From assembly GCA_013289015.1 (NCBI GenBank), contig JABDAV010000003.1, positions 1 through 64,000 on the forward strand: a DNA stretch of 64,000 nt, in the 5' to 3' direction. The notes below the pieces were generated by a model. That model was not told the origin of the DNA. It was given only the letters and a program-made list of their open reading frames with translations, and made no database searches. Each line of letters begins with the position of its first letter. Position 1 is the stretch's first letter. Both the position numbers and the translations under genes were made by a program. Below are positions 1-64,000 of this stretch, in pieces. The stretch is from Bacteroidota bacterium. Its GTDB lineage: Bacteria; Bacteroidota; Bacteroidia; Chitinophagales; Chitinophagaceae.

Positions 1-51
1 TGTAAGTTTCATGTTTTTAAATTATCTAAATTGCTTTAATAAATATATGTT

Positions 52-2979
52 ATGAGAAAATTTATGTACCTGCAATGCGTAATGATGTTTACAGCCTTTT
101 ATGTTTCAGCCCAAAATCAACCTTCTCCTGATTTTTATTGGAACCTGGTTAAAAAAAATGCACAGTCAATTGGCATTACTTCTGATGATTTAAAGAACTG
201 GCGTGTCTCAGATGTTCATTATGATGATCATGCAAAAGCAGTGTTCGTTTACCTGCAACAAACTTATAAAGGAATTGATGTTGAAAATATAGTAACCGCA
301 ATTAGTTTTAAGGAAGACAGATTAGTAACGCATCAAATATCATCTTTAAAAAAATTCAGTGTTGAAAAGGATAATGCAACTCCATCTGTTGATGCGCCAT
401 CAGCTTTAGCAAAAGCAGCAACGGCACTTAATCTCCATCCGGCTGCAGTAGCTATTTCATTGAAGAATACAGTTGAAAGTCATACCCAGGAATTCGGAAC
501 ACTTGGTATTTCATACAATAACATTCCTGTAAAATTATTATGGGCAATTACAAATGATGAACAACCAGCTTTAAAACTTGCCTGGGAGGTTTTGATTTCC
601 TCAAGTGTTAATAATGCTTTGTGGAGAGTTTTGGTTGATGCACAAAATGGCAGCATTATCGGTAAAGCAAATCTTACTGTGTATGAAAAGTCTCCCGGCA
701 ATATCAAAAAGCCACATAGAATTTTTGTGTATGAAGATGAGCCACAGCAAAACTTATCTGCGAATTCGGTGACCGGTATAAAAGATATTAATTCATCGAA
801 ATATAATGTGATTCCTTATCCTTACGAAAGCGTTTTATATAAATCTCCTTCCCTTGAAACAGATCCCTGGACAAGAAACCAAAATCAAAATGCAAATACT
901 TTAAAATGGAATAATGACAGTACTTCTGATTATACTATTCTTCGCGGTAATAATATTTATGTTCAGGATGATCATGATAATAAAAATTCAACACTTGGCT
1001 ATTCACCAAAATCAACCACCGGCTCGCCTAACTTAAACTTCAATTTTACACCTGATTTTTTTGTTGAACCAACTGATACAGTGAACATGAACTTCAACTT
1101 TACCAATCTTTTTTATTGGTCTAATTTGATGCATGATTTAAGTTATCAATATGGATTTAATGAAGCATCAGGAAATTTTCAGCAAGCCAATTTAAAACGC
1201 GGTGGTAAAGGCGGTGATTATGTAATTGAAGATGCACAGGATGCCGGTGGTCTTAATAATGCAAATTTTGCGACCCCTGTTGATGGTTCCAAACCACGCA
1301 TGCAGATGTATTTGTTCGATCCATCATTTTTTAAACATTGTTATGTAAATGCGCCATCAAGTTTTTCCGGCGATCTATATGCACTTAAAGATGCTGTAAG
1401 TACAAAAAATAGTTTCATAAATATTGGCCCTGTAACAGCCAATGTGGTTTACTTTAACGACCAGCAAAACGGAAGCACACATACAGCTTGTAATAGTGCT
1501 GCTAATGCTTCAAGTTTAACAAATAAAATTGCGTATATAGATCGCGGTACCTGTGCTTTCACCACTAAATTTTTAAATGCCCAGGCAGCAGGTGCAGCAG
1601 GAATTATTGTTGCGAATTACGCCGGTAATGATACGCTTATTACAATGGGCGGTTCAGATAATACTATCAAAATTCCCGGCGTATTTATTTCAGGAGACGA
1701 TGGAACTACAATAAAAAGCTTTTTGAATTCAGCAGTTACTGTAAACACGACTTTATATGGACCGCAGATTGATGGCGAGATTGATAATACTATTCCAACA
1801 CATGAATATACGCATGGTATTTCAAATCGTTTGGTTGGTGGCCCGCAAAATGTTAGTTGCCTGCAAAACAAAGAACAAATGGGTGAAGGCTGGAGTGATT
1901 GGTATGCTTTGATGATCACACAAAACTGGCCGGCTTCTACCCTTACAGGAGACCATATAAGAAATATAGGTAATTATGTTATTGGCGGTGATACAACTTC
2001 CGGTGGTATCAGAACTTATCCTTACTCAACCAGCATGAATGTTAATCCATGGACTTATGATTCACTTGCTTCTTTACCAACCGACACAACGTTTACTCCG
2101 GATCCGCATACTGTGGGTGAAATATGGTGTGAAATGTTATGGAATCTTACCTGGAAATTAGTTGATAATTATGGTATCGGTAATAACATATTCAACTCAA
2201 CGCAAACCGGCGGTGATAATATTGCATTAAGCCTTATTACAGAAGGATTAAAACTAACCAGTTGCAGTCCGGGTTTTGTTGATGCAAGAAATGGAATTTT
2301 AAAAGCTGATACAACCTTATACAGTGGCAAATACAGTAAAGATATCTGGGAAGTTTTTGCATCGAGAGGTTTAGGTTATAGTGCTAAAGAAGGTAGTACC
2401 AACAATACAACAGATGGCACTGCAGCTTATGATGTGCCCTCTGTGTTAGCGGCTATTTTTGGCAACTTCACTGCAGAAAAGCAAGGCAACACTGCATTAT
2501 TAAAATGGAGCACTGCACAGGAAAGCAATACCAGCAGGTTCATTGTTGAAAGAACCACTGATGCAAAAACATTTACTTCAATTGGTGAAGTAAAAGCGGC
2601 AGGTAATAGTGTTACTACACAAAACTACCAGCTGACAGATGCCAGCCCGGTAAAAGGAAATAATATGTACCGCATCAAGGAAGTGGACAATGATGGAAAA
2701 TACAACATGACTGTACTTCGCTCTTTGAATTTTGGAGATATCAAACCTTATATCAGCATCTCTCCTAACCCGGCAACAAATATTGTAACCATAAATATCC
2801 CGGGCAATGATCAAAGTCTTCATGTCAGGTTATTCAGCAATACAGGCCAGTCTGTTAATAATTATAGCATGAATAATGAAACGCTCAGCATCAATGTTTC
2901 TAACCTGGCTTCGGGTGTTTATAATATTGTAATAGAAGGCAACGGCTATTCATCAAAATATAAACTGGTTGTTCAATAA
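52..2979 (+). CDS. Secreted M36 (fungalysin-type) zinc metallopeptidase with PA domain and T9SS sorting domain
   Basis: Predicted extracellular endopeptidase of family M36. The 975-residue protein begins with a signal peptide ending near FYVSA. A propeptide-like region (about 25-210) is followed by the catalytic domain. The zinc motif HEYTH is at residues 584-588 and a third ligand, Glu612, lies in GEGWSDW. A protease-associated insert (about 440-580) sits just before the zinc site, as in many M36 enzymes. The last ~75 residues (SISPNPATN...YKLVVQ) form a type IX secretion C-terminal sorting domain, so the protein is probably exported and surface-attached or released. Start at 52 chosen because the signal peptide follows at once. 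It is transcribed alone and ends in a clear hairpin terminator. Family assignment is firm; the substrate is unknown. Confidence 0.93.
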   Translation: MRKFMYLQCVMMFTAFYVSAQNQPSPDFYWNLVKKNAQSIGITSDDLKNWRVSDVHYDDHAKAVFVYLQQTYKGIDVENIVTAISFKEDRLVTHQISSLKKFSVEKDNATPSVDAPSALAKAATALNLHPAAVAISLKNTVESHTQEFGTLGISYNNIPVKLLWAITNDEQPALKLAWEVLISSSVNNALWRVLVDAQNGSIIGKANLTVYEKSPGNIKKPHRIFVYEDEPQQNLSANSVTGIKDINSSKYNVIPYPYESVLYKSPSLETDPWTRNQNQNANTLKWNNDSTSDYTILRGNNIYVQDDHDNKNSTLGYSPKSTTGSPNLNFNFTPDFFVEPTDTVNMNFNFTNLFYWSNLMHDLSYQYGFNEASGNFQQANLKRGGKGGDYVIEDAQDAGGLNNANFATPVDGSKPRMQMYLFDPSFFKHCYVNAPSSFSGDLYALKDAVSTKNSFINIGPVTANVVYFNDQQNGSTHTACNSAANASSLTNKIAYIDRGTCAFTTKFLNAQAAGAAGIIVANYAGNDTLITMGGSDNTIKIPGVFISGDDGTTIKSFLNSAVTVNTTLYGPQIDGEIDNTIPTHEYTHGISNRLVGGPQNVSCLQNKEQMGEGWSDWYALMITQNWPASTLTGDHIRNIGNYVIGGDTTSGGIRTYPYSTSMNVNPWTYDSLASLPTDTTFTPDPHTVGEIWCEMLWNLTWKLVDNYGIGNNIFNSTQTGGDNIALSLITEGLKLTSCSPGFVDARNGILKADTTLYSGKYSKDIWEVFASRGLGYSAKEGSTNNTTDGTAAYDVPSVLAAIFGNFTAEKQGNTALLKWSTAQESNTSRFIVERTTDAKTFTSIGEVKAAGNSVTTQNYQLTDASPVKGNNMYRIKEVDNDGKYNMTVLRSLNFGDIKPYISISPNPATNIVTINIPGNDQSLHVRLFSNTGQSVNNYSMNNETLSINVSNLASGVYNIVIEGNGYSSKYKLVVQ

Positions 2980-2997
2980 AAGATAGCAGTTATTCGA

Positions 2998-3026
2998 AGA
3001 GGTTGTTATGAACAACCTCTTTTATT
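2998..3026 (+). terminator. Intrinsic terminator after the M36 protease gene
   Basis: A perfect 10-bp stem (AGAGGTTGTT / AACAACCTCT) with an ATG loop is followed by a T-rich stretch, 18 bp after the protease stop codon. Confidence 0.85.
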
Positions 3027-3141
3027 TTATATTTATCCAATAATTATAAGTAACCTGTTTACTATAATAAGCAGTTAAATTAGCAACTTACATTTTAATG
3101 TTATTTACATTTACAACCGATAAAAAAATTATTGTTACTGT

Positions 3142-4275
3142 ATGAAAAAAATCATTTTTGCGTTTGCATGCGTTTTGTTGATGATAAATCTTAAAGCACA
3201 AAATCCTATTCAATATTTATTGATTGGAACCTATACGGATGGTGGTGCAAATGATGGCATTTACGTTTACCGTTTTAATCCAAATAAAGGTGAGGCCACA
3301 TTTGTAAGCAAAACCAGCGGTGTTCAAAATCCATCATGGTTATGCATATCAAAAGATGGAAAATTTGTATATGCAGTTAATGAAAACAGCGGTACTAATC
3401 CGGGTGAAGTAAGTGCGTTTGCTTTTGATAAAAAAACAGGCCAGCTTACTTTTTTAAACAAGCAGCCAACTGATGGTTTTGCGCCGGCTCATGTAAACAT
3501 TGATGCCTCAGGTAAAAATGTAATTACAGCAAATTATAATGGCGGCAACATTACAGTATTCAAAACAAATGATGATGGCTCACTTAAACCTTATGTGCAG
3601 TTAGTTGGCCATGAAGGTTATGGTGTAAATGTACAGCGCCAGGAAATGCCGCATCCGCATGAAGTAGTTTTTTCTGCTGATGAAAAATTTGTATTCTCTC
3701 CCGATCTTGGAACAGACAGGTTATACCAGTATAACTTTAACGGAAGCGATCCAAAAAATGTACTCACAGCCGCAAATGATACAGGTTATCTTACTGTTGA
3801 TGATGGATTCGGACCAAGACACATGACCTTTAGTCCTGATGGCAAAACAGCATATCTGTTGAATGAACTTGCCGGCAATATCATTGTGTTTAGCTATGAA
3901 AATGGAAAGTTCATACCAAAGCAAACCATTGCATCAACAACTGCAGGCGATAAGAATGATCGCGGCAGTGCAGAAATAGTTATTTCACCCAACGGTAAAT
4001 TTTTATATACAAGTAATCGCGGGCAAGCCAACAATGTTGCCTTGTTCAAAGTGCAAACCGATGGTACATTGCTGGAAAACGGTACGCAACCGGTAAATGC
4101 AAATCCACGCGGCATGATGGTTGATCCTACAGGAAGATTTTTATTGGTTGCAAGTCAGAACGGCAATACCATACAGGTGTTTGTGATCAATAAAAATTTT
4201 GGATTGCTGCAGGATGCAGGCATTAAGATAGATGTTCAAAAACCAACCTGTATGCAAATGGTGCCGGTGAATTAG
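3142..4275 (+). CDS. Exported lactonase-family seven-bladed beta-propeller protein (6-phosphogluconolactonase-like, YbhE type)
   Basis: A 377-residue protein with a signal peptide (cleavage after about residue 20, ...NLKAQ) and beta-propeller repeats throughout. Typical lactonase-family phrases are visible: LLIGTYT near the start, WLCISKDGKFVYAVNE, PHPHEVVFSADEKFVF, GFGPRHMTFSPDGKTAYLLNEL and PRGMMVDPTGRFLLVASQ. Members hydrolyse 6-phosphogluconolactone or related lactones. The export signal argues for an extracytoplasmic lactone or sugar-acid substrate here, because the cytoplasmic role is already covered by the pgl gene at 62.1 kb. Transcribed alone, converging on the gene at 4.3 kb. Family is secure; the reaction is inferred. 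Confidence 0.88.
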   Translation: MKKIIFAFACVLLMINLKAQNPIQYLLIGTYTDGGANDGIYVYRFNPNKGEATFVSKTSGVQNPSWLCISKDGKFVYAVNENSGTNPGEVSAFAFDKKTGQLTFLNKQPTDGFAPAHVNIDASGKNVITANYNGGNITVFKTNDDGSLKPYVQLVGHEGYGVNVQRQEMPHPHEVVFSADEKFVFSPDLGTDRLYQYNFNGSDPKNVLTAANDTGYLTVDDGFGPRHMTFSPDGKTAYLLNELAGNIIVFSYENGKFIPKQTIASTTAGDKNDRGSAEIVISPNGKFLYTSNRGQANNVALFKVQTDGTLLENGTQPVNANPRGMMVDPTGRFLLVASQNGNTIQVFVINKNFGLLQDAGIKIDVQKPTCMQMVPVN

Positions 4276-4296
4276 TTGAATTGAAATTATTTTTCG

Positions 4297-4328
4297 ACGG
4301 CGGTTATATTATTAGCTGCCGTTTTTTT
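4297..4328. terminator. Probable bidirectional terminator between convergent genes
   Basis: An imperfect hairpin with ACGGC / GCCGT at its base lies between the two stop codons and runs into seven T residues on the plus strand. It overlaps the last codons of the minus-strand gene. The stem is short, so the call is moderate. Confidence 0.5.
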
Positions 4329-5097
4329 GTTTCTTCAGTTTTGTATCTGTATTTGTCCAGGTATTATCTTTTTCAAATTCTCCGTTTCCTTTCTGTTTTG
4401 TGTACAAAACATTTTCATTCCTGATAAGAAATTTCATTTGCCGTATCTGTCCATCTAAATAATAATTTGAATAAACATTCAGCGTAAAGTGATTTGAACC
4501 AGGATCTTTAACAACAAACTGTTTTGTGCCTTGTAATTCATAACAACCGATAAAAATATTGTTGATCGTTGCTGCAGGTTTGTGTACGCTTATCGTTCGA
4601 TCAGTTGTTATGATTTCTTTTGGAATATAGCCCGCAAAAGTGCACCGCACCATTTTGTGTGGTGAAACTCTTACAAGATTCTTTTTCGTTTTTTCATTAA
4701 AAGCATAATCGAGCCTTTCTATCTGGAGTGTATCTGTTGAAACGATATTTCCATCTGCATCAAAATATCTTTTGATATGATTAAACGTTATTGACAGGTT
4801 TGTATCGCCTTCAATTTTTTCTTCTTTGAAATCAGATTCAACATAAATTTTTTTAGTAAGGCCAGGATTAAGAATGATCGTATCACCTTTTATAATCCAC
4901 CTGCCTTTTTCGGAGAGCTTTTCCCACCTGTAAAAGATAGGGCTAATCATATCTGCTACATATTGAAAAGTAGAATCGTTATTAAATGTTACCTGCACAC
5001 CGTCAGGAATATTTGTAAATGTTCCGGCAATATGCGGTGACTGGCTAAATGCAGCAACGGAATTAAAAGCAATCAAAAAAAATATGCTTTGCTTCAT
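4312..5097 (-). CDS. Hypothetical exported protein
   Basis: A 261-residue protein with a signal peptide (MKQSIFFLIAFNSVAAFSQ) and no motif I recognise with confidence. The mature part is beta-rich, with a lipocalin-like flavour: GTFTNIPDGVQVTFNNDSTF, then GRWIIKGDTIILNP, a phrase common in Bacteroidota proteins that test whether a configured value exceeds a default. It has basic/hydrophilic segments and no transmembrane helix after the signal. The ATG at 5097 is 3 bp from the end of the upstream ogt-like gene, so the two are very likely co-transcribed. Function unknown. Confidence 0.75.
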   Translation of the reverse strand: MKQSIFFLIAFNSVAAFSQSPHIAGTFTNIPDGVQVTFNNDSTFQYVADMISPIFYRWEKLSEKGRWIIKGDTIILNPGLTKKIYVESDFKEEKIEGDTNLSITFNHIKRYFDADGNIVSTDTLQIERLDYAFNEKTKKNLVRVSPHKMVRCTFAGYIPKEIITTDRTISVHKPAATINNIFIGCYELQGTKQFVVKDPGSNHFTLNVYSNYYLDGQIRQMKFLIRNENVLYTKQKGNGEFEKDNTWTNTDTKLKKQKNGS

Positions 5098-5100
5098 AAA

Positions 5101-5616
5101 TTAATCAAACAAAGTTTGTATGCCGTGTGAAATTTTAAACTCATGCTGCAACAACCATTTCTTGCGCCAGATGCCGCCTGCATAACCCACCAGGCTTTTA
5201 TCGCTGCCAATAACACGGTGACAAGGAATAATAATACCTATTTTATTTTTTCCATTGGTTGCGGCCACTGCGCGTATCGCTTTTTCATCGCCGATCGAAC
5301 GGCTTAATTCAAGATACGAAATGGTTTTGCCATAAGGTATCTGTAACAATTCTCCCCAAACTTTTTGTTGAAAATAAGTACCGGGCTGATGCACAGGAAT
5401 ATCAAAATTCTTTCGCTTGCCGCTAAAGAACTCTATCAGTTGTTCAGTACATTGATGCATTACTTCGCTTACGCCTGGCTCGCCATGTTTCATTTGCTCA
5501 GGCTTATCAATAAACAATAACTCAGCAATATAATGTTCTGTGCCGCCGATTTTAATTAAACCGATCGGGCTTTGATAATACGTATAGTAAAGTTCTTCCA
5601 TTTGCTTGTAGTTCAT
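5101..5616 (-). CDS. ogt: Methylated-DNA--protein-cysteine S-methyltransferase
   Basis: DNA-repair alkyltransferase that moves the O6-methyl group of guanine to its own cysteine in a suicide reaction. The active-site motif IIPCHRVIG places the acceptor at Cys132. The helix-turn-helix DNA-binding segment (VWGELLQIPYGKTISYLELS) precedes it and the conserved YAGGIWRKKWLLQHE follows. Length (171 aa) fits the single-domain Ogt/MGMT family. The ATG at 5616 gives MNYKQ; an internal Met at residue 6 (MEELYY) is an equally good start. The stop is directly followed by the hypothetical exported gene at 4312-5097, suggesting co-transcription. Confidence 0.93.
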   Translation of the reverse strand: MNYKQMEELYYTYYQSPIGLIKIGGTEHYIAELLFIDKPEQMKHGEPGVSEVMHQCTEQLIEFFSGKRKNFDIPVHQPGTYFQQKVWGELLQIPYGKTISYLELSRSIGDEKAIRAVAATNGKNKIGIIIPCHRVIGSDKSLVGYAGGIWRKKWLLQHEFKISHGIQTLFD

Positions 5617-5650
5617 AGCTCATGGCTCGTAGCTCATAGCTAAAAGCTTA
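5611..5650. repeat. Short degenerate tandem repeat of AGCTCATRGCT type
   Basis: About four imperfect copies of an 'agctcatagct' unit lie just upstream of the alkyltransferase start, between it and the CsaA-like gene. It looks like non-coding filler of simple-repeat origin. Confidence 0.45.
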
Positions 5651-5652
5651 TT

Positions 5653-5982
5653 CTATCCTATCTTCATTCCATTCACAACTTTTCTTTCCGGTTGCAGCAA
5701 TACAACATTTTTAGTTTCATCATAAACGCCTAATACAAGGCATTCACTGAAAAAATCAGCTATTTGTTTTACGGGAAAATTTATTACGGCAACAACCTGT
5801 TTATCTTTTAATTCTTCTTTTGAATAATGATGCGTTATCTGCGCTGAAGACTTTTTTATTCCGCATTCGCCAAAGTCAATCGTTAATTGATAAGCAGGTT
5901 TTTTTGCATTGGGAAAATCTTTCACTTCAATAACAGTTCCGCAACGAATGTCAATCTTCTCAAAATCATCCCGGCTTATCAT
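5653..5982 (-). CDS. csaA: tRNA-binding domain protein, CsaA family
   Basis: A 109-residue single-domain protein with an EMAP/tRNA-binding OB fold: FEKIDIRCGTVIEVKDFPNA at the N-terminus, then YQLTIDFGECGIKKSSAQIT and the family phrase VVAVINFPVKQIADFFSECLVLG. Length and order match CsaA, a dimeric protein with tRNA-binding and proposed export-chaperone activity. The ATG at 5982 precedes MISRDDFEKIDIR, the usual start. It lies upstream of the alkyltransferase on the same strand with a 36-bp gap, so may share a transcript. Confidence 0.9.
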   Translation of the reverse strand: MISRDDFEKIDIRCGTVIEVKDFPNAKKPAYQLTIDFGECGIKKSSAQITHHYSKEELKDKQVVAVINFPVKQIADFFSECLVLGVYDETKNVVLLQPERKVVNGMKIG

Positions 5983-6062
5983 ACATTTTGTTATTAGTGA
6001 ATTTTGTTTTCAATTTGCGGTTCTAAAACAGTTCGTAATTTAACAACAAAAAAATAATATTT

Positions 6063-6476
6063 ATGAAAAGACACGCAACAGCCGTATGGAATGGTTCCGG
6101 CAAAGACGGAAAAGGAACAGTAAGCTCGCAAAGCGGCGTTTTAAAAGATGCGCAATATTCTTATAATTCAAGATTTGCAGAAGGCATTGGCACTAACCCC
6201 GAAGAATTGGTTGCGGCTGCACATGCCGGTTGTTTTACCATGAAGCTAACCTTTGTTTTAGGTGAAGCCGGGTTTACACCGGACAGCCTTGAAACAACAT
6301 CAGCTATAAATTTTGAAAATGGTGTGCTTACAGAATCTCATCTTACCGTAAATGGAAAAGTGCCCGGCATTACCAAAGAAAAGTTTGATGAGTGCGTAAA
6401 AAATGCTGAACAAAATTGCCCGGTAAGCAAAGCTTTGAATATGAAAATTTCTTCTGAAGCTACGCTTGAAAATTAA
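6063..6476 (+). CDS. osmC: OsmC-family thiol peroxidase
   Basis: Organic-hydroperoxide reductase of the OsmC/Ohr superfamily, cytoplasmic. The two redox-active cysteines are visible: Cys57 in HAGCFTMKLTF and Cys119 in NCPVSKAL. The N-terminal KRHATAVWNGSGKDGKG and the GIGTNPEELVAAAHA motif are typical of the OsmC rather than the Ohr branch. Length (137 aa) is normal. Divergent from the csaA-like gene with about 80 bp between starts. The role in peroxide detoxification is inferred from family. Confidence 0.92.
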   Translation: MKRHATAVWNGSGKDGKGTVSSQSGVLKDAQYSYNSRFAEGIGTNPEELVAAAHAGCFTMKLTFVLGEAGFTPDSLETTSAINFENGVLTESHLTVNGKVPGITKEKFDECVKNAEQNCPVSKALNMKISSEATLEN

Positions 6477-6517
6477 TGAGCTTGAAACATTATTCTAACG
6501 ACTAATCTTATCACTGC

Positions 6518-8983
6518 ATGAGAATCACCGGGTGTATTATTGCTGCCATTATAACGGTTGTATTGATTTATTTTTTAGATAATCAGCAAACTTTAAATGG
6601 CAGCAAAACACCACGTTTTGGTTTTTTTCTTTCGCCGCAAACAGGCTTCTGGCAAAATGCAGAACCCGCGAATGAACAATTCAATGGCAACCTTAATTTT
6701 CCTCAATTAAACGGCAAAACACAGGTTTATTTTGATGAAAGATTAGTGCCGCATGTTTATGCAGATAATGAAAATGATGCATGGTTTGTTCAGGGTTATT
6801 TGCATGCTAAATTCAGGTTGTGGCAGATGGAATTTCAAACTTATGCAGCAGGTGGAAGATTAAGTGAAATAATGGGCGATTCATCAAACGGAACAAATTT
6901 TCTGAAGATTGATAAATTCTTCAGAAGGCTTGGAATGGTGTATGCTGCTGAAAATACTTTGCATGCAATGGAAAAAGATCAGCTGGTAAAATCTGCATGT
7001 GATGCATATACTGCCGGCGTGAATGCATATATTAATTCATTGGATGAAAAAGATTATCCGTTAGAATACAAATTGCTTAATTATAAGCCTGAGCAGTGGA
7101 CGAACATGAAATCTGCATTGCTTATAAAATACATGGCTTATGATCTTGCCGGTTATGAACAGGATTTTGAAAAAACAAATGCAAAAACAATACTTACCAG
7201 GAAACAGTATGAGCAATTGTTCCCTTATGTTGAAGATTCGATGCAGTCTGTCATTACAGATCCGCTCCCTAAACTAAAAGATCTGTTCATTCCCAAAATG
7301 CCTTCCGATGCTGACTCGTTATACTTTAATTATAAAACCGGAATAGCGCCGTTAAATCCTGCTATCAAACCAGATAAAGATAATGGCAGTAATAACTGGG
7401 CTGTTGCAGGCAGCAAAACAAAAAGTGGCAGACCCATATTGTGCAGCGATCCGCATTTAGGTTTAAATCTTCCATCGCTTTGGTATGAAATACAACTGTC
7501 CACTCCTGGTTTTAATACTTATGGTGTTTCACTTGCAGGCGCGCCAAATATATTGATAGGCTTTAATGATAATTGTGCATGGGGATTAACCAATGCTGAA
7601 CGTGATGTAAGAGATTATTATGAAATAAAATTTCGCGACAGCACTATGCAGGAATATTGGTTTAACAATGAATGGCGCAAAGCAGCAATGCGCGATGAAA
7701 TCATTAAGATAAAAAACAAACCCAGCGATACGGAACATATTGCCATTACAGTTTTCGGGCCTGTGATGTATGACCCGCATTACCCTGATAAACTGCATAC
7801 AAACAAATATTATGCATGTCACTGGCAGGCACATCAGGAAAGTGATGAATTGGGTTGTATACTTAAGTTGATAAGAGCAAAAAATTATAATGATTATCTG
7901 AATGCTATTTCAACATTTAATTGTCCCGGGCAGAATTTTGTTTTTGTAGATAAAGCCGGCGATATAGCTATTCGCCAGGCAGGAAAATTTCCTGCATTGT
8001 GGTACAGGCAGGGCGATTTTCTAATGCCGGGAACTGACAGCAGTTACGCATGGCAGGCATATATTTCAGACAGCCTTGAACCGGCAATGCATAATCCCGA
8101 AAGAGGTTTTGTAAGCAGCGCCAATCAATCGCCATACGATGTAAAAACGTATCCTTATTACATGCCGGGAACATTCTTTTTATATCGGGGCTGGATCATC
8201 AATCGTTATTTATCATCTATGCAAAATATTACTACAGATGATATGCAAAAGTTACAAACAAGTGATTATAATTTATTAGCTGAAAAAGCGGTGCCCTTAT
8301 TTTTAAAATTTATCACATCTTCAAAATTCGATCAGGCCGAATCACAATATTTACAAACTGTTTCTTCATGGAACTTTGTGAGCGATGCTTCATCTGTTGG
8401 CGCAACAATTTTTTCTCTGTGGATGGACAGTGTTATCAGCAAAGTCTATGGTGATGAGTTGCACCAGTCTTCTTTACCCGTACCTTCCGTTGATCCACCA
8501 ACCTTAATTAAAAATATTTTAAAAGATTCAGCATCATTATTTGCAGACAACATTAATACACCCGGGCATGAAACTTTAAATGATGATATAACAGACGCCT
8601 TTAAATCGATCGTTCCGGTTTTAGAAAAAGCCAAACAGGATAGCACACTCGAATGGGCGAAATTTAAAGATGGCGGCATTAATCATTTGCTTAAAATTCC
8701 TGCATTCAGCAGGCTGCATTTAAATGCGGGCGGAGGCGAGAACATTATTAACGCATTTAAGAAAACGCATGGCCCAAGCTGGCGAATGATCGTTGAACTT
8801 ACTGATGATATCAATGCTTATGGTGTTTATCCCGGCGGACAAAGCGGCAATCCCGGAAGCAAATATTACGATGATTTTGTAGACACGTGGACTGCCAATA
8901 AATATTATCACATTCATTTGTACAATGAAGAAGCAATGGCGACGCAAAAAAATAATTTGGGAAGAATGACTTTTGCAAAATAA
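6518..8983 (+). CDS. Penicillin acylase family N-terminal-nucleophile amidase
   Basis: An 821-residue S45-type precursor. An N-terminal membrane/signal segment (residues about 5-20, IIAAIITVVLIYFL) anchors or exports it. The A-chain region (about 60-260) includes VYADNENDAWFVQGYLHAKFRLWQME. After a linker, autocleavage is expected before Ser291 in NGSNNWAVAGSK, which becomes the nucleophile. The oxyanion-hole Asn-containing NAERDVRDYYE and the C-terminal GQSGNPGSKYYDD are conserved in the family. Substrates of relatives include penicillins, acyl-homoserine lactones and other N-acyl amides; here it is unknown. It starts 41 bp after the osmC-like gene. Confidence 0.92.
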   Translation: MRITGCIIAAIITVVLIYFLDNQQTLNGSKTPRFGFFLSPQTGFWQNAEPANEQFNGNLNFPQLNGKTQVYFDERLVPHVYADNENDAWFVQGYLHAKFRLWQMEFQTYAAGGRLSEIMGDSSNGTNFLKIDKFFRRLGMVYAAENTLHAMEKDQLVKSACDAYTAGVNAYINSLDEKDYPLEYKLLNYKPEQWTNMKSALLIKYMAYDLAGYEQDFEKTNAKTILTRKQYEQLFPYVEDSMQSVITDPLPKLKDLFIPKMPSDADSLYFNYKTGIAPLNPAIKPDKDNGSNNWAVAGSKTKSGRPILCSDPHLGLNLPSLWYEIQLSTPGFNTYGVSLAGAPNILIGFNDNCAWGLTNAERDVRDYYEIKFRDSTMQEYWFNNEWRKAAMRDEIIKIKNKPSDTEHIAITVFGPVMYDPHYPDKLHTNKYYACHWQAHQESDELGCILKLIRAKNYNDYLNAISTFNCPGQNFVFVDKAGDIAIRQAGKFPALWYRQGDFLMPGTDSSYAWQAYISDSLEPAMHNPERGFVSSANQSPYDVKTYPYYMPGTFFLYRGWIINRYLSSMQNITTDDMQKLQTSDYNLLAEKAVPLFLKFITSSKFDQAESQYLQTVSSWNFVSDASSVGATIFSLWMDSVISKVYGDELHQSSLPVPSVDPPTLIKNILKDSASLFADNINTPGHETLNDDITDAFKSIVPVLEKAKQDSTLEWAKFKDGGINHLLKIPAFSRLHLNAGGGENIINAFKKTHGPSWRMIVELTDDINAYGVYPGGQSGNPGSKYYDDFVDTWTANKYYHIHLYNEEAMATQKNNLGRMTFAK

Positions 8984-9062
8984 AAATTCAAAAGTAAAAA
9001 TTTTGCCTCCTGAATTTAGAAGATATCCATTTTTAATTTTGGCTTTTAACTTTTAAATTGAT

Positions 9063-9410
9063 ATGAAGTTTATAGTCGTTGTTTTACTTACAGCATTGCT
9101 TGGTTACGCGGCTCCGTTATATTTTCCCTGGTGGAGTTTTGCAGTAGCATCATTTATAGTTGCTTTGTTTATTCATCAAAGAGCATGGGCTGCTTTTGCA
9201 GCAACATTCTTAGGATTGTTTTTGTTATGGGGAATAATGGCATTTATAATTGATGACCGGAATGATCATTTGCTTTCTCAAAGAATAGCAACACTTTTAC
9301 CATTAGGTGGTTCATCGTTTTTGCTGATAAGCATAACTGCATTAATTGGTGGTTTAATTTCAGGCTTTGCAGGTTTAAGCGGAAGCCTTGCACGCAAGTC
9401 TGCTTCGTAA
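9063..9410 (+). CDS. Small integral membrane protein of unknown function
   Basis: 115 residues with four hydrophobic stretches (about 3-20, 24-40, 45-65 and 83-105) separated by short polar loops, including HQRAWAAFAATFLGLFLLWG. No catalytic motif is recognised. The composition and length recall small uncharacterised membrane proteins common in Bacteroidota. It follows the acylase by 79 bp of A/T-rich sequence and precedes the glycosyltransferase by about 60 bp. Confidence 0.75.
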   Translation: MKFIVVVLLTALLGYAAPLYFPWWSFAVASFIVALFIHQRAWAAFAATFLGLFLLWGIMAFIIDDRNDHLLSQRIATLLPLGGSSFLLISITALIGGLISGFAGLSGSLARKSAS

Positions 9411-9470
9411 ATTATTGATCTATAAAAAAAGTTCCTGGCTAAAATCCTCGATATCATCCCTTATAAAATA

Positions 9471-10550
9471 TTGCCTGCACACATGGGCGGGCAAAAAGGC
9501 ATTGCATTGTTTTGCAAATACCTCGGTATGCAAAACGAATTGACTACAGTTTCAATAAAAGCAAATGATATAAGTCTTGCTGAAAATTATACGATGATAC
9601 CGCTCTTCACCAATAAGAGAATAAGATATGCAAGTCCGTTTTATATTTCGCGCATAAAAAAAATAATCAGGCAAAAAAATATCAGGAATGTAATTACTGA
9701 GCACCCTTACATGGCATGGCTGGGTTGGATTTTGAAAAAAAACATGGGTGTTAAATGGTTCGTGCATTCGCATAATATAGAATTTGAACGGTTCAGAACA
9801 TTAGGTAAAAAATGGCATAGACTTTTGAAAATATATGAAAGCTGGGCTTATAAAAATGCCGATGTTGTTTTGTTTAAAACCGAAGAAGACAAGCAGTTTG
9901 CCATTGATAACAACATGGTGAAAAAAGAAAACTGTTTGATCATTCCTTTCGGTGTTGAAATAAAAGAAATGCCTGAAGATAAACTGCAGCAAAAAGAAAA
10001 AATTTATCTGCAGCACAATATACCGGCTGATGCTAAACTTATTTTCTTTAACGGAGCTTTTAATTATAAACCCAATACCGATGCATTGTCATTTATTTTG
10101 AATAAAATAAATCCCTTATTGCTTGATGAAAAAAATTTAAATTATAAGATCATCATTAGCGGAAGAGATTTGCCTGCGCCATTCAACAATTTACAAGGTT
10201 TTGCCGACAGGAATATTATTTATGCCGGTTTTGTGGATGATGTATATGCATATTTTAAAGCAGCGGATATCTTTCTTAATCCTGTAGTCAGTGGCGGCGG
10301 TGTGAAAACCAAAATTGTAGAGGCTATGGGTTACGGAACCACTGTTATTTCATGTGTTTCAGGAGCAGCAGGTATAGAGACATCTGTTTGTGGTGAAAAA
10401 ATAAAAATTGTTGCTGATAATGATGCGGGTGCATTTGCCAATGAAATAATTTTTATGAAGAATGAAACCGCAAAAACACCTCACTCATATTATGAATATT
10501 ATTATTGGGAAAACATTGTAAGCAAGCTTAAGCCTTTACTGTTTGGTTAA
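9471..10550 (+). CDS. Glycosyltransferase, GT-B fold (GT4-like)
   Basis: Cytoplasmic sugar transferase that moves a nucleotide-activated sugar to an unknown acceptor. The N-terminal domain includes HMGGQKGIALF and FVHSHNIEFERF. The C-terminal nucleotide-sugar site shows FFNGAFNYKPNTDALSFIL, IIYAGFVDDVYAYFKAADIFLNP and the EX7E-type GGGVKTKIVEAMGYGT. The start given is a TTG. The frame stays open back to 9426, and the 15 upstream codons (KKFLAKILDIIPYKI) look like the true N-terminus of this family. A CTG at 9435 may therefore be the real start, or an ATG has been lost. It stands alone. Confidence 0.88.
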   Translation: MPAHMGGQKGIALFCKYLGMQNELTTVSIKANDISLAENYTMIPLFTNKRIRYASPFYISRIKKIIRQKNIRNVITEHPYMAWLGWILKKNMGVKWFVHSHNIEFERFRTLGKKWHRLLKIYESWAYKNADVVLFKTEEDKQFAIDNNMVKKENCLIIPFGVEIKEMPEDKLQQKEKIYLQHNIPADAKLIFFNGAFNYKPNTDALSFILNKINPLLLDEKNLNYKIIISGRDLPAPFNNLQGFADRNIIYAGFVDDVYAYFKAADIFLNPVVSGGGVKTKIVEAMGYGTTVISCVSGAAGIETSVCGEKIKIVADNDAGAFANEIIFMKNETAKTPHSYYEYYYWENIVSKLKPLLFG

Positions 10551-10720
10551 TAGCATTTATTTTAAGTTTTTAAGAATTTTAGGGTGTTTGCTTTTAAAAT
10601 CAATATTTCCCATATTTTCGCATACAGATGTTATACAGTTAGTCATTTTTGTTAAACGTTTCCCGTAAATGTTTTCCGCTTTGGACTTCTGTTTTCATTT
10701 TTAATAATTAAATTTTTTTT

Positions 10721-11137
10721 ATGAACATTTATGTAGGAAACTTAAACTGGAGCCTGACAAGCGACGATCTTTACAACATGTTTACGCCTTATGGTGAGGT
10801 TGTTTCAGCAAAAATCATTACAGACAAATTCAACAACAACCGCAGTAAAGGCTTTGGTTTTGTTGAAATGAGTGATGATGAAGCAGCACGCCAGGCAATT
10901 AGTAATCTGCATGATACTGAACTATCAGGCAGAAAAATAATTGTAAACGAATCTGCTCCCCGTAAAGAAGGTGACAGCGGTGGCGGCGGTGGCTACAAGA
11001 AGAAAAGCTTTGGTGGCGGCGGCGGCGGTGGCGGCTACAATCGTGGCGGCGGTGGCGGAAATCGCGGCGGCGGTGGTGGTGGTTACAATCGTAATCGCGG
11101 AGAAGGTGGCGGTGGCGGCGGCTATAACCGTTATTAG
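10721..11137 (+). CDS. Glycine-rich RNA-binding protein with one RRM domain
   Basis: 138 residues. One RNA-recognition motif (about 1-80) carries RNP2 (IYVGNL) and RNP1 (KGFGFVEM). A low-complexity tail of Gly with Arg, Asn and Tyr follows (KKKSFGGGG..., NRGGGG..., YNRY). Similar one-RRM glycine-rich proteins in cyanobacteria and Bacteroidota bind single-stranded RNA and are often cold-induced. Mononuclear transcript with a 170-bp leader and a strong terminator. The GGC/GGT-rich tail makes this stretch far more GC-rich than its surroundings. Confidence 0.93.
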   Translation: MNIYVGNLNWSLTSDDLYNMFTPYGEVVSAKIITDKFNNNRSKGFGFVEMSDDEAARQAISNLHDTELSGRKIIVNESAPRKEGDSGGGGGYKKKSFGGGGGGGGYNRGGGGGNRGGGGGGYNRNRGEGGGGGGYNRY

Positions 11138-11172
11138 TTCCATTTCTGAAAAAGTTGCTTCAAAACGAATTT

Positions 11173-11202
11173 AAGAAGTTCTGAAAAGAACTTCTTTTTT
11201 TT
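11173..11202 (+). terminator. Intrinsic terminator after the RRM gene
   Basis: A perfect 10-bp stem AAGAAGTTCT / AGAACTTCTT with a GAAA tetraloop is followed by a run of T residues. Confidence 0.9.
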
Positions 11203-11376
11203 GCATACACGTATTTAAACCGGGAATAAGATTATTATTGAGTATTGAATTTACCAGGAAATGAATATTGTTGAAAATTGCGATTTTTTTGATAAAAAGC
11301 TTCATTCTTTACAAAATTTATCTATTTTGCCTGCCCTTTTGCGGCAAATCACATAATAACCCCAAAATTTTAATTT

Positions 11377-11859
11377 ATGGATTATAAACAAATTCAGGAA
11401 CTTATTAAGCTTGTAAACAAAAGCAATATCGGGGAATTAAGCATTGAGGAAAAGGACTTTAAAATATCTATAAAACAAAAAGAAGAAAAATTTTACCAGG
11501 GTGACTTACTGCAAATGCCTGCACAAGCGCCTGTGTACATTCAACAACCTGTTCAAACTTCACCACAACAAACCGGGGGCACAATAACTGCAACAGAACC
11601 TGCCGCACCTAAAGCAGATAATTTTATCACAATAAAAAGCCCGATGATCGGAACTTTTTACAAAAGGCCTTCGCCTGACAAACCAAATTTTGTAGAAATT
11701 GGCGACGAAATTGCACCCGGCAAAGTGGTTTGTATAATTGAAGCTATGAAGCTCTTCAACGAAATTGAAAGCGAAATAAGCGGCAAAGTTGTAAAAATAC
11801 TTGTAGAAGATTCAAGCCCTGTTGAATACGACCAACCCCTCTTTTTAATAGAACCTTAG
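11377..11859 (+). CDS. accB: Biotin carboxyl carrier protein of acetyl-CoA carboxylase
   Basis: Carrier subunit of acetyl-CoA carboxylase, first step of fatty-acid synthesis. The N-terminal dimerisation part (1-45) begins MDYKQIQELIKLVNKSNIGEL. A Pro/Gln/Thr-rich linker (45-80) leads to the biotinyl domain with the site EAMKLFNEIE, biotin on Lys125. Length (160 aa) is standard. It is 83 bp upstream of accC, the usual partner, so an accBC operon is expected. Confidence 0.97.
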   Translation: MDYKQIQELIKLVNKSNIGELSIEEKDFKISIKQKEEKFYQGDLLQMPAQAPVYIQQPVQTSPQQTGGTITATEPAAPKADNFITIKSPMIGTFYKRPSPDKPNFVEIGDEIAPGKVVCIIEAMKLFNEIESEISGKVVKILVEDSSPVEYDQPLFLIEP

Positions 11860-11861
11860 TG

Positions 11862-11936
11862 AAAATTTAAAAGTCAAAAGTCAAAATGGAATTATCCAGG
11901 CGATTTTTTAATTTTTAATTTTTAATTTTTAATTCA
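11862..11936. repeat. A/T-rich simple-repeat spacer between accB and accC
   Basis: Contains two tandem AAAAGTC copies followed, after a short GC-containing core, by four tandem copies of the 8-bp unit TTTTTAAT. A similar but weaker spacer lies at about 8984-9060 before the small membrane protein gene. It sits just before the accC start codon. Confidence 0.6.
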
Positions 11937-11942
11937 TTTAAT

Positions 11943-13280
11943 GTGTTCAAAAAAATATTGATAGCTAATCGTGGCGAAATTGCCCTTCGCGTTATAAGAA
12001 CATGCAGGGAAATGGGTATTAAAACTGTAGCCGTATATTCTACTGCTGATAAAGACAGCCTTCATGTGCGCTTTGCCGATGAAGCTGTATGCATCGGTAA
12101 GCCGCAAAGCGCTGATTCATATCTTAACATACCTCATATTATTGCAGCATCAGAAATTACAAATGCTGATGCTATTCATCCCGGCTATGGCTTTCTTGCA
12201 GAAAATTCAAAGTTTGCACAGATATGCACTGATCATGGTATAAAATTCATCGGCCCCACGCCTGAGATGATCAATGCAATGGGTGATAAAATAACTGCCA
12301 AAGAAACAATGATAAAAGCAGGCGTGCCTGTTGTTCCCGGTGGCGAAAGCTTATTGAAAGACCTGCGGGAAGCTGCTTCGCTTGCAAAAGAAATAGGATA
12401 TCCTGTTATTTTAAAAGCTACTGCAGGCGGTGGCGGAAAAGGAATGAGGGTTGTTTGGGAAGAACCGGAATTGGAACGTGCTTACAATACCGCAAAAGCC
12501 GAAGCGCGCGCATCGTTTAAGAACGATGGCATCTATATGGAAAAATTTGTCGAAGAACCCCGCCACATAGAAATACAGGTTGCAGGCGACCAATATGGTA
12601 CTGTCAGCCATTTAAGCGAACGCGATTGCAGCATACAACGCAGGCACCAGAAACTGGTAGAAGAATCCCCCTCTCCTTTCATGACGCCTGAGCTGCGCGA
12701 AAGAATGGGCGCTGCGGCCATTAAAGCTGCATCTGCCATCAATTATGAAAGCGTTGGTACCATTGAGTTTTTGGTTGATAAACATCGCAACTTCTATTTC
12801 ATGGAAATGAATACGCGTATCCAGGTTGAACATTGCGTTACTGAAGAAGTGATAAATTTTGATCTTATAAAAGAACAGATCAAAATCGCTATAGGAGAAA
12901 AGATCACAGGCGAAAATTATCTGCCGCAAATGCATGCCATTGAATGCAGGATAAATGCGGAAGATCCTTACAATGATTTTCGTCCGTCCCCGGGAAGAAT
13001 AAATGTATTGAACACACCGGGCGGGCACGGTGTGCGTGTTGACAGCCATGTGTACGCAGGTTATGTAATTCCGCCTTACTACGATTCTATGATCGGTAAG
13101 CTGATTACTGTTGCACGCACAAGAGATGAAGCGTTGGATACAATGTACCGCGCATTGAGCGAGTATGTAATTGATGGTGTGAAAACAACTATACCTTTTC
13201 ATCTTCAACTGATGAAAAATGAAGATTTCCGTAAAGGGAATTTCACAACCAAATTCCTTGAAAGCTTTAAAATGGAATAG
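11943..13280 (+). CDS. accC: Biotin carboxylase subunit of acetyl-CoA carboxylase
   Basis: ATP-dependent carboxylation of biotin on AccB using bicarbonate. The N-terminal domain starts [20 protein letters not shown]. The ATP-grasp domain has the glycine-rich loop [14 protein letters not shown], followed by [27 protein letters not shown] and [15 protein letters not shown]. The C-terminal cap includes [12 protein letters not shown]. 445 residues, as expected. The start is GTG at 11943; the ATG at 11941 is in another frame. Ends with a strong terminator. Downstream partner of accB. Confidence 0.97.
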
Positions 13281-13305
13281 TCTTTTCTGCTATAATTATT
13301 TTGAA

Positions 13306-13331
13306 ATGCCGGCTTTGCCCGGCATTTTTTT
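13306..13331 (+). terminator. Intrinsic terminator after accC
   Basis: A perfect 7-bp GC-rich stem ATGCCGG / CCGGCAT with a 6-nt loop runs straight into seven T residues. Confidence 0.92.
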
Positions 13332-13396
13332 ATGCAGAAATTGTTGTGATTTATACGTGCATTTATTAATTGGATGAAACGGTTTTACTTTGCAGT

Positions 13397-14686
13397 ATGA
13401 CGTATGCAGATACGCTGACATATCTTTACGACCACCTTCCAATGTTTAGTCGCATTGGCGCAGATGCTTACAAGAAAGACCTCTCGAACACAAAACAGCT
13501 TTGTGCAGTATTAAATAACCCGCAACAGGAATTTAAAAGCATTCATATTGCAGGCACCAACGGTAAAGGTTCTGTAAGCCACATGCTCGCCGCTATTCTT
13601 CAAACTGCGGGTTACAAAACAGGATTATATACATCGCCGCACTTAAAAGATTTCAGGGAAAGAATTAAAGTGAATGGTGAAATGTGCAGTAAAGATTTTA
13701 TAATACACTTCACTGAAATAATAAAGCCCCAAATAGAATTGCTTCAACCATCATTCTTTGAGATAACGGTTGCGATGGCATTTGAATATTTCGCACAACA
13801 AAAAGTTGATGTTGCCGTAATTGAAACAGGCCTTGGCGGAAGACTGGACAGCACCAATATTATTGTTCCCGAACTTTCTGTAATAACCAATATCGGTTAT
13901 GATCACATGAACATTCTTGGCGATACTTTAGAAAAGATCGCGTATGAAAAAGCAGGCATCATTAAACAAAATATTCCCGCAGTAATTGGTGAAGCATTAC
14001 CTGCAACAAAAGCTGTTTTTGAAGATGAAGCGAAAGAAAAAAACGCACAGATAATATGGGCGCAGGCAAATTTTTATGTACAGGATTTTACTTACAGTCA
14101 TCATCTTTTAAAAGCAGAAGTAGCAGAGGTGAAAAAAAATGAACATCACATCTACAATATTGATCTTCCCGGTATTTATCAAACAAAAAATTTAGTCACT
14201 GTATTAACAGCAGTGCACCAGCTTCAATTAAAAAAATGGAACATCAAACAACGTGATGTTGATAAAGCATTAAAGCAGGTAAAACATTTAACAGGCCTGC
14301 ACGGAAGGTGGGAAAAGATAAAAGATGATCCAACCGTTATTGTGGATGTTGCGCACAATGTTGATGGCATAAAACAACTCACTGAACAATTAGAAATGGT
14401 AAGCTATAATGAACTGCATCTCATTATTGGTTTTGTAAAAGATAAAGACATCGCAAACATTTTACCACTGCTTCCAAAAACAGCTGAGTATTATTTTACA
14501 AAAGCACAATTGCCAAGAGCATTAGATGAAAATGATCTTGCAATTATGGCAAAGCAAAATGGGTTAAATGGAAAAACTTTTCCTGATGTAAATACAGCAT
14601 TAAAAGAAGCAATTACGCATGCACATAAAGATGATCTTATTCTTATTTGCGGCAGTGTTTTCCTGGTAGGTGAAGTGAATGGATAA
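13397..14686 (+). CDS. folC: Bifunctional folylpolyglutamate synthase / dihydrofolate synthase
   Basis: Adds L-glutamate to dihydropteroate or tetrahydrofolate in folate metabolism, Mur-ligase fold. The P-loop is HIAGTNGKGSVSHML; the folate-loop region TSPHLKDFRERIKVNG, the catalytic segment ETGLGGRLDSTNI and the C-terminal VDVAHNVDGIKQL are all present. The ATG at 13397 (MTYADTLTYLYDHLPMF) gives 429 residues and matches the family N-terminus; an upstream in-frame TTG at 13370 is less likely. Monocistronic after the accC terminator. Confidence 0.95.
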   Translation: MTYADTLTYLYDHLPMFSRIGADAYKKDLSNTKQLCAVLNNPQQEFKSIHIAGTNGKGSVSHMLAAILQTAGYKTGLYTSPHLKDFRERIKVNGEMCSKDFIIHFTEIIKPQIELLQPSFFEITVAMAFEYFAQQKVDVAVIETGLGGRLDSTNIIVPELSVITNIGYDHMNILGDTLEKIAYEKAGIIKQNIPAVIGEALPATKAVFEDEAKEKNAQIIWAQANFYVQDFTYSHHLLKAEVAEVKKNEHHIYNIDLPGIYQTKNLVTVLTAVHQLQLKKWNIKQRDVDKALKQVKHLTGLHGRWEKIKDDPTVIVDVAHNVDGIKQLTEQLEMVSYNELHLIIGFVKDKDIANILPLLPKTAEYYFTKAQLPRALDENDLAIMAKQNGLNGKTFPDVNTALKEAITHAHKDDLILICGSVFLVGEVNG

Positions 14687-14790
14687 GAGGCTTTATATGA
14701 TACATCATTTATCACTGCATTTACAATACGCTTTATTTTATTACTTTGCCATAGCTGATCAAACCTGTTCAAACGATGCTTACATTTTTA

Positions 14791-14972
14791 ACGTGAGTTC
14801 GGGATAGGGAATTTATATCATATTGAAAGTTATGTTACCAGGTTTTGTTATGAAGTTGAATCGTCACCTCGACGCGAGGAGAGGTCTCATAAATTTTTTA
14901 CAGATTTTATTTCGGGAGATTTCTCCTAACGTCGAAATGACGCCTTCTAACTATCTTATCCCGAAGTCACGT
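14791..14972. repeat. Nested palindromic (MITE-like) element overlapping the GH30 start
   Basis: The outer arms are 16 bp with one mismatch: ACGTGAGTTCGGGATA at 14791-14806 and its reverse complement at 14957-14972. Inside lies a second inverted repeat with 27-bp arms at 14862-14888 and 14916-14942 (CGTCACCTCGACG... against ...CGTCGAAATGACG); most arm differences are transitions. The element ends inside the reading frame of the downstream GH30 gene. No transposase is encoded, so it would have to be moved in trans. Confidence 0.75.
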
Positions 14973-16382
14973 TTTATAAAATATCTCTCCTTTTCATTGT
15001 TGATATTTATTGCAAACTTCATTCATGCACAGTCAAACAATATAAATGTTTGGCTGACCAATAAAGACCGCTCTGCTTTATTTCAACAACAAACTCCGCT
15101 TGCATTCAACGCATCCAATAATAATGAGCAAACAATTATTGTTGATGACAGCAAAACTTTTCAAACAATGGATGGTTTTGGATTTGCGCTCACAGGTGGC
15201 AGTGCAATGCATATTATCAACATGCATGCTGATGAAAGAAATAAATTATTGCACCAGTTGTTTGATACAACAGGCAATGCCATTGGTGTGAGTTACCTGC
15301 GTTTGAGCATCGGTTCATCAGACCTGAATGAAAAAATATTTTCTTATGATGATGTTGCAGGCGATACAACCTTATCGCATTTTGATCTCGCAGAAGATAA
15401 AACAGATGTTATACCAGTGATGCATGAAATATTAAAGATCAATCCGCATATAAAAATTCTTGGTTCGCCATGGAGCCCGCCGGCATGGATGAAAACCAAC
15501 AACGATACAAGGGGCGGAAGATTGAAACCTGAATACTATAAAACCTATGCAAATTATTTAGCGCGGTATATAACTGAAATGAAAAAGAACGGCATTACCA
15601 TAGATGCCCTTACTGTTCAGAACGAACCCTTGCATCCGGGTAATAATCCAAGCCTGTTAATGGTAGCGCCGGTTGAAGCAGATTTCGTAAAGAATTATCT
15701 CGGTCCTGTGTTCAAAGCAAAGAACATTAAAACAAAAATTATTATTTACGATCATAATGCAGACAGGCCTGATTACCCCATTTCAATTTTAGATGATGCA
15801 CAGGCAGCAAAATATATTGACGGTTCAGGCTTTCATTTATATGGCGGAACAATGAATGCATTAACCGATGTGCACAATGCGCATCCTGGTAAAAATATTT
15901 ATTTCACAGAACAAATGGTAGTTCAGTTCAACAGGAAAAATGATGATGAATATAATGATCCTTCAAAAATAAATATTGCATCGCCTGTAAGCAGGTTAGT
16001 GATTGATGCGCCGCGCAACTGGAGCAAAAATGTACTGCTCTGGAACCTTGCTGCCGATCCTGATTTCAAACCTTTTACAGATCGCGGCGGATGCCCTGTT
16101 TGCCAGGGCGCTGTTACCATTGACAAGGATAGCGTAACATACAACCTCGCTTATTATACCATTGCACATGCTTCAAAATTTGTGCGGCTAAACTCAGTAC
16201 GTGTCGCTTCAAATAGTTTGGATAGTTTACCTGATGTTGCGTACAAAACACCCAACGGAAATAAAGTTTTACTTGTTGCAAACATCAGCGAAGCAGATCA
16301 AACATTCAATATTCAATACCATAACAAAACAACTACTGCTGTTTTAAAAGCCGGTTCGGTTGCAACTTATATTTGGAAATAA
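14937..16382 (+). CDS. Exported glycoside hydrolase family 30 enzyme
   Basis: Retaining glycosidase of the GH30 (glucosylceramidase/beta-1,6-glucanase) type. Both catalytic acids are visible: acid/base Glu230 in TVQNEPLHPG and nucleophile Glu325 in IYFTEQMV. Also conserved are QTMDGFGFALTGGSA, LRLSIGSSDL and SPWSPPAWMKTN, and a C-terminal beta-sandwich domain follows. The ATG at 14937 gives 481 residues with a signal peptide ending ...ANFIHAQ. The frame opens further upstream (TTG at 14823), but that stretch is a palindromic element, so the upstream codons are unlikely to be genuine. The first ~12 residues before the signal hydrophobic core also derive from the element. Confidence 0.9.
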   Translation: MTPSNYLIPKSRFIKYLSFSLLIFIANFIHAQSNNINVWLTNKDRSALFQQQTPLAFNASNNNEQTIIVDDSKTFQTMDGFGFALTGGSAMHIINMHADERNKLLHQLFDTTGNAIGVSYLRLSIGSSDLNEKIFSYDDVAGDTTLSHFDLAEDKTDVIPVMHEILKINPHIKILGSPWSPPAWMKTNNDTRGGRLKPEYYKTYANYLARYITEMKKNGITIDALTVQNEPLHPGNNPSLLMVAPVEADFVKNYLGPVFKAKNIKTKIIIYDHNADRPDYPISILDDAQAAKYIDGSGFHLYGGTMNALTDVHNAHPGKNIYFTEQMVVQFNRKNDDEYNDPSKINIASPVSRLVIDAPRNWSKNVLLWNLAADPDFKPFTDRGGCPVCQGAVTIDKDSVTYNLAYYTIAHASKFVRLNSVRVASNSLDSLPDVAYKTPNGNKVLLVANISEADQTFNIQYHNKTTTAVLKAGSVATYIWK

Positions 16383-16558
16383 TGCTTCGGTGGTATGCTA
16401 CTGCAACATATAACTACGCAGGGGAAATAAATGCAATAGAATCTAGCTAATTAATATTTTGAGGCGCTAAAAGCATTTCGTCAATTATTCCTGAGATCAT
16501 CAACGATAAAAGAGAACTGAATGAATTTATTTTACATGAAATTGTTTTAGCTTCAAGA

Positions 16559-17086
16559 GTGCTTTTAGATAAAATTCACGCCATTAAACAGATTTCACAC
16601 GAGGATAGATTTAATGATTTGTTACTCGCAATTCTTAGACTTAGATTTCCAATATGGGGTTGGACAATTCTAGACCAACCAAGAATAGGTTCATCTCCTA
16701 CTGGAGTAAATGCTGGTGAAGCCGATATATTAGTTCAAGCAGGGGGACAGAATATTGCTTTTATTGAAGCATTGATTTTAGAAAGTGGGAACAATACAAA
16801 AACCAAAGAACATATTTTAAAATGCTTTGACTATGTTAGTTATTTAAGTAGGTATTATATCATTGTTTACTTTAGAGGCCCAGCTGCAAATTTTGACGCA
16901 ACATGGGCGATTTATACAACCAACGTTCTTACAATTCCATTTCCAGTATTAGTAGCTATAAACACAACACATCGTTTTGTATCGCTGTCAGACAAATTTG
17001 ATGATGTTCGACATTTGAAAATTGCTAAAACAATTCACGAATCAGGAGTAGAGATGTTTCATATAATGATAAATTTAGGCGTATGA
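16559..17086 (+). CDS. Possible 5'-truncated PD-(D/E)XK-like nuclease-fold protein
   Basis: Read from a GTG at 16559 this gives 175 residues. The reading frame, however, continues upstream to a TGA at 16460 with protein-like sequence (ISSIIPEIINDKRELNEFIL...) and no ATG, GTG or TTG, so the original start seems lost. The middle contains GEADIL (Asp56) and FIEAL (Glu70) about 14 residues apart on predicted strands, reminiscent of the D...ExK core of PD-(D/E)XK nucleases, although the Lys position is Leu. This is inference from pattern only. It lies at the left edge of the repeat-rich accessory region and is followed by a repeat. Confidence 0.5.
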   Translation: MLLDKIHAIKQISHEDRFNDLLLAILRLRFPIWGWTILDQPRIGSSPTGVNAGEADILVQAGGQNIAFIEALILESGNNTKTKEHILKCFDYVSYLSRYYIIVYFRGPAANFDATWAIYTTNVLTIPFPVLVAINTTHRFVSLSDKFDDVRHLKIAKTIHESGVEMFHIMINLGV

Positions 17087-17130
17087 AGAATGAAACGAAA
17101 TTCTATATCATACTAAAAATTCCCTTTCTC

Positions 17131-17276
17131 GCAATGTCTCCTAAATAACTATGTGTGTGAGCCGGGACATTGCGTTTTACCTAACGAAATTCTATATCAT
17201 ATTATAAATTTAACTTCGGTTCAGGCTGGATGAATTTCAAATACCAGTTCTTCCAAGCCCTGACATTAGCGGCAAT
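17131..17276. repeat. Dispersed repeat X, copy 1
   Basis: About 146 bp shared with copy 2 at 21204-21399. It opens with a hairpin (GCAATGTC ... GACATTGC), continues with the conserved TTTTACCTAACGAAATTC block, then ATTTCAAATACCAGTTCTTC, and ends at GGCAAT. Copy 2 has an extra ~50 bp in the middle. No coding potential. Confidence 0.75.
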
Positions 17277-17314
17277 AGCAGGATGACACAACATCTTTAA
17301 AGAAAACAAACCAT

Positions 17315-18079
17315 ATGACACTCATACCAATTATCGGAATTATCCTTGTAATACTATTATCAGGATTTCGTATTGCACAAGAATATCAACGGGGAGTGGT
17401 ATTCAGACTTGGACGTTTTCGGTCTATTAAAGGACCCGGACTTTATTGGATTATCCCACTTATAGATAGACAACAACAGGTTGATATTAGAACAAAAACT
17501 GTTGACCTTGAACAGCAGGAAACTATAACAAAGGACAGTGTAACTATTAAAGTAAATGCTGTGCTTTGGTTTAAAATAACAAATCCTGAAGACGCAATTA
17601 TAAAGGTAGCTGACTACAATAAAGCTGTTTATAAATTCTCAGTAACTGCTTTACGAAATATTATAGGACAGCATACCCTGGACGAAGTATTAAGAGAAAG
17701 AGAACAAATAAATGCTACGCTTCAAAAAATTGTAGACACAACAACCGAACCTTGGGGAATTAAAATTGAAATGGTTGAGATGAAAGATGTTGAAATACCG
17801 GAAGCAATGCAAAGGGCAATGGCACGCGAAGCGGAAGCAATCAGAGAAAAGAGAGCAAGAATTGTAAAAGCAGAAGCAGAGTTGGAAGCATCAATCAAAT
17901 TGACTCAGGGAGCAAAACAAATGGAAGGTAGCCCAATTGCACTTGAATTAAGACGAATGCAAATGCTATCCGAAATTGGAATTGACAATAACACAACGAC
18001 TGTAATTCTTATGCCGTCAGACTTTACTAACGCTGCAAAAAGCTTTACTGAATTTGTGACTAAAAAGAAACTGGAATAA
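17315..18079 (+). CDS. Slipin / stomatin-like SPFH-domain membrane protein
   Basis: 254 residues. An N-terminal hydrophobic anchor (about 1-20, MTLIPIIGIILVILLSGF) is followed by an SPFH/Band-7 domain: EYQRGVVFRLGRFRSIKGPGLYWIIPLID, then VDLEQQETITKDSVTIKVNAVLWFKI and ALRNIIGQHTLDEVLREREQIN. A coiled-coil rich in Ala, Glu and Arg (about 165-215) mediates oligomerisation in relatives. Such proteins organise membrane microdomains and often pair with an NfeD-type protease; none is present next to it here. It sits between repeat elements, so it may be a mobile or acquired gene. Confidence 0.92.
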   Translation: MTLIPIIGIILVILLSGFRIAQEYQRGVVFRLGRFRSIKGPGLYWIIPLIDRQQQVDIRTKTVDLEQQETITKDSVTIKVNAVLWFKITNPEDAIIKVADYNKAVYKFSVTALRNIIGQHTLDEVLREREQINATLQKIVDTTTEPWGIKIEMVEMKDVEIPEAMQRAMAREAEAIREKRARIVKAEAELEASIKLTQGAKQMEGSPIALELRRMQMLSEIGIDNNTTTVILMPSDFTNAAKSFTEFVTKKKLE

Positions 18080-18175
18080 TAAGCCACATACCGCTAACAC
18101 CGGGTTGGCAATATGGCGGGGCGACGAATATATTCTCAACTTTTATCAGGACGAGTCATAATGCTGTTCAGCTTT

Positions 18176-18276
18176 AGCTCCAGTAAAATATAAACAATAC
18201 AAACCTCACCTACATATCACCCTGTTTTATTGTTACGGGTTTAAACACTTCCGTTTCATTCTATGTAGATAAACTT
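18176..18276 (+). pseudogene. Relic of the 5' end of a VOC-family gene
   Basis: This 101-bp stretch is about 95% identical (five differences by eye) to 26493-26594, which spans the leader and first ~27 codons of the intact VOC gene at 26514. One base is missing at the start codon (ACAATGACA has become ACAATACA), so it can no longer initiate there. Homology stops at AAACTT, four bases before a REP-like element. The remaining ~100 bp upstream (18080-18175) hold only a GCTAACACCGGGTTGGCAAT motif and no gene. Confidence 0.85.
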
Positions 18277-18280
18277 TTAG

Positions 18281-18390
18281 GTCGAGCATCGTCTCCTGAA
18301 AGGGACGATGCGGCTGAAACGGATGATGCGGTTGAAATTAAAATTCGCCACTAAATAACGCATCGTCCTCTGCGAGAGACGATGCACGAC
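18281..18390. repeat. REP-like double hairpin, copy 1
   Basis: GTCG at the left end (18281) and its complement CGAC at the right end (18390) flank two 26-nt hairpins. Hairpin 1 is at 18286-18311 and hairpin 2 at 18360-18385, each closed by an 8-bp GCATCGTC / GACGATGC stem with a bulge and short inner stem. The two halves are inverted copies of each other. This copy has an extra internal duplication (GATGCGGCTGAAAC, then GATGCGGTTGAAA). The layout matches bacterial REP/BIME elements. Confidence 0.8.
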
Positions 18391-18475
18391 AACAAATCAG
18401 CCAGATAACTCTGATAACGCAATCAATTAAATCGTAATTGCAAATGACTCCAGTAAAAACATTAAAAATAAAAAT

Positions 18476-18940
18476 ATGATTACTCAAAAAATTACACCCT
18501 ATTTGTGGGTAGAGAAAAATGCCAAAGCTGTAGCAGATTACTACTTATCCATTTTTAAAGACGGTAAGCTGAAAGATTTTCGCAAGTTCGATAGTGACGA
18601 AAGTGGAAATGATGCAGGCATAGAAACAGCTGTAATTGAAATAGCAGGAATGGAGTTTAGTATATTAGCGGCAGGCCCACTATTCAAATTTAATGAAGCA
18701 GTTTCTTTTGTTATCAATACAAAAGACCAGGCTGAAACGGATTATTATTGGGAAGCTCTTACTAAAAATGGTGGTGAGGAAGGCTCTTGTGGATGGTGTA
18801 AAGATAAATATGGATTATCATGGCAAGTTGTACCAACTGAATATTTTGAATTAATACATAGCGATGACCCAATAGTAAGGGAAAAAGCAATGAAGAACAC
18901 ATTAAAGCAGAAAAAATTGATACTTTCAGAACTCAAATGA
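18476..18940 (+). CDS. VOC-superfamily protein, PhnB / 3-demethylubiquinone methyltransferase-like domain
   Basis: 154 residues, cytoplasmic, two beta-alpha-beta-beta-beta modules. The start ITQKITPYLWVEKNAKAVADYYLSIFKDGKL and the later EGSCGWCKDKYGLSWQVVP are hallmarks of the PhnB-like VOC group (Pfam 3-dmu-9_3-mt type), whose members are mostly uncharacterised and despite the name are not shown to methylate quinones. ATG at 18476. It lies between two REP-like elements in the accessory region. Confidence 0.9.
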   Translation: MITQKITPYLWVEKNAKAVADYYLSIFKDGKLKDFRKFDSDESGNDAGIETAVIEIAGMEFSILAAGPLFKFNEAVSFVINTKDQAETDYYWEALTKNGGEEGSCGWCKDKYGLSWQVVPTEYFELIHSDDPIVREKAMKNTLKQKKLILSELK

Positions 18941-19029
18941 ACAGATATCATTATTTATGGCAAGTAAGACATAGTTTGAAATAAAAAAGAGAAAAACTGC
19001 CCATAATAACTAAGATTTCGTTGCTTTCC

Positions 19030-19121
19030 GTCGAGCATCGTCTTCTGAAAGGGATGATGCGATTGAAATCGAAATTCTCTATTATATAACGCATCGTCCT
19101 CTACCAGAGACGATGCTTGAC
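19030..19121. repeat. REP-like double hairpin, copy 2
   Basis: 92 bp: GTCG foot at 19030, hairpins at 19035-19060 and 19091-19116, right end TGAC. Hairpin 2 (GCATCGTC ... GACGATGC) is perfect in its 8-bp stem; hairpin 1 has one G.T change. The inner spacer is about 30 bp. Confidence 0.8.
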
Positions 19122-19250
19122 AAGAAAATTGTAATTTTATAAATATATGAAAATCAGTAGTTGATTTTTTATGTTAGTCAGGATTCATCTTTCAATCAAG
19201 GAAGCATTAAAGGATAAGATACGATGAGCTAAAATGAAAAATAAAAAACA

Positions 19251-19661
19251 ATGAATAAAGAAACTCCATTGGCAGCCGTACAGCAATATATTGACGCTTT
19301 TAATCGGGGTGACGCCATTGCAATGGCAGCAATTTTTGATGTCCGTGGTCAGATCCTGGATGGTATGGCGCCGCATGTTTGGCAAGGCCCTACTGCGGCT
19401 TCGGATTGGTATAGGGATGTTTTGATTGAAGGCGAGGCACACGGTGCTTCCGGCTATTTCGTGACTCTTGGAGACCCCTTGCACAACAATGTAACTAAAG
19501 ACAGCGCCTATGTAGTAATGCCGGCTACAATGAAGTTCGACGTCAACGGTACGAAGGTGGTGCAGTCTGGAGCAGTTTTTACGGTCGCGTTGCATAAAAC
19601 GGCGGATGGTTGGCGTGTGGCTGCATGGGCCTGGGCAAAAGGAGCGAATAAAAATCAGTGA
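19251..19661 (+). CDS. SnoaL / NTF2-like protein
   Basis: 136 residues of the cystatin-like NTF2 fold: AVQQYIDAFNRGDAIAMAAIFD, then WQGPTAASDWYRDVLIEG, a central strand set, and the closing GWRVAAWAWAKG. Members range from cyclases to stress-linked binding proteins, so function is open. By eye the gene is markedly more GC-rich than its neighbours, with many GGC, GCG and GTC codons, a sign of separate origin. ATG at 19251. Confidence 0.85.
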   Translation: MNKETPLAAVQQYIDAFNRGDAIAMAAIFDVRGQILDGMAPHVWQGPTAASDWYRDVLIEGEAHGASGYFVTLGDPLHNNVTKDSAYVVMPATMKFDVNGTKVVQSGAVFTVALHKTADGWRVAAWAWAKGANKNQ

Positions 19662-19699
19662 TTGATAAACTGGATTGTGAAGAATTGCCTTCAATTCAA

Positions 19700-19858
19700 T
19701 CATAAGCTGCAACCAATAAGAATATTTGCTAAAGCAAGGCTGGACATCTTCTCTATCGCAGCGAGGTATTCATCACAAAACCAATGTGCGTGGCATGAGA
19801 GCTCCAGCTCATCTGGCTCAAGTATGCAGTCTGACTTTTTGTAGCGTACATGTGCCAT
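19700..19858 (-). CDS. Candidate small protein, 52 aa, unknown
   Basis: An ATG at 19858 opens a 52-codon frame (MAHVRYKKSDCILEPDEL...) containing CILEPDELELSCHAHWFCDEY and ending GCSL. The composition is protein-like, with acidic, Cys and aromatic residues and no low complexity, but I recognise no family. Nothing else occupies 19662-20023 apart from a GCAGGG/CCCTGC hairpin at about 19920-19939. It may be a real small gene or the remnant of a longer one. Confidence 0.3.
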   Translation of the reverse strand: MAHVRYKKSDCILEPDELELSCHAHWFCDEYLAAIEKMSSLALANILIGCSL

Positions 19859-20023
19859 TGCAACCTTTTATAAATTAAGGCACAAGTACCCAGCATACAA
19901 GCTTGCAACAATGAACACGCAGGGTCTCGTAGCCCTGCACATAAGCTTTAAACGAAGACCCTTCTAAGACAAAGACAACAAAACAGGATATACAATAACA
20001 ATAGATTAAAAAGGAAAAACTAT

Positions 20024-20317
20024 ATGACTAATAAACAGCTCGGCTATGTAATTAAAATGGTCGCAAAGCCAGGATATGGCGACACTCTACGCAAACTTGC
20101 CACAGACGGTATGAGAATAGCAAACGAAGGTGGCATGTGGGTTCATTGCCTGGTTGAAAACGAACCAGATACTTTGTGGACATTTGAATTTTTTGCGAAT
20201 GAAAAAGAAAAGGCTCGATACGAGGAAAGTGACCTTGCAGATAAACTACGTGATGAAATATTAGACCTTCTCGGCAGAGCCACCTCTACGTGTTGCGGTG
20301 ACACCATTTTCGGCTAG
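20024..20317 (+). CDS. Antibiotic biosynthesis monooxygenase (ABM) domain protein
   Basis: 97 residues with the ferredoxin-like ABM fold: YVIKMVAKPGYGDTLRKLATDGMRIAN, then the core MWVHCLVENEPDTLWTFEFFANEKEKARYEESD. Family members act as cofactor-free quinone or haem-type oxygenases or as small-molecule binding proteins. ATG at 20024, preceded by AAGGAAAAAC, one of the few purine-rich leaders in this window. Its codon use differs from the surrounding genes, consistent with acquisition. Confidence 0.88.
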   Translation: MTNKQLGYVIKMVAKPGYGDTLRKLATDGMRIANEGGMWVHCLVENEPDTLWTFEFFANEKEKARYEESDLADKLRDEILDLLGRATSTCCGDTIFG

Positions 20318-20442
20318 TTGGCTTCCAAAGATCTAGCTTGGGCTCGATGTCGAATTGAGATTAGACTTCACCGGCGACATTTCCTCCTTTTTTAGTTGAA
20401 GCAGGTTTCATAGCAATGCTACTGTTTAAGGAATACCAAACC

Positions 20443-20643
20443 TCAACCATTAGTTTCTTTTATTATTAGCAGCTTATTTCTTTTACACAACAGCTTTACT
20501 TTTTCGCCTGGTTTAAAACCAAGTTTATGCAGCCATTTGCCTTCTATGCGTATAGCAGGCACAGTAATATAAGTACGTTCACGGCTGTGATGTTTGGTGC
20601 TGATAGTCAGGTGTCGTTGCATAAGCTTAATATTAGCAGGCAT
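20443..20643 (-). CDS. SymE-family toxin-like protein
   Basis: 66 residues from ATG 20643 (in-frame TTG at 20673 and Met at residue 8 are alternatives). The C-terminal half, PAIRIEGKWLHKLGFKPGEK with VKLLCKRNKLLII after it, fits the SymE toxin signature (L.GkWL..aGF..G..v.v), an AbrB-like swapped-hairpin fold that in E. coli is an SOS-induced RNA endonuclease-like or nucleoid-acting toxin. It is divergent from an XRE regulator with about 130 bp between the starts. No antisense RNA (SymR-like) can be proven from sequence. Confidence 0.78.
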   Translation of the reverse strand: MPANIKLMQRHLTISTKHHSRERTYITVPAIRIEGKWLHKLGFKPGEKVKLLCKRNKLLIIKETNG

Positions 20644-20775
20644 CAAAATAGTAAATGGCTTTACTGTATGCAACAGTTACAGTATGTAAAACACGTGCAA
20701 ACTGTGTAAATTACATACCGCATTAGTTTTGAAAATGTTTTATTTTACAGCATCATTTACTTTAAACCATTAACC

Positions 20776-21201
20776 ATGACAGAGAATAAAATACATCACG
20801 GCAGGAATATAAAACGCTTCAGGGAACTGTTTGGCATAAAGCAGGAAGCGCTGGCACTGGAACTGGGTGATGACTGGAACCAGCAACGCATTTCTTTACT
20901 GGAACAAAAAGAAGAAATACCGGATAACGTACTGGAAGAAATAGCCAAAGTTTTAAAAGTACCTGCTGAAGCTATTAAACATTTTGATGAAGAAAAAGCG
21001 ATAAATGTAATTGGTAATACTGTAACTACTGTTAATGATAATGCAACCGGACAACTCTTTCAATTTAATCCTACAATAAATCCCATTGAAAAATGGATGG
21101 AAGCCCTTGAACAAAACAAACAACTGTATGAGCGTTTATTACAAGGTGAACGCGAAAAAGTGGAGCTGTTGGAAAAAATGCTGAAAGAAAGGCCCTGGTA
21201 A
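20776..21201 (+). CDS. XRE-family helix-turn-helix regulator
   Basis: 141 residues. Residues 5-65 form a Cro/CI-type HTH (IHHGRNIKRFRELFGIKQEALALELGDDWNQQRISLLEQ...). A polar linker with TGQLFQFNP follows, and then a coiled coil (KWMEALEQNKQLYERLLQGEREKVELLEKMLKER). The design is widespread in Bacteroidota as small regulators. It is divergent from the SymE-like gene, so could control it. The stop is followed at once by repeat X copy 2. Confidence 0.9.
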   Translation: MTENKIHHGRNIKRFRELFGIKQEALALELGDDWNQQRISLLEQKEEIPDNVLEEIAKVLKVPAEAIKHFDEEKAINVIGNTVTTVNDNATGQLFQFNPTINPIEKWMEALEQNKQLYERLLQGEREKVELLEKMLKERPW

Positions 21202-21203
21202 AT

Positions 21204-21399
21204 TCAATATCTCCTAAATAGCCATGTGTATGTGTGAGCCGTCGCATTGCGTTTTACCTGACGAAATTCTATATCATACCAAAATTTGGCGATATCAATA
21301 ACAATGAACTTTTAATTATAAATTTAATCCGGCATGTGCGGGATTCCGGGCTGGACGAATTTCAAATACCAGTTCTTCAAGCCTAACGTTGGTGGCAAT
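21204..21399. repeat. Dispersed repeat X, copy 2
   Basis: Second copy of the element at 17131-17276, about 196 bp long. It keeps CTCCTAAATA, GCATTGCGTTTTACCT, GACGAAATTCTATATCAT, ATTTCAAATACCAGTTCTTC and the GGCAAT end, with a ~50-bp insertion. The hairpin is degenerate here. It spans most of the gap between the XRE gene and the beta-lactamase-fold gene. Confidence 0.72.
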
Positions 21400-21464
21400 T
21401 TTTCGTGTGGCTGAATTATCCAAGGCATGATGTAACTTTTGCTTTTCTCACACGTAAACCGTGT

Positions 21465-23111
21465 ATGAAAATATTCTATTGCAGCCTATCTATACTAATT
21501 CATCTTTTTATAACTGAGGCAAAAGCTCAGGAAAGAAATAACGTTCAGCTTTTTTTGTCTGCATTGGATTCTATAAGAATATCTTTAAAAATCCCGGGAA
21601 TGGCTGTTGCTGTTATGAAAGAAGATTCTACTCTTTTAAATGATGGCTTAGGTTTCGCAGACTTAAAAAACAAAATTAAGGTTACACCAAATACTACTTT
21701 TAGAATAGCTTCTATTACCAAAACTTTTACTTCCACACTGATTATGCAATTAGTTGAGCAGGGAAAATTAACTCTGCAAACTCCAATCTCAAAATTCGGC
21801 ATTGATCTGGGTGATCCAAATATAAAAGTTAAAAATTTACTTACCCACACGTCTGAAATTGAGCCGGGAAAATATTATCAATATAACGGTTACCGCTATG
21901 GCAAATTAGGGCAGGTCATTGAAAAAGTATCGGGCATTCCTTTTTATCAATTACTGATGCAAAATATTGTGAAACCCCTGAACATGAATTTCACCGCTCC
22001 CGGTCTTCCTATTCATGATTCCTTATTCGACTTTGATATGTACACAAAAAACCATCCTGAGATGCTTCCCTTTTTTGAAAATTCATTTTCGCACCTTGCA
22101 AAAGCTTACGATGTTAATGATAAAGAAGAAATTGTTGAAACCCAATACCTCGATGAGTTTGGCGCTTTTGGCGGGTTAGCAACAAATGTAACTGACCTTT
22201 TAAAGTATTCTAAAGCTATTGACAGTAACGAATTTGTTTCTGCAAAAACCCAACAAGAAATATTTACTCCTAACCGGACAACAAATGGTGAAATAACACC
22301 TTATGGATTAGGTTGGTTTACTCAAAATTATAAGGGTATTGATTTTTATTGGCATTATGGACAGACACAAGGAGAGTCAGGTTTATTTGTAAAAGTTTCT
22401 TCAATGAAATTGACGCTTGCTGTGCTTACAAATAGTATAAAGCTGAGCAGTCCTTTTCCTCTTGGCGATGGCGATTTATTAATATCTCCGGTTGGTCAGC
22501 TTTTTTATAAATGTTTCGTGAATAAAGATGATGCCGTTTCCGGAATTGACTTTAGTCAACCTATTAATGAAATCCGGAAAGAAATCAAAGAACATTTTAA
22601 AAGTGAATACAAAGATTTTTATAATAAAGAAATAATTTCCGAAGCCACAATTGACAATTTTAAGGGCGACACTGCAAGCGCAAAAAAGCTTTATAATTTA
22701 TACGCAGAATTGAATTTTAAAAATATTCAGATCAGGAAATATAATTCGATTGTGGCACAGATTAATGATGTGGGCATCAATCAGGAAATTTCCAAAAAAT
22801 TTGTGCTTAAGAAGCCAACAAAAATTCAAATAACAGGTATCGGTGAAAACTGCTCGGGCGATTTTAAATCCTGGTGCGACTATGGCTGGATAGAAGATAC
22901 TGAAGGGAAAATTATTTGGCGGATGCAGACACAACCTGCCGTCCCTGCCGGAGGAGCAGTAAAAAATCAGAAAGTAGAAACTGTTATTACGCTCCTTGCA
23001 GGAACATATATTCTCAAATACAAATCCGATTCGGGACATGCTTATGATAATTGGGATTCATTGCCTCCAGACAATTTCATTTGGGGTATAACATTATCTT
23101 TAATTGACTAA
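21465..23111 (+). CDS. Exported serine hydrolase of the beta-lactamase / class C fold
   Basis: 548 residues from the ATG at 21465, which opens a signal peptide (MKIFYCSLSILIHLFITEAKAQ); an upstream GTG at 21405 would start inside repeat X. The N-terminal domain has the SxxK nucleophile motif (Ser83, SITK), a Tyr-containing NGYRYGKLGQ segment and the HYGQTQGESG motif in place of KTG. The ~200-residue C-terminal extension is beta-rich and unassigned. Relatives include D-alanyl-D-alanine peptidases and esterases; beta-lactam resistance should not be assumed. Confidence 0.88.
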   Translation: MKIFYCSLSILIHLFITEAKAQERNNVQLFLSALDSIRISLKIPGMAVAVMKEDSTLLNDGLGFADLKNKIKVTPNTTFRIASITKTFTSTLIMQLVEQGKLTLQTPISKFGIDLGDPNIKVKNLLTHTSEIEPGKYYQYNGYRYGKLGQVIEKVSGIPFYQLLMQNIVKPLNMNFTAPGLPIHDSLFDFDMYTKNHPEMLPFFENSFSHLAKAYDVNDKEEIVETQYLDEFGAFGGLATNVTDLLKYSKAIDSNEFVSAKTQQEIFTPNRTTNGEITPYGLGWFTQNYKGIDFYWHYGQTQGESGLFVKVSSMKLTLAVLTNSIKLSSPFPLGDGDLLISPVGQLFYKCFVNKDDAVSGIDFSQPINEIRKEIKEHFKSEYKDFYNKEIISEATIDNFKGDTASAKKLYNLYAELNFKNIQIRKYNSIVAQINDVGINQEISKKFVLKKPTKIQITGIGENCSGDFKSWCDYGWIEDTEGKIIWRMQTQPAVPAGGAVKNQKVETVITLLAGTYILKYKSDSGHAYDNWDSLPPDNFIWGITLSLID

Positions 23112-23163
23112 TATTTAAGTAAACTGCTATCAACAAAAGTATCCTTCGTTGGGCGAAATTTTT

Positions 23164-23355
23164 ATGCGAACAGTTTTTATAATCATATCAATCTTAAGCT
23201 TGACTTCATTGCAGGCACAAACAGTTGACACAAAAGCTGCTTCAGCTGACAGTACAAAGAAGGGGCTGCCATCAGCATACAATGCTGAAAGAAGGGCCCT
23301 GGTAAATCCTTCCTCAAAGCGTAAGGAAATCTTTTTGTCGAGCATCGTCTCCTGA
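23164..23355 (+). CDS. Short exported protein, probably truncated by a REP-like element
   Basis: 63 residues from ATG 23164 with a clear signal peptide (MRTVFIIISILSLTSLQAQ) and a polar mature part (TVDTKAASADSTKKG...SSKRKEIFLS). The final codons and the TGA stop lie inside the REP-like element starting at 23337, so the original C-terminus is probably gone. No family is recognised. A TTG at 23149 is an alternative start. Confidence 0.5.
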   Translation: MRTVFIIISILSLTSLQAQTVDTKAASADSTKKGLPSAYNAERRALVNPSSKRKEIFLSSIVS

Positions 23356-23414
23356 AAGGAACGATTCGGCTGAAATGAATAACGCATTGTCCCCTGTGAG
23401 AGAAGATGCCCGGC
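23337..23414. repeat. REP-like double hairpin, copy 3 (degenerate)
   Basis: GTCG foot at 23337, hairpin 1 at 23342-23367 and hairpin 2 at 23384-23409, both with mismatched stems. It is the most diverged and shortest copy (78 bp) and lies within the coding frame of the short exported protein. Confidence 0.7.
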
Positions 23415-23458
23415 AACAAATAATTTGGGTGTGCTAAATTTTTATGTTTATTTTGTAA

Positions 23459-23491
23459 GGTAAACTTACAAGTTTATATAACAAGTTTACC
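23459..23491. promoter_or_regulatory. Probable MarR operator
   Basis: A perfect 9-bp inverted repeat GGTAAACTT ... AAGTTTACC spans 23459-23491, ending 9 bp before the marR start codon. Within it TAAACTTACAAGTTTA (23461-23476) is a second perfect 7-2-7 palindrome, so three half-sites are present. Its size and position fit autoregulation by the adjacent MarR protein. Confidence 0.65.
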
Positions 23492-23499
23492 GATATTTA

Positions 23500-23934
23500 A
23501 TGGAAACAAAAGAGTTAGCATCGTTATTACGTTTGGCAATTTCCGCACTGCATAAAGGTTTGCGAAAACAAACACAAGCCGTCAATACTTATTCTATGAC
23601 GGAAATAGAAACCATTGGTCATTTAATGCATAATGGCTCTCTCCTGCCGACAGAATTGGCATCACTAACAAGAATTACAACACAATCCATGTCGCAGATA
23701 TTGAAAAAAATGGAAGAAGAAGGTATTATTAAAAGAACCCTATCAAAAGATGATAAGCGCAAGATCTATATTTCACTTACCGCTTCAGGAAAAAAAACTG
23801 TTGAAAAAACACGCTATGAAAAAGATGAATGGCTTAAAACCACCATTGAAAAATCGTTATCAGCGAAAGAAAAAGAATTGCTTATAAAAGCGTTGCCGGT
23901 GTTAAACAAATTATCTCAAACAAATAAAACATAA
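23500..23934 (+). CDS. MarR-family transcriptional regulator
   Basis: 144 residues, winged helix-turn-helix dimer. The wHTH spans about 35-100: MTEIETIGHLMHNGSLLPTELA, the recognition helix TTQSMSQILKKMEEEGIIKR and wing TLSKDDKRKIYISLT. It is the first gene of a tight operon with a small membrane protein, an MFS exporter and a hydrolase (gaps of 4, 4 and 33 bp). The usual logic is a repressor of an efflux system relieved by a small phenolic or drug-like ligand. A palindromic operator lies just upstream. Confidence 0.93.
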   Translation: METKELASLLRLAISALHKGLRKQTQAVNTYSMTEIETIGHLMHNGSLLPTELASLTRITTQSMSQILKKMEEEGIIKRTLSKDDKRKIYISLTASGKKTVEKTRYEKDEWLKTTIEKSLSAKEKELLIKALPVLNKLSQTNKT

Positions 23935-23938
23935 ACCC

Positions 23939-24253
23939 ATGGAATGGTACAATTATTTAAGTGCATTTTTTGCAGGGGTTTTTCTTACCAATTCTGTTCC
24001 GCATTTTGTAAGCGGCATTTGCGGTAATCCTTTTCCAACGCCGTTTGCAAAACCGCCGGGCAAAGGACTTTCCTCACCAATAGTAAATGTTGCATGGAGT
24101 TTATTCAACTTAATCATTGGTTTTTTTCTTTTAAAAAAAGCAAAGATCTCTTCCGATGATGATCTTTCATTAGCAATATTTTTTACCGGTATCGCATTGA
24201 TAAGTTTTTTTTCAGCGAAACATTTTACCAGGAAAGAAAAGACTAAAGATTAA
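23939..24253 (+). CDS. Small membrane protein of a MarR-MFS operon
   Basis: 104 residues with two or three transmembrane helices (about 5-25, 50-65 and 75-90) and the segment HFVSGICGNPFPTPFAKPPG, which recurs in uncharacterised membrane proteins of other bacteria. It begins 4 bp after marR and ends 4 bp before the MFS gene, so it is co-transcribed. Function unknown. Confidence 0.82.
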   Translation: MEWYNYLSAFFAGVFLTNSVPHFVSGICGNPFPTPFAKPPGKGLSSPIVNVAWSLFNLIIGFFLLKKAKISSDDDLSLAIFFTGIALISFFSAKHFTRKEKTKD

Positions 24254-24257
24254 GAAG

Positions 24258-25538
24258 ATGAAGATTAGTAACGTTAGTACATTCAGGGCATTTAAAAGTA
24301 CTAATTATACCCTATATTTTATCGGTCGTTCGGTTTCTCAATTCGGAACATGGATGCAGCGTACAGCAGTAGTTTGGATTGTTTATACTGCCACACATTC
24401 TGCTTTTATGCTTGGGCTTACTGTTTTTGCAGAACAGTTTCCATCGTTTTTGTTTTCTGCATTCGGCGGTGTTGCTGCAGACAGGTATGATAAATATAAA
24501 ATTGTAAACATTACGCAAATAACCTCTCTTATCCAGGCATGTTTACTTGCTGTATTGGTTATGACAAACCATTATGCTATCTGGCAAATACTTGTATTGA
24601 GTGTTATACTCGGCGTTATTAATGCTTACGATGTTCCGGCAAGACAATCTATGATAAACGAAGTTGTTGTGGATAGAGCAGACTTACCAAGCGCTCTTTC
24701 GTTAAGCGCAGCAATGGCAAGTGTTGCCAGGTTATTAGGCCCGGCAGTATCAGGAATTATTTTAGAAAAATCCGGAGCAGGCATTTGCTTCTTGCTCAAC
24801 GCTGCAAGTTTTGGCGCTGTAATGTTATCTATTGCATTTATGAAGAAACCGAAAACAATTCATCACAAACCAAAGAAGCATGTGCTTAAAGAACTTGCGG
24901 AAGGATTTATTTATTTAAAACAGGAAGCATCTATTGGTTTAGTGATCGTAATGCTATCTCTTATAGGCTTATTGGTATTGCCTTACGATACACTTGTTCC
25001 TGTATTTGCAAAAATTGTTTTTAAAGGAAACGCAACAACGTTCGGTTACATTACAAGTTTTATTGGCGTGGGCGCTGTTGCCGGAACTATTCTTTTAGCC
25101 TCATTAAAACAAAGTGCATCACTTAGAAAAATATTATTGTTAAGCACCGTTATTCTCGGAACAGGATTAATTTGTTTTTCTTATACCGATAATTTTTCGT
25201 TGGCAATGCCATTTGCTGTAATTATTGGGTTTGGTGCTATGGCACAGTTCACCACCTGCAATATTATTGTACAATCTGAAGCTGTTCCTGAAATGAGAGG
25301 AAGAGCCGTCAGCATTATATTAACTGCAATATTCGGCATGGTGCCTTTAGGAAGTTTAATTGTCGGTGCAGTTTCGCAAAGAATTGGTGCGCAAACCACT
25401 TTACTTTGCCAGGGCATTATTGCAATTGTTATTGCTGCTATCTTCTTTAATATTTTGAAGAAAAAAAATACACCAGGAAAAAACATTAATGAAGAACTGT
25501 TAGAAGAAGCAGAAGAAATATTTTTAAAAGAAGCATAA
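24258..25538 (+). CDS. MFS exporter (EntS/MFS_3-like)
   Basis: 426 residues with about 12 hydrophobic helices. The opening FRAFKSTNYTLYFIGRSVSQFGTWMQRTAVVWIVY and the motif GGVAADRYDKYK (motif A-like) place it in the MFS_3 group that includes the enterobactin exporter. The C-terminus is a short acidic tail (EELLEEAEEIFLKEA). Third gene of the marR operon; export of a toxic small molecule is inferred. Confidence 0.92.
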   Translation: MKISNVSTFRAFKSTNYTLYFIGRSVSQFGTWMQRTAVVWIVYTATHSAFMLGLTVFAEQFPSFLFSAFGGVAADRYDKYKIVNITQITSLIQACLLAVLVMTNHYAIWQILVLSVILGVINAYDVPARQSMINEVVVDRADLPSALSLSAAMASVARLLGPAVSGIILEKSGAGICFLLNAASFGAVMLSIAFMKKPKTIHHKPKKHVLKELAEGFIYLKQEASIGLVIVMLSLIGLLVLPYDTLVPVFAKIVFKGNATTFGYITSFIGVGAVAGTILLASLKQSASLRKILLLSTVILGTGLICFSYTDNFSLAMPFAVIIGFGAMAQFTTCNIIVQSEAVPEMRGRAVSIILTAIFGMVPLGSLIVGAVSQRIGAQTTLLCQGIIAIVIAAIFFNILKKKNTPGKNINEELLEEAEEIFLKEA

Positions 25539-25571
25539 ACAAAATAATATTCATAATAATAAAAATATAAA

Positions 25572-26129
25572 ATGGAAAACAAAAACACCGCTTTACTGGT
25601 AATGGATATGCAGGCATCTATCGTTAGCATGTTGCCCGTAAATGCAGCACCTACAAGCAATGTAATAAAGGCTATTGCACATGCACGCAACAATGGCTTT
25701 CCTGTTATTTATATTGTGGTTGGGTTCAGACAAGGCTTACCTGAAGTAAGCAGCAACAACAAAGGTTTTTCTGCATCTAAAGAAAGATTGGCAAATACAG
25801 ATATGAATGAATGGATGAAAATTGATGTTGCTGTTGCTCCGCAGGCAAATGACATTATTGTAACCAAACGCCGTGTAAGTGCATTTACGGGAAGTGATCT
25901 GGAAGTTGTTTTAAGAGCATTTGATGTAAAACATTTAGTGCTGACAGGTGTTGCAACAAGTGGCGTTGTTTTATCAACCGTTCGTGAAGCGGCAGACAAA
26001 GATTATGCTTTAACTGTTTTATCTGATGCTTGTGCAGATGGAGATGAAGAAGTACATCGTGTATTAACTACAAAAGTTTTTACGAGACAGGCAGATGTAA
26101 TTACAACTGATGAATGGAGCAAGTTGTAA
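25572..26129 (+). CDS. Isochorismatase-family hydrolase (catalytic Cys absent)
   Basis: 185 residues: LLVMDMQASIVSMLP carries the first catalytic Asp and KRRVSAFTGSDLEVVLRA the Lys region. The nucleophile segment reads GVATSGVVLSTVREA, with Gly/Val where cysteine hydrolases of this superfamily have Cys. A recognisable Cys-less branch with the same wording (TSGVVLSTVR...DACADGDEEVHR) exists, so this need not mean decay. Last intact gene of the marR operon. Substrate unknown. Confidence 0.88.
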   Translation: MENKNTALLVMDMQASIVSMLPVNAAPTSNVIKAIAHARNNGFPVIYIVVGFRQGLPEVSSNNKGFSASKERLANTDMNEWMKIDVAVAPQANDIIVTKRRVSAFTGSDLEVVLRAFDVKHLVLTGVATSGVVLSTVREAADKDYALTVLSDACADGDEEVHRVLTTKVFTRQADVITTDEWSKL

Positions 26130-26405
26130 AGTCTTGAACTTCGCTTTGGCGCAGAAAATAGTGATAATACTGTAAATTCTTATAAAGCAGTAGATGGTTT
26201 TATCAACGGACTTTCATTAATTCTAATGTACAGTTGCATTAAACTTTACGCAAAAGAAAAAGTTAGGCTTAGAAAAACGGTCAAATCAATAAATGATGAA
26301 TTTGGCCTTTTAATCGGTGTGTCTTCGGTAAATAACAAACTAACTTTAGTAACAGATAACATTACAGACTTTCAAAATATTGAAGATGTAAAAATTGAAA
26401 ATTAG
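26130..26405 (+). pseudogene. 5'-truncated vapC-like PIN-domain toxin relic
   Basis: Directly after the hydrolase stop, in the same frame, 91 codons run without a stop to TAG at 26403 but have no start codon near the beginning. The translation contains LRFGAENSDN, KLYAKEKVRLRKTVKSINDE, FGLLIGV and LTLVTDNITDFQNI, which track the C-terminal two thirds of FitB/VapC-type PIN ribonucleases. The N-terminal catalytic Asp segment is missing and the Asp of the usual FDLLIG is Gly. No vapB antitoxin is present. The rest of the gap to 26513 has no gene. Confidence 0.72.
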
Positions 26406-26513
26406 TTCATTCGTAAATAATACTTCTACCAACAAGGGTATCTATGTACGCAGGCTGACAGAACGTGTCTTTCAAATTTTGTTTAACTAATCAGCTCCAG
26501 TAAAATGTAAACA

Positions 26514-26903
26514 ATGACAAACCTCACCTACGTATCACCCTGTTTAATTGTTACGGGTTTAAAGACTTCCGTTTCATTCTATGTAGATAAACTTGGCTTT
26601 GAAATCCGGTATATCGGTCCGGATGACGACCCCTATTTTGCTATTGTTGGCCGCGATAATATTTCCATTATGCTCAAGGCAGTTGCTGCTGACGTAAAAC
26701 CAATTCCTAATCATACACGTCATCACTGGGCTCCTTCGGATGCGTACATTTCTGCTACAGAACCAGACAAGTTGTTTGAAGAATATCGTTCAAATGGTGT
26801 AGCATTCAGAAAGCCTATCCATGACAATAGTGATAATTTAAGGGGGTTTGAAATAGAAGATGCTGATGGGTATGTTTTATTTTTTGGACGACCTAATTCA
26901 TAA
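26514..26903 (+). CDS. VOC-superfamily protein (glyoxalase / bleomycin-resistance type)
   Basis: 129 residues: PCLIVTGLKTSVSFYVDKLGFEIRYIG opens the first module and GFEIEDADGYVLFFGRP closes the second, with metal-ligand-like His/Glu positions plausible in both. Members bind or modify small molecules; the specific role is unknown. The first ~27 codons and leader are duplicated as a broken relic at 18176-18276. Confidence 0.9.
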   Translation: MTNLTYVSPCLIVTGLKTSVSFYVDKLGFEIRYIGPDDDPYFAIVGRDNISIMLKAVAADVKPIPNHTRHHWAPSDAYISATEPDKLFEEYRSNGVAFRKPIHDNSDNLRGFEIEDADGYVLFFGRPNS

Positions 26904-27049
26904 TAAACGGCTGGCGAAGAAAGATCATACTCATCAATATTATTCTTCACTATAGCGAACAATTTCACCAAATCAATTAAAGATGTCATACATCGCTTTT
27001 AGCTTTGCATAAACCTGTTTCAGCAAAAACAATCTTTAAATATTCGCAC

Positions 27050-28795
27050 ATGAAAAAGCTTGCCTGTTTATCATTTTTATTTATCACCAGTTTTACAGCT
27101 ACACAAGCACAAGGGTTTTTAAAAGCATCCGGCAAACAGATCGTAAACGAAAAAAATGAAAATGTTGAATTAAAAGGAATTGGTTTAGGCGGATGGATGT
27201 TGCAGGAAGGTTATATGCTGAGATTGAATGGAACAAATCCGCAGTATTCTATCAGGAACAGGATCGCACAATTATTAAGCGCTGATCAAACACAGGAATT
27301 TTATGATACATGGCTCAGCAATTTTGTTACAAAAGCTGATATTGATTCTTTGTATAAATGGGGATTTAATTCTGTGCGGCTTCCTATGCATTATAATTTA
27401 TTTACACTGCCTGCAGATAAAGAACCTGACTCAACAAAACAAACATGGCTTACAAAAGGATTTGCACTTACCGATAGTTTATTAAGCTGGTGCAAAGCAG
27501 ATCATATGTATTTGATACTTGATCTGCATGCAGCGCCGGGCGGGCAAGGCAATGATCTGAATATTGCTGACCGTGATTCAACGAAACCTTCTTTATGGCA
27601 AAGCGAAGCCAACAAAACCAAAACAATTGAGTTGTGGCGCAGGCTTGCAGATCGTTATAAAAATGAACCCAACATTGGTGGCTATGATATTTTAAACGAA
27701 CCCAACTGGGGCTTTGATGACATCAATGATAAGCATGGACAAAAAGAACAGAACAATAAACCATTGAGAGAATTGTTTGTAAACATCACCAATGCTATTC
27801 GTTCTGTTGATAAAAAACATATCATTATTATTGAAGGCAATGCATGGGGAAATAATTATAAAGGCATATTGCCTACATGGGATGATAATATAGTGCTGAG
27901 TTTTCATAAATACTGGAACAACAACGATGTTCAATCCATACAATACATTTTAGATACGCGCGATAAATTCAATGTTCCTGTTTGGTTAGGTGAAACTGGC
28001 GAGAACTCAAACACCTGGTTTACTGATGCTGTACAATTGTTTCATGCATACAATATTGGCTGGAGCTGGTGGCCTTTGAAAAAACTGGGCAACAATAATC
28101 CTTTGCAAATAAAAATGAACAACAACTACCAGCATTTGGCTGATTACTGGAATGGTAAAACAAAAAATCCGCCTAAAGAAAGTGATGTGTATAGTGGGCT
28201 GATGGAGCTTGCTATTTATACAAATATCCGTTCAAACATTGTACACAAAGATGTAATTGATGCATTGGTACGACAGCCTTACAGCAATAAAACTTTGCCT
28301 TTCAAACCAAATATTATTGATACAAAAGATTCCGTAATTAATGCAGTTGATTATGATCTCGGCAGGAATAATTATGCTTATTATGATAAAGACACAGGCA
28401 ACTATTACATTTCATCAGGCGGCAGAAATGCAGGCAATAAAGGTTATGTGTATAGGAATGACGGTGTGGACATTTATAAAGATTCGGCACATTACGAAAG
28501 CTATTATATCGGCAGCATTGAAGACAGTGAATGGGTGAAATATACAGTTGATGTTAAACAACCTTTATTGTATAAATTAAAGCTCAACGTTGCTTCTGAA
28601 ACAACGGGTGAAGTGACTGTTTATCTTGATGATAAAATTATTATTGATAAGAAAGAAATTGCATCAACAGGATCAAACAAGAATTGGCAAACGCTAACAA
28701 TCTGCAATATTCAATTAAACAAAGGAACTCACGCAATACGCATCTGTTTTAATAAAGGCGGATTCAATTTAAAGCAGTTGATCTTTACAAAATGA
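27050..28795 (+). CDS. Exported GH5 cellulase-like glycosidase with C-terminal CBM6-like domain
   Basis: 581 residues from ATG 27050 (signal peptide MKKLACLSFLFITSFTATQAQ). The (beta/alpha)8 GH5 domain (about 30-370) shows GIGLGGWMLQEGYM, FNSVRLPMHYN, acid/base Glu217 in DILNEPNWGF and nucleophile Glu315 in VWLGETGENS. Residues about 440-581 form a beta-sandwich of CBM6 type (YESYYIGSIEDSEWVKYTVDV...GTHAIRICFNKGGFNLKQL). It probably acts on beta-glucan or mannan outside the cytoplasm. An upstream in-frame TTG at 27005 is less likely. Confidence 0.9.
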   Translation: MKKLACLSFLFITSFTATQAQGFLKASGKQIVNEKNENVELKGIGLGGWMLQEGYMLRLNGTNPQYSIRNRIAQLLSADQTQEFYDTWLSNFVTKADIDSLYKWGFNSVRLPMHYNLFTLPADKEPDSTKQTWLTKGFALTDSLLSWCKADHMYLILDLHAAPGGQGNDLNIADRDSTKPSLWQSEANKTKTIELWRRLADRYKNEPNIGGYDILNEPNWGFDDINDKHGQKEQNNKPLRELFVNITNAIRSVDKKHIIIIEGNAWGNNYKGILPTWDDNIVLSFHKYWNNNDVQSIQYILDTRDKFNVPVWLGETGENSNTWFTDAVQLFHAYNIGWSWWPLKKLGNNNPLQIKMNNNYQHLADYWNGKTKNPPKESDVYSGLMELAIYTNIRSNIVHKDVIDALVRQPYSNKTLPFKPNIIDTKDSVINAVDYDLGRNNYAYYDKDTGNYYISSGGRNAGNKGYVYRNDGVDIYKDSAHYESYYIGSIEDSEWVKYTVDVKQPLLYKLKLNVASETTGEVTVYLDDKIIIDKKEIASTGSNKNWQTLTICNIQLNKGTHAIRICFNKGGFNLKQLIFTK

Positions 28796-28838
28796 TCAAG
28801 GGTTTAATTGAATGATGTAATTTATTATGCTATTACTT

Positions 28839-30347
28839 TTATTCAATACTCTTAAAGAAGCGATTCCATCTCGGGCCATCGCTCCAGCTAAACCAAATGA
28901 GCGATGCCTTACCAACAATATTTGTTTCGGGAACATAGCCCCAGAAGCGACTGTCCTGGCTGCGGTGACGATTATCACCCATCATCCAATAATAATTGTA
29001 TTTGAAAGTATAATTATTAGTGGCCTTACCATTTATTATATAACCATTTGCCGTTTGTTCTAATGTATTGTGTTCGTATGTTTCAATTGTACGCTGGTAA
29101 AGTGCAAAATTTTGAGGTGTTAATGTAATTGTTAGTCCTTTTTTAGGTATTTGCAAAGGGCCGTAATTATCCGCAGTCCATTTAAAATTGGTAGTGTCAA
29201 AAGGAAAGGTTTCGCCAAATGTCTGATCGTTTATTTCATAAATGGAAACGTTCTTTACATTCGGTTGTTTCTTCAACAAAGCAGCTTTTTCAGGTGTAAG
29301 ATTGATGATGTACATTTTCCTGCTTGTATCTGCCTGTATTTCGTCTGTGTTGTCTATATCTACACCCAATGAATCTTTCAAAAAATCAACACTGAAAATA
29401 TCGCCATTGGTTTCAACAAGATAATCTATCTGTGAAGAAGGCGAAACATAAGCAGGTTGATTATTCACATACAATACGCCATGCTTTACCTCTATAACAT
29501 CACCGGGCATACCGGTGCAACGTTTTATGTAATTATCTGTTTTATCATACGGATGAACAAGGATAGGGAAGTTTGCATTCAATGCATCGCGGTTGCCATT
29601 ATATTGTGTGCGCAAAACGTCATAGTATAATTGTTTACTGCCATAATCAGGCAAATTAATTATCGTATCGCCAACCGGAACATTAAACACTACAACATCA
29701 TTTCTTTTAACGCTTGTAAAACCAGGCAATCTCTTATAAGGTAATTCTATCCATTTAAGATAGGAAGGAGTTGTGGGCATTCCCGGCATAGTATTGTGTA
29801 CAAACGGAAAACTCAATGGTGTTGCGGGCAAGCGCGCACCGTAACTCATCTTGCTAACAAATAAAAAATCGTTTACAAGCAAGGTCTTTTCCATACTTTC
29901 TGTTGGAATGGTATAGGCTTCAAAAATAAAAGTGCGTATCAGTGTTGCAGCAACTACAGCAAATACAGCCGCATCAACCCATTCACGTGCAGCAGATTTT
30001 TTATAGCGCTTCATCGCATCTTCGCCAATCCATCTTACATTTTTTGAAAAGCCAACATAAGGCAGGTAAATAAAAGGAAGAAACACAAGCGCAGCATGTT
30101 GTAATAAAGTAACCTGCCCAAAGTGCATTACAAAAATTATGAGTATCCAGATAGTTACAAACTGCCCTGCTATCGGAATAAGCTGAAGCCAGAACCAAAC
30201 TTTTTTCAGTTTGGTTTTTTCAACCATACACCACATGTTGTAAAACGGTATAAAAGCTTTCCATGGCGTTATGCCTGCCTTTTTAAACATGCCATAAACG
30301 CCAATGTGCCAACCAATAGTTGCAAGAATAAAAATTATCCATCCCAT
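28839..30347 (-). CDS. lepB: Signal peptidase I
   Basis: Membrane serine protease that removes signal peptides. 502 residues, longer than E. coli LepB (324), with extra N-terminal membrane helices (about 1-110) beginning MGWIIFILATIGWHIGVYGM. The catalytic Ser151 is in IPTESMEKTLLVND and Lys214 in KRNDVVVFN. Box E, MMGDNRHRSQDSRFWG, is intact, with a ~150-residue insertion between boxes D and E as is common in Bacteroidota. It converges on the GH5 gene and is preceded by 277 bp with no gene. Confidence 0.95.
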   Translation of the reverse strand: MGWIIFILATIGWHIGVYGMFKKAGITPWKAFIPFYNMWCMVEKTKLKKVWFWLQLIPIAGQFVTIWILIIFVMHFGQVTLLQHAALVFLPFIYLPYVGFSKNVRWIGEDAMKRYKKSAAREWVDAAVFAVVAATLIRTFIFEAYTIPTESMEKTLLVNDFLFVSKMSYGARLPATPLSFPFVHNTMPGMPTTPSYLKWIELPYKRLPGFTSVKRNDVVVFNVPVGDTIINLPDYGSKQLYYDVLRTQYNGNRDALNANFPILVHPYDKTDNYIKRCTGMPGDVIEVKHGVLYVNNQPAYVSPSSQIDYLVETNGDIFSVDFLKDSLGVDIDNTDEIQADTSRKMYIINLTPEKAALLKKQPNVKNVSIYEINDQTFGETFPFDTTNFKWTADNYGPLQIPKKGLTITLTPQNFALYQRTIETYEHNTLEQTANGYIINGKATNNYTFKYNYYWMMGDNRHRSQDSRFWGYVPETNIVGKASLIWFSWSDGPRWNRFFKSIE

Positions 30348-30624
30348 AATTAGTAGTTAAAAAACAAAAATAGTGATCTAACAAAGGCTGTACACTTTCC
30401 TTGAGTAAAGTTTTCTTAAATATGATGCAATGAAATTTATATTAAACAGGTAAAGAAGCTGTTTAAAGAATATTAATTTTTGTTACCGGCTAATGAACTC
30501 ATGGCATTGTCACTGGAGCCTGTCCCGCACCCGATGCGGTATCGCAGTACTGCATCTGTATATTTTTATAGTGGTTCCTGTTTATAACTTTTAATTGTTT
30601 GCTGCACTATTATTTTTTAACATG

Positions 30625-31812
30625 CTACATAACGTTTTCAATCACCATTGCACTTGCTCCGCCGCCGCCATTACATATGCCTGCAGCGCCAAGTTTAGCA
30701 TTGTTTTGTTTAAGTACGTTTATCAACGTTACTATTATTCGTGCACCACTACAACCCAATGGATGACCAATAGAAACTGCGCCACCGTTTACATTAACTT
30801 TTGATGCATCCAGTCCCATCTTTTGAACATTGGCAATACCAACAACAGAAAAAGCTTCATTCAATTCAAAGAAATCAATATCGCTGATCTGTAAACCTGC
30901 TTTTGAAACAGCTTTGGGCAAAGCAAGCGAAGGCGTTGTGGTAAACCATTCCGGCGCTTGTTCTGCATCCGCATAACTTTTTATAATGGCAATAGGTTTT
31001 ATATTAAGCTCTTCAGCTTTTTCTTTGCTTATTAAAACCAAAGCCGCAGCGCCATCATTCATGGTACTTGCATTAGCAGCAGTAACAGTACCATCTTTTT
31101 GAAAAGCAGGTTTTAATTCAGGTATCTTATCAAACTTAACATTGAACGGCTCTTCATCTTTTGCAAATTTTATTGTTTCACCCTTACGCTGCGGTATTTC
31201 AACTGGTACAATCTCGTTGTCAAATTTTCCGGTGTTCCATGCCTGCTGGCTTCGCTTATAACTTTCTATGGCAAATGCATCCTGTGCTTCACGACTTATA
31301 CCACACTCCTTTGCGCACAACTCTGCAGCATTGCCCATTGCGTAATTATTATAAACATCAGTCAAGCCATCTTTAGCAAGGCCGTCAACCAAATTCACAT
31401 CGCCATATTTATTTCCCCATCTTAGTTTGGGTGAGTAATAAGGAACGTTGGTCATGCTTTCCATGCCGCCTGCAACAATTATATCAACATCACCCAGCAT
31501 AATACTTTGCGCAGCCTGCACAATTGCTTTCATACCACTGGCGCAAACTTTATTTACTGTTGTTGCCACAACATTTTCAGGAAGGCCCGCAAACATTGAT
31601 GCTTGTCTTGCAGGTGCCTGGCCAAGGTTTGCCTGCAAAACACAACCCATCAAAACCTCCTGAACCTGTTCAGGCTTTAAACCCGCTTTTTCTACTGCAG
31701 CTTTAATTGCAACAGCACCTAATTGTGTTGCTGAAAAATCTTTTAAACCTCCTCCAAAACTTCCTATGGGTGTTCTTACTGCGGATGCTATATAAACCGT
31801 TCTGTTGTTCAT
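30625..31812 (-). CDS. Acetyl-CoA C-acyltransferase (thiolase)
   Basis: 395-residue biosynthetic/degradative thiolase that condenses two acetyl-CoA or cleaves 3-ketoacyl-CoA. The nucleophilic Cys90 is in NKVCASGMKA; the catalytic His is in NGGAVSIGHPLGCSGARI and the second Cys in GICNGGGGASAM. The length suits a homotetrameric thiolase of the AtoB/PhaA type. Transcribed alone with ATG at 31812. Whether it serves beta-oxidation or acetoacetyl-CoA synthesis is not evident from the context. Confidence 0.95.
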   Translation of the reverse strand: MNNRTVYIASAVRTPIGSFGGGLKDFSATQLGAVAIKAAVEKAGLKPEQVQEVLMGCVLQANLGQAPARQASMFAGLPENVVATTVNKVCASGMKAIVQAAQSIMLGDVDIIVAGGMESMTNVPYYSPKLRWGNKYGDVNLVDGLAKDGLTDVYNNYAMGNAAELCAKECGISREAQDAFAIESYKRSQQAWNTGKFDNEIVPVEIPQRKGETIKFAKDEEPFNVKFDKIPELKPAFQKDGTVTAANASTMNDGAAALVLISKEKAEELNIKPIAIIKSYADAEQAPEWFTTTPSLALPKAVSKAGLQISDIDFFELNEAFSVVGIANVQKMGLDASKVNVNGGAVSIGHPLGCSGARIIVTLINVLKQNNAKLGAAGICNGGGGASAMVIENVM

Positions 31813-32278
31813 GAAATTATTTTTGAGTGTGTGAAGATAACAATTGTTAGTTTCCTGATTTGTTATTAATAGGCAAGGAATTATTAATAATTAGAGGCGT
31901 CAGCAAAATGTTTTTAAAAGGTTTGGCATTAAAATATTTATGGGAGTTAATACCATGCAATGAACGCAGATTAACGACTGCTTGTATTAAATCGAAAGAG
32001 AAAGTTTTGTAAACGATGGCAATGAATTGATAGCTTATAAATATGCACTTACCAAAGGAAATTTTGTGTTATCGAAAATCGGTTTGAATGTTTTATTGAT
32101 AACTATTAACATGCATACCAGTATCGGTATACTTATGAAATAAGTTAATTACTCCAATAAAATCAAACTGTAAGATTCTTTTTTAAAATTCATCCCGGCA
32201 TCAGCTATATAGCAAACCATAAAAATATTGTACAAATACCTGCAGCATTTTTTAAAATAATTTGTCTGAAAAAAAATT
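31813..32278. other. Long intergenic region upstream of the arabinose locus
   Basis: No convincing gene. It holds A/T-rich sequence, a small dyad TACCAGTATCGGTA near 32120 and short, stop-littered frames on both strands. The control region of susC begins at its right edge. Confidence 0.5.
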
Positions 32279-32297
32279 AAATGTTTTTTTGACAATT
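32279..32297. promoter_or_regulatory. Candidate AraR operator A (susC, overlaps -33 box)
   Basis: AAATGTTT TTT TGACAATT, an imperfect 8-3-8 dyad. Its right half TGACAATT is identical to the sites at 38788 and 44227. It overlaps the TTTG of the susC promoter. Confidence 0.6.
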
Positions 32298-32318
32298 AAA
32301 AAAACATCTCTATTTTAG
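32288..32318 (+). promoter_or_regulatory. Bacteroidota-type promoter of the susC gene
   Basis: TTTG at 32288-32291, a 19-bp spacer and TATTTTAG at 32311-32318 (consensus TAnnTTTG). A second -7-like TATTTTTG at 32324-32331 follows. The implied leader is about 160 nt. Confidence 0.6.
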
Positions 32319-32337
32319 ATTTTTATTTTTGAATAAT

Positions 32338-32356
32338 AATTGTAAAAATTACAATT
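32338..32356. promoter_or_regulatory. Candidate AraR operator B (susC leader)
   Basis: AATTGTAA AAA TTACAATT, a perfect 8-3-8 palindrome and the best-formed of the five related sites. It lies just downstream of the predicted susC transcription start. Confidence 0.7.
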
Positions 32357-32488
32357 TAAAAATTGTTGTATGAAAAATGATTGCTTTATACCAGACGGGC
32401 CCGGAACATAACTATAATCCATTTTAACACCGTCAATAATAACCATCTATTTTTAAACCAAACAGGAAACTGTTTAAAACAACCAGCT

Positions 32489-35400
32489 ATGATTTTTCGA
32501 TTGCTAAAAACAAGAACTCAATTAGTTTTCAGTACTATTATTTTACTACTGATCTCAACAGGTATTAAAGCTCAAACATCTGCTATTTCAGGAGTTGTAA
32601 GAGACTCTGCAGGAGGTGTGCTTGCCGGGGCTACAATTACTGTTAAGAACGGAACTGCCAACGCCATCAGTTCTGATATTGGATCGTTTACCATCAATGC
32701 AAAAAAAGGTGATGTTATCCAGGTTACTGCAATAGGTTACGACCCGCAGGCAATTACCGTAGGTAATCAAACCACTCTGATCTTTCAGCTACATCCAAGT
32801 TACAATTCTTTAAATGAAGTAGTGGTAATAGGTTATGGCACTGTTAGAAAAAAAGATGTTACCGGTTCTGTATCTACGGTGAACGTAAGTGAAGCTGCTA
32901 AAAATCCAACGTATGATGTTGCCAAAATGCTGCAGGGACAGGTTGCCGGCGTAAGTGTGCATGGCTCAGGTGAACCGGGAGGCTATGTTCAGATTAAAAT
33001 CAGAGGCATCAGCAACTTTGGTGATAATAGCCCGTTGTTTATAATCGATGGCGTTCCTGTTGAAGCGCCATACGATTTTTCACCCAGCGACATTGAATCT
33101 ATCTCTATTTTAAAAGATGCTTCTGCCGGCGCCATCTACGGTTCAAGAGCTGCAACAGGAGTTGTGATTATTACAACTAAAAAAGGTAAAACCGGTGCAC
33201 CGAAATTTACCTGGAACAGTTACATAGGTACACAGAATGTACCTAAAAAAATTCCTGTATTAGACAGGACCGGCTACCAGAAAGTGGTAAATGCTGCGGA
33301 TGAAAATGCCGGCCTTTCACTGGCGCCTGCAAACGATCCAACCAGTTCTTATTATGTATCGGACGTAAACACAGACTGGCAGAACGAAGCGCTGAAAACC
33401 GGTGTTATCCAGGAACACACTTTAGGTGTTTCGGGTGGTACAGAATCTATCAATTACAATGTTTCGCTTGACTATTTCAACCAGACAGGTTACCAGGTTG
33501 GCCCGCAGGCATATAACCGTTATTCGTTTAACGGAGGTTTGCAAGGCAGAAAAGGAAGGTTCAGCTACGGTTTCAAACTCTATTATATGAGTTCTAAAAA
33601 AGGTAATTATTCAGGCACAAGCAATCATGCTGTGTTTGGCGGCACCGTTACCTCAATGCTTACAGCAATACCTACTATCGGTGTTTATGATTCTACCAAG
33701 AAAGGTGGTTATGCAGGAACAGATCAAACTATTCACCGTGCTATATCTGCCAATGTAGTAGGTCTTAATGAGATCGTAGATGACTGGAGTTCACGCAACA
33801 GGATATTATTAAGCGGGTGGGGACAACTGGAGATTGTAAAAAATCTTAATTATAAAATTGCCGCAAGCTACGACCGGACTGACTGGGAAAATTACCATTA
33901 TGAACCCAGCTTTGATATGGGATATTATTACATAAACACACAATACCTGTATATGGACGCTACCGGGCAGCCATATACGCAGTTGACTGAGCAGACCTTA
34001 ACCTATAACTTTAAAAGATCAAACCATCAACTTGATTTACTAGCCGGTTATTCTTTTCAAAAAGATTATAACCAATGGATATCAGGAAAATCTGTTGCCG
34101 ATGGCGATCTTGATTTTCATAGCTTCAGTGCTGCAGATGCAAGTTCAAATACAATTACACAATGGAAAGGCACTGCAACAACAACAGGATTATTCGGAAG
34201 ATTAAATTATAATTTTGCAGACAAATATTTATTTACGGCAAACTTCCGCAGGGATGGTTCTTCCAAATTTGCACCTTCTAACAGGTATGGTAATTTCGCC
34301 GGGTTTGCCGGAGCCTGGAACATTTATAACGAGTCATTTTTGCATCTGCCTAAAGCATTCAGCAGCCTTAAATTACGCGGCGGATGGGGAGAACTTGGCA
34401 GTCAGAAGAATCTTGGTTATTATGATTGGCAATCTTACATAAACAGTTCAGCCAACTATAACTTTTCAAATGTACTGGCTTCCGGTGGAACTACAGTTTC
34501 AGTTACTGATCCTAATTTAAAATGGGAAGTTGCACAAACTTCAGACGTTGGGCTTGACATGGGTTTTTTAAATAACAGTATTACTGCAACAGTTGAATAC
34601 TACGATAAAGTTGCAAAAGACATTATTACCTCTTTGCCTTTACCTTACTCTGTAGGTTCAATCCCCGCATCAATTATTACCAATGCAGCTTCTGTAAAAA
34701 ACACGGGTATAGAACTTACGGTTGGTTATAAAAAAACAGCAGGTAAATTCACTTACAGTGCCGATGCTAATTTCTCTACTTTAAATAATAAAGTATTAAA
34801 ATTAGGCGGAACAAATAACCCGATTTATGGTTCAGGCAGTAAAACTGAAGTGGGTCGTTCTGTAGGTGAGTTATATGGTTATCAAACAGAAGGATTATTT
34901 CAAAGCCAGGAAGAGATCGACAACCATGCATTCCAGTCAGCTACAACAGCACCCGGGGATGTGATCTTTAAAGCACAGGATGCCGGTAAAAATAATGATC
35001 ATACTTATATCATTACGGATGCTAACGACAGGGTATATCTTGGCAATACAATACCTACGTATTACTACGGCTTTAATTTTTCAGCAAATTATTCCAATTT
35101 TGATTTTTCAATATTCATACAGGGCAGCGGCGGAAACAAAGTTTTTAATGGAGTTTACCAGGCTTTAATGACAGGGCAATATGGTAACCAGCATACAGAT
35201 GAACTAAATTTCTGGACGCCGACAAATACAAATACTAATGTTCCCCGTCCTGTTATTGGCGATCCGAATGGCAACAATCGTTTCTCTGATCTGTTTGTTG
35301 AAGATGGATCTTATGCAAGGCTTCAAAATGCTCAGATAGGTTATTCACTGCCTTCATCAACTGGCCTTATTAGGAAGCAGGTTATCTCAAGACTGCGTAT

Positions 35401-35551
35401 TTATATCTCAGGAGAAAACTTAATAACCGTTAGTAAGTACAAAGGCTATGATCCTGATTTCATAAGCGATGGTCTATTCAGCCGCGGTTTTGATTATGGT
35501 TCATTCCCTAATCCGCGTACTTTAATGATGGGAATACAAGTGGGCTTTTAA
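32489..35551 (+). CDS. SusC/RagA-family TonB-dependent outer-membrane transporter
   Basis: 1020-residue TonB-dependent channel that imports oligosaccharides with its SusD partner, here probably arabino-oligosaccharides. From ATG 32489: signal peptide (RTQLVFSTIILLLISTGIKAQ), carboxypeptidase-regulatory-like domain (about 33-110, ISGVVRDSAGGVLAGATITV), plug with the SusC signatures GTVRKKDVTGSVSTV, IIDGVPVEAPYDFSP, DIESISILKDASAGAIYGSRAATGV and VVIITTKKGK, and a long barrel ending LMMGIQVGF. An upstream TTG at 32381 is not favoured. A hairpin AAACAG-GAAA-CTGTTT lies 14 bp before the start. First gene of the arabinose locus; 25 bp to susD. Confidence 0.94.
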   Translation: MIFRLLKTRTQLVFSTIILLLISTGIKAQTSAISGVVRDSAGGVLAGATITVKNGTANAISSDIGSFTINAKKGDVIQVTAIGYDPQAITVGNQTTLIFQLHPSYNSLNEVVVIGYGTVRKKDVTGSVSTVNVSEAAKNPTYDVAKMLQGQVAGVSVHGSGEPGGYVQIKIRGISNFGDNSPLFIIDGVPVEAPYDFSPSDIESISILKDASAGAIYGSRAATGVVIITTKKGKTGAPKFTWNSYIGTQNVPKKIPVLDRTGYQKVVNAADENAGLSLAPANDPTSSYYVSDVNTDWQNEALKTGVIQEHTLGVSGGTESINYNVSLDYFNQTGYQVGPQAYNRYSFNGGLQGRKGRFSYGFKLYYMSSKKGNYSGTSNHAVFGGTVTSMLTAIPTIGVYDSTKKGGYAGTDQTIHRAISANVVGLNEIVDDWSSRNRILLSGWGQLEIVKNLNYKIAASYDRTDWENYHYEPSFDMGYYYINTQYLYMDATGQPYTQLTEQTLTYNFKRSNHQLDLLAGYSFQKDYNQWISGKSVADGDLDFHSFSAADASSNTITQWKGTATTTGLFGRLNYNFADKYLFTANFRRDGSSKFAPSNRYGNFAGFAGAWNIYNESFLHLPKAFSSLKLRGGWGELGSQKNLGYYDWQSYINSSANYNFSNVLASGGTTVSVTDPNLKWEVAQTSDVGLDMGFLNNSITATVEYYDKVAKDIITSLPLPYSVGSIPASIITNAASVKNTGIELTVGYKKTAGKFTYSADANFSTLNNKVLKLGGTNNPIYGSGSKTEVGRSVGELYGYQTEGLFQSQEEIDNHAFQSATTAPGDVIFKAQDAGKNNDHTYIITDANDRVYLGNTIPTYYYGFNFSANYSNFDFSIFIQGSGGNKVFNGVYQALMTGQYGNQHTDELNFWTPTNTNTNVPRPVIGDPNGNNRFSDLFVEDGSYARLQNAQIGYSLPSSTGLIRKQVISRLRIYISGENLITVSKYKGYDPDFISDGLFSRGFDYGSFPNPRTLMMGIQVGF

Positions 35552-35576
35552 TTTTTTCACTATCAAATTATTCAAC

Positions 35577-37142
35577 ATGAAATTGTATAATTCAAAATAT
35601 AATATTGCAATTTGTCTTCTGATAATATTCAGCAGTTGCGAAAAACAATTAAACCAGGTAAATCCGAATGCACAAACATCTTCATCATACTGGAAAACGC
35701 AAAGCGATGCACTGGGCGGTGTAAATGCATGTTATCAAATGTTGGTGGAAGATGGCGGTTATATGCGCTTCTCTCCCATTCTTTTAAATATCCAGGGCGA
35801 TGATGTAAGAAGTAACAGTCCCTGGACAGCTATTTCAAACGTGGGTAAATTTCAGTTGGGCACAGCTGACCCTTCCGGTTATGGATGGACGTTTGATGAA
35901 TTTTACCAGGGCATATCAAGGTGCAACCAGGTTTTGCAAAATGTTCCTTCCATCGATATGGACGGAGCATTAAAGAACAGGATATTAGGACAGGCATATT
36001 TTTTAAGAGGCCTCTATTATTTTCATTTGGTAAATATGTTTGGAAGCGTGCCCTTGCCTACTAACATAGCCGAAACAGTACCACAATCATCTGTTGCGGA
36101 TGGATGGGAAAGAGTAAAAGAAGATTTTAAATCTGCCATTGATCTTTTACCCTTACAATATTCTTCTACGGGCGGTGTTGATGCGAATGATCTGGGTCGG
36201 GCTACCAAAGGCGCAGCTATGGCTTTTCTTGGTAAAGCCTATCTCTTCAATAAAAACTTCGACAGCGCTGCAATGCAATTTAAAAACGTTATTGATTTAG
36301 GTATTTACAGTCTTATGTCAGATTATAAAGACAACTTCACTGAAGACAATGAAAACAACGCAGAGTCAATTTTTGAGATACAGTTTTCCTTATCTGCAGG
36401 CGGCACTGATCTGCAATGGCAGGGAGTACCCGGACCAACATGGGGTTTTTATTCAGCCAGAGCCATCACATTTGGCCCGCCAAATTTTGGGTGGACGGAT
36501 GTGCAGCCAACACAAACCGCGTTAAATGAATATCGCCAGGAAAAAACAGTTGATGGAAAAATAGATCCGCGTTGCCTTGTATCTATTCTGTATAATGATA
36601 CGTCTGATACACACCAGGGCACAACGCCAATGTATCAAACAACTTTTCAGGATGCTTATGCTTCCAGCGCCGCTTACATGGCAGATGTTTATTGCAAAAA
36701 ATATGAAAATGTTTATGGCAATAAAGTAAATGAATACGACTGGAAATCGGGTATAAATGAAAGATTAATGCGTTATGCAGATGTGCTTTTAATGTATGCT
36801 GAATGCGAAAACGAATCAGGCGACAGAGCCACATGTGCTCATTATATTCAAATGGTAAGAACAAGAGCACATTTACCTAACAGGGAAGCTGAGTTTGCGA
36901 CTTATTCACAACAGCAGATGCGCGATCAGATTGGTCATGAAAGGTTACTTGAATTTTGTTTGGAAGGCCATCGTTTTGATGATATACGCAGGTGGGGCTG
37001 GCTTTCTGATGCAACAAAACTTGCCTGGTTAAAATCAAGAGATCCTGAGTTTAACAGCTATTTGCCCGGACGGGAATTGTTGCCAATTCCACAAACCGAA
37101 ATTGACAATAATCCTGATGTAAAACAAAATCCTACATATTGA
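35577..37142 (+). CDS. SusD/RagB-family glycan-binding surface lipoprotein
   Basis: 521 residues; lipobox IFSSC places the lipidated Cys at 21. The SusD core includes SSYWKTQSDALGGVNACYQML, the TPR-like FLRGLYYFHLVNMFGSVPLPT and the C-terminal signature RDQIGHERLLEFCLEGHRFDDIRRWG and LPIPQTEIDNNPDVKQNPTY. It caps the SusC channel and binds the glycan on the cell surface. It follows susC by 25 bp and ends in a terminator, after which the GH43 gene starts within 80 bp. Confidence 0.94.
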   Translation: MKLYNSKYNIAICLLIIFSSCEKQLNQVNPNAQTSSSYWKTQSDALGGVNACYQMLVEDGGYMRFSPILLNIQGDDVRSNSPWTAISNVGKFQLGTADPSGYGWTFDEFYQGISRCNQVLQNVPSIDMDGALKNRILGQAYFLRGLYYFHLVNMFGSVPLPTNIAETVPQSSVADGWERVKEDFKSAIDLLPLQYSSTGGVDANDLGRATKGAAMAFLGKAYLFNKNFDSAAMQFKNVIDLGIYSLMSDYKDNFTEDNENNAESIFEIQFSLSAGGTDLQWQGVPGPTWGFYSARAITFGPPNFGWTDVQPTQTALNEYRQEKTVDGKIDPRCLVSILYNDTSDTHQGTTPMYQTTFQDAYASSAAYMADVYCKKYENVYGNKVNEYDWKSGINERLMRYADVLLMYAECENESGDRATCAHYIQMVRTRAHLPNREAEFATYSQQQMRDQIGHERLLEFCLEGHRFDDIRRWGWLSDATKLAWLKSRDPEFNSYLPGRELLPIPQTEIDNNPDVKQNPTY

Positions 37143-37151
37143 TGAGTTAAA

Positions 37152-37184
37152 AAGGAATCCCTCAAACAAAGGGTTTCCTTTTTT
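37152..37184 (+). terminator. Terminator after susD
   Basis: An 11-bp stem with one mismatch (AAGGAATCCCT / AGGGTTTCCTT), loop CAAACAA, followed by six T residues. It may be partial, allowing lower expression of the downstream glycosidase genes. Confidence 0.8.
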
Positions 37185-37218
37185 AAATTAATTGCAAACA
37201 GAACATAAATAATACGTA

Positions 37219-38730
37219 ATGCGTGATTCAATAAAGAATGGTTACAAAGTGAAACTTGTTTTCTGCATGTTTCTGCTTGCATACGTTTTTTCAGCCTGCA
37301 AAAAAACATCAGATACTTCTTCGGGAGGAAATACTGGCGGTGGAGATACTACTGTTGTAACTCCCCCTCCTTCTTTCGATATCAACAGCATACATGATAC
37401 TTATGAAGATGTTGCATCGTTCGATGATTATTTGAAATGGGGTTCTTATAATGTGCATGATCCTTCTATAAAAAAATTCGGCGATTACTACTATTGTTAC
37501 AGTACTGATGTAGCTTATGGCACTGAGGTAAGACCAGGCATACAAATAAGAAAATCAAAAGATCTCGTTGAATGGAATTTTTATGGATGGGTATTTAGTT
37601 CACTGCCCGCGATGGGTTCAGCATTTATTACACAAGAAGGCGGAACACCTAATAATGCATTATGGGCGCCATATGTAATGAAGGTGGGAAACGAATACAG
37701 GCTGTATTATTCATTGTCATCGGCAACACCGCGCTTAAGTGTTATAGGCCTTGCTACTGCATCTGCACCGGAAGGCCCGTGGACGGAAAAGGGTTTGGTA
37801 GTAACATCTACGGCTGACAATTACACGCAAACTAATGCTATTGATCCAACAGTTATTGTTACACCTTCCGGTGACCAATACATGTATTATGGTTCTGCAT
37901 GGGATGGCATTTATATTTTAAAACTTGATGCTTCAACTGGTCTGGTGGCTACTGCCGGCGACAAAGGCAAGCGTATTGCAAACCGTGGTTTTACTAACGG
38001 TGTATATAACGGTAATATAGAAGGTAGTGAAGTGATCTATAATTCAACACTAAAAAAATATTACCTGTTTATTGCTTACGACTGGCTGCAGACAAAATAC
38101 AATGTACGGGTTTGCAGGGCAGATAATCCTGAAGGGCCTTATTATGATTACAATAGCGTGGATGCAAATACAAATATTGATCATGGCCCGATGATTATTG
38201 CGCCATATCAATTTACGGGTCATGGCGGCTGGCAAGGTACAGCCCATTGTACCGTGTTTACAGGCGATAATGATCAATATTATATTGCACACCAGGGAAG
38301 ACCGGCAGTGAATAGTTATTACATGGATTTGCATGTACGCAAACTTTTCTGGACTGATGATGGCTGGCCTGTAGCCTCACCGGAAAGATACGCGTGGGAA
38401 GATAATTCAACGGTATCAAAAGATAGTATTTCCGGCACCTGGGAGCGGATAGCTTTAAATTATACTGTTATGCCCGGTTATGGAAATGAACAGGTTTCGC
38501 CAGATATGCAGGTAGCACAAAATATTACCATCGATGCAACCGGTACATTAAACGGCGATGCCTCAAGTACGTGGTCTTACGGTGCGCCATGGCTCACACT
38601 TAAGTGGAGTAACGGCACAACTGAAAAAGTTTTTGTGCAGAATGGAAGAGATTGGGAAAACGAAAAATCAACCATAATATTTACCGGGCTTGATGATAAA
38701 GGAACTGCTGTTTGGGGAAAGAAAACGTAA
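37219..38730 (+). CDS. GH43 arabinanase-like lipoprotein
   Basis: 503 residues; lipobox VFSAC (Cys27), then a Gly/Thr/Pro linker (about 28-52). The five-bladed beta-propeller shows the GH43 triad: base Asp81 in VHDPSIKKFGDYY, pKa modulator Asp209 in NAIDPTVIV and acid Glu271 in NIEGSEVIYN. The C-terminal ~100 residues (GTWERIALNYTVMPG...) are a lipocalin-like beta domain typical of endo-1,5-alpha-L-arabinanases. Probably surface-exposed, cutting arabinan before SusCD uptake. It follows susD. Confidence 0.9.
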   Translation: MRDSIKNGYKVKLVFCMFLLAYVFSACKKTSDTSSGGNTGGGDTTVVTPPPSFDINSIHDTYEDVASFDDYLKWGSYNVHDPSIKKFGDYYYCYSTDVAYGTEVRPGIQIRKSKDLVEWNFYGWVFSSLPAMGSAFITQEGGTPNNALWAPYVMKVGNEYRLYYSLSSATPRLSVIGLATASAPEGPWTEKGLVVTSTADNYTQTNAIDPTVIVTPSGDQYMYYGSAWDGIYILKLDASTGLVATAGDKGKRIANRGFTNGVYNGNIEGSEVIYNSTLKKYYLFIAYDWLQTKYNVRVCRADNPEGPYYDYNSVDANTNIDHGPMIIAPYQFTGHGGWQGTAHCTVFTGDNDQYYIAHQGRPAVNSYYMDLHVRKLFWTDDGWPVASPERYAWEDNSTVSKDSISGTWERIALNYTVMPGYGNEQVSPDMQVAQNITIDATGTLNGDASSTWSYGAPWLTLKWSNGTTEKVFVQNGRDWENEKSTIIFTGLDDKGTAVWGKKT

Positions 38731-38787
38731 TTTTTATTTTCAAATTTTTACCACTAATAATAAACTAAATTTTGGCTGAGCCAGTTT

Positions 38788-38806
38788 AATTATTAATGTG
38801 ACAATT
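38788..38806. promoter_or_regulatory. Candidate AraR operator C (regulator gene)
   Basis: AATTATTA ATG TGACAATT. The outer flanks extend it to a 23-bp dyad TTAATT...AATTAA (38786-38808). It lies about 85 bp before the regulator start, with a -7-like TATTTTTG at 38837-38844 between; this arrangement suggests autoregulation. Confidence 0.6.
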
Positions 38807-38891
38807 AATTTTTCGTGATTGTTTATGGTTTATAGATATTTTTGAATGATATCAAATTCTAAACACAAATAACTGCCAACTATTTTAAACT

Positions 38892-39605
38892 ATGCAACTA
38901 AAGCGTTATACACATCAGAACAGAATGCTGTTGGCAGTTGACTGTATTATATTTGGATTTGATGGTACTCATTTAAAGTTATTGTTGATTAAACGAGGTT
39001 TTGAGCCCCAAAAAGGGCGCTGGAGTTTGATGGGTGGTTTTGTAACATCTGAGGAAAATATCAACCAGGCTGCAGCACGTATTTTAAAACAACTAACAGG
39101 ACTCACAGATATTTACCTTGAACAACTTGCAGGTTTCGGCGATCCTCATCGCGATCCTACTGAACGCACTGTTTCTATTGCTTATTTTGCTTTGATAGAC
39201 ATAAATAAATATGAAGAACAATTAAGCCATGAATACAGCGCAGAATGGTTTTCATTAAAAAAATTGCCATCAGTTATATTCGATCACAAAGAAATGATTG
39301 AAATGGCAAAAGAAAAGCTAAGATATAAAGCCGCATTTCATCCTGTATTGTTTGAATTGCTTCCGGAGAAGTTTACGATTCCACATTTGCAAACTTTGTA
39401 TGAAGATGTTTATAATAAGGTATTGGATAAAGGCAATTTCAGTAGAAAAATATTATCAACAGGACTGTTGGTAAAACAAAAAGACAAAGAAAAGAACGGT
39501 TCAAAAAAAGGCGCGTTTTATTATAAGCTGGATAAACGAAAATACCAGTTAAAATTCAATTCATTTCTCAACTTCATTCCGAATCCGGAAGTACAATCTA
39601 AATAA
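38892..39605 (+). CDS. araR: Nudix-type transcriptional regulator, AraR/NrtR family
   Basis: 237 residues. The N-terminal Nudix domain (about 5-140) has LLAVDCIIFGFDGTHLKLLLIKRG and GRWSLMGGFVTSEENINQAA. The Nudix box is degenerate (RILKQL where REUXEE is expected), so hydrolysis is unlikely and ligand sensing is probable. The C-terminal winged-helix (about 145-225) ends AFYYKLDKRKYQLKFN. Bacteroidota use an NrtR-family protein of this design, AraR, to repress arabinose genes with L-arabinose as ligand. The position inside the arabinose locus and five matching palindromes support that role. Confidence 0.85.
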   Translation: MQLKRYTHQNRMLLAVDCIIFGFDGTHLKLLLIKRGFEPQKGRWSLMGGFVTSEENINQAAARILKQLTGLTDIYLEQLAGFGDPHRDPTERTVSIAYFALIDINKYEEQLSHEYSAEWFSLKKLPSVIFDHKEMIEMAKEKLRYKAAFHPVLFELLPEKFTIPHLQTLYEDVYNKVLDKGNFSRKILSTGLLVKQKDKEKNGSKKGAFYYKLDKRKYQLKFNSFLNFIPNPEVQSK

Positions 39606-39646
39606 TCGGCTGATAATTTTCATCGATATTGTATCAATATAAAAAT

Positions 39647-39665
39647 AAATGTATTTTTGACAAAT
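39647..39665. promoter_or_regulatory. Candidate AraR operator D (GH51 gene)
   Basis: AAATGTAT TTT TGACAAAT, an 8-3-8 dyad with TGT/ACA cores. It overlaps a TTTG (39656-39659) that is 17 bp before TACTTTTA (39677-39684), a likely -33/-7 pair. Confidence 0.55.
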
Positions 39666-39743
39666 AAAAAATATAGTACTTTTAGCACGCCATCACAAAA
39701 ATATTTTTTTAGTTTTTCAAAAAAATACAAACGATAGGGTTAT

Positions 39744-39899
39744 ATGAAAATTGATCTCACGGTGTTTTGCCGCGATAAAATTTTTAAACAACTTTTTGTT
39801 TTTCGTCTAATAAGAAAACGGGAACCGGTTTCCACCGGCTCCCCTGTATACTTAACTGAACAGAAAAGATCTTTCACCACTAAAAATCTGAATTATTAA
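39744..39899 (+). CDS. Possible leader ORF before the GH51 gene
   Basis: A 51-codon frame with ATG at 39744 (MKIDLTVFCRDKIFKQLF...) ends with a TAA one base before the GH51 start codon, so ribosomes finishing it would stop next to the next ATG. It contains a hairpin at 39820-39843 (GGGAACCGG / CCGGCTCCC, one mismatch). The peptide is basic and matches no family. It may be a translated leader or chance. Confidence 0.3.
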   Translation: MKIDLTVFCRDKIFKQLFVFRLIRKREPVSTGSPVYLTEQKRSFTTKNLNY

Positions 39900-39900
39900 A

Positions 39901-41868
39901 ATGAAGCTTACACGCATAATATTTGTTGCCATATTATTATCATCATCAAGCTTTTTATATGCTCAGCCGATCATTGTAAAAGCTGATAACCCGACTGCAA
40001 CTATTCAGCCGACTATGTGGGGAATATTTTTTGAAGATATAAATTTTGCTGCTGATGGCGGCTTGTATGCAGAACTTGTTAAGAACCGTTCATTTGAATT
40101 TGCTGCGCCGATGATGGGTTGGACCCTTCAGCAACAAACACCTAATACAGGAACTGTTTTAGTTACGAACAGGCTTGGAACAGATAGCTCAAACCCCCGC
40201 TACATAAGAGTTACACGCAATACTGAAACAGGAAATTTCGGGTTGACGAATGAAGGCTTTCGCGGTATGGGCATCAAACAAAATGAACAATATAATTTTT
40301 CTGTTTTGGCTAAACCTGAAAGCGGAAATATTACACTGCATGTGCAATTGGTTGACAGCACAGGTAAAAGTTTTGGAGAATCTCAATCCATAAACATTTC
40401 AGGTAATAACTGGCAACAATATAAAACAAGTTTTACAGCAACAGGTACTGCACTTAAAGCAAAAATGAGTGTATGGTTTGAAGGAAAAGGCGTTGCCGAT
40501 CTTGATATGATCTCTTTGTTTCCTCAACACACATGGAAAGAAAGACCGAATGGTTTGCGTGCAGATCTTGTTCAGTTATTAGCTGATATGAAACCCGGTT
40601 TTATTCGCTTTCCCGGTGGTTGCATTGTTGAGGGAAGAGAACTGGCAACGCGCTATCAATGGAAAAAAACAGTTGGTCCCGTTGAAGATCGCAAGGTTAT
40701 TGTGAACCGCTGGAACACTGAGTTTGCACATCGCCCCACGCCTGACTATTTTCAAAGTTTCGGGCTCGGCTTTTATGAATATTTCCAGTTGGCTGAAGAT
40801 ATTGGCGCTTCACCATTGCCTATTCTTAACTGCGGCATGGCCTGCCAGTTTAATACAGCAGAGGTGGTTGATACAACTCAACTCGATCCATATATCCAGG
40901 ATGCATTGGATCTGATCGAATTTGCCAACGGGGATGCTTCAACAAAATGGGGACATCTGCGTGAAGTGATGGGTCATCCTGCTCCTTTCAATCTTAAACT
41001 GATGGGCGTAGGCAACGAACAATGGGGCCCGCAATACATTGAACGCTATAAAATTTTTACGAGAGCAATCAAATCAAAATATCCAAACATTCAATTAGTG
41101 AATAGTGTTGGCCCATCTCCTGATGGAGATATGTTTAATTTTTTGAATGATACCTTAAGAGCATTACATGCAGATATCCTCGATGAACATTATTATCAGT
41201 CACCTTCATGGTTTCAAAACCATGCAACCCGTTATGATAATTATGACAGGAACGGTCCCAAAATTTTTGCAGGCGAATATGCTGCACAGAGTGTTGCCAC
41301 GGTTAGTCCTTTAAATAAAAACAACTGGTTGTGCGCTTTGTCTGAAGCTGCATTCATGACCGGCCTGGAACGCAATGCTGATGTTGTAAAGATGGCTTCC
41401 TATGCACCTTTGTTTGCGCATGTTGATGGCTGGCAATGGACACCTGATCTTATCTGGTTCAACAATCTTAATTCATACGGTACACCTGATTATTATGTGC
41501 AGAAATTGTTTTCAGATAATAAAGGTTCGAATGAAGTTGCTATCCTTATGAATAATGAGGCATTGAAAGGTAAAGACAGCCTGTATGCATCAGCCTGCAC
41601 AGATGCTGCTTCAAATGAACTGGTACTTAAAATTGTGAACACATCTTCTCAGCCAGTATCAAAACAAATAAATATCGACAGTAAAAAGAAGGCTGATGCA
41701 AAAGCAACAATAACCATGTTGCAAAGCAGCAATCTTGATGCAGTGAATTCAATTGAATCACCACAAAATATTAGTCCGCAAACAAATGAAATAGATGTAA
41801 AGGGCAAACAGCTAAGCTTAACATTAAGTCCTTATTCTTTTACAATTGTTCGTGTAAAGATGTTATGA
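39901..41868 (+). CDS. GH51 alpha-L-arabinofuranosidase with internal CBM-like domain
   Basis: 655 residues with signal peptide (MKLTRIIFVAILLSSSSFLYAQ). The domain order is typical of the larger GH51 enzymes: N-terminal part GIFFEDINFAADGGLYAELV, a CBM4/9-like insert (about 75-210), then the (beta/alpha)8 barrel with acid/base Glu373 in MGVGNEQWGPQ and nucleophile Glu459 in IFAGEYAA, and a beta-sandwich end. It removes terminal arabinofuranose from arabinan or arabinoxylan in the periplasm. Four base pairs separate its stop from the next gene, so they are co-transcribed. Confidence 0.94.
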   Translation: MKLTRIIFVAILLSSSSFLYAQPIIVKADNPTATIQPTMWGIFFEDINFAADGGLYAELVKNRSFEFAAPMMGWTLQQQTPNTGTVLVTNRLGTDSSNPRYIRVTRNTETGNFGLTNEGFRGMGIKQNEQYNFSVLAKPESGNITLHVQLVDSTGKSFGESQSINISGNNWQQYKTSFTATGTALKAKMSVWFEGKGVADLDMISLFPQHTWKERPNGLRADLVQLLADMKPGFIRFPGGCIVEGRELATRYQWKKTVGPVEDRKVIVNRWNTEFAHRPTPDYFQSFGLGFYEYFQLAEDIGASPLPILNCGMACQFNTAEVVDTTQLDPYIQDALDLIEFANGDASTKWGHLREVMGHPAPFNLKLMGVGNEQWGPQYIERYKIFTRAIKSKYPNIQLVNSVGPSPDGDMFNFLNDTLRALHADILDEHYYQSPSWFQNHATRYDNYDRNGPKIFAGEYAAQSVATVSPLNKNNWLCALSEAAFMTGLERNADVVKMASYAPLFAHVDGWQWTPDLIWFNNLNSYGTPDYYVQKLFSDNKGSNEVAILMNNEALKGKDSLYASACTDAASNELVLKIVNTSSQPVSKQINIDSKKKADAKATITMLQSSNLDAVNSIESPQNISPQTNEIDVKGKQLSLTLSPYSFTIVRVKML

Positions 41869-41874
41869 TAATTG

Positions 41875-42870
41875 ATGAACAAACTTTATAAAATAGCATG
41901 TTTAATTGTTGGCCTAACGGTTTGCTTATTATCAAATGCGCAAACCGATACAGTAATTTCAGTTCATGATCCTGTTATTATAAGGCAAGACAGTGCATAC
42001 TATATTTTTTGTACAGGTTTTGGTATATCAGTTTTTTCTTCAACCGATATGAAAAACTGGAAGAAGGAAAAACCTGTATTTGCAAAAGCACCGCAATGGG
42101 CAATGCAAACAATTCCGGGTTTTGTCGGACATATATGGGCGCCCGATATAAGTTATCACAACAACGAATATTATTTGTATTACGCTGTTTCTGCTTTTGG
42201 AAAAAATGCTTCAGCCATTGGATTAGCAACTAATAAAACATTGGATCCTTCAGATAAAAATTTTAATTGGATTGATCATGGGAAAGTAATTCAATCGGTG
42301 CCGGGGCGGGATATGTGGAATGCGATCGATCCGAATTTAATTTATGTTGAAAATGAACCCTGGCTTGCATTTGGCTCATTCTGGAGTGGTATAAAACTGG
42401 TTAAACTTGATAGCAGTTTAACCAGGCCAGCCGAGCCGGAAAAATGGTTTACTATTGCAAGCCGTTCGAGAAATTATATACTGCCCGATAGTGTTGCCGG
42501 CGACGCAGCAATTGAAGCCCCATTCATTTATAAGAAAGATAATTATTACTATCTCTTTGTTTCATTTGATTATTGTTGCCGAGGTGAAAAGAGTACTTAT
42601 AAAATGATGGTGGGAAGAAGCGAAAAAGTGTACGGCCCCTATGTTGATAAAGATGGTGTACCGATGAATCTTGGAGGTGGTTCATTACTGTTGGAAGGAG
42701 ATAAAGACTGGAATGGTGTTGGCCATAATGCAGTGGCAAATTTTAACGGCGTTGATTATCTTATATTTCATGCTTATGATGCGCATGACAATGGCAAGCC
42801 GAAATTGCGCATTGAGAAATTGATTTGGTTTAATGGGTGGCCTTTTGTTTTCAAACAAAGAAATAATTGA
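41875..42870 (+). CDS. GH43 endo-1,5-alpha-L-arabinanase-like enzyme
   Basis: 331 residues from ATG 41875 (signal peptide ...LTVCLLSNAQ); a TTG at 41872 immediately before it is not needed. Triad: Asp32 in VHDPVIIRQDS, Asp152 in NAIDPNLIY and Glu214 in AAIEAPFIYKK. Conserved HIWAPDISYHNNEYYLYYAVSAFG and VGHNAVANFNG mark the arabinanase group of GH43. It is a compact single-domain enzyme, in contrast to the larger lipoprotein GH43 at 37.2 kb, so the pair may split surface and periplasmic digestion. Confidence 0.92.
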   Translation: MNKLYKIACLIVGLTVCLLSNAQTDTVISVHDPVIIRQDSAYYIFCTGFGISVFSSTDMKNWKKEKPVFAKAPQWAMQTIPGFVGHIWAPDISYHNNEYYLYYAVSAFGKNASAIGLATNKTLDPSDKNFNWIDHGKVIQSVPGRDMWNAIDPNLIYVENEPWLAFGSFWSGIKLVKLDSSLTRPAEPEKWFTIASRSRNYILPDSVAGDAAIEAPFIYKKDNYYYLFVSFDYCCRGEKSTYKMMVGRSEKVYGPYVDKDGVPMNLGGGSLLLEGDKDWNGVGHNAVANFNGVDYLIFHAYDAHDNGKPKLRIEKLIWFNGWPFVFKQRNN

Positions 42871-43006
42871 GATTTTATACAGAAGATTGAAACATATTGT
42901 TGAATAGTACCGCAAAAGAAAATCAAACTTTGCCAGCAATGTTTATAAAACAAAAACATTTGTCCAATAGCTTATAATTTTATTCATCATCATTAAAAAA
43001 ATAAAA

Positions 43007-44125
43007 ATGACACGATTGTTTTATTGCTTAAGTTTTATAGCATCCATTTTATTTATTTCCTGTAATTCAACAGAAACTGCCGCAACAACCGGTGTAACAA
43101 AAAAAGATTGGGATGAGGCAGATAACCAGCAGGTTTACCTTTATACGCTCACCAACAAAGAAGGTGATGTTGTAACCATAAGCAGTTATGGCGGCACTAT
43201 TACATCGTGGGTAATGCCTGATAAAAATGGCAACAAAAGCAGTATTGTTATGGGCTTCGACAGTATAACCCAATACCTGGAACATCCGCCTTATTTTGGT
43301 GCACTGGTTGGCCGTTACGGCAACCGCATTGCTAAAGCGCAATTTAAATTGGGCGACAGCGTTTATCATCTCGCTGCAAACAATGGCCCTAACAGTTTAC
43401 ATGGCGGTTTAAAAGGCTTTGATAAAATTGTGTGGGATGTATCTGTTCCTGATTCAACAACGCCATCAATCACTTTAAAATATGTAAGTAAAGATGGCGA
43501 AGAAGGTTATCCTGGTAATCTTAATGTAACAGTAGTGTATACATTGAGCGATGATGATGGATTGAAGATTGATTATACTGCAACAACAGATAAACCAACG
43601 CCGCTTAATTTAACCAACCACAGCTATTTTAATCTTACAGGCAGTCCGAAAAATTCTATTCTTGATCATACATTAATGATTGATGCAGATGCATACACGC
43701 CTGTTGATTCAACATTGATTCCAACTGGCGAATTAAAGGCCGTGAAAGGAACTCCGTTCGATTTTACTACTGCAAAAAAGATTGGACGTGATATTGATTC
43801 AGTGCCGGGTGGCTACGATCACAATTTTGTGTTGAATAAAAAAGATACATCATTGCAAAAAGTGGCAACGCTTAGTGATTCAGTTAGCGGAAGGCAATTG
43901 GATGTTTATACAACACAACCAGGTCTTCAATTTTATACAGGTAATTTCTTAGATGGAAAATTTGTGAACAGGGATGGCAGTCCATTGAATCTTCATACAG
44001 CGCTTTGCATGGAAACACAGCATTTTCCTGATTCACCTAATCAACCTGCATTTCCATCAACCATTTTAAAACCGGGTGAAGTGTATCACAACGTAACAGA
44101 ATATAAGTTGAGCTTGATAAAATAA
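43007..44125 (+). CDS. galM: Aldose 1-epimerase (galactose mutarotase family) lipoprotein
   Basis: Interconverts alpha and beta anomers of free aldoses; here probably L-arabinose released by the glycosidases. 372 residues with lipobox LFISC (Cys19). Family motifs: GYGNRIAKAQF-like GRYGNRIAKAQF, LHGGLKGFDKIVWDV, NLTNHSYFNLTGS with the catalytic His, GYDHNFVLN, and CMETQHFPDSPNQPAFPST. Being lipidated it works in the periplasm. It lies between the arabinanase and araB, 136 bp after the former. Confidence 0.94.
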   Translation: MTRLFYCLSFIASILFISCNSTETAATTGVTKKDWDEADNQQVYLYTLTNKEGDVVTISSYGGTITSWVMPDKNGNKSSIVMGFDSITQYLEHPPYFGALVGRYGNRIAKAQFKLGDSVYHLAANNGPNSLHGGLKGFDKIVWDVSVPDSTTPSITLKYVSKDGEEGYPGNLNVTVVYTLSDDDGLKIDYTATTDKPTPLNLTNHSYFNLTGSPKNSILDHTLMIDADAYTPVDSTLIPTGELKAVKGTPFDFTTAKKIGRDIDSVPGGYDHNFVLNKKDTSLQKVATLSDSVSGRQLDVYTTQPGLQFYTGNFLDGKFVNRDGSPLNLHTALCMETQHFPDSPNQPAFPSTILKPGEVYHNVTEYKLSLIK

Positions 44126-44226
44126 TAATAGTGAGTAGGCAGTAGTGAATGTTAGTTTGCAATTTAAAACTTTCAGTTGTAATCTCACTACTCATTACAG
44201 GTAACAAATAATGAATAATTAATTTT

Positions 44227-44245
44227 AATTGTAAATTTGACAATT
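44227..44245. promoter_or_regulatory. Candidate AraR operator E (araB)
   Basis: AATTGTAA ATT TGACAATT, 8-3-8 dyad extended by TT/AA flanks to 23 bp (44225-44247). It covers the TTTG (44236-44239) of a promoter whose -7 is TATCTTG at 44260-44266, 20 bp downstream. Confidence 0.68.
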
Positions 44246-44288
44246 AAAAAAAATAATTCTATCTTGCTCAGCAAAGGCAGCCTGCAAT

Positions 44289-45962
44289 ATGAATACAGCT
44301 TATGTTATAGGAGTTGATTACGGAACAGATTCTGTTCGTTCAATAATTGTAAATACAGCGAACGGACAGGAAGTCGCATCTGATGTTTTTTATTATCCCC
44401 GCTGGAAAAACCAGTTGTATTGTGATGTATCCGTCAATCAGTTTCGCCAGCATCCGCTTGATTATATTGAAGGCCTGGAACAAACCATTAAAAGATGTTT
44501 GCTGCAGGCAGGAGCAAATGTTTCGGCTAACATAAAAGCTATTTCCATTGATACAACAGGCTCCTCTCCTGTTATCGTTAACAAACAAGGAACACCACTT
44601 GCAATGACACCTGGGTTCGAAACGGATCCCAATGCCATGTTCATTTTATGGAAAGATCATACAGGCGTAAAAGAAGCCACTGAAATAAATGAACATGCTG
44701 CAAAGTTTGATGTGAACTATTTGCAATACGTTGGCGGTATTTATTCTTCAGAATGGTTTTGGGCAAAGCTTTTACACGTATTGCGTGCAGATGAAAAAGT
44801 AAAAGATGCTGCTTACTCATTTGTTGAGCATTGCGACTGGATCCCGTTTCTTTTAACGGGCGGCAATGATGTAGCAACAATGAAAAGAGGCATTTGCTCT
44901 GCTGGTCACAAAGCATTGTTTGCAAAAGAATTTGGCGGGCTTCCTCCAAATGAATTTTTTAAATCACTTGATCCGTTGCTTGATGGTTTTACATCAAGGC
45001 TTTTCAATAAAGCTTACACATCATCAGAATGCACAGGTAATCTCTCAAGTGAATGGGCAGAACGTTTGGGCTTATCAACAGATGTTGTTATTGGTGTTGG
45101 TGCATTTGATGCGCACATGGGCGCTGTTGGTGGGCAGATCGAACCTTATTATTTAAGCAAAGTAATGGGCACGTCAACCTGCGATATTTTAGTTGTACCT
45201 GAAGATGATGTAAAAGATATTTTAGTTAAAGGTATTTGCGGGCAGGTGCCGGGTTCTGTTATTCCGGGAATGATGGGTATGGAAGCAGGCCAGTCTGCAT
45301 TTGGAGATGCCTATGCCTGGTTCAGAAATTTATTGATGTGGCCTTTCAAACAAATGCTTAATCAATCAGACATAATTGATGCAGATAAAATAAAAGCTTT
45401 GATTGATGAAAGTGAAAACAAGTTGATCGCAGAACTATCAAAATATGCTGAGCAGCTTGGAATAAATGAAGATGATGAATTGGCTGTTGATTGGTTCAAT
45501 GGCAGAAGAACACCTGATGCCAATCAAATGCTGGAAGGTGGTTTTTATGGCCTGAGCCTTGGTAGCAATGCACCTCGAATGTTTAAAGCAGTTGTTGAAT
45601 CAACATGCTTTGGTGCAAAAGCGATTGTTGAAAGATTTATCGAAGAAAAAATTCCTGTAAAAGGTTTAATAGGTATGGGTGGTGTTGCAAAAAAATCTCC
45701 TTTCATTATGCAGATGATGGCTGATATTATGCAGATGCCTATCCGCATACATAAAAGCGAGCAAACCTGTGCAGCCGGCGCAGCAATGTTTGCTGCAACA
45801 GCAGCAGGATTGTATAATAAAGTAGAAGATGCCATGCAGGCAATGGGCCGCGGTTTTGAAACAACATTTTATCCTGATGCATCAAAAGCTGAAGTGTATC
45901 AGAAACGCTATGAACGTTATAAAAAATTTGGCCACGCTATCGAAGAACTTACCATGAATTAG
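44289..45962 (+). CDS. araB: Ribulokinase
   Basis: Phosphorylates L-ribulose to L-ribulose 5-phosphate, the second step of arabinose catabolism. 557 residues of the FGGY kinase fold: N-terminal YVIGVDYGTDSVRSIIVN, catalytic-region GAFDAHMGAVGGQIEP, MGTSTCDILV, GMEAGQSAFGDAYAWF, and the C-terminal IGMGGVAKKSPFIMQMMADIM with CAAGAAMFAATAAG. Length fits bacterial AraB (about 560). ATG at 44289, with its own promoter and operator. Confidence 0.95.
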   Translation: MNTAYVIGVDYGTDSVRSIIVNTANGQEVASDVFYYPRWKNQLYCDVSVNQFRQHPLDYIEGLEQTIKRCLLQAGANVSANIKAISIDTTGSSPVIVNKQGTPLAMTPGFETDPNAMFILWKDHTGVKEATEINEHAAKFDVNYLQYVGGIYSSEWFWAKLLHVLRADEKVKDAAYSFVEHCDWIPFLLTGGNDVATMKRGICSAGHKALFAKEFGGLPPNEFFKSLDPLLDGFTSRLFNKAYTSSECTGNLSSEWAERLGLSTDVVIGVGAFDAHMGAVGGQIEPYYLSKVMGTSTCDILVVPEDDVKDILVKGICGQVPGSVIPGMMGMEAGQSAFGDAYAWFRNLLMWPFKQMLNQSDIIDADKIKALIDESENKLIAELSKYAEQLGINEDDELAVDWFNGRRTPDANQMLEGGFYGLSLGSNAPRMFKAVVESTCFGAKAIVERFIEEKIPVKGLIGMGGVAKKSPFIMQMMADIMQMPIRIHKSEQTCAAGAAMFAATAAGLYNKVEDAMQAMGRGFETTFYPDASKAEVYQKRYERYKKFGHAIEELTMN

Positions 45963-45989
45963 TATTAACCACCAACATCAGCATATAAT

Positions 45990-47531
45990 ATGAAAAAAAT
46001 CACTGCAACTATTTTTATTGCATGTATATTTTACGCGTCGTTTGCGCAACAAACGGTAAATATGCAAATAAATTCCAAAGCAAATAATCAAAAAATAAGC
46101 AAGTATATCTACGGACACTTTGCGGAAGACCTTGGCCGTTGCATATATGGCGGCTTTTGGGTTGATTCAAATTTGAATGTTCCTAAAAATGACCGCATTC
46201 GTTTAGATGTTGTTGATGCATTAAAGAAGATTCAGATACCGGATTTGCGTTGGCCTGGTGGTTGTTTTGCAGATCAGTATCACTGGAGTGATGGCATTGG
46301 TGAAAGAAGCAAAAGGCCTGTACGCGTGAATACAACATGGGGCATGGTAGAAGATGATAACAGTTTTGGCACTGATGAATTTTTAAAGCTGTGCGACCTT
46401 ATCGGATGTGAACCCTACATTGCAGGAAATGTTGGAACAGGCACACCAAAAGAAATGGAAGACTGGCTTGAGTATTTAAATTATAATGGCAAAAGTACAT
46501 TGGCTGATATGCGCAGAAAAAATGGTCATGATGCGCCTTATAATGTTTCATTGTGGGGTGTGGGAAATGAAAGTTGGGGTTGTGGTGGCAGCATGACACC
46601 TGAGTTTTATTCCAACCAGTTTAAGCGTTATGCAGAGTTTTGTAAAAACTATCCCGGAACCTCGCTCAAAAAGATTGCAAGCGGTTCAAACGGCGATGAT
46701 TATAACTGGACTGATGTATGTATGAAAAATATTCCCTTGTGGATGATGTGGGGAATATCCATGCATTATTATACCATTACCAATACCTGGCAACATAAAG
46801 GCTCTGCTACAGGTTTTACTGAAGAAGAATATTTTAAGGCATTGAAAAGTTGCTTGCATATTGAAGATCTAATTAATAAACATTCTGCAATAATGGATAA
46901 ATATGATCCGCAGAAAAAAGTGGCATTGGCTGTTGATGAATGGGGAATATGGACAGATGCTGAGCCCGGAACCAACCCTGCTTTTTTATACCAGCAGAAT
47001 AGTTTACGCGATGCATTGATAGCAGCATCAACATTAAACATTTTCAATAACCATTGCGATCGTGTGCGCATGGCAAATCTTGCCCAGGCAGTAAACGTAT
47101 TACAGTCACTTATTTTAACAGATAAAGAAAAGATGGTGCTTACGCCTACTTACTATGTTTTTGATCTGTATAAATATCATCAGAACGCAATATTATTGCC
47201 TGCTAATTTTTATAGCCCGGATTATAATTTTGGAAGTGACAGCATTCCTGCAATCAATGCATCGGCATCAAGAGACAGCAACGGTATTATTCATATAACA
47301 TTGGTAAATCTTGATCCTAAAAACAAAATTTCTGTAAATACAAGTTTGAATGGTTCATCATGGAAGCAAACTGAAGGGCAAATATTGACTTCAAAAAATT
47401 TTACAGACATCAACACATTTGATGATCCGAATAAAGTAAAGCTTGCAGCATTCACTGATTTTAAAAAGAATGGTGATGAATTAACTGTAAATCTTCCGCC
47501 AATGTCTGTAACGCTTATCACACTTAAATAA
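45990..47531 (+). CDS. GH51 alpha-L-arabinofuranosidase (compact type)
   Basis: 513 residues with signal peptide (MKKITATIFIACIFYASFAQ). No CBM insert, unlike the other GH51 here. Motifs: YIYGHFAEDLGRCIYGGFWVD, DLRWPGGCFADQYHW, acid/base Glu194 in LWGVGNESWGCGG and nucleophile Glu317 in LAVDEWGIWTD; a C-terminal beta-sandwich follows. Related enzymes act on small arabino-oligosaccharides. It begins 27 bp after araB and ends 3 bp before araD, so it is embedded in the catabolic operon. Confidence 0.94.
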   Translation: MKKITATIFIACIFYASFAQQTVNMQINSKANNQKISKYIYGHFAEDLGRCIYGGFWVDSNLNVPKNDRIRLDVVDALKKIQIPDLRWPGGCFADQYHWSDGIGERSKRPVRVNTTWGMVEDDNSFGTDEFLKLCDLIGCEPYIAGNVGTGTPKEMEDWLEYLNYNGKSTLADMRRKNGHDAPYNVSLWGVGNESWGCGGSMTPEFYSNQFKRYAEFCKNYPGTSLKKIASGSNGDDYNWTDVCMKNIPLWMMWGISMHYYTITNTWQHKGSATGFTEEEYFKALKSCLHIEDLINKHSAIMDKYDPQKKVALAVDEWGIWTDAEPGTNPAFLYQQNSLRDALIAASTLNIFNNHCDRVRMANLAQAVNVLQSLILTDKEKMVLTPTYYVFDLYKYHQNAILLPANFYSPDYNFGSDSIPAINASASRDSNGIIHITLVNLDPKNKISVNTSLNGSSWKQTEGQILTSKNFTDINTFDDPNKVKLAAFTDFKKNGDELTVNLPPMSVTLITLK

Positions 47532-47534
47532 TTC

Positions 47535-48236
47535 ATGAGCAAATACGACTATATAAAAGAAGAAGCATTCAAAGCAAACATGCAGTTGCCTGAATTGAAA
47601 TTAGTGCTGTTTACTTTTGGAAATGTAAGTGCAGCAGACAGGAATCTTGGTGTGTTTGCCATTAAACCAAGCGGTGTACCTTATGAAGAATTATCTGCAG
47701 ATAAAATGGTGATCGTTGACTTTGATGGCAAAACTGTTGAAGGCGATCTTCGTCCTTCTTCTGATACGCTTACGCATGCAGTTTTATACAAGCATTGGGA
47801 AAAGATAAATGGCATTGTGCATACACATTCAACTTATGCAACAGCATGGGCGCAAAGCCTGCGTGATATCCCTATTTACGGAACAACACATGCAGATCAT
47901 ACAACTGCGGATATCCCATGTGCTGCACCGATGAACGATGAAATGATCAAAGGCAACTATGAATACGAAACAGGTTTCCAGATCATTAATGCATTAAAAG
48001 AAAAAAAATTAAGTTACGAAGATGTTGAGATGATGTTAGTCGGAAATCATGCGCCTTTTACATGGGGGAAAACGGCAGCGAAGGCAGTGTACAACAGCGC
48101 TGTGCTGGAAGAGATCGCAAAGATGGCTTATATAACGGAATCGATCAAAGCAGATGCGTTGCGGTTAAAAGATGCATTGATAAAAAAACATTTTGAAAGA
48201 AAGCATGGGCCTGATAGTTATTATGGGCAAGTGTGA
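47535..48236 (+). CDS. araD: L-ribulose-5-phosphate 4-epimerase
   Basis: Class II aldolase-fold zinc enzyme making D-xylulose 5-phosphate, the last dedicated step of the pathway. 233 residues. The zinc ligands His96 and His98 are in GIVHTHSTYA and His172 in VGNHAPFTWG; Asp77 in RPSSDTLTH and the IYGTTHADH loop are also in place. These positions are within one residue of E. coli AraD (D76, H95, H97, H171). It starts 3 bp after the GH51 stop. Confidence 0.96.
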   Translation: MSKYDYIKEEAFKANMQLPELKLVLFTFGNVSAADRNLGVFAIKPSGVPYEELSADKMVIVDFDGKTVEGDLRPSSDTLTHAVLYKHWEKINGIVHTHSTYATAWAQSLRDIPIYGTTHADHTTADIPCAAPMNDEMIKGNYEYETGFQIINALKEKKLSYEDVEMMLVGNHAPFTWGKTAAKAVYNSAVLEEIAKMAYITESIKADALRLKDALIKKHFERKHGPDSYYGQV

Positions 48237-48238
48237 TT

Positions 48239-48303
48239 GAACCACAAAGGCACTAAGACACAAAATCTTTGTGATGCTTAGTGTATTCGTGTCTTAGCGG
48301 TTG
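48239..48303. repeat. Imperfect inverted repeat between araD and the GH127 gene
   Basis: ACCACAAAGGCACTAAGACAC is mirrored by GTGTCTTAGCGGTTG at the other end with related TTTGTG and CTTAGTG blocks between. Elements of this wording are common between genes in Bacteroidota and look like a dispersed palindrome family. Confidence 0.6.
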
Positions 48304-48363
48304 AAAACTTCAATACATTAGATGCTTTGCTGCTGCATGTTTCACCTGTGAAATAGAATTTTT

Positions 48364-50397
48364 ATGAAAAAAGTTTTGTTATCATTTATGTTGATGTGTG
48401 CGTATAAATTATATGCACAAAACAAAGACTATACGCACGTTGCTGTGCCATTTACTTCTGTAAAACTTACAGATAGTTTTTGGTTACCAAGATTGAGAAC
48501 AAATGCGGAAGTAACCATTCCTGCCTCTTTTGCAAGATGTGAAAGTACAGGTCGCGTTAAGAATTTTGAAATGGCTGCTGCGCATGCCGGTAAGTTTTGC
48601 ACTGTTTATCCTTTTGACGATACAGATATTTATAAAACCATTGAAGGCGCATCTTATTCATTAAGAATTTTTCCAAATCCCGAACTTGAAAAATATATTG
48701 ATTCATTGATCGCCATCGTTGGTAAAGCGCAGGAACCTGATGGATATTTATATACAGCCAGAACAATCGATCCTGCACATCCGCACCCATGGTCAGGCAC
48801 ACAGAGATGGCAGAAAGAAAGAGAGCTCAGTCATGAATTGTACAATGCAGGACATTTATATGAAGCTGCTGTTGCACATTACCAGGCAACAGGCAAAACC
48901 AATTTGCTCAACATCGCATTAAAAAATGCAAATCTTGTTTGCGCAACATTTGGTCCTGACAAACTACACGTTGCACCCGGCCATGAGATTGTTGAAATGG
49001 GTTTGGTGAAATTATATCGTATAACAGGCAAGCCTGAATATTTACAAACAGCAAAATTTTTTATTGAGCAAAGAGGCCATTACGATGGTTATGACAGCAC
49101 CAGCCGCGATGAATGGAAGAATGGTTCTTACTGGCAGGACAATAAACCGGTAGTCGATCAAACAGAAGCAACAGGTCATGCAGTGCGTGCAGGCTATTTA
49201 TATTCTGCTGTTGCAGATGTTGCAGCACTTACAGGAGACCAACAGTTTTTAAAAGCGATCGATACAATTTGGAACAACGTTGTATCAAAGAAGATGTATG
49301 TGCAAGGCGGCGTTGGTTCTGTACCCGATGGAGAACGCTTTGGTGATAATTATGAATTACCTAATGCAACAGCATATAATGAAACCTGCGCAGCTATTGC
49401 ACAGGCTTTCTGGAATCAACGCATGTTTATGTTGCATGGCGATTCAAAGTATATAGATGTACTAGAAAAGGTTATGTACAATGGTTTGATATCAGGCATT
49501 GGCCTGGATGGCAAATCATTTTTTTATACAAATGCCATGCAGGTAAAATCAACTTCACACAGTGAGGTTGAAGAAGAAAGATCAGGATGGTTTGTTTGCT
49601 CCTGCTGTCCTACAAATCTTGTTCGTTTTTTGCCTGCAGTTCCGGGTTATATCTATGCACAAAAAGATGATCAGTTGTATGTAAACCTTTTTATAAGCAG
49701 CACAGCAAACATCAATGTAAAAAATACAAATGTTGAAATTGTACAGCAGAATAATTATCCATGGGATGGTGATTTAAAATTTACTGTCAACCCAAAATCA
49801 GCAACAGATTTTACAGTGCGTATGCGCATTCCGGGTTGGGCGCGCAATGAAGAAATGCCTTCTGATCTATACAATTTTCAATCTGTCGATGATGAACCTG
49901 TTGTAATAAAAGTAAATGGTGAAGCAGTGAATTATGCTATAGAAAATGGATATGCTGTATTGAACAAAAAATGGAAGAAAGATGATAAGGTCGAAATGAT
50001 ATTACCCATGCCTGTAAGAAGAGTGATAGCTAATAATAAGCTTGTTGAAGACCAGGGCAAAGTTGCATTGCAGCGAGGACCAATTATGTATTGTGCTGAA
50101 TGGATTGATAACGATGGAAAAGCTGCAAACATCATCTTACCTGGTAATACAACATTCACTGAAAGTTTTAAACCCAATGTATTAAATGGTGTTGAAGAAG
50201 TCACTGCGCAAGTGCCTGCGATTATTGTAGATTCAACAAATAATTCAGTAAAAACAGTGCAGCAAAAATTTACTGCCATTCCTTATTATGCATGGGCAAA
50301 CCGTGGCAAAGGTGAAATGGTGGTTTGGTTTCCGCAGCGTGTTAGTGATATAGATATTATTGCAAGCATTCAGCAACAAAAACAACAACCAAAATAA
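48364..50397 (+). CDS. GH127 beta-L-arabinofuranosidase (DUF1680) family protein
   Basis: 677 residues with signal peptide (MKKVLLSFMLMCAYKLYAQ). Single (alpha/alpha)6 barrel plus beta-sandwich. The zinc/nucleophile set of HypBA1 (E338, C340, C417, C418) aligns with Glu340 and Cys342 in NETCAAIAQ and with Cys414-Cys415 in CSCCPTN. Other GH127 phrases: FWLPRLRTNAEVTIPASF and YNAGHLYEAAVAHYQATGK. It would release beta-linked L-arabinofuranose, for example from hydroxyproline-rich plant glycoproteins, widening the locus beyond alpha-linked arabinan. Confidence 0.92.
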   Translation: MKKVLLSFMLMCAYKLYAQNKDYTHVAVPFTSVKLTDSFWLPRLRTNAEVTIPASFARCESTGRVKNFEMAAAHAGKFCTVYPFDDTDIYKTIEGASYSLRIFPNPELEKYIDSLIAIVGKAQEPDGYLYTARTIDPAHPHPWSGTQRWQKERELSHELYNAGHLYEAAVAHYQATGKTNLLNIALKNANLVCATFGPDKLHVAPGHEIVEMGLVKLYRITGKPEYLQTAKFFIEQRGHYDGYDSTSRDEWKNGSYWQDNKPVVDQTEATGHAVRAGYLYSAVADVAALTGDQQFLKAIDTIWNNVVSKKMYVQGGVGSVPDGERFGDNYELPNATAYNETCAAIAQAFWNQRMFMLHGDSKYIDVLEKVMYNGLISGIGLDGKSFFYTNAMQVKSTSHSEVEEERSGWFVCSCCPTNLVRFLPAVPGYIYAQKDDQLYVNLFISSTANINVKNTNVEIVQQNNYPWDGDLKFTVNPKSATDFTVRMRIPGWARNEEMPSDLYNFQSVDDEPVVIKVNGEAVNYAIENGYAVLNKKWKKDDKVEMILPMPVRRVIANNKLVEDQGKVALQRGPIMYCAEWIDNDGKAANIILPGNTTFTESFKPNVLNGVEEVTAQVPAIIVDSTNNSVKTVQQKFTAIPYYAWANRGKGEMVVWFPQRVSDIDIIASIQQQKQQPK

Positions 50398-50403
50398 AAT
50401 TAT

Positions 50404-51894
50404 ATGATCGACTTAAAGAGTCAAGCGGTTTGGTTCATTACCGGCAGCCAGCATTTGTATGGCGAAGAAACATTGAAACAGGTTGCTGCACATTCGCAGG
50501 AAATTGCTGCATATTTGAATGCTGCAAAAGAAATTCCTGTACAAATAATTTTCAAACCAACTGTAAAAACACCGGAAGAAATTTTAGCTGCATGTAAAGC
50601 AGCAAATGATTCACAAGATTGCATAGGCATTATTACATGGATGCATACCTTCTCTCCTGCCAAGATGTGGATCAACGGTTTGAAAATTTTGCAAAAACCT
50701 TTATTGCATTTGCATACACAATTCAATCGCGATATTCCATGGAATGATATTGACATGGATTTTATGAACCTGAATCAAAGCGCACATGGCGACCGTGAGT
50801 TTGGTTTTATGGTGAGCCGCTTGCGCATTGAAAGAAAAGTTGTTGTTGGTTACTGGCAAGATGATTTAACACTAAAAAGTATTGCAGTATGGTGCCGTGC
50901 TGCAGCCGGTTGGAATGATTGGCAGGGCGCAAAATTTGTTCGTTTTGGAGATAACATGCGCTATGTTGCTGTAACAGATGGTGATAAAGTAGAAGCAGAA
51001 TATAAGTTTGGATTTTCGGTGAATACGCATGGCATTGGTGATCTGGTAAAAGTTATTAATGCGATAAGCGATGCTGATGTAGATACATTAATTAAAGAAT
51101 ATGAAGACAGTTATACATTAAGTTCCGCATTACAAAAAAAAGGAACGCAACATCAGTCATTAAAAGATGCAGCAAGAATTGAATTAGGTTTAAAAACATT
51201 TTTGGAAGATGGAAATTTCAAAGGCTTTACAGATACATTTGAAGACCTGCATGGCATGGTGCAATTGCCCGGTATTGCTGCACAAAGAATGATGGAAGCA
51301 GGTTATGGTTTTGCCGGCGAAGGCGATTGGAAAACAGTTGCATTGGTACGCGCAATGAAAGTAATGGCGCAGGGATTAAAAGGCGGCAACAGTTTTATGG
51401 AAGATTACACGTATCATTTTGAACCCAATAATGAAATGGTGTTAGGTGCGCATATGTTAGAGATATGTTCATCTATTGCAAACAAAAAACCTTCGTGTGA
51501 AATTCATCCTTTAGGTATTGGTGGCAAAGCCGATCCTGTGCGATTGGTGTTTGATGTTGATGGTGGCGCTGCATTAAATGTATCTGTCATTGATATGGGC
51601 AATCGTTTCAGAATGTTGGTGAATGAAGTGGAAGCTGTTAAACCCAAACATAAATTGCCAAAACTGCCTGTAGCACGGGTTTTATGGAAGCCAATGCCTG
51701 ATATGAAAACTGGTTGCGCCGCATGGATATATGCAGGCGGTGCACATCATACATGTTATAGTCAAAACCTGACCAGCGAACATTTGAGTGACTTTTCATC
51801 AATGGCAAATATTGAATTTGTTTTAATTGATAAGAATACGAATCTCTACAATTTAAAAAATGAATTAAGATGGAGCGAAGTTTATTACAGGTAA
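50404..51894 (+). CDS. araA: L-arabinose isomerase
   Basis: Manganese enzyme converting L-arabinose to L-ribulose. 496 residues. The metal and catalytic residues are at Glu306 (GFAGEGDW), Glu333 ([12 protein letters not shown]), His350 ([11 protein letters not shown]) and His449 (GGAHHTCYS), numbered as in E. coli AraA (306, 333, 350, 450). N-terminal [18 protein letters not shown] is typical. It starts 6 bp after the GH127 stop and lies next to the sugar symporter. Confidence 0.97.
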
Positions 51895-51965
51895 ACATGT
51901 ATTTGCATTAGATTGCGCACGCTTAAAATTTATAATCAAACCATCAAATAACGATTGAACCTATC

Positions 51966-53678
51966 ATGAGCAAGCTACTCCTCCAAGACAAATTGATCTT
52001 TATTGTTTACTTTATTATTGTTTCCAGCTATGGATATTATATTTATCGCAAAAAGAAAAAAGCCGTTTCTGCAACGCATGATTTCTTTTTAGCAGAAGGT
52101 TCGCTTACATGGTGGGCGATCGGCGCATCACTGATAGCATCAAATATTTCCGCGGAACAATTTATAGGCATGAGTGGCAATGGTTATACCATTGGTATTG
52201 CTGTTGCTGCTTACGAATGGATAGCCGCAATTGCTTTAATAATTGTTGCAGTTTGGTTTATACCCATTTACTTAAAGAACAAAATTTTCACGATGCCGCA
52301 GTTCTTAAAAACGCGGTATAACGAAACGGTTGCTTTAATAATGGCCATCTTCTGGTTGTTCTTATATGTGTTTGTAAACCTTACTTCAATTTTGTTTTTG
52401 GGTGCTGTTGCCATCAATAATTTAACCGGTGGAAGTGAGAACAATTTTCATATCATTATTATCCTGTTATCCATCTTTGCTGTATTTATTACTTTAGGTG
52501 GAATGAAAGTGATTGGTTTTACTGATGTAATTCAGGTATCTGTTTTGATCATCGGTGGCCTTGCTACAACTTATGTAGCCTTAACCGTTGTAAGTAAAGA
52601 ATTTGGTTATGGTGAAAATGCGCTTGCTGGTTTTAATGCGTTGATCAAAAATGCGCCTGATCATTTCCACATGATCTTTGCAAAACCCGACGCAAACTCA
52701 TCACAACATGATGTAGATAATTATTTAACCATACCGGGATTATTATCTTATGCTGCAGGTATCTGGATCGTTAACCTGAATTATTGGGGATGTAATCAAT
52801 ACATAACACAACGTGCTTTAGGTGCAGATCTGCAAACGGCACGTAAAGGAATTTTGTTTGCGGGGTTTCTGAAATTATTAATGCCTGTAATTGTAATGCT
52901 ACCCGGTATTGCTGCTTATGTTTTACATCAGAAAGGCTTGTTGCAATCTGAAATGCTGGCAAACAGCAAGAACGGGCAGGTTGTTTCAGACAATGCATAT
53001 TCTGCTATTCTTGGTTATTTACCCAATGGACTGATCGGTCTATCATTGGCTGCATTAACCGCCGCTATTGTGGCATCACTGGCAGGCAAGGCAAACAGCA
53101 TATCAACTATATTCACTTTAGACGTCTATAAAAAATACATCAATAAAGAAGCATCAGAACAGAAGATGGTTTGGATAGGACGATTAACTATTCTTGCCGC
53201 ACTTATTGTTTCTATATTATTAACATGGCATGATGCATTAGGCATTGGCGGAGAAGGCGGCTTTACCTTCATTCAAAAATATACAGGCTTCATAAGCCCA
53301 GGTGTATTTGCGATTTTCATACTTGGCTTTTTCTGGAAACGCACTACAGGCGCTGCAGCCGTTGCGGGTGTTATTGTTGGTTTCTTATTATCGGTGGTGT
53401 TTAATGTATATGCGCCAACATGGTTTGGGCCTGATACATGGTTCTATACAGCATACAAAAACAGTAGTGGCGCTTACGAAATACCCTTCCACATTTGTAT
53501 GGGACTTGCATTTATGTTTACAGTGATTGTAATGGTATTGATGAGTTTGACCGGACCAAAAATCAATCCTAAAGCATTGGTGCTTGATAAAGGAATGTTC
53601 AAAGTTAGCCCCGGTATTTTAGCAATGATCGTTGTTACATTGATGATCATATCATTATTGTATGTAAGATTCTGGTAA
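51966..53678 (+). CDS. Sodium/solute symporter (SSS family), probable arabinose importer
   Basis: 570 residues with about 14 transmembrane helices. SSS signatures: SLIASNISAEQFIGMSGNGY, GGMKVIGFTDVIQVSVLIIGG and GLSLAALTAAIVASLAGKANSISTIFTLDVYKKYI, with NYWGCNQYITQRALGA in the middle, the phrase seen in sugar-type (SglT-like) members. Last gene of the arabinose locus; a strong terminator follows. The substrate, L-arabinose, is inferred from position behind araA. Confidence 0.92.
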   Translation: MSKLLLQDKLIFIVYFIIVSSYGYYIYRKKKKAVSATHDFFLAEGSLTWWAIGASLIASNISAEQFIGMSGNGYTIGIAVAAYEWIAAIALIIVAVWFIPIYLKNKIFTMPQFLKTRYNETVALIMAIFWLFLYVFVNLTSILFLGAVAINNLTGGSENNFHIIIILLSIFAVFITLGGMKVIGFTDVIQVSVLIIGGLATTYVALTVVSKEFGYGENALAGFNALIKNAPDHFHMIFAKPDANSSQHDVDNYLTIPGLLSYAAGIWIVNLNYWGCNQYITQRALGADLQTARKGILFAGFLKLLMPVIVMLPGIAAYVLHQKGLLQSEMLANSKNGQVVSDNAYSAILGYLPNGLIGLSLAALTAAIVASLAGKANSISTIFTLDVYKKYINKEASEQKMVWIGRLTILAALIVSILLTWHDALGIGGEGGFTFIQKYTGFISPGVFAIFILGFFWKRTTGAAAVAGVIVGFLLSVVFNVYAPTWFGPDTWFYTAYKNSSGAYEIPFHICMGLAFMFTVIVMVLMSLTGPKINPKALVLDKGMFKVSPGILAMIVVTLMIISLLYVRFW

Positions 53679-53702
53679 CATCACTAAGTTTATATTATAA
53701 AG

Positions 53703-53732
53703 AAAACGCTCCGCTACATGGAGCGTTTTTTA
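53703..53732. terminator. Bidirectional terminator at the end of the arabinose locus
   Basis: A perfect 10-bp stem AAAACGCTCC / GGAGCGTTTT with a 7-nt loop and T runs on both strands separates the symporter from the convergent acetyltransferase gene. Confidence 0.92.
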
Positions 53733-54278
53733 TTAAGCCAGTTTTAGTTTTTCTATTCCGTACAAAACATGATGGCATAAAGGATGCGATGATTCAATGT
53801 TCGGGTGATCGAACTCACCTTGTTTTTTCATACCGATCCGTTCCATAACTTTTATTGATCTTGTATTAAGCATAGAAGTAAAAGAAAATATTTTATCGAA
53901 GTTCAATGTCTCAAATCCATAGTGTAGGCAAGCCTTTGCTGCTTCAGTAGCATAACCTTTATTCCACGATGATTGCTGCAAGCGCCAGCCAATTTCAACG
54001 CAGGGCGTGAAATAACTTGTAAAAGATGGAATCATAAAACCTGTGTACCCAATAAATGTTTTCGTTGAAAGATCATCGATTGCTAACAATCCAAAAGCAT
54101 GTTTATCAAAGTGAGACCGTATTCTTTTAACCATCGCGATGGTCTCGTCGTAATTAAGTGTTGAAGGAAAATAACGCATCACCTCTGCATCTTCATTCAT
54201 TGCAGTAAACGGAATAACATCTTCCTCTTTCCATTTGCGTAAGCCCAATCGTTCTGTTATGATAACATAATCGTTCAT
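53733..54278 (-). CDS. GNAT-family N-acetyltransferase (RimJ/RimL type)
   Basis: 181 residues: ITERLGLRKWKEEDVIPFTAMNEDAEVMRYFP is the typical Acetyltransf_3 start. The acetyl-CoA site region reads IGWRLQQSSWNKGYATEAAKACLHYGF, followed by NTRSIKVMERIGMKKQGEF. It acetylates an amine, possibly a protein N-terminus or antibiotic; which one cannot be told. Its start is 9 bp from the stop of the upstream SnoaL-like gene on the same strand. Confidence 0.92.
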   Translation of the reverse strand: MNDYVIITERLGLRKWKEEDVIPFTAMNEDAEVMRYFPSTLNYDETIAMVKRIRSHFDKHAFGLLAIDDLSTKTFIGYTGFMIPSFTSYFTPCVEIGWRLQQSSWNKGYATEAAKACLHYGFETLNFDKIFSFTSMLNTRSIKVMERIGMKKQGEFDHPNIESSHPLCHHVLYGIEKLKLA

Positions 54279-54287
54279 TACTTCATG

Positions 54288-54710
54288 TTAGTTTGAGTGA
54301 TCTACCACAATCAACCATTTGCCATTTATTTTTCTGAACAATAAAGTAAAAATTCCGCCCACATCTCCGGCAGATCTTTTTAAATACCAGTTGCCCATCA
54401 CAAAATAATACTCGGGAGAAAGTTGTTTCAATTGTAAAAGTTTAAAAGAAAGTTTGCCCATTGTAGCTGTATCAGGATAACTTTTTTTATAGTGTTCTAA
54501 AGTCGATTTCCATCCGTAAGTTGGGGGATTGCTTACAAACAATAAACTATCGCTTTGCCAATAGGTTTGCATAAAGCCATCAATGTTGCCATTGTTCCAG
54601 TCTTTAATTTGTTTATTCATTGCATTACGAATAGCAGTTTCATCGTTCGTTTGTGCATTGCAATAAAAGGCTGCGCTGTAAAAACAAAACAGCAACAAAA
54701 GTTTTTTCAT
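54288..54710 (-). CDS. Exported SnoaL/DUF4440-like protein
   Basis: 140 residues with signal peptide (MKKLLLLFCFYSAAFYCNAQ). The NTF2-like fold is seen in AIRNAMNKQIKDWNNGNIDGFMQTYWQSDSLLFVSN and the closing GGIFTLLFRKINGKWLIVVDHS. The role of exported members is unknown. Probably co-transcribed with the acetyltransferase gene downstream. Confidence 0.88.
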   Translation of the reverse strand: MKKLLLLFCFYSAAFYCNAQTNDETAIRNAMNKQIKDWNNGNIDGFMQTYWQSDSLLFVSNPPTYGWKSTLEHYKKSYPDTATMGKLSFKLLQLKQLSPEYYFVMGNWYLKRSAGDVGGIFTLLFRKINGKWLIVVDHSN

Positions 54711-54743
54711 CAGAAACTTATTTTTGAAAAGATACTGGAATGA

Positions 54744-54863
54744 CTATTTGAACAAGCTGAAGATCCAGTCAACAAGCGCAATAATAATGATGGCGCCAAC
54801 AACAATTATCCCAATAACATACGGCATCAATCTTTGCTTTTCCCTGTCGTCATCACTCATCAT
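54744..54863 (-). CDS. Small single-pass membrane protein, 39 aa
   Basis: ATG at 54863 (a second ATG follows at once) opens MMSDDDREKQRLMPYVIGII and continues VVGAIIIIALVDWIFSLFK. A charged cytoplasmic head is followed by one hydrophobic helix (about 14-37). The residue distribution is that of a genuine small membrane protein. It lies 33 bp upstream of the SnoaL-like gene on the same strand. Confidence 0.62.
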   Translation of the reverse strand: MMSDDDREKQRLMPYVIGIIVVGAIIIIALVDWIFSLFK

Positions 54864-54990
54864 AACATGAAAGTAAAACAAAACTTTTTTGTATGATAAA
54901 AAGTGTTCCAAAATTCAAAACATAATAACATATTGAATTGAATAAAATGCCTTAACCTTTTATTTATTTTCTTTGCATGTATAATTTTTT

Positions 54991-55644
54991 GTGGAGATAA
55001 ATAAATACATAGATCACACTCTATTAAAGCCAACGGCTCTAATAGAAGAAATTAAAAAGCTTTGTGCCGAAGCAAAACAGTACGATTTTGCGGCTGTTTG
55101 CGTGCCACCGCCGATGATAAAAATTGCAAAGGAGGAGTTGGAAAATTCAGCAATTAAAATTGCAACAGTTATTGGCTTTCCTTTCGGGTATTCGGCCATT
55201 GAGGCAAAAATCGCAGAAAGCATTTTAGCGATCATTGACGGAGCCGATGAATTGGATATTGTTATCAATCTAATCGCATTAAAGAATAACGATTGGGAAT
55301 ATTTAGCCAACGAGATCAATCATTTGATGCCCGTTATCAAACAAAAAAATAAAGTTGTAAAACTGATAATAGAAAGTGGTGTACTTACAGATGAAGAGAT
55401 TATTCGTTGCTGCGATTTATATGGCGCAACAGGCGTTGATTTTTTAAAAACTTCAACCGGTTATGCTGAAAAAGGTGTAAGCGCTCATGCAGTTAAATTA
55501 ATGCGTTTGTATTTGCCGGAGCATGTGCAGATAAAAGCATCAGGTGGAATTAAAACATATGCTTTTGCAAAAGAACTGATAGATGCAGGCGCAACAAGAA
55601 TCGGCTGCAGTGCCAGTGTACAGATAGTTTCACAAATGATATAA
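54991..55644 (+). CDS. deoC: Deoxyribose-phosphate aldolase
   Basis: Cleaves 2-deoxyribose 5-phosphate to glyceraldehyde 3-phosphate and acetaldehyde by a Schiff base. 217 residues from a GTG at 54991 (MEINKYIDHTLLKPTA). The Schiff-base lysine is in GVDFLKTSTGY and the second active Lys in HVQIKASGGIKTY; the Asp is in GADELDIVIN. Normal length. Functionally adjacent to pentose metabolism, but no shared regulation is visible. Confidence 0.95.
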   Translation: MEINKYIDHTLLKPTALIEEIKKLCAEAKQYDFAAVCVPPPMIKIAKEELENSAIKIATVIGFPFGYSAIEAKIAESILAIIDGADELDIVINLIALKNNDWEYLANEINHLMPVIKQKNKVVKLIIESGVLTDEEIIRCCDLYGATGVDFLKTSTGYAEKGVSAHAVKLMRLYLPEHVQIKASGGIKTYAFAKELIDAGATRIGCSASVQIVSQMI

Positions 55645-55716
55645 TATTATTTTAATTATTTTGCCTGCCTGAATGTTGGTGAAGAGTTTGTAACAGTGTA
55701 CCGAATTAATCATAGA

Positions 55717-56142
55717 ATGAAACAATTTTTTTTAGCATTATTTATTTTCAGTGCAACAATATGCAGCGCGCAATCTGCAGATACTATTATTGTTCATAAA
55801 GATCCGCGGCTTGATGTTTTAGCGGAGAAACAAATTGCTATCAATAAGGTTACTTCAAAAATGGGTTCGAATGGATTGTTCAGAGGTTATCGATTGCAAA
55901 TTTTAAATACACGCAGCCGTGATGACGCTTTTAAAACAAAAGCAATGTTGCTTGAGAATTTTCCTGATGAAAAAGTGTACGTGTTATATCAATCGCCATA
56001 TTTTAAAGTACGCATGGGAAATTTTATTACACGTGATGAAGCTGAGGATTTCAAAAAACAATTGACTTTATATTATTCCCAGCCGGTATATGTTATAGAT
56101 GATCTTATTGAATATATTCCAAAGGCAGATGACTTTCAATAA
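55717..56142 (+). CDS. Exported SPOR-domain protein
   Basis: 141 residues from ATG 55717 (signal peptide MKQFFLALFIFSATICSAQ). The C-terminal SPOR-like repeat (about 58-130) reads LFRGYRLQILNTRSRDDAFKTKAMLLENFPDEKVYVLYQSPYFKVRMGNFITRDEAEDFKKQL. SPOR domains bind denuded peptidoglycan at septa, so a cell-wall role is likely. A GTG at 55696 is an alternative start. Its stop is 9 bp before the amidohydrolase start. Confidence 0.88.
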   Translation: MKQFFLALFIFSATICSAQSADTIIVHKDPRLDVLAEKQIAINKVTSKMGSNGLFRGYRLQILNTRSRDDAFKTKAMLLENFPDEKVYVLYQSPYFKVRMGNFITRDEAEDFKKQLTLYYSQPVYVIDDLIEYIPKADDFQ

Positions 56143-56151
56143 ATATGATGT

Positions 56152-57336
56152 ATGATATCAACTGAAGAATTAAAAGAACTGACTAAACAATATGTGCCGC
56201 TGCTTGCTTCTATCCGTCATCATCTGCATGCGCATCCTGAATTAAGTTTTAAAGAATTTGAAACATCAAAATATATCGGCGAACAATTGGAGGCCTGGAA
56301 TATTCCTTACAAAAAAATTGCAGGTACAGGTATTGAAGCGTTGATTGAAGGTAATGATCCTTCATACAAAACATTGGCAATACGCGCTGATATGGATGCA
56401 TTGCCGATAACCGAAGAAAATAATGTTGATTATAAATCGCAGAACGTTGGCGTAATGCATGCATGCGGCCATGATGTGCATACAACCTGTTTATTAGGTG
56501 CTGCAAAAATTTTAAAAGATAATCAGCAACAATTTAAAGGAACGATCAAACTTATCTTTCAACCTGGTGAAGAAAGAAATCCCGGTGGTGCGAGCATTAT
56601 GATCAAAGATGGCGTATTGAATAATCCAAAACCGGAAGGCATTATTGCATTGCATGTACATCCCGGTTTACCTGTTGGTAAATTGAGTTTCAGGAAGGGA
56701 TTGATAATGGCAAGCGCCGATGAAATTTATATCACCATAAAAGGCAAAGGTGGTCACGCTGCAGCGCCGCATCAAACAGTTGATACCATTCTTGTTGCTT
56801 CGCATATAATTGTAAGCCTGCAGCAAATTGTAAGCAGGAACAACAATCCTTTTACGCCGTCGGTGCTTTCTATTTGCAGTTTTCAAGGTGGAAATACAAC
56901 CAATGTTATTCCTGCAGAAGTCAAGCTGATGGGCACTTTCAGAACGATGGATGAAAGCTGGCGTTATAAAGCGCATGAACTTATTGAAAGGGAAGTAAAG
57001 AATATTGCTGTTGCAATGGGCGCTGAAGCGGATGTGCATATTGATGTTGGATATCCTGCTGTGTACAACAATGAACTGCTTACTGAAAAAGCAACTTTGC
57101 TAGCTAAAGAATTTTTTGGAAATGATAATGTTGAAGAAACTGAATTGAGAATGGGCGCTGAAGATTTTGGATTTTATGCACAACAATTGCCAGCTTGTTT
57201 TTTTAGATTAGGTGTTAGAAATGAAGCGAAAGATATTGTACATAATGTGCACACAAGCAGGTTTAATATTGATGAAACCGCATTGCAATATGGTGCTGGA
57301 ATAATGGCGTGGTTAGGAATGAATTTAAAATCCTGA
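56152..57336 (+). CDS. M20-family amidohydrolase (N-acyl-L-amino acid amidohydrolase type)
   Basis: 394 residues. Zinc and catalytic motifs: HHLHAHPELSFKEFETS, RADMDALPITEE, MHACGHDVHTTCLLGAA, IFQPGEERNPGGASIM and ALHVHPGLPVG; the lid domain is seen in GGHAAAPHQTVDTIL and the C-terminal MGAEDFGFYAQQLPACFFRLG. Members cleave N-acyl amino acids, hippurate or indole-amino acid conjugates. Substrate unknown. Cytoplasmic; start ATG 56152. Confidence 0.94.
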   Translation: MISTEELKELTKQYVPLLASIRHHLHAHPELSFKEFETSKYIGEQLEAWNIPYKKIAGTGIEALIEGNDPSYKTLAIRADMDALPITEENNVDYKSQNVGVMHACGHDVHTTCLLGAAKILKDNQQQFKGTIKLIFQPGEERNPGGASIMIKDGVLNNPKPEGIIALHVHPGLPVGKLSFRKGLIMASADEIYITIKGKGGHAAAPHQTVDTILVASHIIVSLQQIVSRNNNPFTPSVLSICSFQGGNTTNVIPAEVKLMGTFRTMDESWRYKAHELIEREVKNIAVAMGAEADVHIDVGYPAVYNNELLTEKATLLAKEFFGNDNVEETELRMGAEDFGFYAQQLPACFFRLGVRNEAKDIVHNVHTSRFNIDETALQYGAGIMAWLGMNLKS

Positions 57337-57354
57337 TCAACTGCTATTACAATC

Positions 57355-58728
57355 TTACAAGCTATTCAAAAACTTCAGCAACTTATCCCTGTCTGTTTTG
57401 CTTAAGGTCATGAAATTATCTTTCGCTTTTTCTGCTTCACCACCGTGCCATAAGATAGCTTCTTCAATGCTGCGCGCTCTTCCATCATGCAAATAATAAG
57501 CAATACCATTTGTTTTAGGAAATAATCCAATTCCCCATAAAGGCATTGTTCGCCATTCGCTGCCGCTTGCTAAAAAATCAGGGCGGCCATCAGACAAACC
57601 ATCACCCATATCATGCAATAAAAGATCAGTGTATGGATGTATGCGTTGACTGGATATTTGTGGCAACGTTAAATCAACACCGGTTTGTATAGTTGGTATA
57701 TGACATTTAGCACAAGTTATTTGCGTAAATAATTGTTCTCCTGCTTTTACATCAGGATCAGTTACATTTCTTCTTGCAGGAACTGCCAATGATTTTACAT
57801 AAAATGCAACTGCATTTAAAATACTATCAGGCAATTCAGGATCATCTTTCAAACCATCGTCCTGCTTTTGTCCGGCACAACTTTCTTTCGGAGCGATGTA
57901 ATTGGTAACACCAATATCCTGTTGATATGCAAATGCAACCTGGTGCGAAATATCTATCGTGTTTGCTTTCAAACCAAATCGTCCTAATGCTCTTACATGA
58001 CTTAATGTATCATAAATATAATTCGGCCTTCCGCTAATACCATCACCATCTGCATCATCAGGATCAGCAAATGAAAGAATGGTGCTTTCAGGGATCGCCT
58101 GTAACAAACCCAAACCAAAAACAGGGGGCGCCATACGTGGCGAAATATTATACACTGAAGGCAATGGTAAATATGGATTAGTAAGCGTGTATGTTGGCTT
58201 TCTTAACGTAACAATTGTACCATCAGGATATGTAACCGGCACATCCGAATATGTTATATTAACATGTGCTTCAGGTGTTGAACTAAACACACTTTGATCC
58301 TGCAATTGAAAACCAAAACCCGGAATGCTCAACGGCGCGCCAGTTGCATCTTCGCCCGGCAAACTTACGCGTATCAATAAGGAAGAATTGTTGAAACCCG
58401 CTGTGGGTGTTCCTTTACCGTCGTTATGATGACAGGAGATACAGCTCACATTATTAAATACTGGTCCAAGCCCACCATGTATAATTGCCGGCGCTGAAAC
58501 AAAACTTTGTTCAAATGAAGCATCACCTAATTCGTGAAATTGCAGGTCTCTCGCACTTAATCCATCAACTGCATGTGTAAATGCTTTTGAAGTTGCATCA
58601 AACACGGTAGCTGCGCCACCACTCAAACGCGAATCATAACCATCATCAGGAAATTCGCTTGCTTTATTGCAGCGTATTAATACAACAATAACTGCAGCAC
58701 ACCATATCAATATCTTAATCTTCTTCAT
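57355..58728 (-). CDS. Di-haem DUF1111 oxidoreductase-like lipoprotein
   Basis: 457 residues with lipobox VLIRC (Cys20). Two c-type haem sites: Cys96-Ile-Ser-Cys99-His100 in NVSCISCHHNDGKG and Cys339-Ala-Lys-Cys342-His343 in TCAKCHIPTIQTG. The family phrase GRFGLKANTIDISHQVAFAYQQDIG and YLHDGRARSIEEAILWHGGEA confirm DUF1111, distant kin of MauG and di-haem peroxidases. DUF1111 genes frequently neighbour imelysins, as here. An electron-transfer or metal-redox role is inferred. Downstream of the imelysin gene beyond a 344-bp spacer. Confidence 0.92.
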   Translation of the reverse strand: MKKIKILIWCAAVIVVLIRCNKASEFPDDGYDSRLSGGAATVFDATSKAFTHAVDGLSARDLQFHELGDASFEQSFVSAPAIIHGGLGPVFNNVSCISCHHNDGKGTPTAGFNNSSLLIRVSLPGEDATGAPLSIPGFGFQLQDQSVFSSTPEAHVNITYSDVPVTYPDGTIVTLRKPTYTLTNPYLPLPSVYNISPRMAPPVFGLGLLQAIPESTILSFADPDDADGDGISGRPNYIYDTLSHVRALGRFGLKANTIDISHQVAFAYQQDIGVTNYIAPKESCAGQKQDDGLKDDPELPDSILNAVAFYVKSLAVPARRNVTDPDVKAGEQLFTQITCAKCHIPTIQTGVDLTLPQISSQRIHPYTDLLLHDMGDGLSDGRPDFLASGSEWRTMPLWGIGLFPKTNGIAYYLHDGRARSIEEAILWHGGEAEKAKDNFMTLSKTDRDKLLKFLNSL

Positions 58729-58881
58729 TATTTTTTATGTAACCGGCATCGGTTCTTCGTGGCATCTTCGTGTAGCCTGCCTTGGGGCTTGACCCGGAGG
58801 TCACTCCCTCCTATGTACTGATGTACTGTTGGCAGCTCCAGGTTGCTGTTCAAACTTTTATTATTGATTTATCTCCCTCTA

Positions 58882-59070
58882 ACCTGACCATCTTCCTGTT
58901 TATTCTGACCATTTCTTCGAAATTTCTGACCATTTAATCCTGGATTTTGACCGTTTTCCTGGATAACCTGCCCTTTTTTTCAAATAATCTGACCTTTTCT
59001 CTGGTTCTTTTGACCTTTTTATTGATTCTTTTTACCCTTTTTCTGATTCTTTCTATCCTTTTCCGGAACA
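58882..59070. repeat. Nine-unit tandem repeat with 21-bp period
   Basis: Nine consecutive, diverged 21-bp units fill the gap, phase unbroken over 189 bp. Each opens with a core like TTCTGACC followed by T-rich sequence and a CTGGA/GATTC-type end (for example TTCTGACCATTT at 58903 and 58924). It stops 2 bp before the imelysin stop codon. On the imelysin strand the core reads GGTCAGA. A 21-bp step equals seven codons or two helical turns. Confidence 0.85.
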
Positions 59071-59072
59071 AC

Positions 59073-60131
59073 TTAATCTTTCACCTGCTGTTGAATGAAC
59101 GGAACCAATTGTTCTTCTATTGTTTCATTTAATGCATCCACCACGTTCATGGTTTGCTGTACCTGTGCACGCTGATCTATTATTGCCTGTTCATATGGTT
59201 CAGTGATATTATCAAATGAATTGATGGCCGTTGTTATTTGAGAACGAATTGTATTATCCAATGATTTATTACGCAGGCTTACAAGATTTGTAAGACCGGT
59301 GCTTCCGTTTCTACCAAGATAAACTGTTTGCAAACCGGTGATGTTATTTTTAAAGTCCAGTGTTGAATTACCACTGTATGGCGACTCAACGATCTTGGGA
59401 TCTCTTGCATCAAATGGTTCTTTCATTTTTCCTTGTCCAACTTCTTCGCAAATGCCTTGCATAGCGCCAACAATTGCCAAAAATAATTCCTGCTTTGTTG
59501 TATAAACAGTGCTTCCGGTGCCTGCAGTTTTTACCTGTTGCGCAAAATTTGTGGGAGACTCTGTCCAGCTTGCATAAAGAGAATTGCAAATGTTCACAAT
59601 ATCTGTTGAAGCGCTTATCATATATTTTTTCTGGCGGTCTGTTAAGCTTGCTGCTGTGCGGCTTCCGTGATCGCCGAATATTAAATATTCAACCGGGTGA
59701 AAGCCCCTTAAATTGTAAGGCAACAATTGTATATCTGACAATTCAAGTGCATTGCTGCTTGCAAGCAATGAGTCAAACTGGTTGGCATCTGTTGGCCAGG
59801 TATCCATTTGTGGATCGTACTCGTTGTCTTCAACAGGGCCGAATAAAAAGCCTTCGCATTGTTCCCAAACTGTACGCAGGCTTTTCCATGATGTTTGCGC
59901 TGCTGTAAGATTTGCATCTGTTGCAGATGTATTCAGCGTAGCGATCTTTGTGTTCATGTCGCTCGCTGCTGCAGTTAAGCTTGAATATTGAGAAAGTGCA
60001 ACATCATCTGTAAAATCATTTATTACAGTTGTTTCTGTTGCAGGAAAAGTATCAGGCGTGCTTGTGTCTGCTTTATGGCATCCTGCAAAAAGTATTGTTG
60101 CTATTGCTATTGCTGATAAATTATGCTTCAT
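59073..60131 (-). CDS. Imelysin (M75) family lipoprotein
   Basis: 352 residues; lipobox LFAGC (Cys18). The imelysin GxHxxE signature appears as RGFHPVEYLIFGDHG. All-helical repeats include WKSLRTVWEQCEGFLFGPVEDNEYDPQMDTWP and GICEEVGQGKMKEPFDARDPKIVESPYSGN. Relatives (IcmP, EfeO-like algal and bacterial proteins) work in iron uptake, though no peptidase activity is clearly shown. It overlaps the Rieske gene by 4 bp (ATGA), proving co-transcription, and precedes the di-haem gene. Confidence 0.92.
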   Translation of the reverse strand: MKHNLSAIAIATILFAGCHKADTSTPDTFPATETTVINDFTDDVALSQYSSLTAAASDMNTKIATLNTSATDANLTAAQTSWKSLRTVWEQCEGFLFGPVEDNEYDPQMDTWPTDANQFDSLLASSNALELSDIQLLPYNLRGFHPVEYLIFGDHGSRTAASLTDRQKKYMISASTDIVNICNSLYASWTESPTNFAQQVKTAGTGSTVYTTKQELFLAIVGAMQGICEEVGQGKMKEPFDARDPKIVESPYSGNSTLDFKNNITGLQTVYLGRNGSTGLTNLVSLRNKSLDNTIRSQITTAINSFDNITEPYEQAIIDQRAQVQQTMNVVDALNETIEEQLVPFIQQQVKD

Positions 60132-60565
60132 GGTTTGAAATTATTAATGTGAATACTAAGTATGTTATTGCTAACTGATGTTTCAAAATGATGTAATGGT
60201 TGTTCTGCCGGGCCTTTGCGCACATTGCCTTGTTTATCAAATTCGCTGCCGTGTAAATTGCAGTGATAACCTGTTCCTGTTGGCGTTAACTGGTTTTCCT
60301 GGTGTGTGCATTGCAGCAATAAGGCTGAATAAGAATTGTCTTCATTTTTTTGAACGGCAACATCATAATACCAACCGGCAGGACGAACAATCTGCAGTGT
60401 GCTTTTATCAAATAAATTCATCGGTACATCTAAATTGCCGTTGTTGATTGTTGTTTTGTAAACAGATGATGCAGGTGAACAGCTTACCAATTGTGTTAAT
60501 GAAAAACCTGCTGCGCCAAGCAAACAAATTTTACATGATGATGATATGAAGTTTCTGCGTTGCAT
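60128..60565 (-). CDS. Exported Rieske [2Fe-2S] domain protein
   Basis: 145 residues. The N-terminus MQRRNFISSSCKICLLGAAGFSLTQLVSC carries a twin-arginine-like RRNF motif and a lipobox-like end, so a Tat-exported lipoprotein is likely. The cluster ligands are Cys86-Thr-His88 in LLQCTHQEN and Cys102-Asn-Leu-His105 in YHCNLHGSEFD. The 4-bp overlap with the imelysin gene indicates translational coupling. A small electron donor or acceptor for the neighbouring di-haem protein is inferred. Confidence 0.9.
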   Translation of the reverse strand: MQRRNFISSSCKICLLGAAGFSLTQLVSCSPASSVYKTTINNGNLDVPMNLFDKSTLQIVRPAGWYYDVAVQKNEDNSYSALLLQCTHQENQLTPTGTGYHCNLHGSEFDKQGNVRKGPAEQPLHHFETSVSNNILSIHINNFKP

Positions 60566-60578
60566 TTGTCTGAACCTG

Positions 60579-60769
60579 GATTTTGAATGATTTATTTGAT
60601 TAAAAGATTTTGCCTTTTATTGATTATAATGCTGTTTGAATTTGAAATCACAGATGCCATTATTGCTGCAGCACAAGTGTTGCGACGCAAGGAACGATGC
60701 CATCCTTTCAACTGCCGATCACCAAAAAAATATTTTAAAAACTTTTCAATCAGGTAAATCATTTTAATC
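60579..60769. repeat. Inverted-repeat spacer between the Rieske and porin-like genes
   Basis: About 28-bp diverged arms (near ATGATTTATTTGATT at 60587 and the mirror of ATGATTTACCTGATT at 60742-60769) enclose a GC-richer core with GCACAAGTGTTGCGACGCAAGG. No coding content. Confidence 0.5.
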
Positions 60770-60783
60770 AGGTAAATCGTGTT

Positions 60784-62046
60784 TTAAAATGAATAACCAA
60801 TTCCAATATTTAAAAACTGGTTATCCTGTTTATATGGAATTGCATTTGGCGGCGGATTAATTACCAGTTCCGGATTTTGCGGGCCGGTCTGCAACACGCG
60901 CACATCAGCTTTTATAACAATATTCGGAATGGGCAAATAGCTAAAGCCGACAATGATATGCGACTGTTTTAATGTGCCATCATAAATGCCCTTTGGTTCC
61001 GGTGGCAAATTTGAATTCAGGTCAAGTATTTCGCCGCGCGCAAACGTTATAAACTGTGCTGTTCCTTGTTTTTTATACAACCAGTCATAACCAACTTCTG
61101 CATACGCGCCATACATACCGCTGCCGGTATTTTTTGCATACGCAACATTTACTTTATCTGCATCAGGATACGCTACATAAGTGCCCAATGCTTTTGCGCT
61201 TATACCATTTTTTGCAAACTGAACATCTGCTTCGCCGAGATACAACGGCGTACCGAAAGCGCCGTTATCCAAACCCAAACTATCTGCGCTATGTTGATTT
61301 AAACCAACGGTTCCGCCTGCATAACCTGTAACCTGGAATTTAAAATATGAAACATTATACTGAACGCCTGCAGTTATTGCAAGGTTGTTTGCAAATGCAT
61401 CGCTGCCTTGCTGGCGGCCATCTCTGAAGCCTGAACCATGTTGAAAATTAGCGCTGTTTAAACCAGTCATTAAACCAACATCATAAGTAAGCGGAAGATT
61501 ATTTAATGTGCCATAAAATGCAACACCGAGTTCACGCCATGTTGCAGGAATAATAAGCGTTTCAACCATTGGCCTTTCAACGCCATTAAAATTTACAGGC
61601 AAATGATTTTCATTTAAGATACCAATGCGTGGCAAAAACAATCCTGCAACTAAATATTGGTGTGCATTCAAATTAAATTTGAGGTAAGCCTGCTCCATTG
61701 AAATATCGCCGCCGCCATTACCGCCTTCATCAGTTTCGCCGCTGCTTACAACAAGCGCATTTTCAAGTTCCATTTCTGTGAACAAAGAAATTTTATCGTT
61801 GAAACGATGGCCAACAAAAAGTACTACTCTTTCAAGACTTGCTGTCGATTGCTTTTTATTAAAATTTCTTTGATAGAATGCATCGCCGTAACCTGATATA
61901 ACTGTTTTGCTTTGATTGCTGTTTACATTAAGCGAATCTTCGTTTGTAAGCACAAGGTTTTGCGCGTTAGTTCTATACTGGGCTTTAACTGTAACTGTAA
62001 AAAAAGTAAACAGAATTAATCCGGTTGCTGTATATAAAAATTTCAT
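60784..62046 (-). CDS. Outer-membrane beta-barrel (porin-like) protein
   Basis: 420 residues from ATG 62046 (signal peptide ...LILFTFFTVTVKAQ); a TTG at 62055 is less likely. Alternating beta-strands run through, including VISGYGDAFYQRNF, ERVVLFVGHRFNDKISLFTEMELENAL, YDVGLMTGLNSANFQHG and a terminal aromatic residue in GYSF, typical of porins. Similar barrels occur beside imelysin/DUF1111 genes, so a role in the same envelope system is suggested. Same strand, 218 bp upstream of the Rieske gene. Confidence 0.85.
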   Translation of the reverse strand: MKFLYTATGLILFTFFTVTVKAQYRTNAQNLVLTNEDSLNVNSNQSKTVISGYGDAFYQRNFNKKQSTASLERVVLFVGHRFNDKISLFTEMELENALVVSSGETDEGGNGGGDISMEQAYLKFNLNAHQYLVAGLFLPRIGILNENHLPVNFNGVERPMVETLIIPATWRELGVAFYGTLNNLPLTYDVGLMTGLNSANFQHGSGFRDGRQQGSDAFANNLAITAGVQYNVSYFKFQVTGYAGGTVGLNQHSADSLGLDNGAFGTPLYLGEADVQFAKNGISAKALGTYVAYPDADKVNVAYAKNTGSGMYGAYAEVGYDWLYKKQGTAQFITFARGEILDLNSNLPPEPKGIYDGTLKQSHIIVGFSYLPIPNIVIKADVRVLQTGPQNPELVINPPPNAIPYKQDNQFLNIGIGYSF

Positions 62047-62129
62047 CGCCCGCAAAAGTAGTTCTGCGTTACCGGGGCGACTTACGAATTAAGGAAAGCG
62101 GTTTACGAAAAAGGAAAAGCTATTGAAAA

Positions 62130-62858
62130 TTAACCATTCATGGCTGCTTCATCAACAAACCAATGCAGTTCGCCGTGCGATGGTTTTATTATTTGTGAAG
62201 GATATGTTAGCGGATCATAAGGTTTATGTAAAACATCAGCTAATGCAGTTGCCTTACCGCTTCCACTTACAATAAAGGCGATGCATTTGGCTGCATTTGC
62301 AATTGGTGCAGTAAGTGTGATGCGATACATGTTTTGTTGTTCCAGCCACAAATAAGTACACCATTTTGCTTGTTCATTGATTGCATCTTTCTGACCGGGA
62401 AAAAGTGAAAGCGTATGTGCATCATCACCCATTCCTAACAAAACAAGATCAAACGTTGGCTGAGCAATATTTTTATGGAAGTAATGCTGCAACACTTCTT
62501 CATAAGCATTTGCAGCAGTTTCAGGCGACATATTTTCTGTTTGTATGAAATGCACATGTTGCGGATTTACTGCAACATTATCGAGCAAGGTTTCATGTAT
62601 CATTTTTGCATTGCTGCGGTCATCAGCATAAGGAACAAAACGTTCGTCGCCGATAAAAATGTTTGCACGGCTCCAGTCTATTTTATTCTTGTATTCATCG
62701 CTTGCAAGAATGGTGTATAATTTTTTTGCAGTATTACCGCCTGTAAATGCAATCGAAAATCTTTCGTGCGTTGCAAGTGCTTTACAGATATATTCAACCA
62801 TCCAGTTGGCAATATGCTCGCACAAATCTTCATAATCTTTACAAACGTGGAGTTCCAT
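62130..62858 (-). CDS. pgl: 6-phosphogluconolactonase
   Basis: Second enzyme of the oxidative pentose-phosphate pathway. 242 residues: FSIAFTGGNTAKKLYTILA, IFIGDERFVPYADDRSNAKM and LLGMGDDAHTLSLFPG are the family motifs. Length and position downstream of zwf on the same strand, separated by a small membrane protein gene, suit a zwf-pgl unit. ATG at 62858. Confidence 0.95.
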   Translation of the reverse strand: MELHVCKDYEDLCEHIANWMVEYICKALATHERFSIAFTGGNTAKKLYTILASDEYKNKIDWSRANIFIGDERFVPYADDRSNAKMIHETLLDNVAVNPQHVHFIQTENMSPETAANAYEEVLQHYFHKNIAQPTFDLVLLGMGDDAHTLSLFPGQKDAINEQAKWCTYLWLEQQNMYRITLTAPIANAAKCIAFIVSGSGKATALADVLHKPYDPLTYPSQIIKPSHGELHWFVDEAAMNG

Positions 62859-62963
62859 TTTCTAAAGTTTTATCAATTACAATTATATAAGGAAAAGTTC
62901 TTTGAATGAACTATTAATTTTATGATATACGCAAAGCAAATAAATAATAACATTCCGGTTTAT

Positions 62964-63278
62964 TTAAAGTATTTGAAATAAATGAAGCAATAAAAAGCCA
63001 ATACACCTAAAGGTAAAATAGTTGCTATTACTTTTTTGATATTTAAACAGCCAAAAACTTAAGAGCATAATACTAAGAAGAATAAACGGATAGATAAGAC
63101 TTAAAATAAATAAAACGTATGTAGCTTCTGTAACAGAAGATGGATTATCAAATAAAAATATACTGGAAAAAGCAGTAAATGGCCAAAATATAAAACCTAA
63201 AAATGCAAGATAATTTAGTCCTGTAAACCATATGGGTAAATCAGGTCTGTTAATTAATGATTTTAAGGTAAACTTCAT
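62964..63278 (-). CDS. Small membrane protein between zwf and pgl
   Basis: 104 residues from ATG 63278 (MKFTLKSLINRPDLPIWF); a TTG at 63320 would add 14 non-typical residues. Three hydrophobic helices (about 20-40, 50-75 and 85-100). No family recognised. It sits inside the zwf-pgl run, on the same strand. Confidence 0.65.
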   Translation of the reverse strand: MKFTLKSLINRPDLPIWFTGLNYLAFLGFIFWPFTAFSSIFLFDNPSSVTEATYVLFILSLIYPFILLSIMLLSFWLFKYQKSNSNYFTFRCIGFLLLHLFQIL

Positions 63279-63393
63279 TTGCAAATAATTTGAATGAACT
63301 TCAATATTACAACATCCCAAAACTAAAATGTTATAAGCGCATCAACCTAATCTGAGTGAACCCATTCTTTATTTGCGATAGCAGGGCGAACGA

Positions 63394-64000
63394 TTAAGAC
63401 GCGTGTAATTCTGATTTCGGTGGAAGATTTATCCAGTTATGGCCATCTCTTGCAATCAATGCTTCAGCATCTTCAGGGCCCCAGCTATCAGGTGCATAAT
63501 TTGGAAAATCAATCGGCGGCCTTTGTTCCCATGATTCAATTATCGGCATCACCACCTTCCATGCAGCCTCAACCTGGTCTGCACGCATAAACTGCGCGGG
63601 ATTTCCTTCCATTACATCAAGCAATAGGGTTTCATAAGCTTCAGGTTCATGCTCCTGGGGATAAGCATCTTTGTAATTGAAGATCATATCAACCGGATTA
63701 AGTGTCATTGTTTGCCCCGGGCGCTTTGCCTGGAAACGAAGGCGAATATCCATTTCAGGCTGAATGCTGATGGTTAACCTGTTTGGCCTCCATGTTTCAG
63801 CAGCTTCCGGCGGAAACGCATAATGCGGTGCGGGCCTGAATTGTATGTTAACTACTGATGTTTTCTGGTGCATGTATTTTCCTGTACGCACATAAAAAGG
63901 TATTCTGTGCCAGCGCCAGTTATCAATATAGAACTTAGCTGCAGCAAAGGTTTCAACAGTTGAGTTAGGATCAACTTTCTCTTCCTGCCTGTAACCTTTG
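63394..64000 (-). CDS. zwf: Glucose-6-phosphate 1-dehydrogenase, C-terminal part (runs off the window)
   Basis: First enzyme of the oxidative pentose-phosphate pathway. The frame is open from the window edge: ...STVETFAAAKFYIDNWRWHR, IPFYVRTGKYM, then NIQFRPAPHYAF, LTISIQPEMDIRLRFQAKRPG and the end YAPDSWGPEDAEALIARDGHNW. These are the C-terminal NADP-G6PDH landmarks. The gene is cut by the window, so the catalytic His and N-terminal Rossmann domain lie outside it. Confidence 0.93.
   Translation of the reverse strand, partial: KGYRQEEKVDPNSTVETFAAAKFYIDNWRWHRIPFYVRTGKYMHQKTSVVNIQFRPAPHYAFPPEAAETWRPNRLTISIQPEMDIRLRFQAKRPGQTMTLNPVDMIFNYKDAYPQEHEPEAYETLLLDVMEGNPAQFMRADQVEAAWKVVMPIIESWEQRPPIDFPNYAPDSWGPEDAEALIARDGHNWINLPPKSELHAS

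What the first reader, a model, noticed from the sequence alone, without database searches (positions are those of the whole stretch)
14791..16382. A palindromic element provides the start codon of a GH30 gene
A nested inverted repeat (outer arms 14791/14972, inner arms 14862/14942) ends inside the GH30 frame. The only good start (ATG 14937) and the first ~12 residues before the signal-peptide core come from the element. Insertion seems to have replaced the native N-terminus while keeping a working signal peptide.
Basis: partly seen in the sequence, partly recalled or inferred. Interest (0 to 1): 0.6.

Follow-up and report, generated by a model that had tools for sequence, protein, structure and literature searches.

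The report
Mobile palindrome in glycosidase gene start
A small non-autonomous transposable element has jumped into the first codons of a secreted sugar-cleaving enzyme gene in a Bacteroidetes bacterium, cutting off the original start codon and leaving a start codon inside the element in frame; such fusions are known from other bacteria, so this is a clean new example rather than a new kind of thing.

Summary
Window 14791-14972 is a 182-bp terminal-inverted-repeat element with an inner REP-like inverted pair. A full copy (2 differences) lies on contig C45, and its terminal repeat recurs across the genome. A same-genus genome (G002) has the same folC-GH30 gene order without the element. The native ATG survives at 14776 but now reads six codons into a stop in the element's end. 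The element's ATG at 14937 is in frame and yields a plausible 31-residue signal peptide. So "the insertion replaced the native N-terminus" is right for the DNA. "Keeps a working signal peptide" is unproven: if the whole element is transcribed, ATG 14937 is buried in a hairpin costing 22-24 kcal/mol to open, against 3.7 for the relative's native start and about 2-9 for eight other window starts. Expression is probably reduced, or depends on transcription from inside the element or on an upstream in-frame start. MITE-gene 5' fusions are published (MITEAba12; Rickettsia palindromic elements), so this is a new member of a known kind. In the same genome a second REP-core ATG, on C26, opens a kdpD-like gene.

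The parts
13397..14686 (+). folC (folylpolyglutamate/dihydrofolate synthase), the syntenic upstream neighbour
   Evidence: TIGR01499 389.8 bits for 13403-14683; 93% DNA identity to G002 folC
14776..14796 (+). surviving native GH30 start codon; now a six-codon dead-end frame (M L T F L T stop), the stop lying in the element's left end
   Evidence: alignment to G002, where the homologous ATG opens the intact gene; sequence
14785..14790 (.). left target-site-duplication candidate TTTTTA
   Evidence: 5 of 6 match to 14973-14978; family duplications are 6-7 bp
14791..14972 (.). the inserted element: 182-bp MITE-like element with terminal inverted repeats
14791..14806 (+). left terminal inverted repeat ACGTGAGTTCGGGATA
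   Evidence: 0 mismatches
14957..14972 (-). right terminal inverted repeat ACGTGACTTCGGGATA (one base off the family consensus at 14966)
14862..14888 (+). left arm of the inner REP-like inverted pair (begins CGTC)
14916..14942 (-). right arm of the inner REP-like pair (reads CGTC... on the minus strand); holds ATG 14937 on the plus strand
   Evidence: occurs alone many times in genus genomes
14850..14852 (+). alternative in-frame ATG inside the element (others: TTG 14823, ATG 14832, TTG 14856)
14937..14939 (+). most plausible new start codon, in the inner REP-like arm
   Evidence: accessibility problem
14973..14978 (.). right target-site-duplication candidate TTTATA
14937..16382 (+). GH30 glycoside hydrolase (nearest NCBIfam model: endo-1,6-beta-glucanase, below cut-off), 481 aa from ATG 14937
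   Evidence: PF02055 161 bits, PF17189 41.5 bits; NF053856 384 bits against a cut-off of 700

Best explanation
A 182-bp non-autonomous, terminal-inverted-repeat element (MITE) carrying an internal REP-like inverted pair inserted after the fifth codon of a secreted GH30 gene, probably duplicating 6 bp of target (TTTTTA). The native ATG at 14776 survives but now stops after six codons in the element's end. By chance of frame the element's right half is open into the gene, so an ATG in its inner palindrome (14937) can supply a new, longer and more positive n-region (MTPSNYLIPKSR + FIKY) in front of the untouched hydrophobic core and cleavage region. Shown: the element, its copies, the empty site, the severed native frame and the open new frame. 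Inferred: that protein is made from ATG 14937, probably weakly, because read-through transcripts bury this ATG in a long hairpin; good initiation would need transcription starting inside the element. The confidence given covers the anatomy and the frame; that ATG 14937 is really used I put at about 0.45.
For: Copy with 2 of 184 differences on another contig with unrelated flanks and its own 6-bp duplication. Terminal-repeat family: 56 hits against 4 control. Target duplications in the family: 17 of 48 pairings have a perfect 6- or 7-bp duplication, against 0.8-1.5% for left and right flanks taken from different copies. Syntenic empty site in G002 with folC at 93% and GH30 at 85% DNA identity; removing the element and one 6-bp copy restores a frame of the same signal-peptide length as G002, 22 residues to the A-Q cleavage point. 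0 of 76 GH30 relatives with >= 400 bp of upstream DNA carry the terminal repeat there. The new frame has an n-region charge of +3 and the same hydrophobic core. GH30 dN 0.062 / dS 0.69 against G002, and no excess of changes in the window lineage (28 against 27 sites).
Against: Opening ATG 14937 costs 21.9-24.2 kcal/mol for transcripts starting at 14690-14791, against 5.8-8.4 if they start at 14865-14916. No Bacteroidetes-type promoter match with <= 1 mismatch was found at 14641-14960; the single 2-mismatch match (14720/14741) lies upstream of the element (the consensus was recalled). The window's own target duplication is imperfect (5 of 6), and 8.6% of control pairs do as well. dN/dS mostly reflects time before the insertion. 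Only one relative has the same gene order.
Confidence: 0.8

Rival explanations
1. The insertion has silenced the gene: it is a fresh 5'-disrupted GH30 allele whose frame is open only because the event is recent; the in-frame ATG is incidental. (Same anatomy as the best explanation, different outcome.)
For: Native frame stopped after six codons. ATG 14937 buried at 22-24 kcal/mol in read-through RNA. The element differs at only 2 sites from its sibling, so there has been little time for decay. No match at E <= 1e-30 in G001 and only a 35% identical one in G003, so the enzyme may be dispensable in the genus (G001 is 67% complete).
Against: Frame intact over all 481 codons, with both motif regions that I recall as catalytic in GH30 (NEP, TEQ) present. 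The n-region generated is unusually suitable (+3 charge). The one change that is clearly derived in the right end (14966, C to G) turns Asn into Lys in the n-region.
Confidence: 0.4
2. Translation starts upstream in the element (ATG 14850, ATG 14832 or TTG 14823), giving a 29-38 residue longer N-terminus, with elongating ribosomes melting the hairpin.
For: These starts are in frame and cost less to open, 7.9-9.7 kcal/mol.
Against: It would put about 47 residues before the hydrophobic core, long for a signal peptide. In the C45 copy the frame entered at the same ATG closes after 35 codons, so it is not a conserved element-coded peptide.
Confidence: 0.12
3. Assembly artefact: a repeat copy wrongly stitched between folC and GH30 in a draft assembly.
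For: The genome is a 189-contig draft estimated 66% complete, and repeats are where drafts fail.
Against: Both outer flanks are syntenic with G002, and the element sits inside that gene pair; a chimera would join unrelated flanks.
Confidence: 0.03

Closest known systems
MITEAba12 (Acinetobacter), PMC6382973 (abstract and passages seen, section 11 read in full)
   Same: Short terminal-inverted-repeat non-autonomous element with target duplications; some copies supply the first residues (MQQS) of an adjacent coding sequence read outward from the element end.
   Different: 113 bp, 9-bp duplications, weak structure, mobilised by ISAba12; unrelated sequence. Here 182 bp, 6-7 bp duplications, very strong hairpin, no autonomous partner found.
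Rickettsia palindromic elements (RPE), as described in PMC10969869 (passages seen)
   Same: Palindromic repeats of about 150 bp that sit in frame within genes and can modify the protein.
   Different: RPEs encode a conserved peptide and are often in-frame translational fusions; here it is a 5' replacement, and only this one of 26 paired copies examined enters a gene's 5' end.
CGTC-tagged REP repeats (PMC3733652, abstract and passages seen)
   Same: The inner arms begin with CGTC and form an inverted pair; the module also occurs without the terminal repeats; Bacteroidetes is among the phyla listed there.
   Different: The stem (ATTTC/GAAAT with a 10-nt loop) does not match the 8-9 bp stems and 4-5 nt loops given there; membership not established.

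Membership tests
[quoted passage not shown]
   ACGTGANTTCGGGATA at both ends, 0 mismatches
[quoted passage not shown]
   182 bp; 26 paired copies of 100-260 bp in the own-genome loci scanned; related copies in same-genus genomes
[quoted passage not shown]
   family: 17 of 48 pairings perfect 6-7 bp against about 1% in controls; this copy 5 of 6
[quoted passage not shown]
   G002 folC-GH30 without the element
[quoted passage not shown]
   no pair of ends around a transposase seen in the loci examined; the own genome is a 66% complete draft
CGTC-tagged REP | CGTC at one end | tested here: met
   both inner arms begin CGTC
CGTC-tagged REP | 8-9 bp stem with 4-5 nt loop and unpaired tail | tested here: not met
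   by inspection of the arm sequence; feature definition from passages of PMC3733652
RAYT-mobilised REP | REP flanking a Y1_Tnp (RAYT) gene | tested here: inconclusive
   Y1_Tnp genes present in 6 of 8 genus genomes; none of the 4 loci checked, of 25 matches, has the core nearby
GH30 glycoside hydrolase | GH30 barrel and C-terminal beta domain above Pfam cut-offs | tested here: met
   PF02055 161 bits, PF17189 41.5 bits

The most novel reading that the evidence does not exclude
The REP-like core GTCGAAATGACG, recurrent in this genus, works as a mobile start-codon cassette: its ATG is preceded by AAA and, when the core lands with this strand facing a gene, it can become that gene's start, with the hairpin as a built-in translational brake lifted only when transcription begins inside the element. 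Two genes in one genome fit: this GH30, and a kdpD-like potassium-sensor gene (C26:7158-8318) whose only ATG ahead of its conserved domain is the one in a REP pair placed just after a kdpC-like gene.
Probability: 0.12. Interest if true: 0.55.

Novelty: new member of a known kind. Interest (0 to 1): 0.3.

Why it matters
It is a well-documented natural case, with an empty site and the old start codon still visible, of a small mobile element rewriting the 5' end of a secreted enzyme gene. It makes a precise, testable prediction about where translation starts and how much a hairpin costs. It also warns that gene callers may mark element DNA as signal peptide.

Tried and rejected
Element-coded conserved peptide (RPE-like): rejected, because the frame open here closes after 35 codons in the C45 copy and no such fusion was seen in the other 25 of 26 paired copies examined. 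Three of those 25 touch or abut a longer ORF: L006 and L088 lie at an ORF's stop, and L120 lies 10 nt before an ATG.

Autonomous partner: looked for pairs of ends 0.5-3 kb apart. The 484-, 979- and 1,924-bp cases gave no recognisable transposase; the interior of the 2,999-bp pair was not read for ORFs. Not found.

Accelerated evolution of GH30 after insertion: 28 against 27 sites, no signal. Three outgroup loci (L037, L044, L045) were dropped by my motif filter.

Clustered changes in the new N-terminus: the window differs from its sibling at 14952 and 14966, and its two target-duplication copies differ at one base; all three fall in the new coding stretch. 14966 is clearly derived, but 14952 is mixed among copies, so I do not lean on this.

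RAYT link: the core was not found beside the 4 Y1_Tnp loci checked.

In one search one yardstick start (13403) was set wrongly (it is TAT) and is dropped; eight remain.

Paper searches. They do not show that this element is unpublished, only that I did not meet it.

Full report
What is there. Window 14791-14972 is a 182-bp element with inverted ends (ACGTGANTTCGGGATA) and an inner inverted pair (14862-14888 / 14916-14942) whose arms begin CGTC. As RNA it folds at -70.5 kcal/mol, z = -7.0 against 200 shuffles. The window's own genome (189 contigs, 3.59 Mb, estimated 66% complete) holds a full copy at C45:7981-8164 that differs at 14952 and 14966 only. The ends recur 56 times at <= 2 mismatches, against 4 for the reversed pattern. 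All 8 genomes searched in the genus, the own one included, match part of the element. Most of those matches are the inner REP-like module alone, and the ends themselves are found in 6 of the 8.

Family behaviour. Over 48 paired ends in the loci held (own genome and same genus; a few ends are counted in two pairings), 10 show a perfect 7-bp and 7 a perfect 6-bp duplication. For left and right flanks of different copies the control rates are 1.5% and 0.8%. So the family transposes with 6-7 bp, AT-rich duplications. No autonomous insertion sequence with these ends was found in what I read.

The empty site. In G002, same genus (named record JABDFS010000006.1, a metagenome-assembled Bacteroidetes bacterium, identity of locus checked), folC is followed by the same GH30 gene: folC 93% and GH30 85% DNA identity, protein 86%. 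There the gene begins ATG CTC ACA TTT TTT AAA..., MLTFFKSVLFSAFIFTATFLNAQ. The window keeps the start (14776, ATG CTT ACA TTT TTA) but then runs into the element: M L T F L T stop. Taking out the element and one copy of the 6-bp duplication gives MLTFLKYLSFSLLIFIANFIHAQ, exactly the length of the G002 signal peptide (22 residues to the A-Q point). The duplication is TTTTTA / TTTATA, 5 of 6, so on its own it is weak (8.6% of controls do as well); the empty site carries the argument. None of 76 GH30 relatives (of 80 fetched, G002's record included) with at least 400 bp upstream has the terminal repeat there; one of 76 (L190) has a core-like match. Of the 80 loci, only G002's record keeps folC next door.

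The new reading frame. The element is open in the GH30 frame from 14808 on. In-element starts are TTG 14823, ATG 14832, ATG 14850, TTG 14856 and ATG 14937. From ATG 14937 the protein is MTPSNYLIPKSR from the element, then FIKYLSFSLLIFIANFIHA|Q from the gene and its duplicated target: n-region charge +3, hydrophobic core unchanged. This is a good-looking signal peptide by inspection; no signal-peptide predictor was available.

Does it work? In read-through RNA (5' end at 14690, 14740, 14757 or 14791) freeing the ATG 14937 region costs 21.9-24.2 kcal/mol. With a 5' end at 14865-14916 it costs 5.8-8.4. The relative's native start costs 3.7, and eight other ORF starts in the window cost 2.1-9.1 (a ninth was mis-set and dropped). 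The upstream in-element starts cost 7.9-9.7. A scan for the Bacteroidetes promoter pattern (recalled consensus TTTG / TAnnTTTG) found no match with <= 1 mismatch in 14641-14960 and one with 2 mismatches at 14720/14741, upstream of the element. So the likely outcome is a gene whose output is reduced unless a promoter lies in the element's right half. Whether the protein is made cannot be told from sequence. GH30 as a whole is under constraint (dN 0.062, dS 0.69 against G002; folC 0.030 / 0.30), and the window lineage shows no excess change (28 against 27 sites, 12 outgroups), but the insertion is too young for this to speak to the time after it.

Is it common? Of 26 paired copies examined in the own genome, this is the only one that enters the 5' end of a longer gene frame (a few further pairs listed, such as C67:16300-16492 and C97:6997-7188, were not examined). 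I also looked at the inner core GTCGAAATGACG by itself: 6 of 6 exact occurrences in the own genome and 30 of 72 in G002, G005 and G007. Of these 36, two ATGs open long frames: GH30 (481 aa) and, at C26:7158, a 387-aa kdpD-like protein (NF038185 KdpD_non_kinase, 360 bits, below its 550 cut-off). The other 34 close within 52 codons. The kdpD-like ATG lies 87 nt after the stop of a kdpC-like frame (kdpC named from recall) and has no other ATG before the conserved domain. Its relatives in G003 and G004 have different N-termini without this core in the stretches read, and G003 has no ATG there either, so the native start is uncertain.

Known or new. MITEAba12 copies supplying the first residues of neighbouring genes are described in PMC6382973 (section 11 read). 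In-frame fusions of MITEs, and Rickettsia palindromic elements in genes, are reviewed in PMC10969869 (passages seen). CGTC-tagged REPs, including Bacteroidetes, are in PMC3733652 (passages seen). This is therefore a new member of a known kind, with unusually complete evidence of before and after.

Noticed in passing
L234:1480-2667 (G000:C26:7131-8318): A REP-like inverted pair just after a kdpC-like gene places its core ATG as the only ATG ahead of a kdpD-like gene: a second candidate start codon supplied by the same inner module.
   Followed up: partly
L147:252-1617 (G000:C28:4451-5816): A sibling copy of the element is split in its inner REP module by about 1.2 kb holding broken frames that look like an IS110-type transposase (recalled motif, no family search).
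   Followed up: partly
window 18199-18396, 19020-19127, 23327-23385, 26517-26594: Another set of dispersed repeats with GCATCGTC/GACGATGC palindromes, up to 96% alike between copies.
   Followed up: no
window 17094-17253 and 21231-21378: A repeated block (86-97% alike pieces) follows two unrelated short genes.
   Followed up: no
L120:1084-1258 (G000:C88:2283-2457): Another copy of the element family lies 10 nt before the first ATG of a frame of about 320 codons with a signal-peptide-like start, so these elements may also alter leaders without entering the gene.
   Followed up: no
L032 (G002) folC-GH30 spacer: The relative's spacer differs from the window's except for the last ~30 nt and holds its own small palindrome-like stretch (CCCCATCTCCTAAAGGGG).
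   Followed up: no

Follow-up and report, generated by a model that had tools for sequence, protein, structure and literature searches.

The 64,000-nucleotide stretch of DNA analysed here, referred to as the window, contains a cluster of arabinose genes with palindromes which the original prediction had read as operators of an AraR-type regulon, and the question arises which of these palindromes are operators and which protein would occupy them. The cluster begins with susC, susD and a GH43 gene resembling arabinan endo-arabinanases (32489..38730), followed by araR (38892..39605) and by a GH51 arabinofuranosidase gene together with an AbnA-like GH43 gene (39901..42870), all on the + strand, then by galM (43007-44125) and, again on the + strand, by araB, GH51, araD, GH127, araA and a sodium/sugar symporter gene (44289..53678). 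A genomic linkage between araR and arabinose genes is found in this cluster and in most of 60 family loci. Between araD and GH127 (48243-48306) lies an intergenic inverted repeat of the CCACAAAGGCACTAAGACAC type, which looks like a small dispersed palindromic element.

The 237-residue product of araR combines a Nudix-like sensor with an NrtR/AraR winged-helix repressor module, as indicated by Pfam domains PF00293, PF21906 and PF19368 (including AraR_C and NrtR_WHD) and by its closest solved structure, BtAraR (5bs6, E 9e-66). Judged by sequence, ligand pocket and gene context it is the orthologue of Bacteroides thetaiotaomicron AraR (BT0354), which supports the AraR-type reading; the characterisation of such an AraR dates from 2015. 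Among named genomes that of Parafilimonas terrae is the closest, its AraR being 92 per cent identical, which points to a Parafilimonas-like member of Chitinophagaceae as the source of the window. The residues contacting L-arabinose in BtAraR (PMC4666351) are kept, namely the hydrogen-bonding R34, R86 and H131 as well as Y5, F36, G47, G48, F49 and F129, with the single pocket change of V92 to Thr, as in most of the family. The catalytic glutamates of the Nudix motif are gone, RILKQLTGL standing in place of REUXEEXGU. On the DNA-binding side, BtAraR uses six contacts, K179, R180, N181, K184, K204 and R205, described as absolutely conserved in Bacteroidetes, of which Arg180 is inserted into the DNA base stack (PMC4666351). 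In the window protein K179, N181 and K204 are kept and the others read R180G, K184R and R205K. Since K184R and R205K predominate in the family and 16 of 156 sampled AraRs carry R180G, these changes read as variation inside the family rather than an exclusion from it; because three contacts are altered, the exact binding mode of BtAraR is nevertheless not simply transferable. The relative SZAS-21 (G109) carries two AraR copies, both with Gly180. Both complete sister genomes have a second, more distant araB copy (L176 in G008; L177/L207 in G109) with 62–65 per cent identity to the window AraB.

Dyads had been described at 32279, 32338, 38788, 39647 and 44227; all five are present, four of them being well supported as putative operators, and the one at 38788 scoring at background. 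The sites at 32279, 32338 and 44227 match AAnTGT-N7-ACAnTT exactly, those at 39647 (..ACAAAT) and 38788 (AATTAT.., the G of TGT being lost) with a single mismatch. The 19-bp palindrome originally postulated holds in its core, but is better written as TAATTGT-N7-ACAATTA with 21 bp, as for BtAraR. The susC promoter contains two putative operators in tandem, annotated like the others without strand: operator 1 at 32279..32297 (AAATGTTTTTTTGACAATT; 14.3 bits, E 0.006) and, 59 bp downstream of it, operator 2 at 32338..32356 (AATTGTAAAAATTACAATT; 16.5 bits, E 0.001), which likely lies just downstream of the transcription start. The putative operator preceding the first GH51 gene is found at 39647..39665 (AAATGTATTTTTGACAAAT; 13.0 bits) and that preceding the araB-led genes at 44227..44245 (AATTGTAAATTTGACAATT; 18.1 bits, the best match in the genome). 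In agreement with the original prediction, pattern and model scans revealed no credible site before galM, GH127, araA or the symporter gene.

The four sites recur in relatives. Sister genomes retain both susC operators (58 bp apart instead of 59 bp) and the GH51 operator, and their araB operator is likewise kept, together with its TATCTT -7 box. Operator 1 of susC is kept together with its -7 element in locus L046, G109:C101 carries AATTGTATAAAATACAATT as the counterpart of operator 2 at a distance of 58 bp from operator 1, the 39647 operator is kept in L046 and at position 2696 of L196, and two sister genomes (L174, L175) have the 44227 operator in front of araB. The element at 38788..38806 upstream of araR (strand likewise unassigned; AATTATTAATGTGACAATT) resembles a half-site; it has no counterpart in SZAS-21, the syntenic relative (locus L046), and L044 retains its right half only. 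Owing to its low score (7.7 bits, E ~0.9) and the lack of conservation in SZAS-21, the proposed site upstream of the Nudix regulator gene is unsupported, and this element is probably not a full operator.

A count of all 4-mer dyads without any supplied motif, for which the window was combined with 58 loci of related genomes to a total of 59, gave TTGT-N7-ACAA (25 regions upstream of ara genes versus 3.4 expected) and GTGT-N7-ACAC (14 versus 1.0) as the two top dyads. The latter is the operator used for BtAraR in EMSA (PMC4666351), and the N7 spacing is shared by the published BtAraR operators, e.g. AAGTGTAAAAAAGACACTT. The window sites match the 21-bp G-TGT-N7-ACA-C operator in spacing and TGT/ACA core, their outer G being replaced by T or A. 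Site density amounts to 13–19 per 10 kb upstream of arabinose genes versus 1.0–1.8 upstream of neighbouring genes and, in a second set of named genomes, to 15.4 versus 2.3, which corresponds to a palindrome enrichment of about 7–19-fold in related genomes. The operator reading is thus backed by the core spacing of the published AraR operator, the enrichment at ara genes and the conservation in sister genomes. In P. terrae (G008:C32), operator-like sites were noted at positions 2729 and 12988 of L197 and 4839 of L198, within an arabinoxylan locus comprising GH127, GH51, GH8, GH95, GH67, esterase and SusC-like genes; this suggests that the predicted AraR regulon may extend to arabinoxylan in this sister species.

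Could the palindromes simply be chance matches in A/T-rich intergenic DNA? The pattern count alone is not significant, as the loose form with one mismatch allowed is not rare (13 matches in the window versus 7.9 expected), the tighter form has 67 matches in the genome, and a perfect copy (AATTGTATATCTGACAATT) occurs inside an imelysin-family (Peptidase_M75) coding gene at 59725-59743, where it is probably due to chance. However, when the TGT-N7-ACA core is required and no more than one of the four outer A/T positions may deviate, intergenic DNA of the window yields four sites versus 0.26 expected, all four within the arabinose cluster, a number reached in 0 of 2000 Markov-1 simulations. A model of 21 positions was trained solely on other genomes, with 19 sites taken in both orientations from the regions preceding their arabinose genes. 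In the window it assigns ranks one to three to 44227, 32338 and 32279 and rank five to 39647, rank four going to the imelysin decoy at 59725, and it places the four putative operators among its seven best matches in the 3.6-Mb genome. The binomial probability of four out of seven falling in a 12-kb span is 4e-9; if the A/T-rich nature of intergenic DNA is allowed for by a factor of ten, it is 4e-5. Sister species also retain these operators at the corresponding promoters, and sites are strongly enriched upstream of ara genes across about 160 AraR loci. Taken together, this makes chance the least credible explanation for the four sites; for the 38788 element chance does fit. On the grounds of the independent model and the genome ranks the four sites stand and the site before araR does not. 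The expectation that a matrix scan of the genome would hit only arabinose genes was partly borne out, four of the seven best matches falling in the arabinose cluster but three elsewhere, so that in a genome of 62% A+T the motif alone is not specific. A second polysaccharide locus, which includes GH3, carries the third best genome match (AATTGTAAAAACTACAATT; L032 position 5784, G000:C9:51783) where susD meets a GH99-like gene; this may be a further AraR target. A perfect copy (AATTGTAAAGCTTACAATT; L031 position 5908, G000:C4:55907) was observed with a nucleotidyltransferase gene on one side and an SMP-30 lactonase/FAA hydrolase pair on the other; the idea that this pair belongs to the regulon was abandoned, its P. 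terrae orthologue having no site.

The sites might also be occupied by another regulator of the locus, such as a Nudix paralogue of the XylR kind, a LacI/AraC-type protein or a two-component system, with AraR acting elsewhere. Half-sites of the TGT..ACA type can be common to operators of unrelated dimeric regulators, and several AraR-controlled Bacteroides loci are additionally under HTCS regulators (PMC4666351). Nevertheless, the proven BtAraR operator has the same N7 spacing and TGT/ACA core, the araR gene sits between the operators, and AraR is the sole Nudix regulator of its kind found in the 66% complete genome. Moreover, 41 of 45 family genomes devoid of a close AraR orthologue are also devoid of araB (E at most 1e-100), and in the remaining four, which have araB, no such site was found just upstream of it, a weak control because araB lies inside an operon in two of them. 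We therefore judge another regulator to be improbable, if the least improbable of the alternatives. A third explanation, that the TTTG-containing sites are core promoter elements only, built from a -33 box in A/T-rich context, could account for the TTTGACAA common to three sites, which overlaps the -33 box and is followed 17–20 nt on by -7-like boxes. It leaves unexplained that conservation extends to the left half, a TGT placed 7 nt ahead of ACA, that 32338 and many sites of relatives lie outside the -33 position and that the dyad is rare at other promoters of the same loci; we consider it highly unlikely, hardly more plausible than chance.

AraR operators thus remain the preferred reading, and the promoter geometry fits that of a repressor. 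As originally predicted, a -33 TTTG is embedded in the sites at 32279 (TTTG 32288-32291), 39647 (39656-39659) and 44227 (44236-44239), with -7 elements TATTTTAG (32311-32318), TACTTTTA (39677-39684) and TATCTTGC (44260-44267) located 19, 17 and 20 nt downstream, respectively. Among TTTG-containing sites of all Gly180 AraRs, the -7 score is at least 5 of 6 in 6 of 9 versus 12 per cent of control TTTG (p 2e-4), and in 4 of 6 when the window sites are omitted (p 0.002). An operator lying over the -33 TTTG with a -7-like element behind it is consistent with a repressor that shuts out RNA polymerase. At susC, operator 2 follows shortly after the -7 box. Arg180 relatives often have their araB operator 10–40 nt before the start codon instead, likewise a position suited to a repressor.

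Based on orthology, the conserved arabinose pocket, the sites themselves, their promoter overlap, conservation and enrichment, we consider it very probable that the AraR-type repressor encoded at 38892-39605 uses 32279, 32338, 39647 and 44227 as operators, with binding, repression and release by L-arabinose assumed in analogy to BtAraR, which L-arabinose releases from its 21-bp site (PMC4666351). In the proposed scenario an AraR dimer would occupy TAATTGT-N7-ACAATTA when L-arabinose is absent and hide the -33 TTTG box at three promoters, while at susC a second dimer would sit just downstream of the start. Binding of L-arabinose in the degenerate Nudix pocket would then shift the winged helices and free the DNA, thereby turning on the susCD-GH43 unit behind operators 1 and 2, the GH51-GH43 unit behind the 39647 operator and the araB-GH51-araD-GH127-araA-symporter unit behind the 44227 operator. 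AraR would here read TTGT instead of GTGT half-sites and, since residue 180 is Gly, would do so without an Arg180 intercalation of the BtAraR type.

How far the loss of Arg180 and the altered half-site belong together was analysed across the sampled AraRs. An AraR tree built without the recognition helix requires at least four Arg180 to Gly changes, forced by well-supported branches. The G of GTGT is present in 0 of 50 half-sites belonging to Gly180 AraRs, in 32 of 80 belonging to Arg180 family members and in 28 of 56 outside the family. Counted by genome, 12 of 12 with Gly180 versus 29 of 76 with Arg180 lack this G (Fisher 4e-5, a value inflated by relatedness). There are no more than four independent contrasts; about two of these show a difference, in each case in the direction expected, and with so few a sign test is not significant and could not become so. 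The sharpest contrast is found in the genus of the window, with araB operators of AATTGT..ACAATT in three Gly180 genomes versus AAGTGT..ACACCT in the Arg180 relative L219. A strict rule equating Gly180 with TTGT had to be rejected, as 20 of 36 Arg180 AraRs with sites in a second genome set also lack the G; the coupling is therefore suggestive but not significant. Loss of the G may even precede loss of the arginine, because for two other Gly180 clades the relatives that retain Arg180 already have TTGT half-sites. Only tentatively, and with more doubt than confidence, we propose that AraR of this lineage switched to an ATTGT half-site and non-intercalating binding, Arg180 having been replaced by Gly in at least four separate substitutions, each only where the operators lack the G of GTGT.

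The novelty of these findings is modest and lies in the TTGT half-site and the lost intercalating Arg180, the regulator and the kind of regulon being already known. A regulon known from gut Bacteroides and Prevotella is extended to Parafilimonas and related Chitinophagaceae, for which an operator model can now be used. In addition, the repeated loss of an "absolutely conserved" residue alongside operators devoid of the neighbouring G offers a natural experiment on whether recognition depends on the unusual intercalating arginine of BtAraR.

L-arabinose-responsive control of ara genes is also exerted by the GntR/LacI-type AraR of Bacillus subtilis and by Escherichia coli AraC, whose proteins and operators are unrelated to those of the window AraR. 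The ADP-ribose-responsive SoNrtR of Shewanella oneidensis (PDB 3GZ5/3GZ6) shares the domain architecture, but controls NAD genes, uses ADP-ribose as effector and is a much weaker match (E 4e-27). The closest known system is that of BtAraR (BT0354; NrtR family; PDB 5BS6, 5DD4, 5DDG, 5DEQ; PMC4666351), which has in common with the window system the Nudix-like sensor joined to a winged helix, the conserved L-arabinose pocket, the 21-bp semipalindrome with TGT-N7-ACA core and, as predicted here, tandem operators at one promoter and the control of ara catabolic genes, arabinanases, arabinofuranosidases and SusCD. The two systems differ in the half-site (TTGT in the window versus GTGT), in the replacement of the intercalating Arg180, of Lys184 and of Arg205 by Gly, Arg and Lys, and in the tandem arrangement, the susC operators being 59 bp apart from centre to centre, while the BtAraR sites at the ara operon are separated by 3 or 42 bp; furthermore, GH51 and GH127 are here built into an araB-led operon, and araR itself sits among polysaccharide genes.
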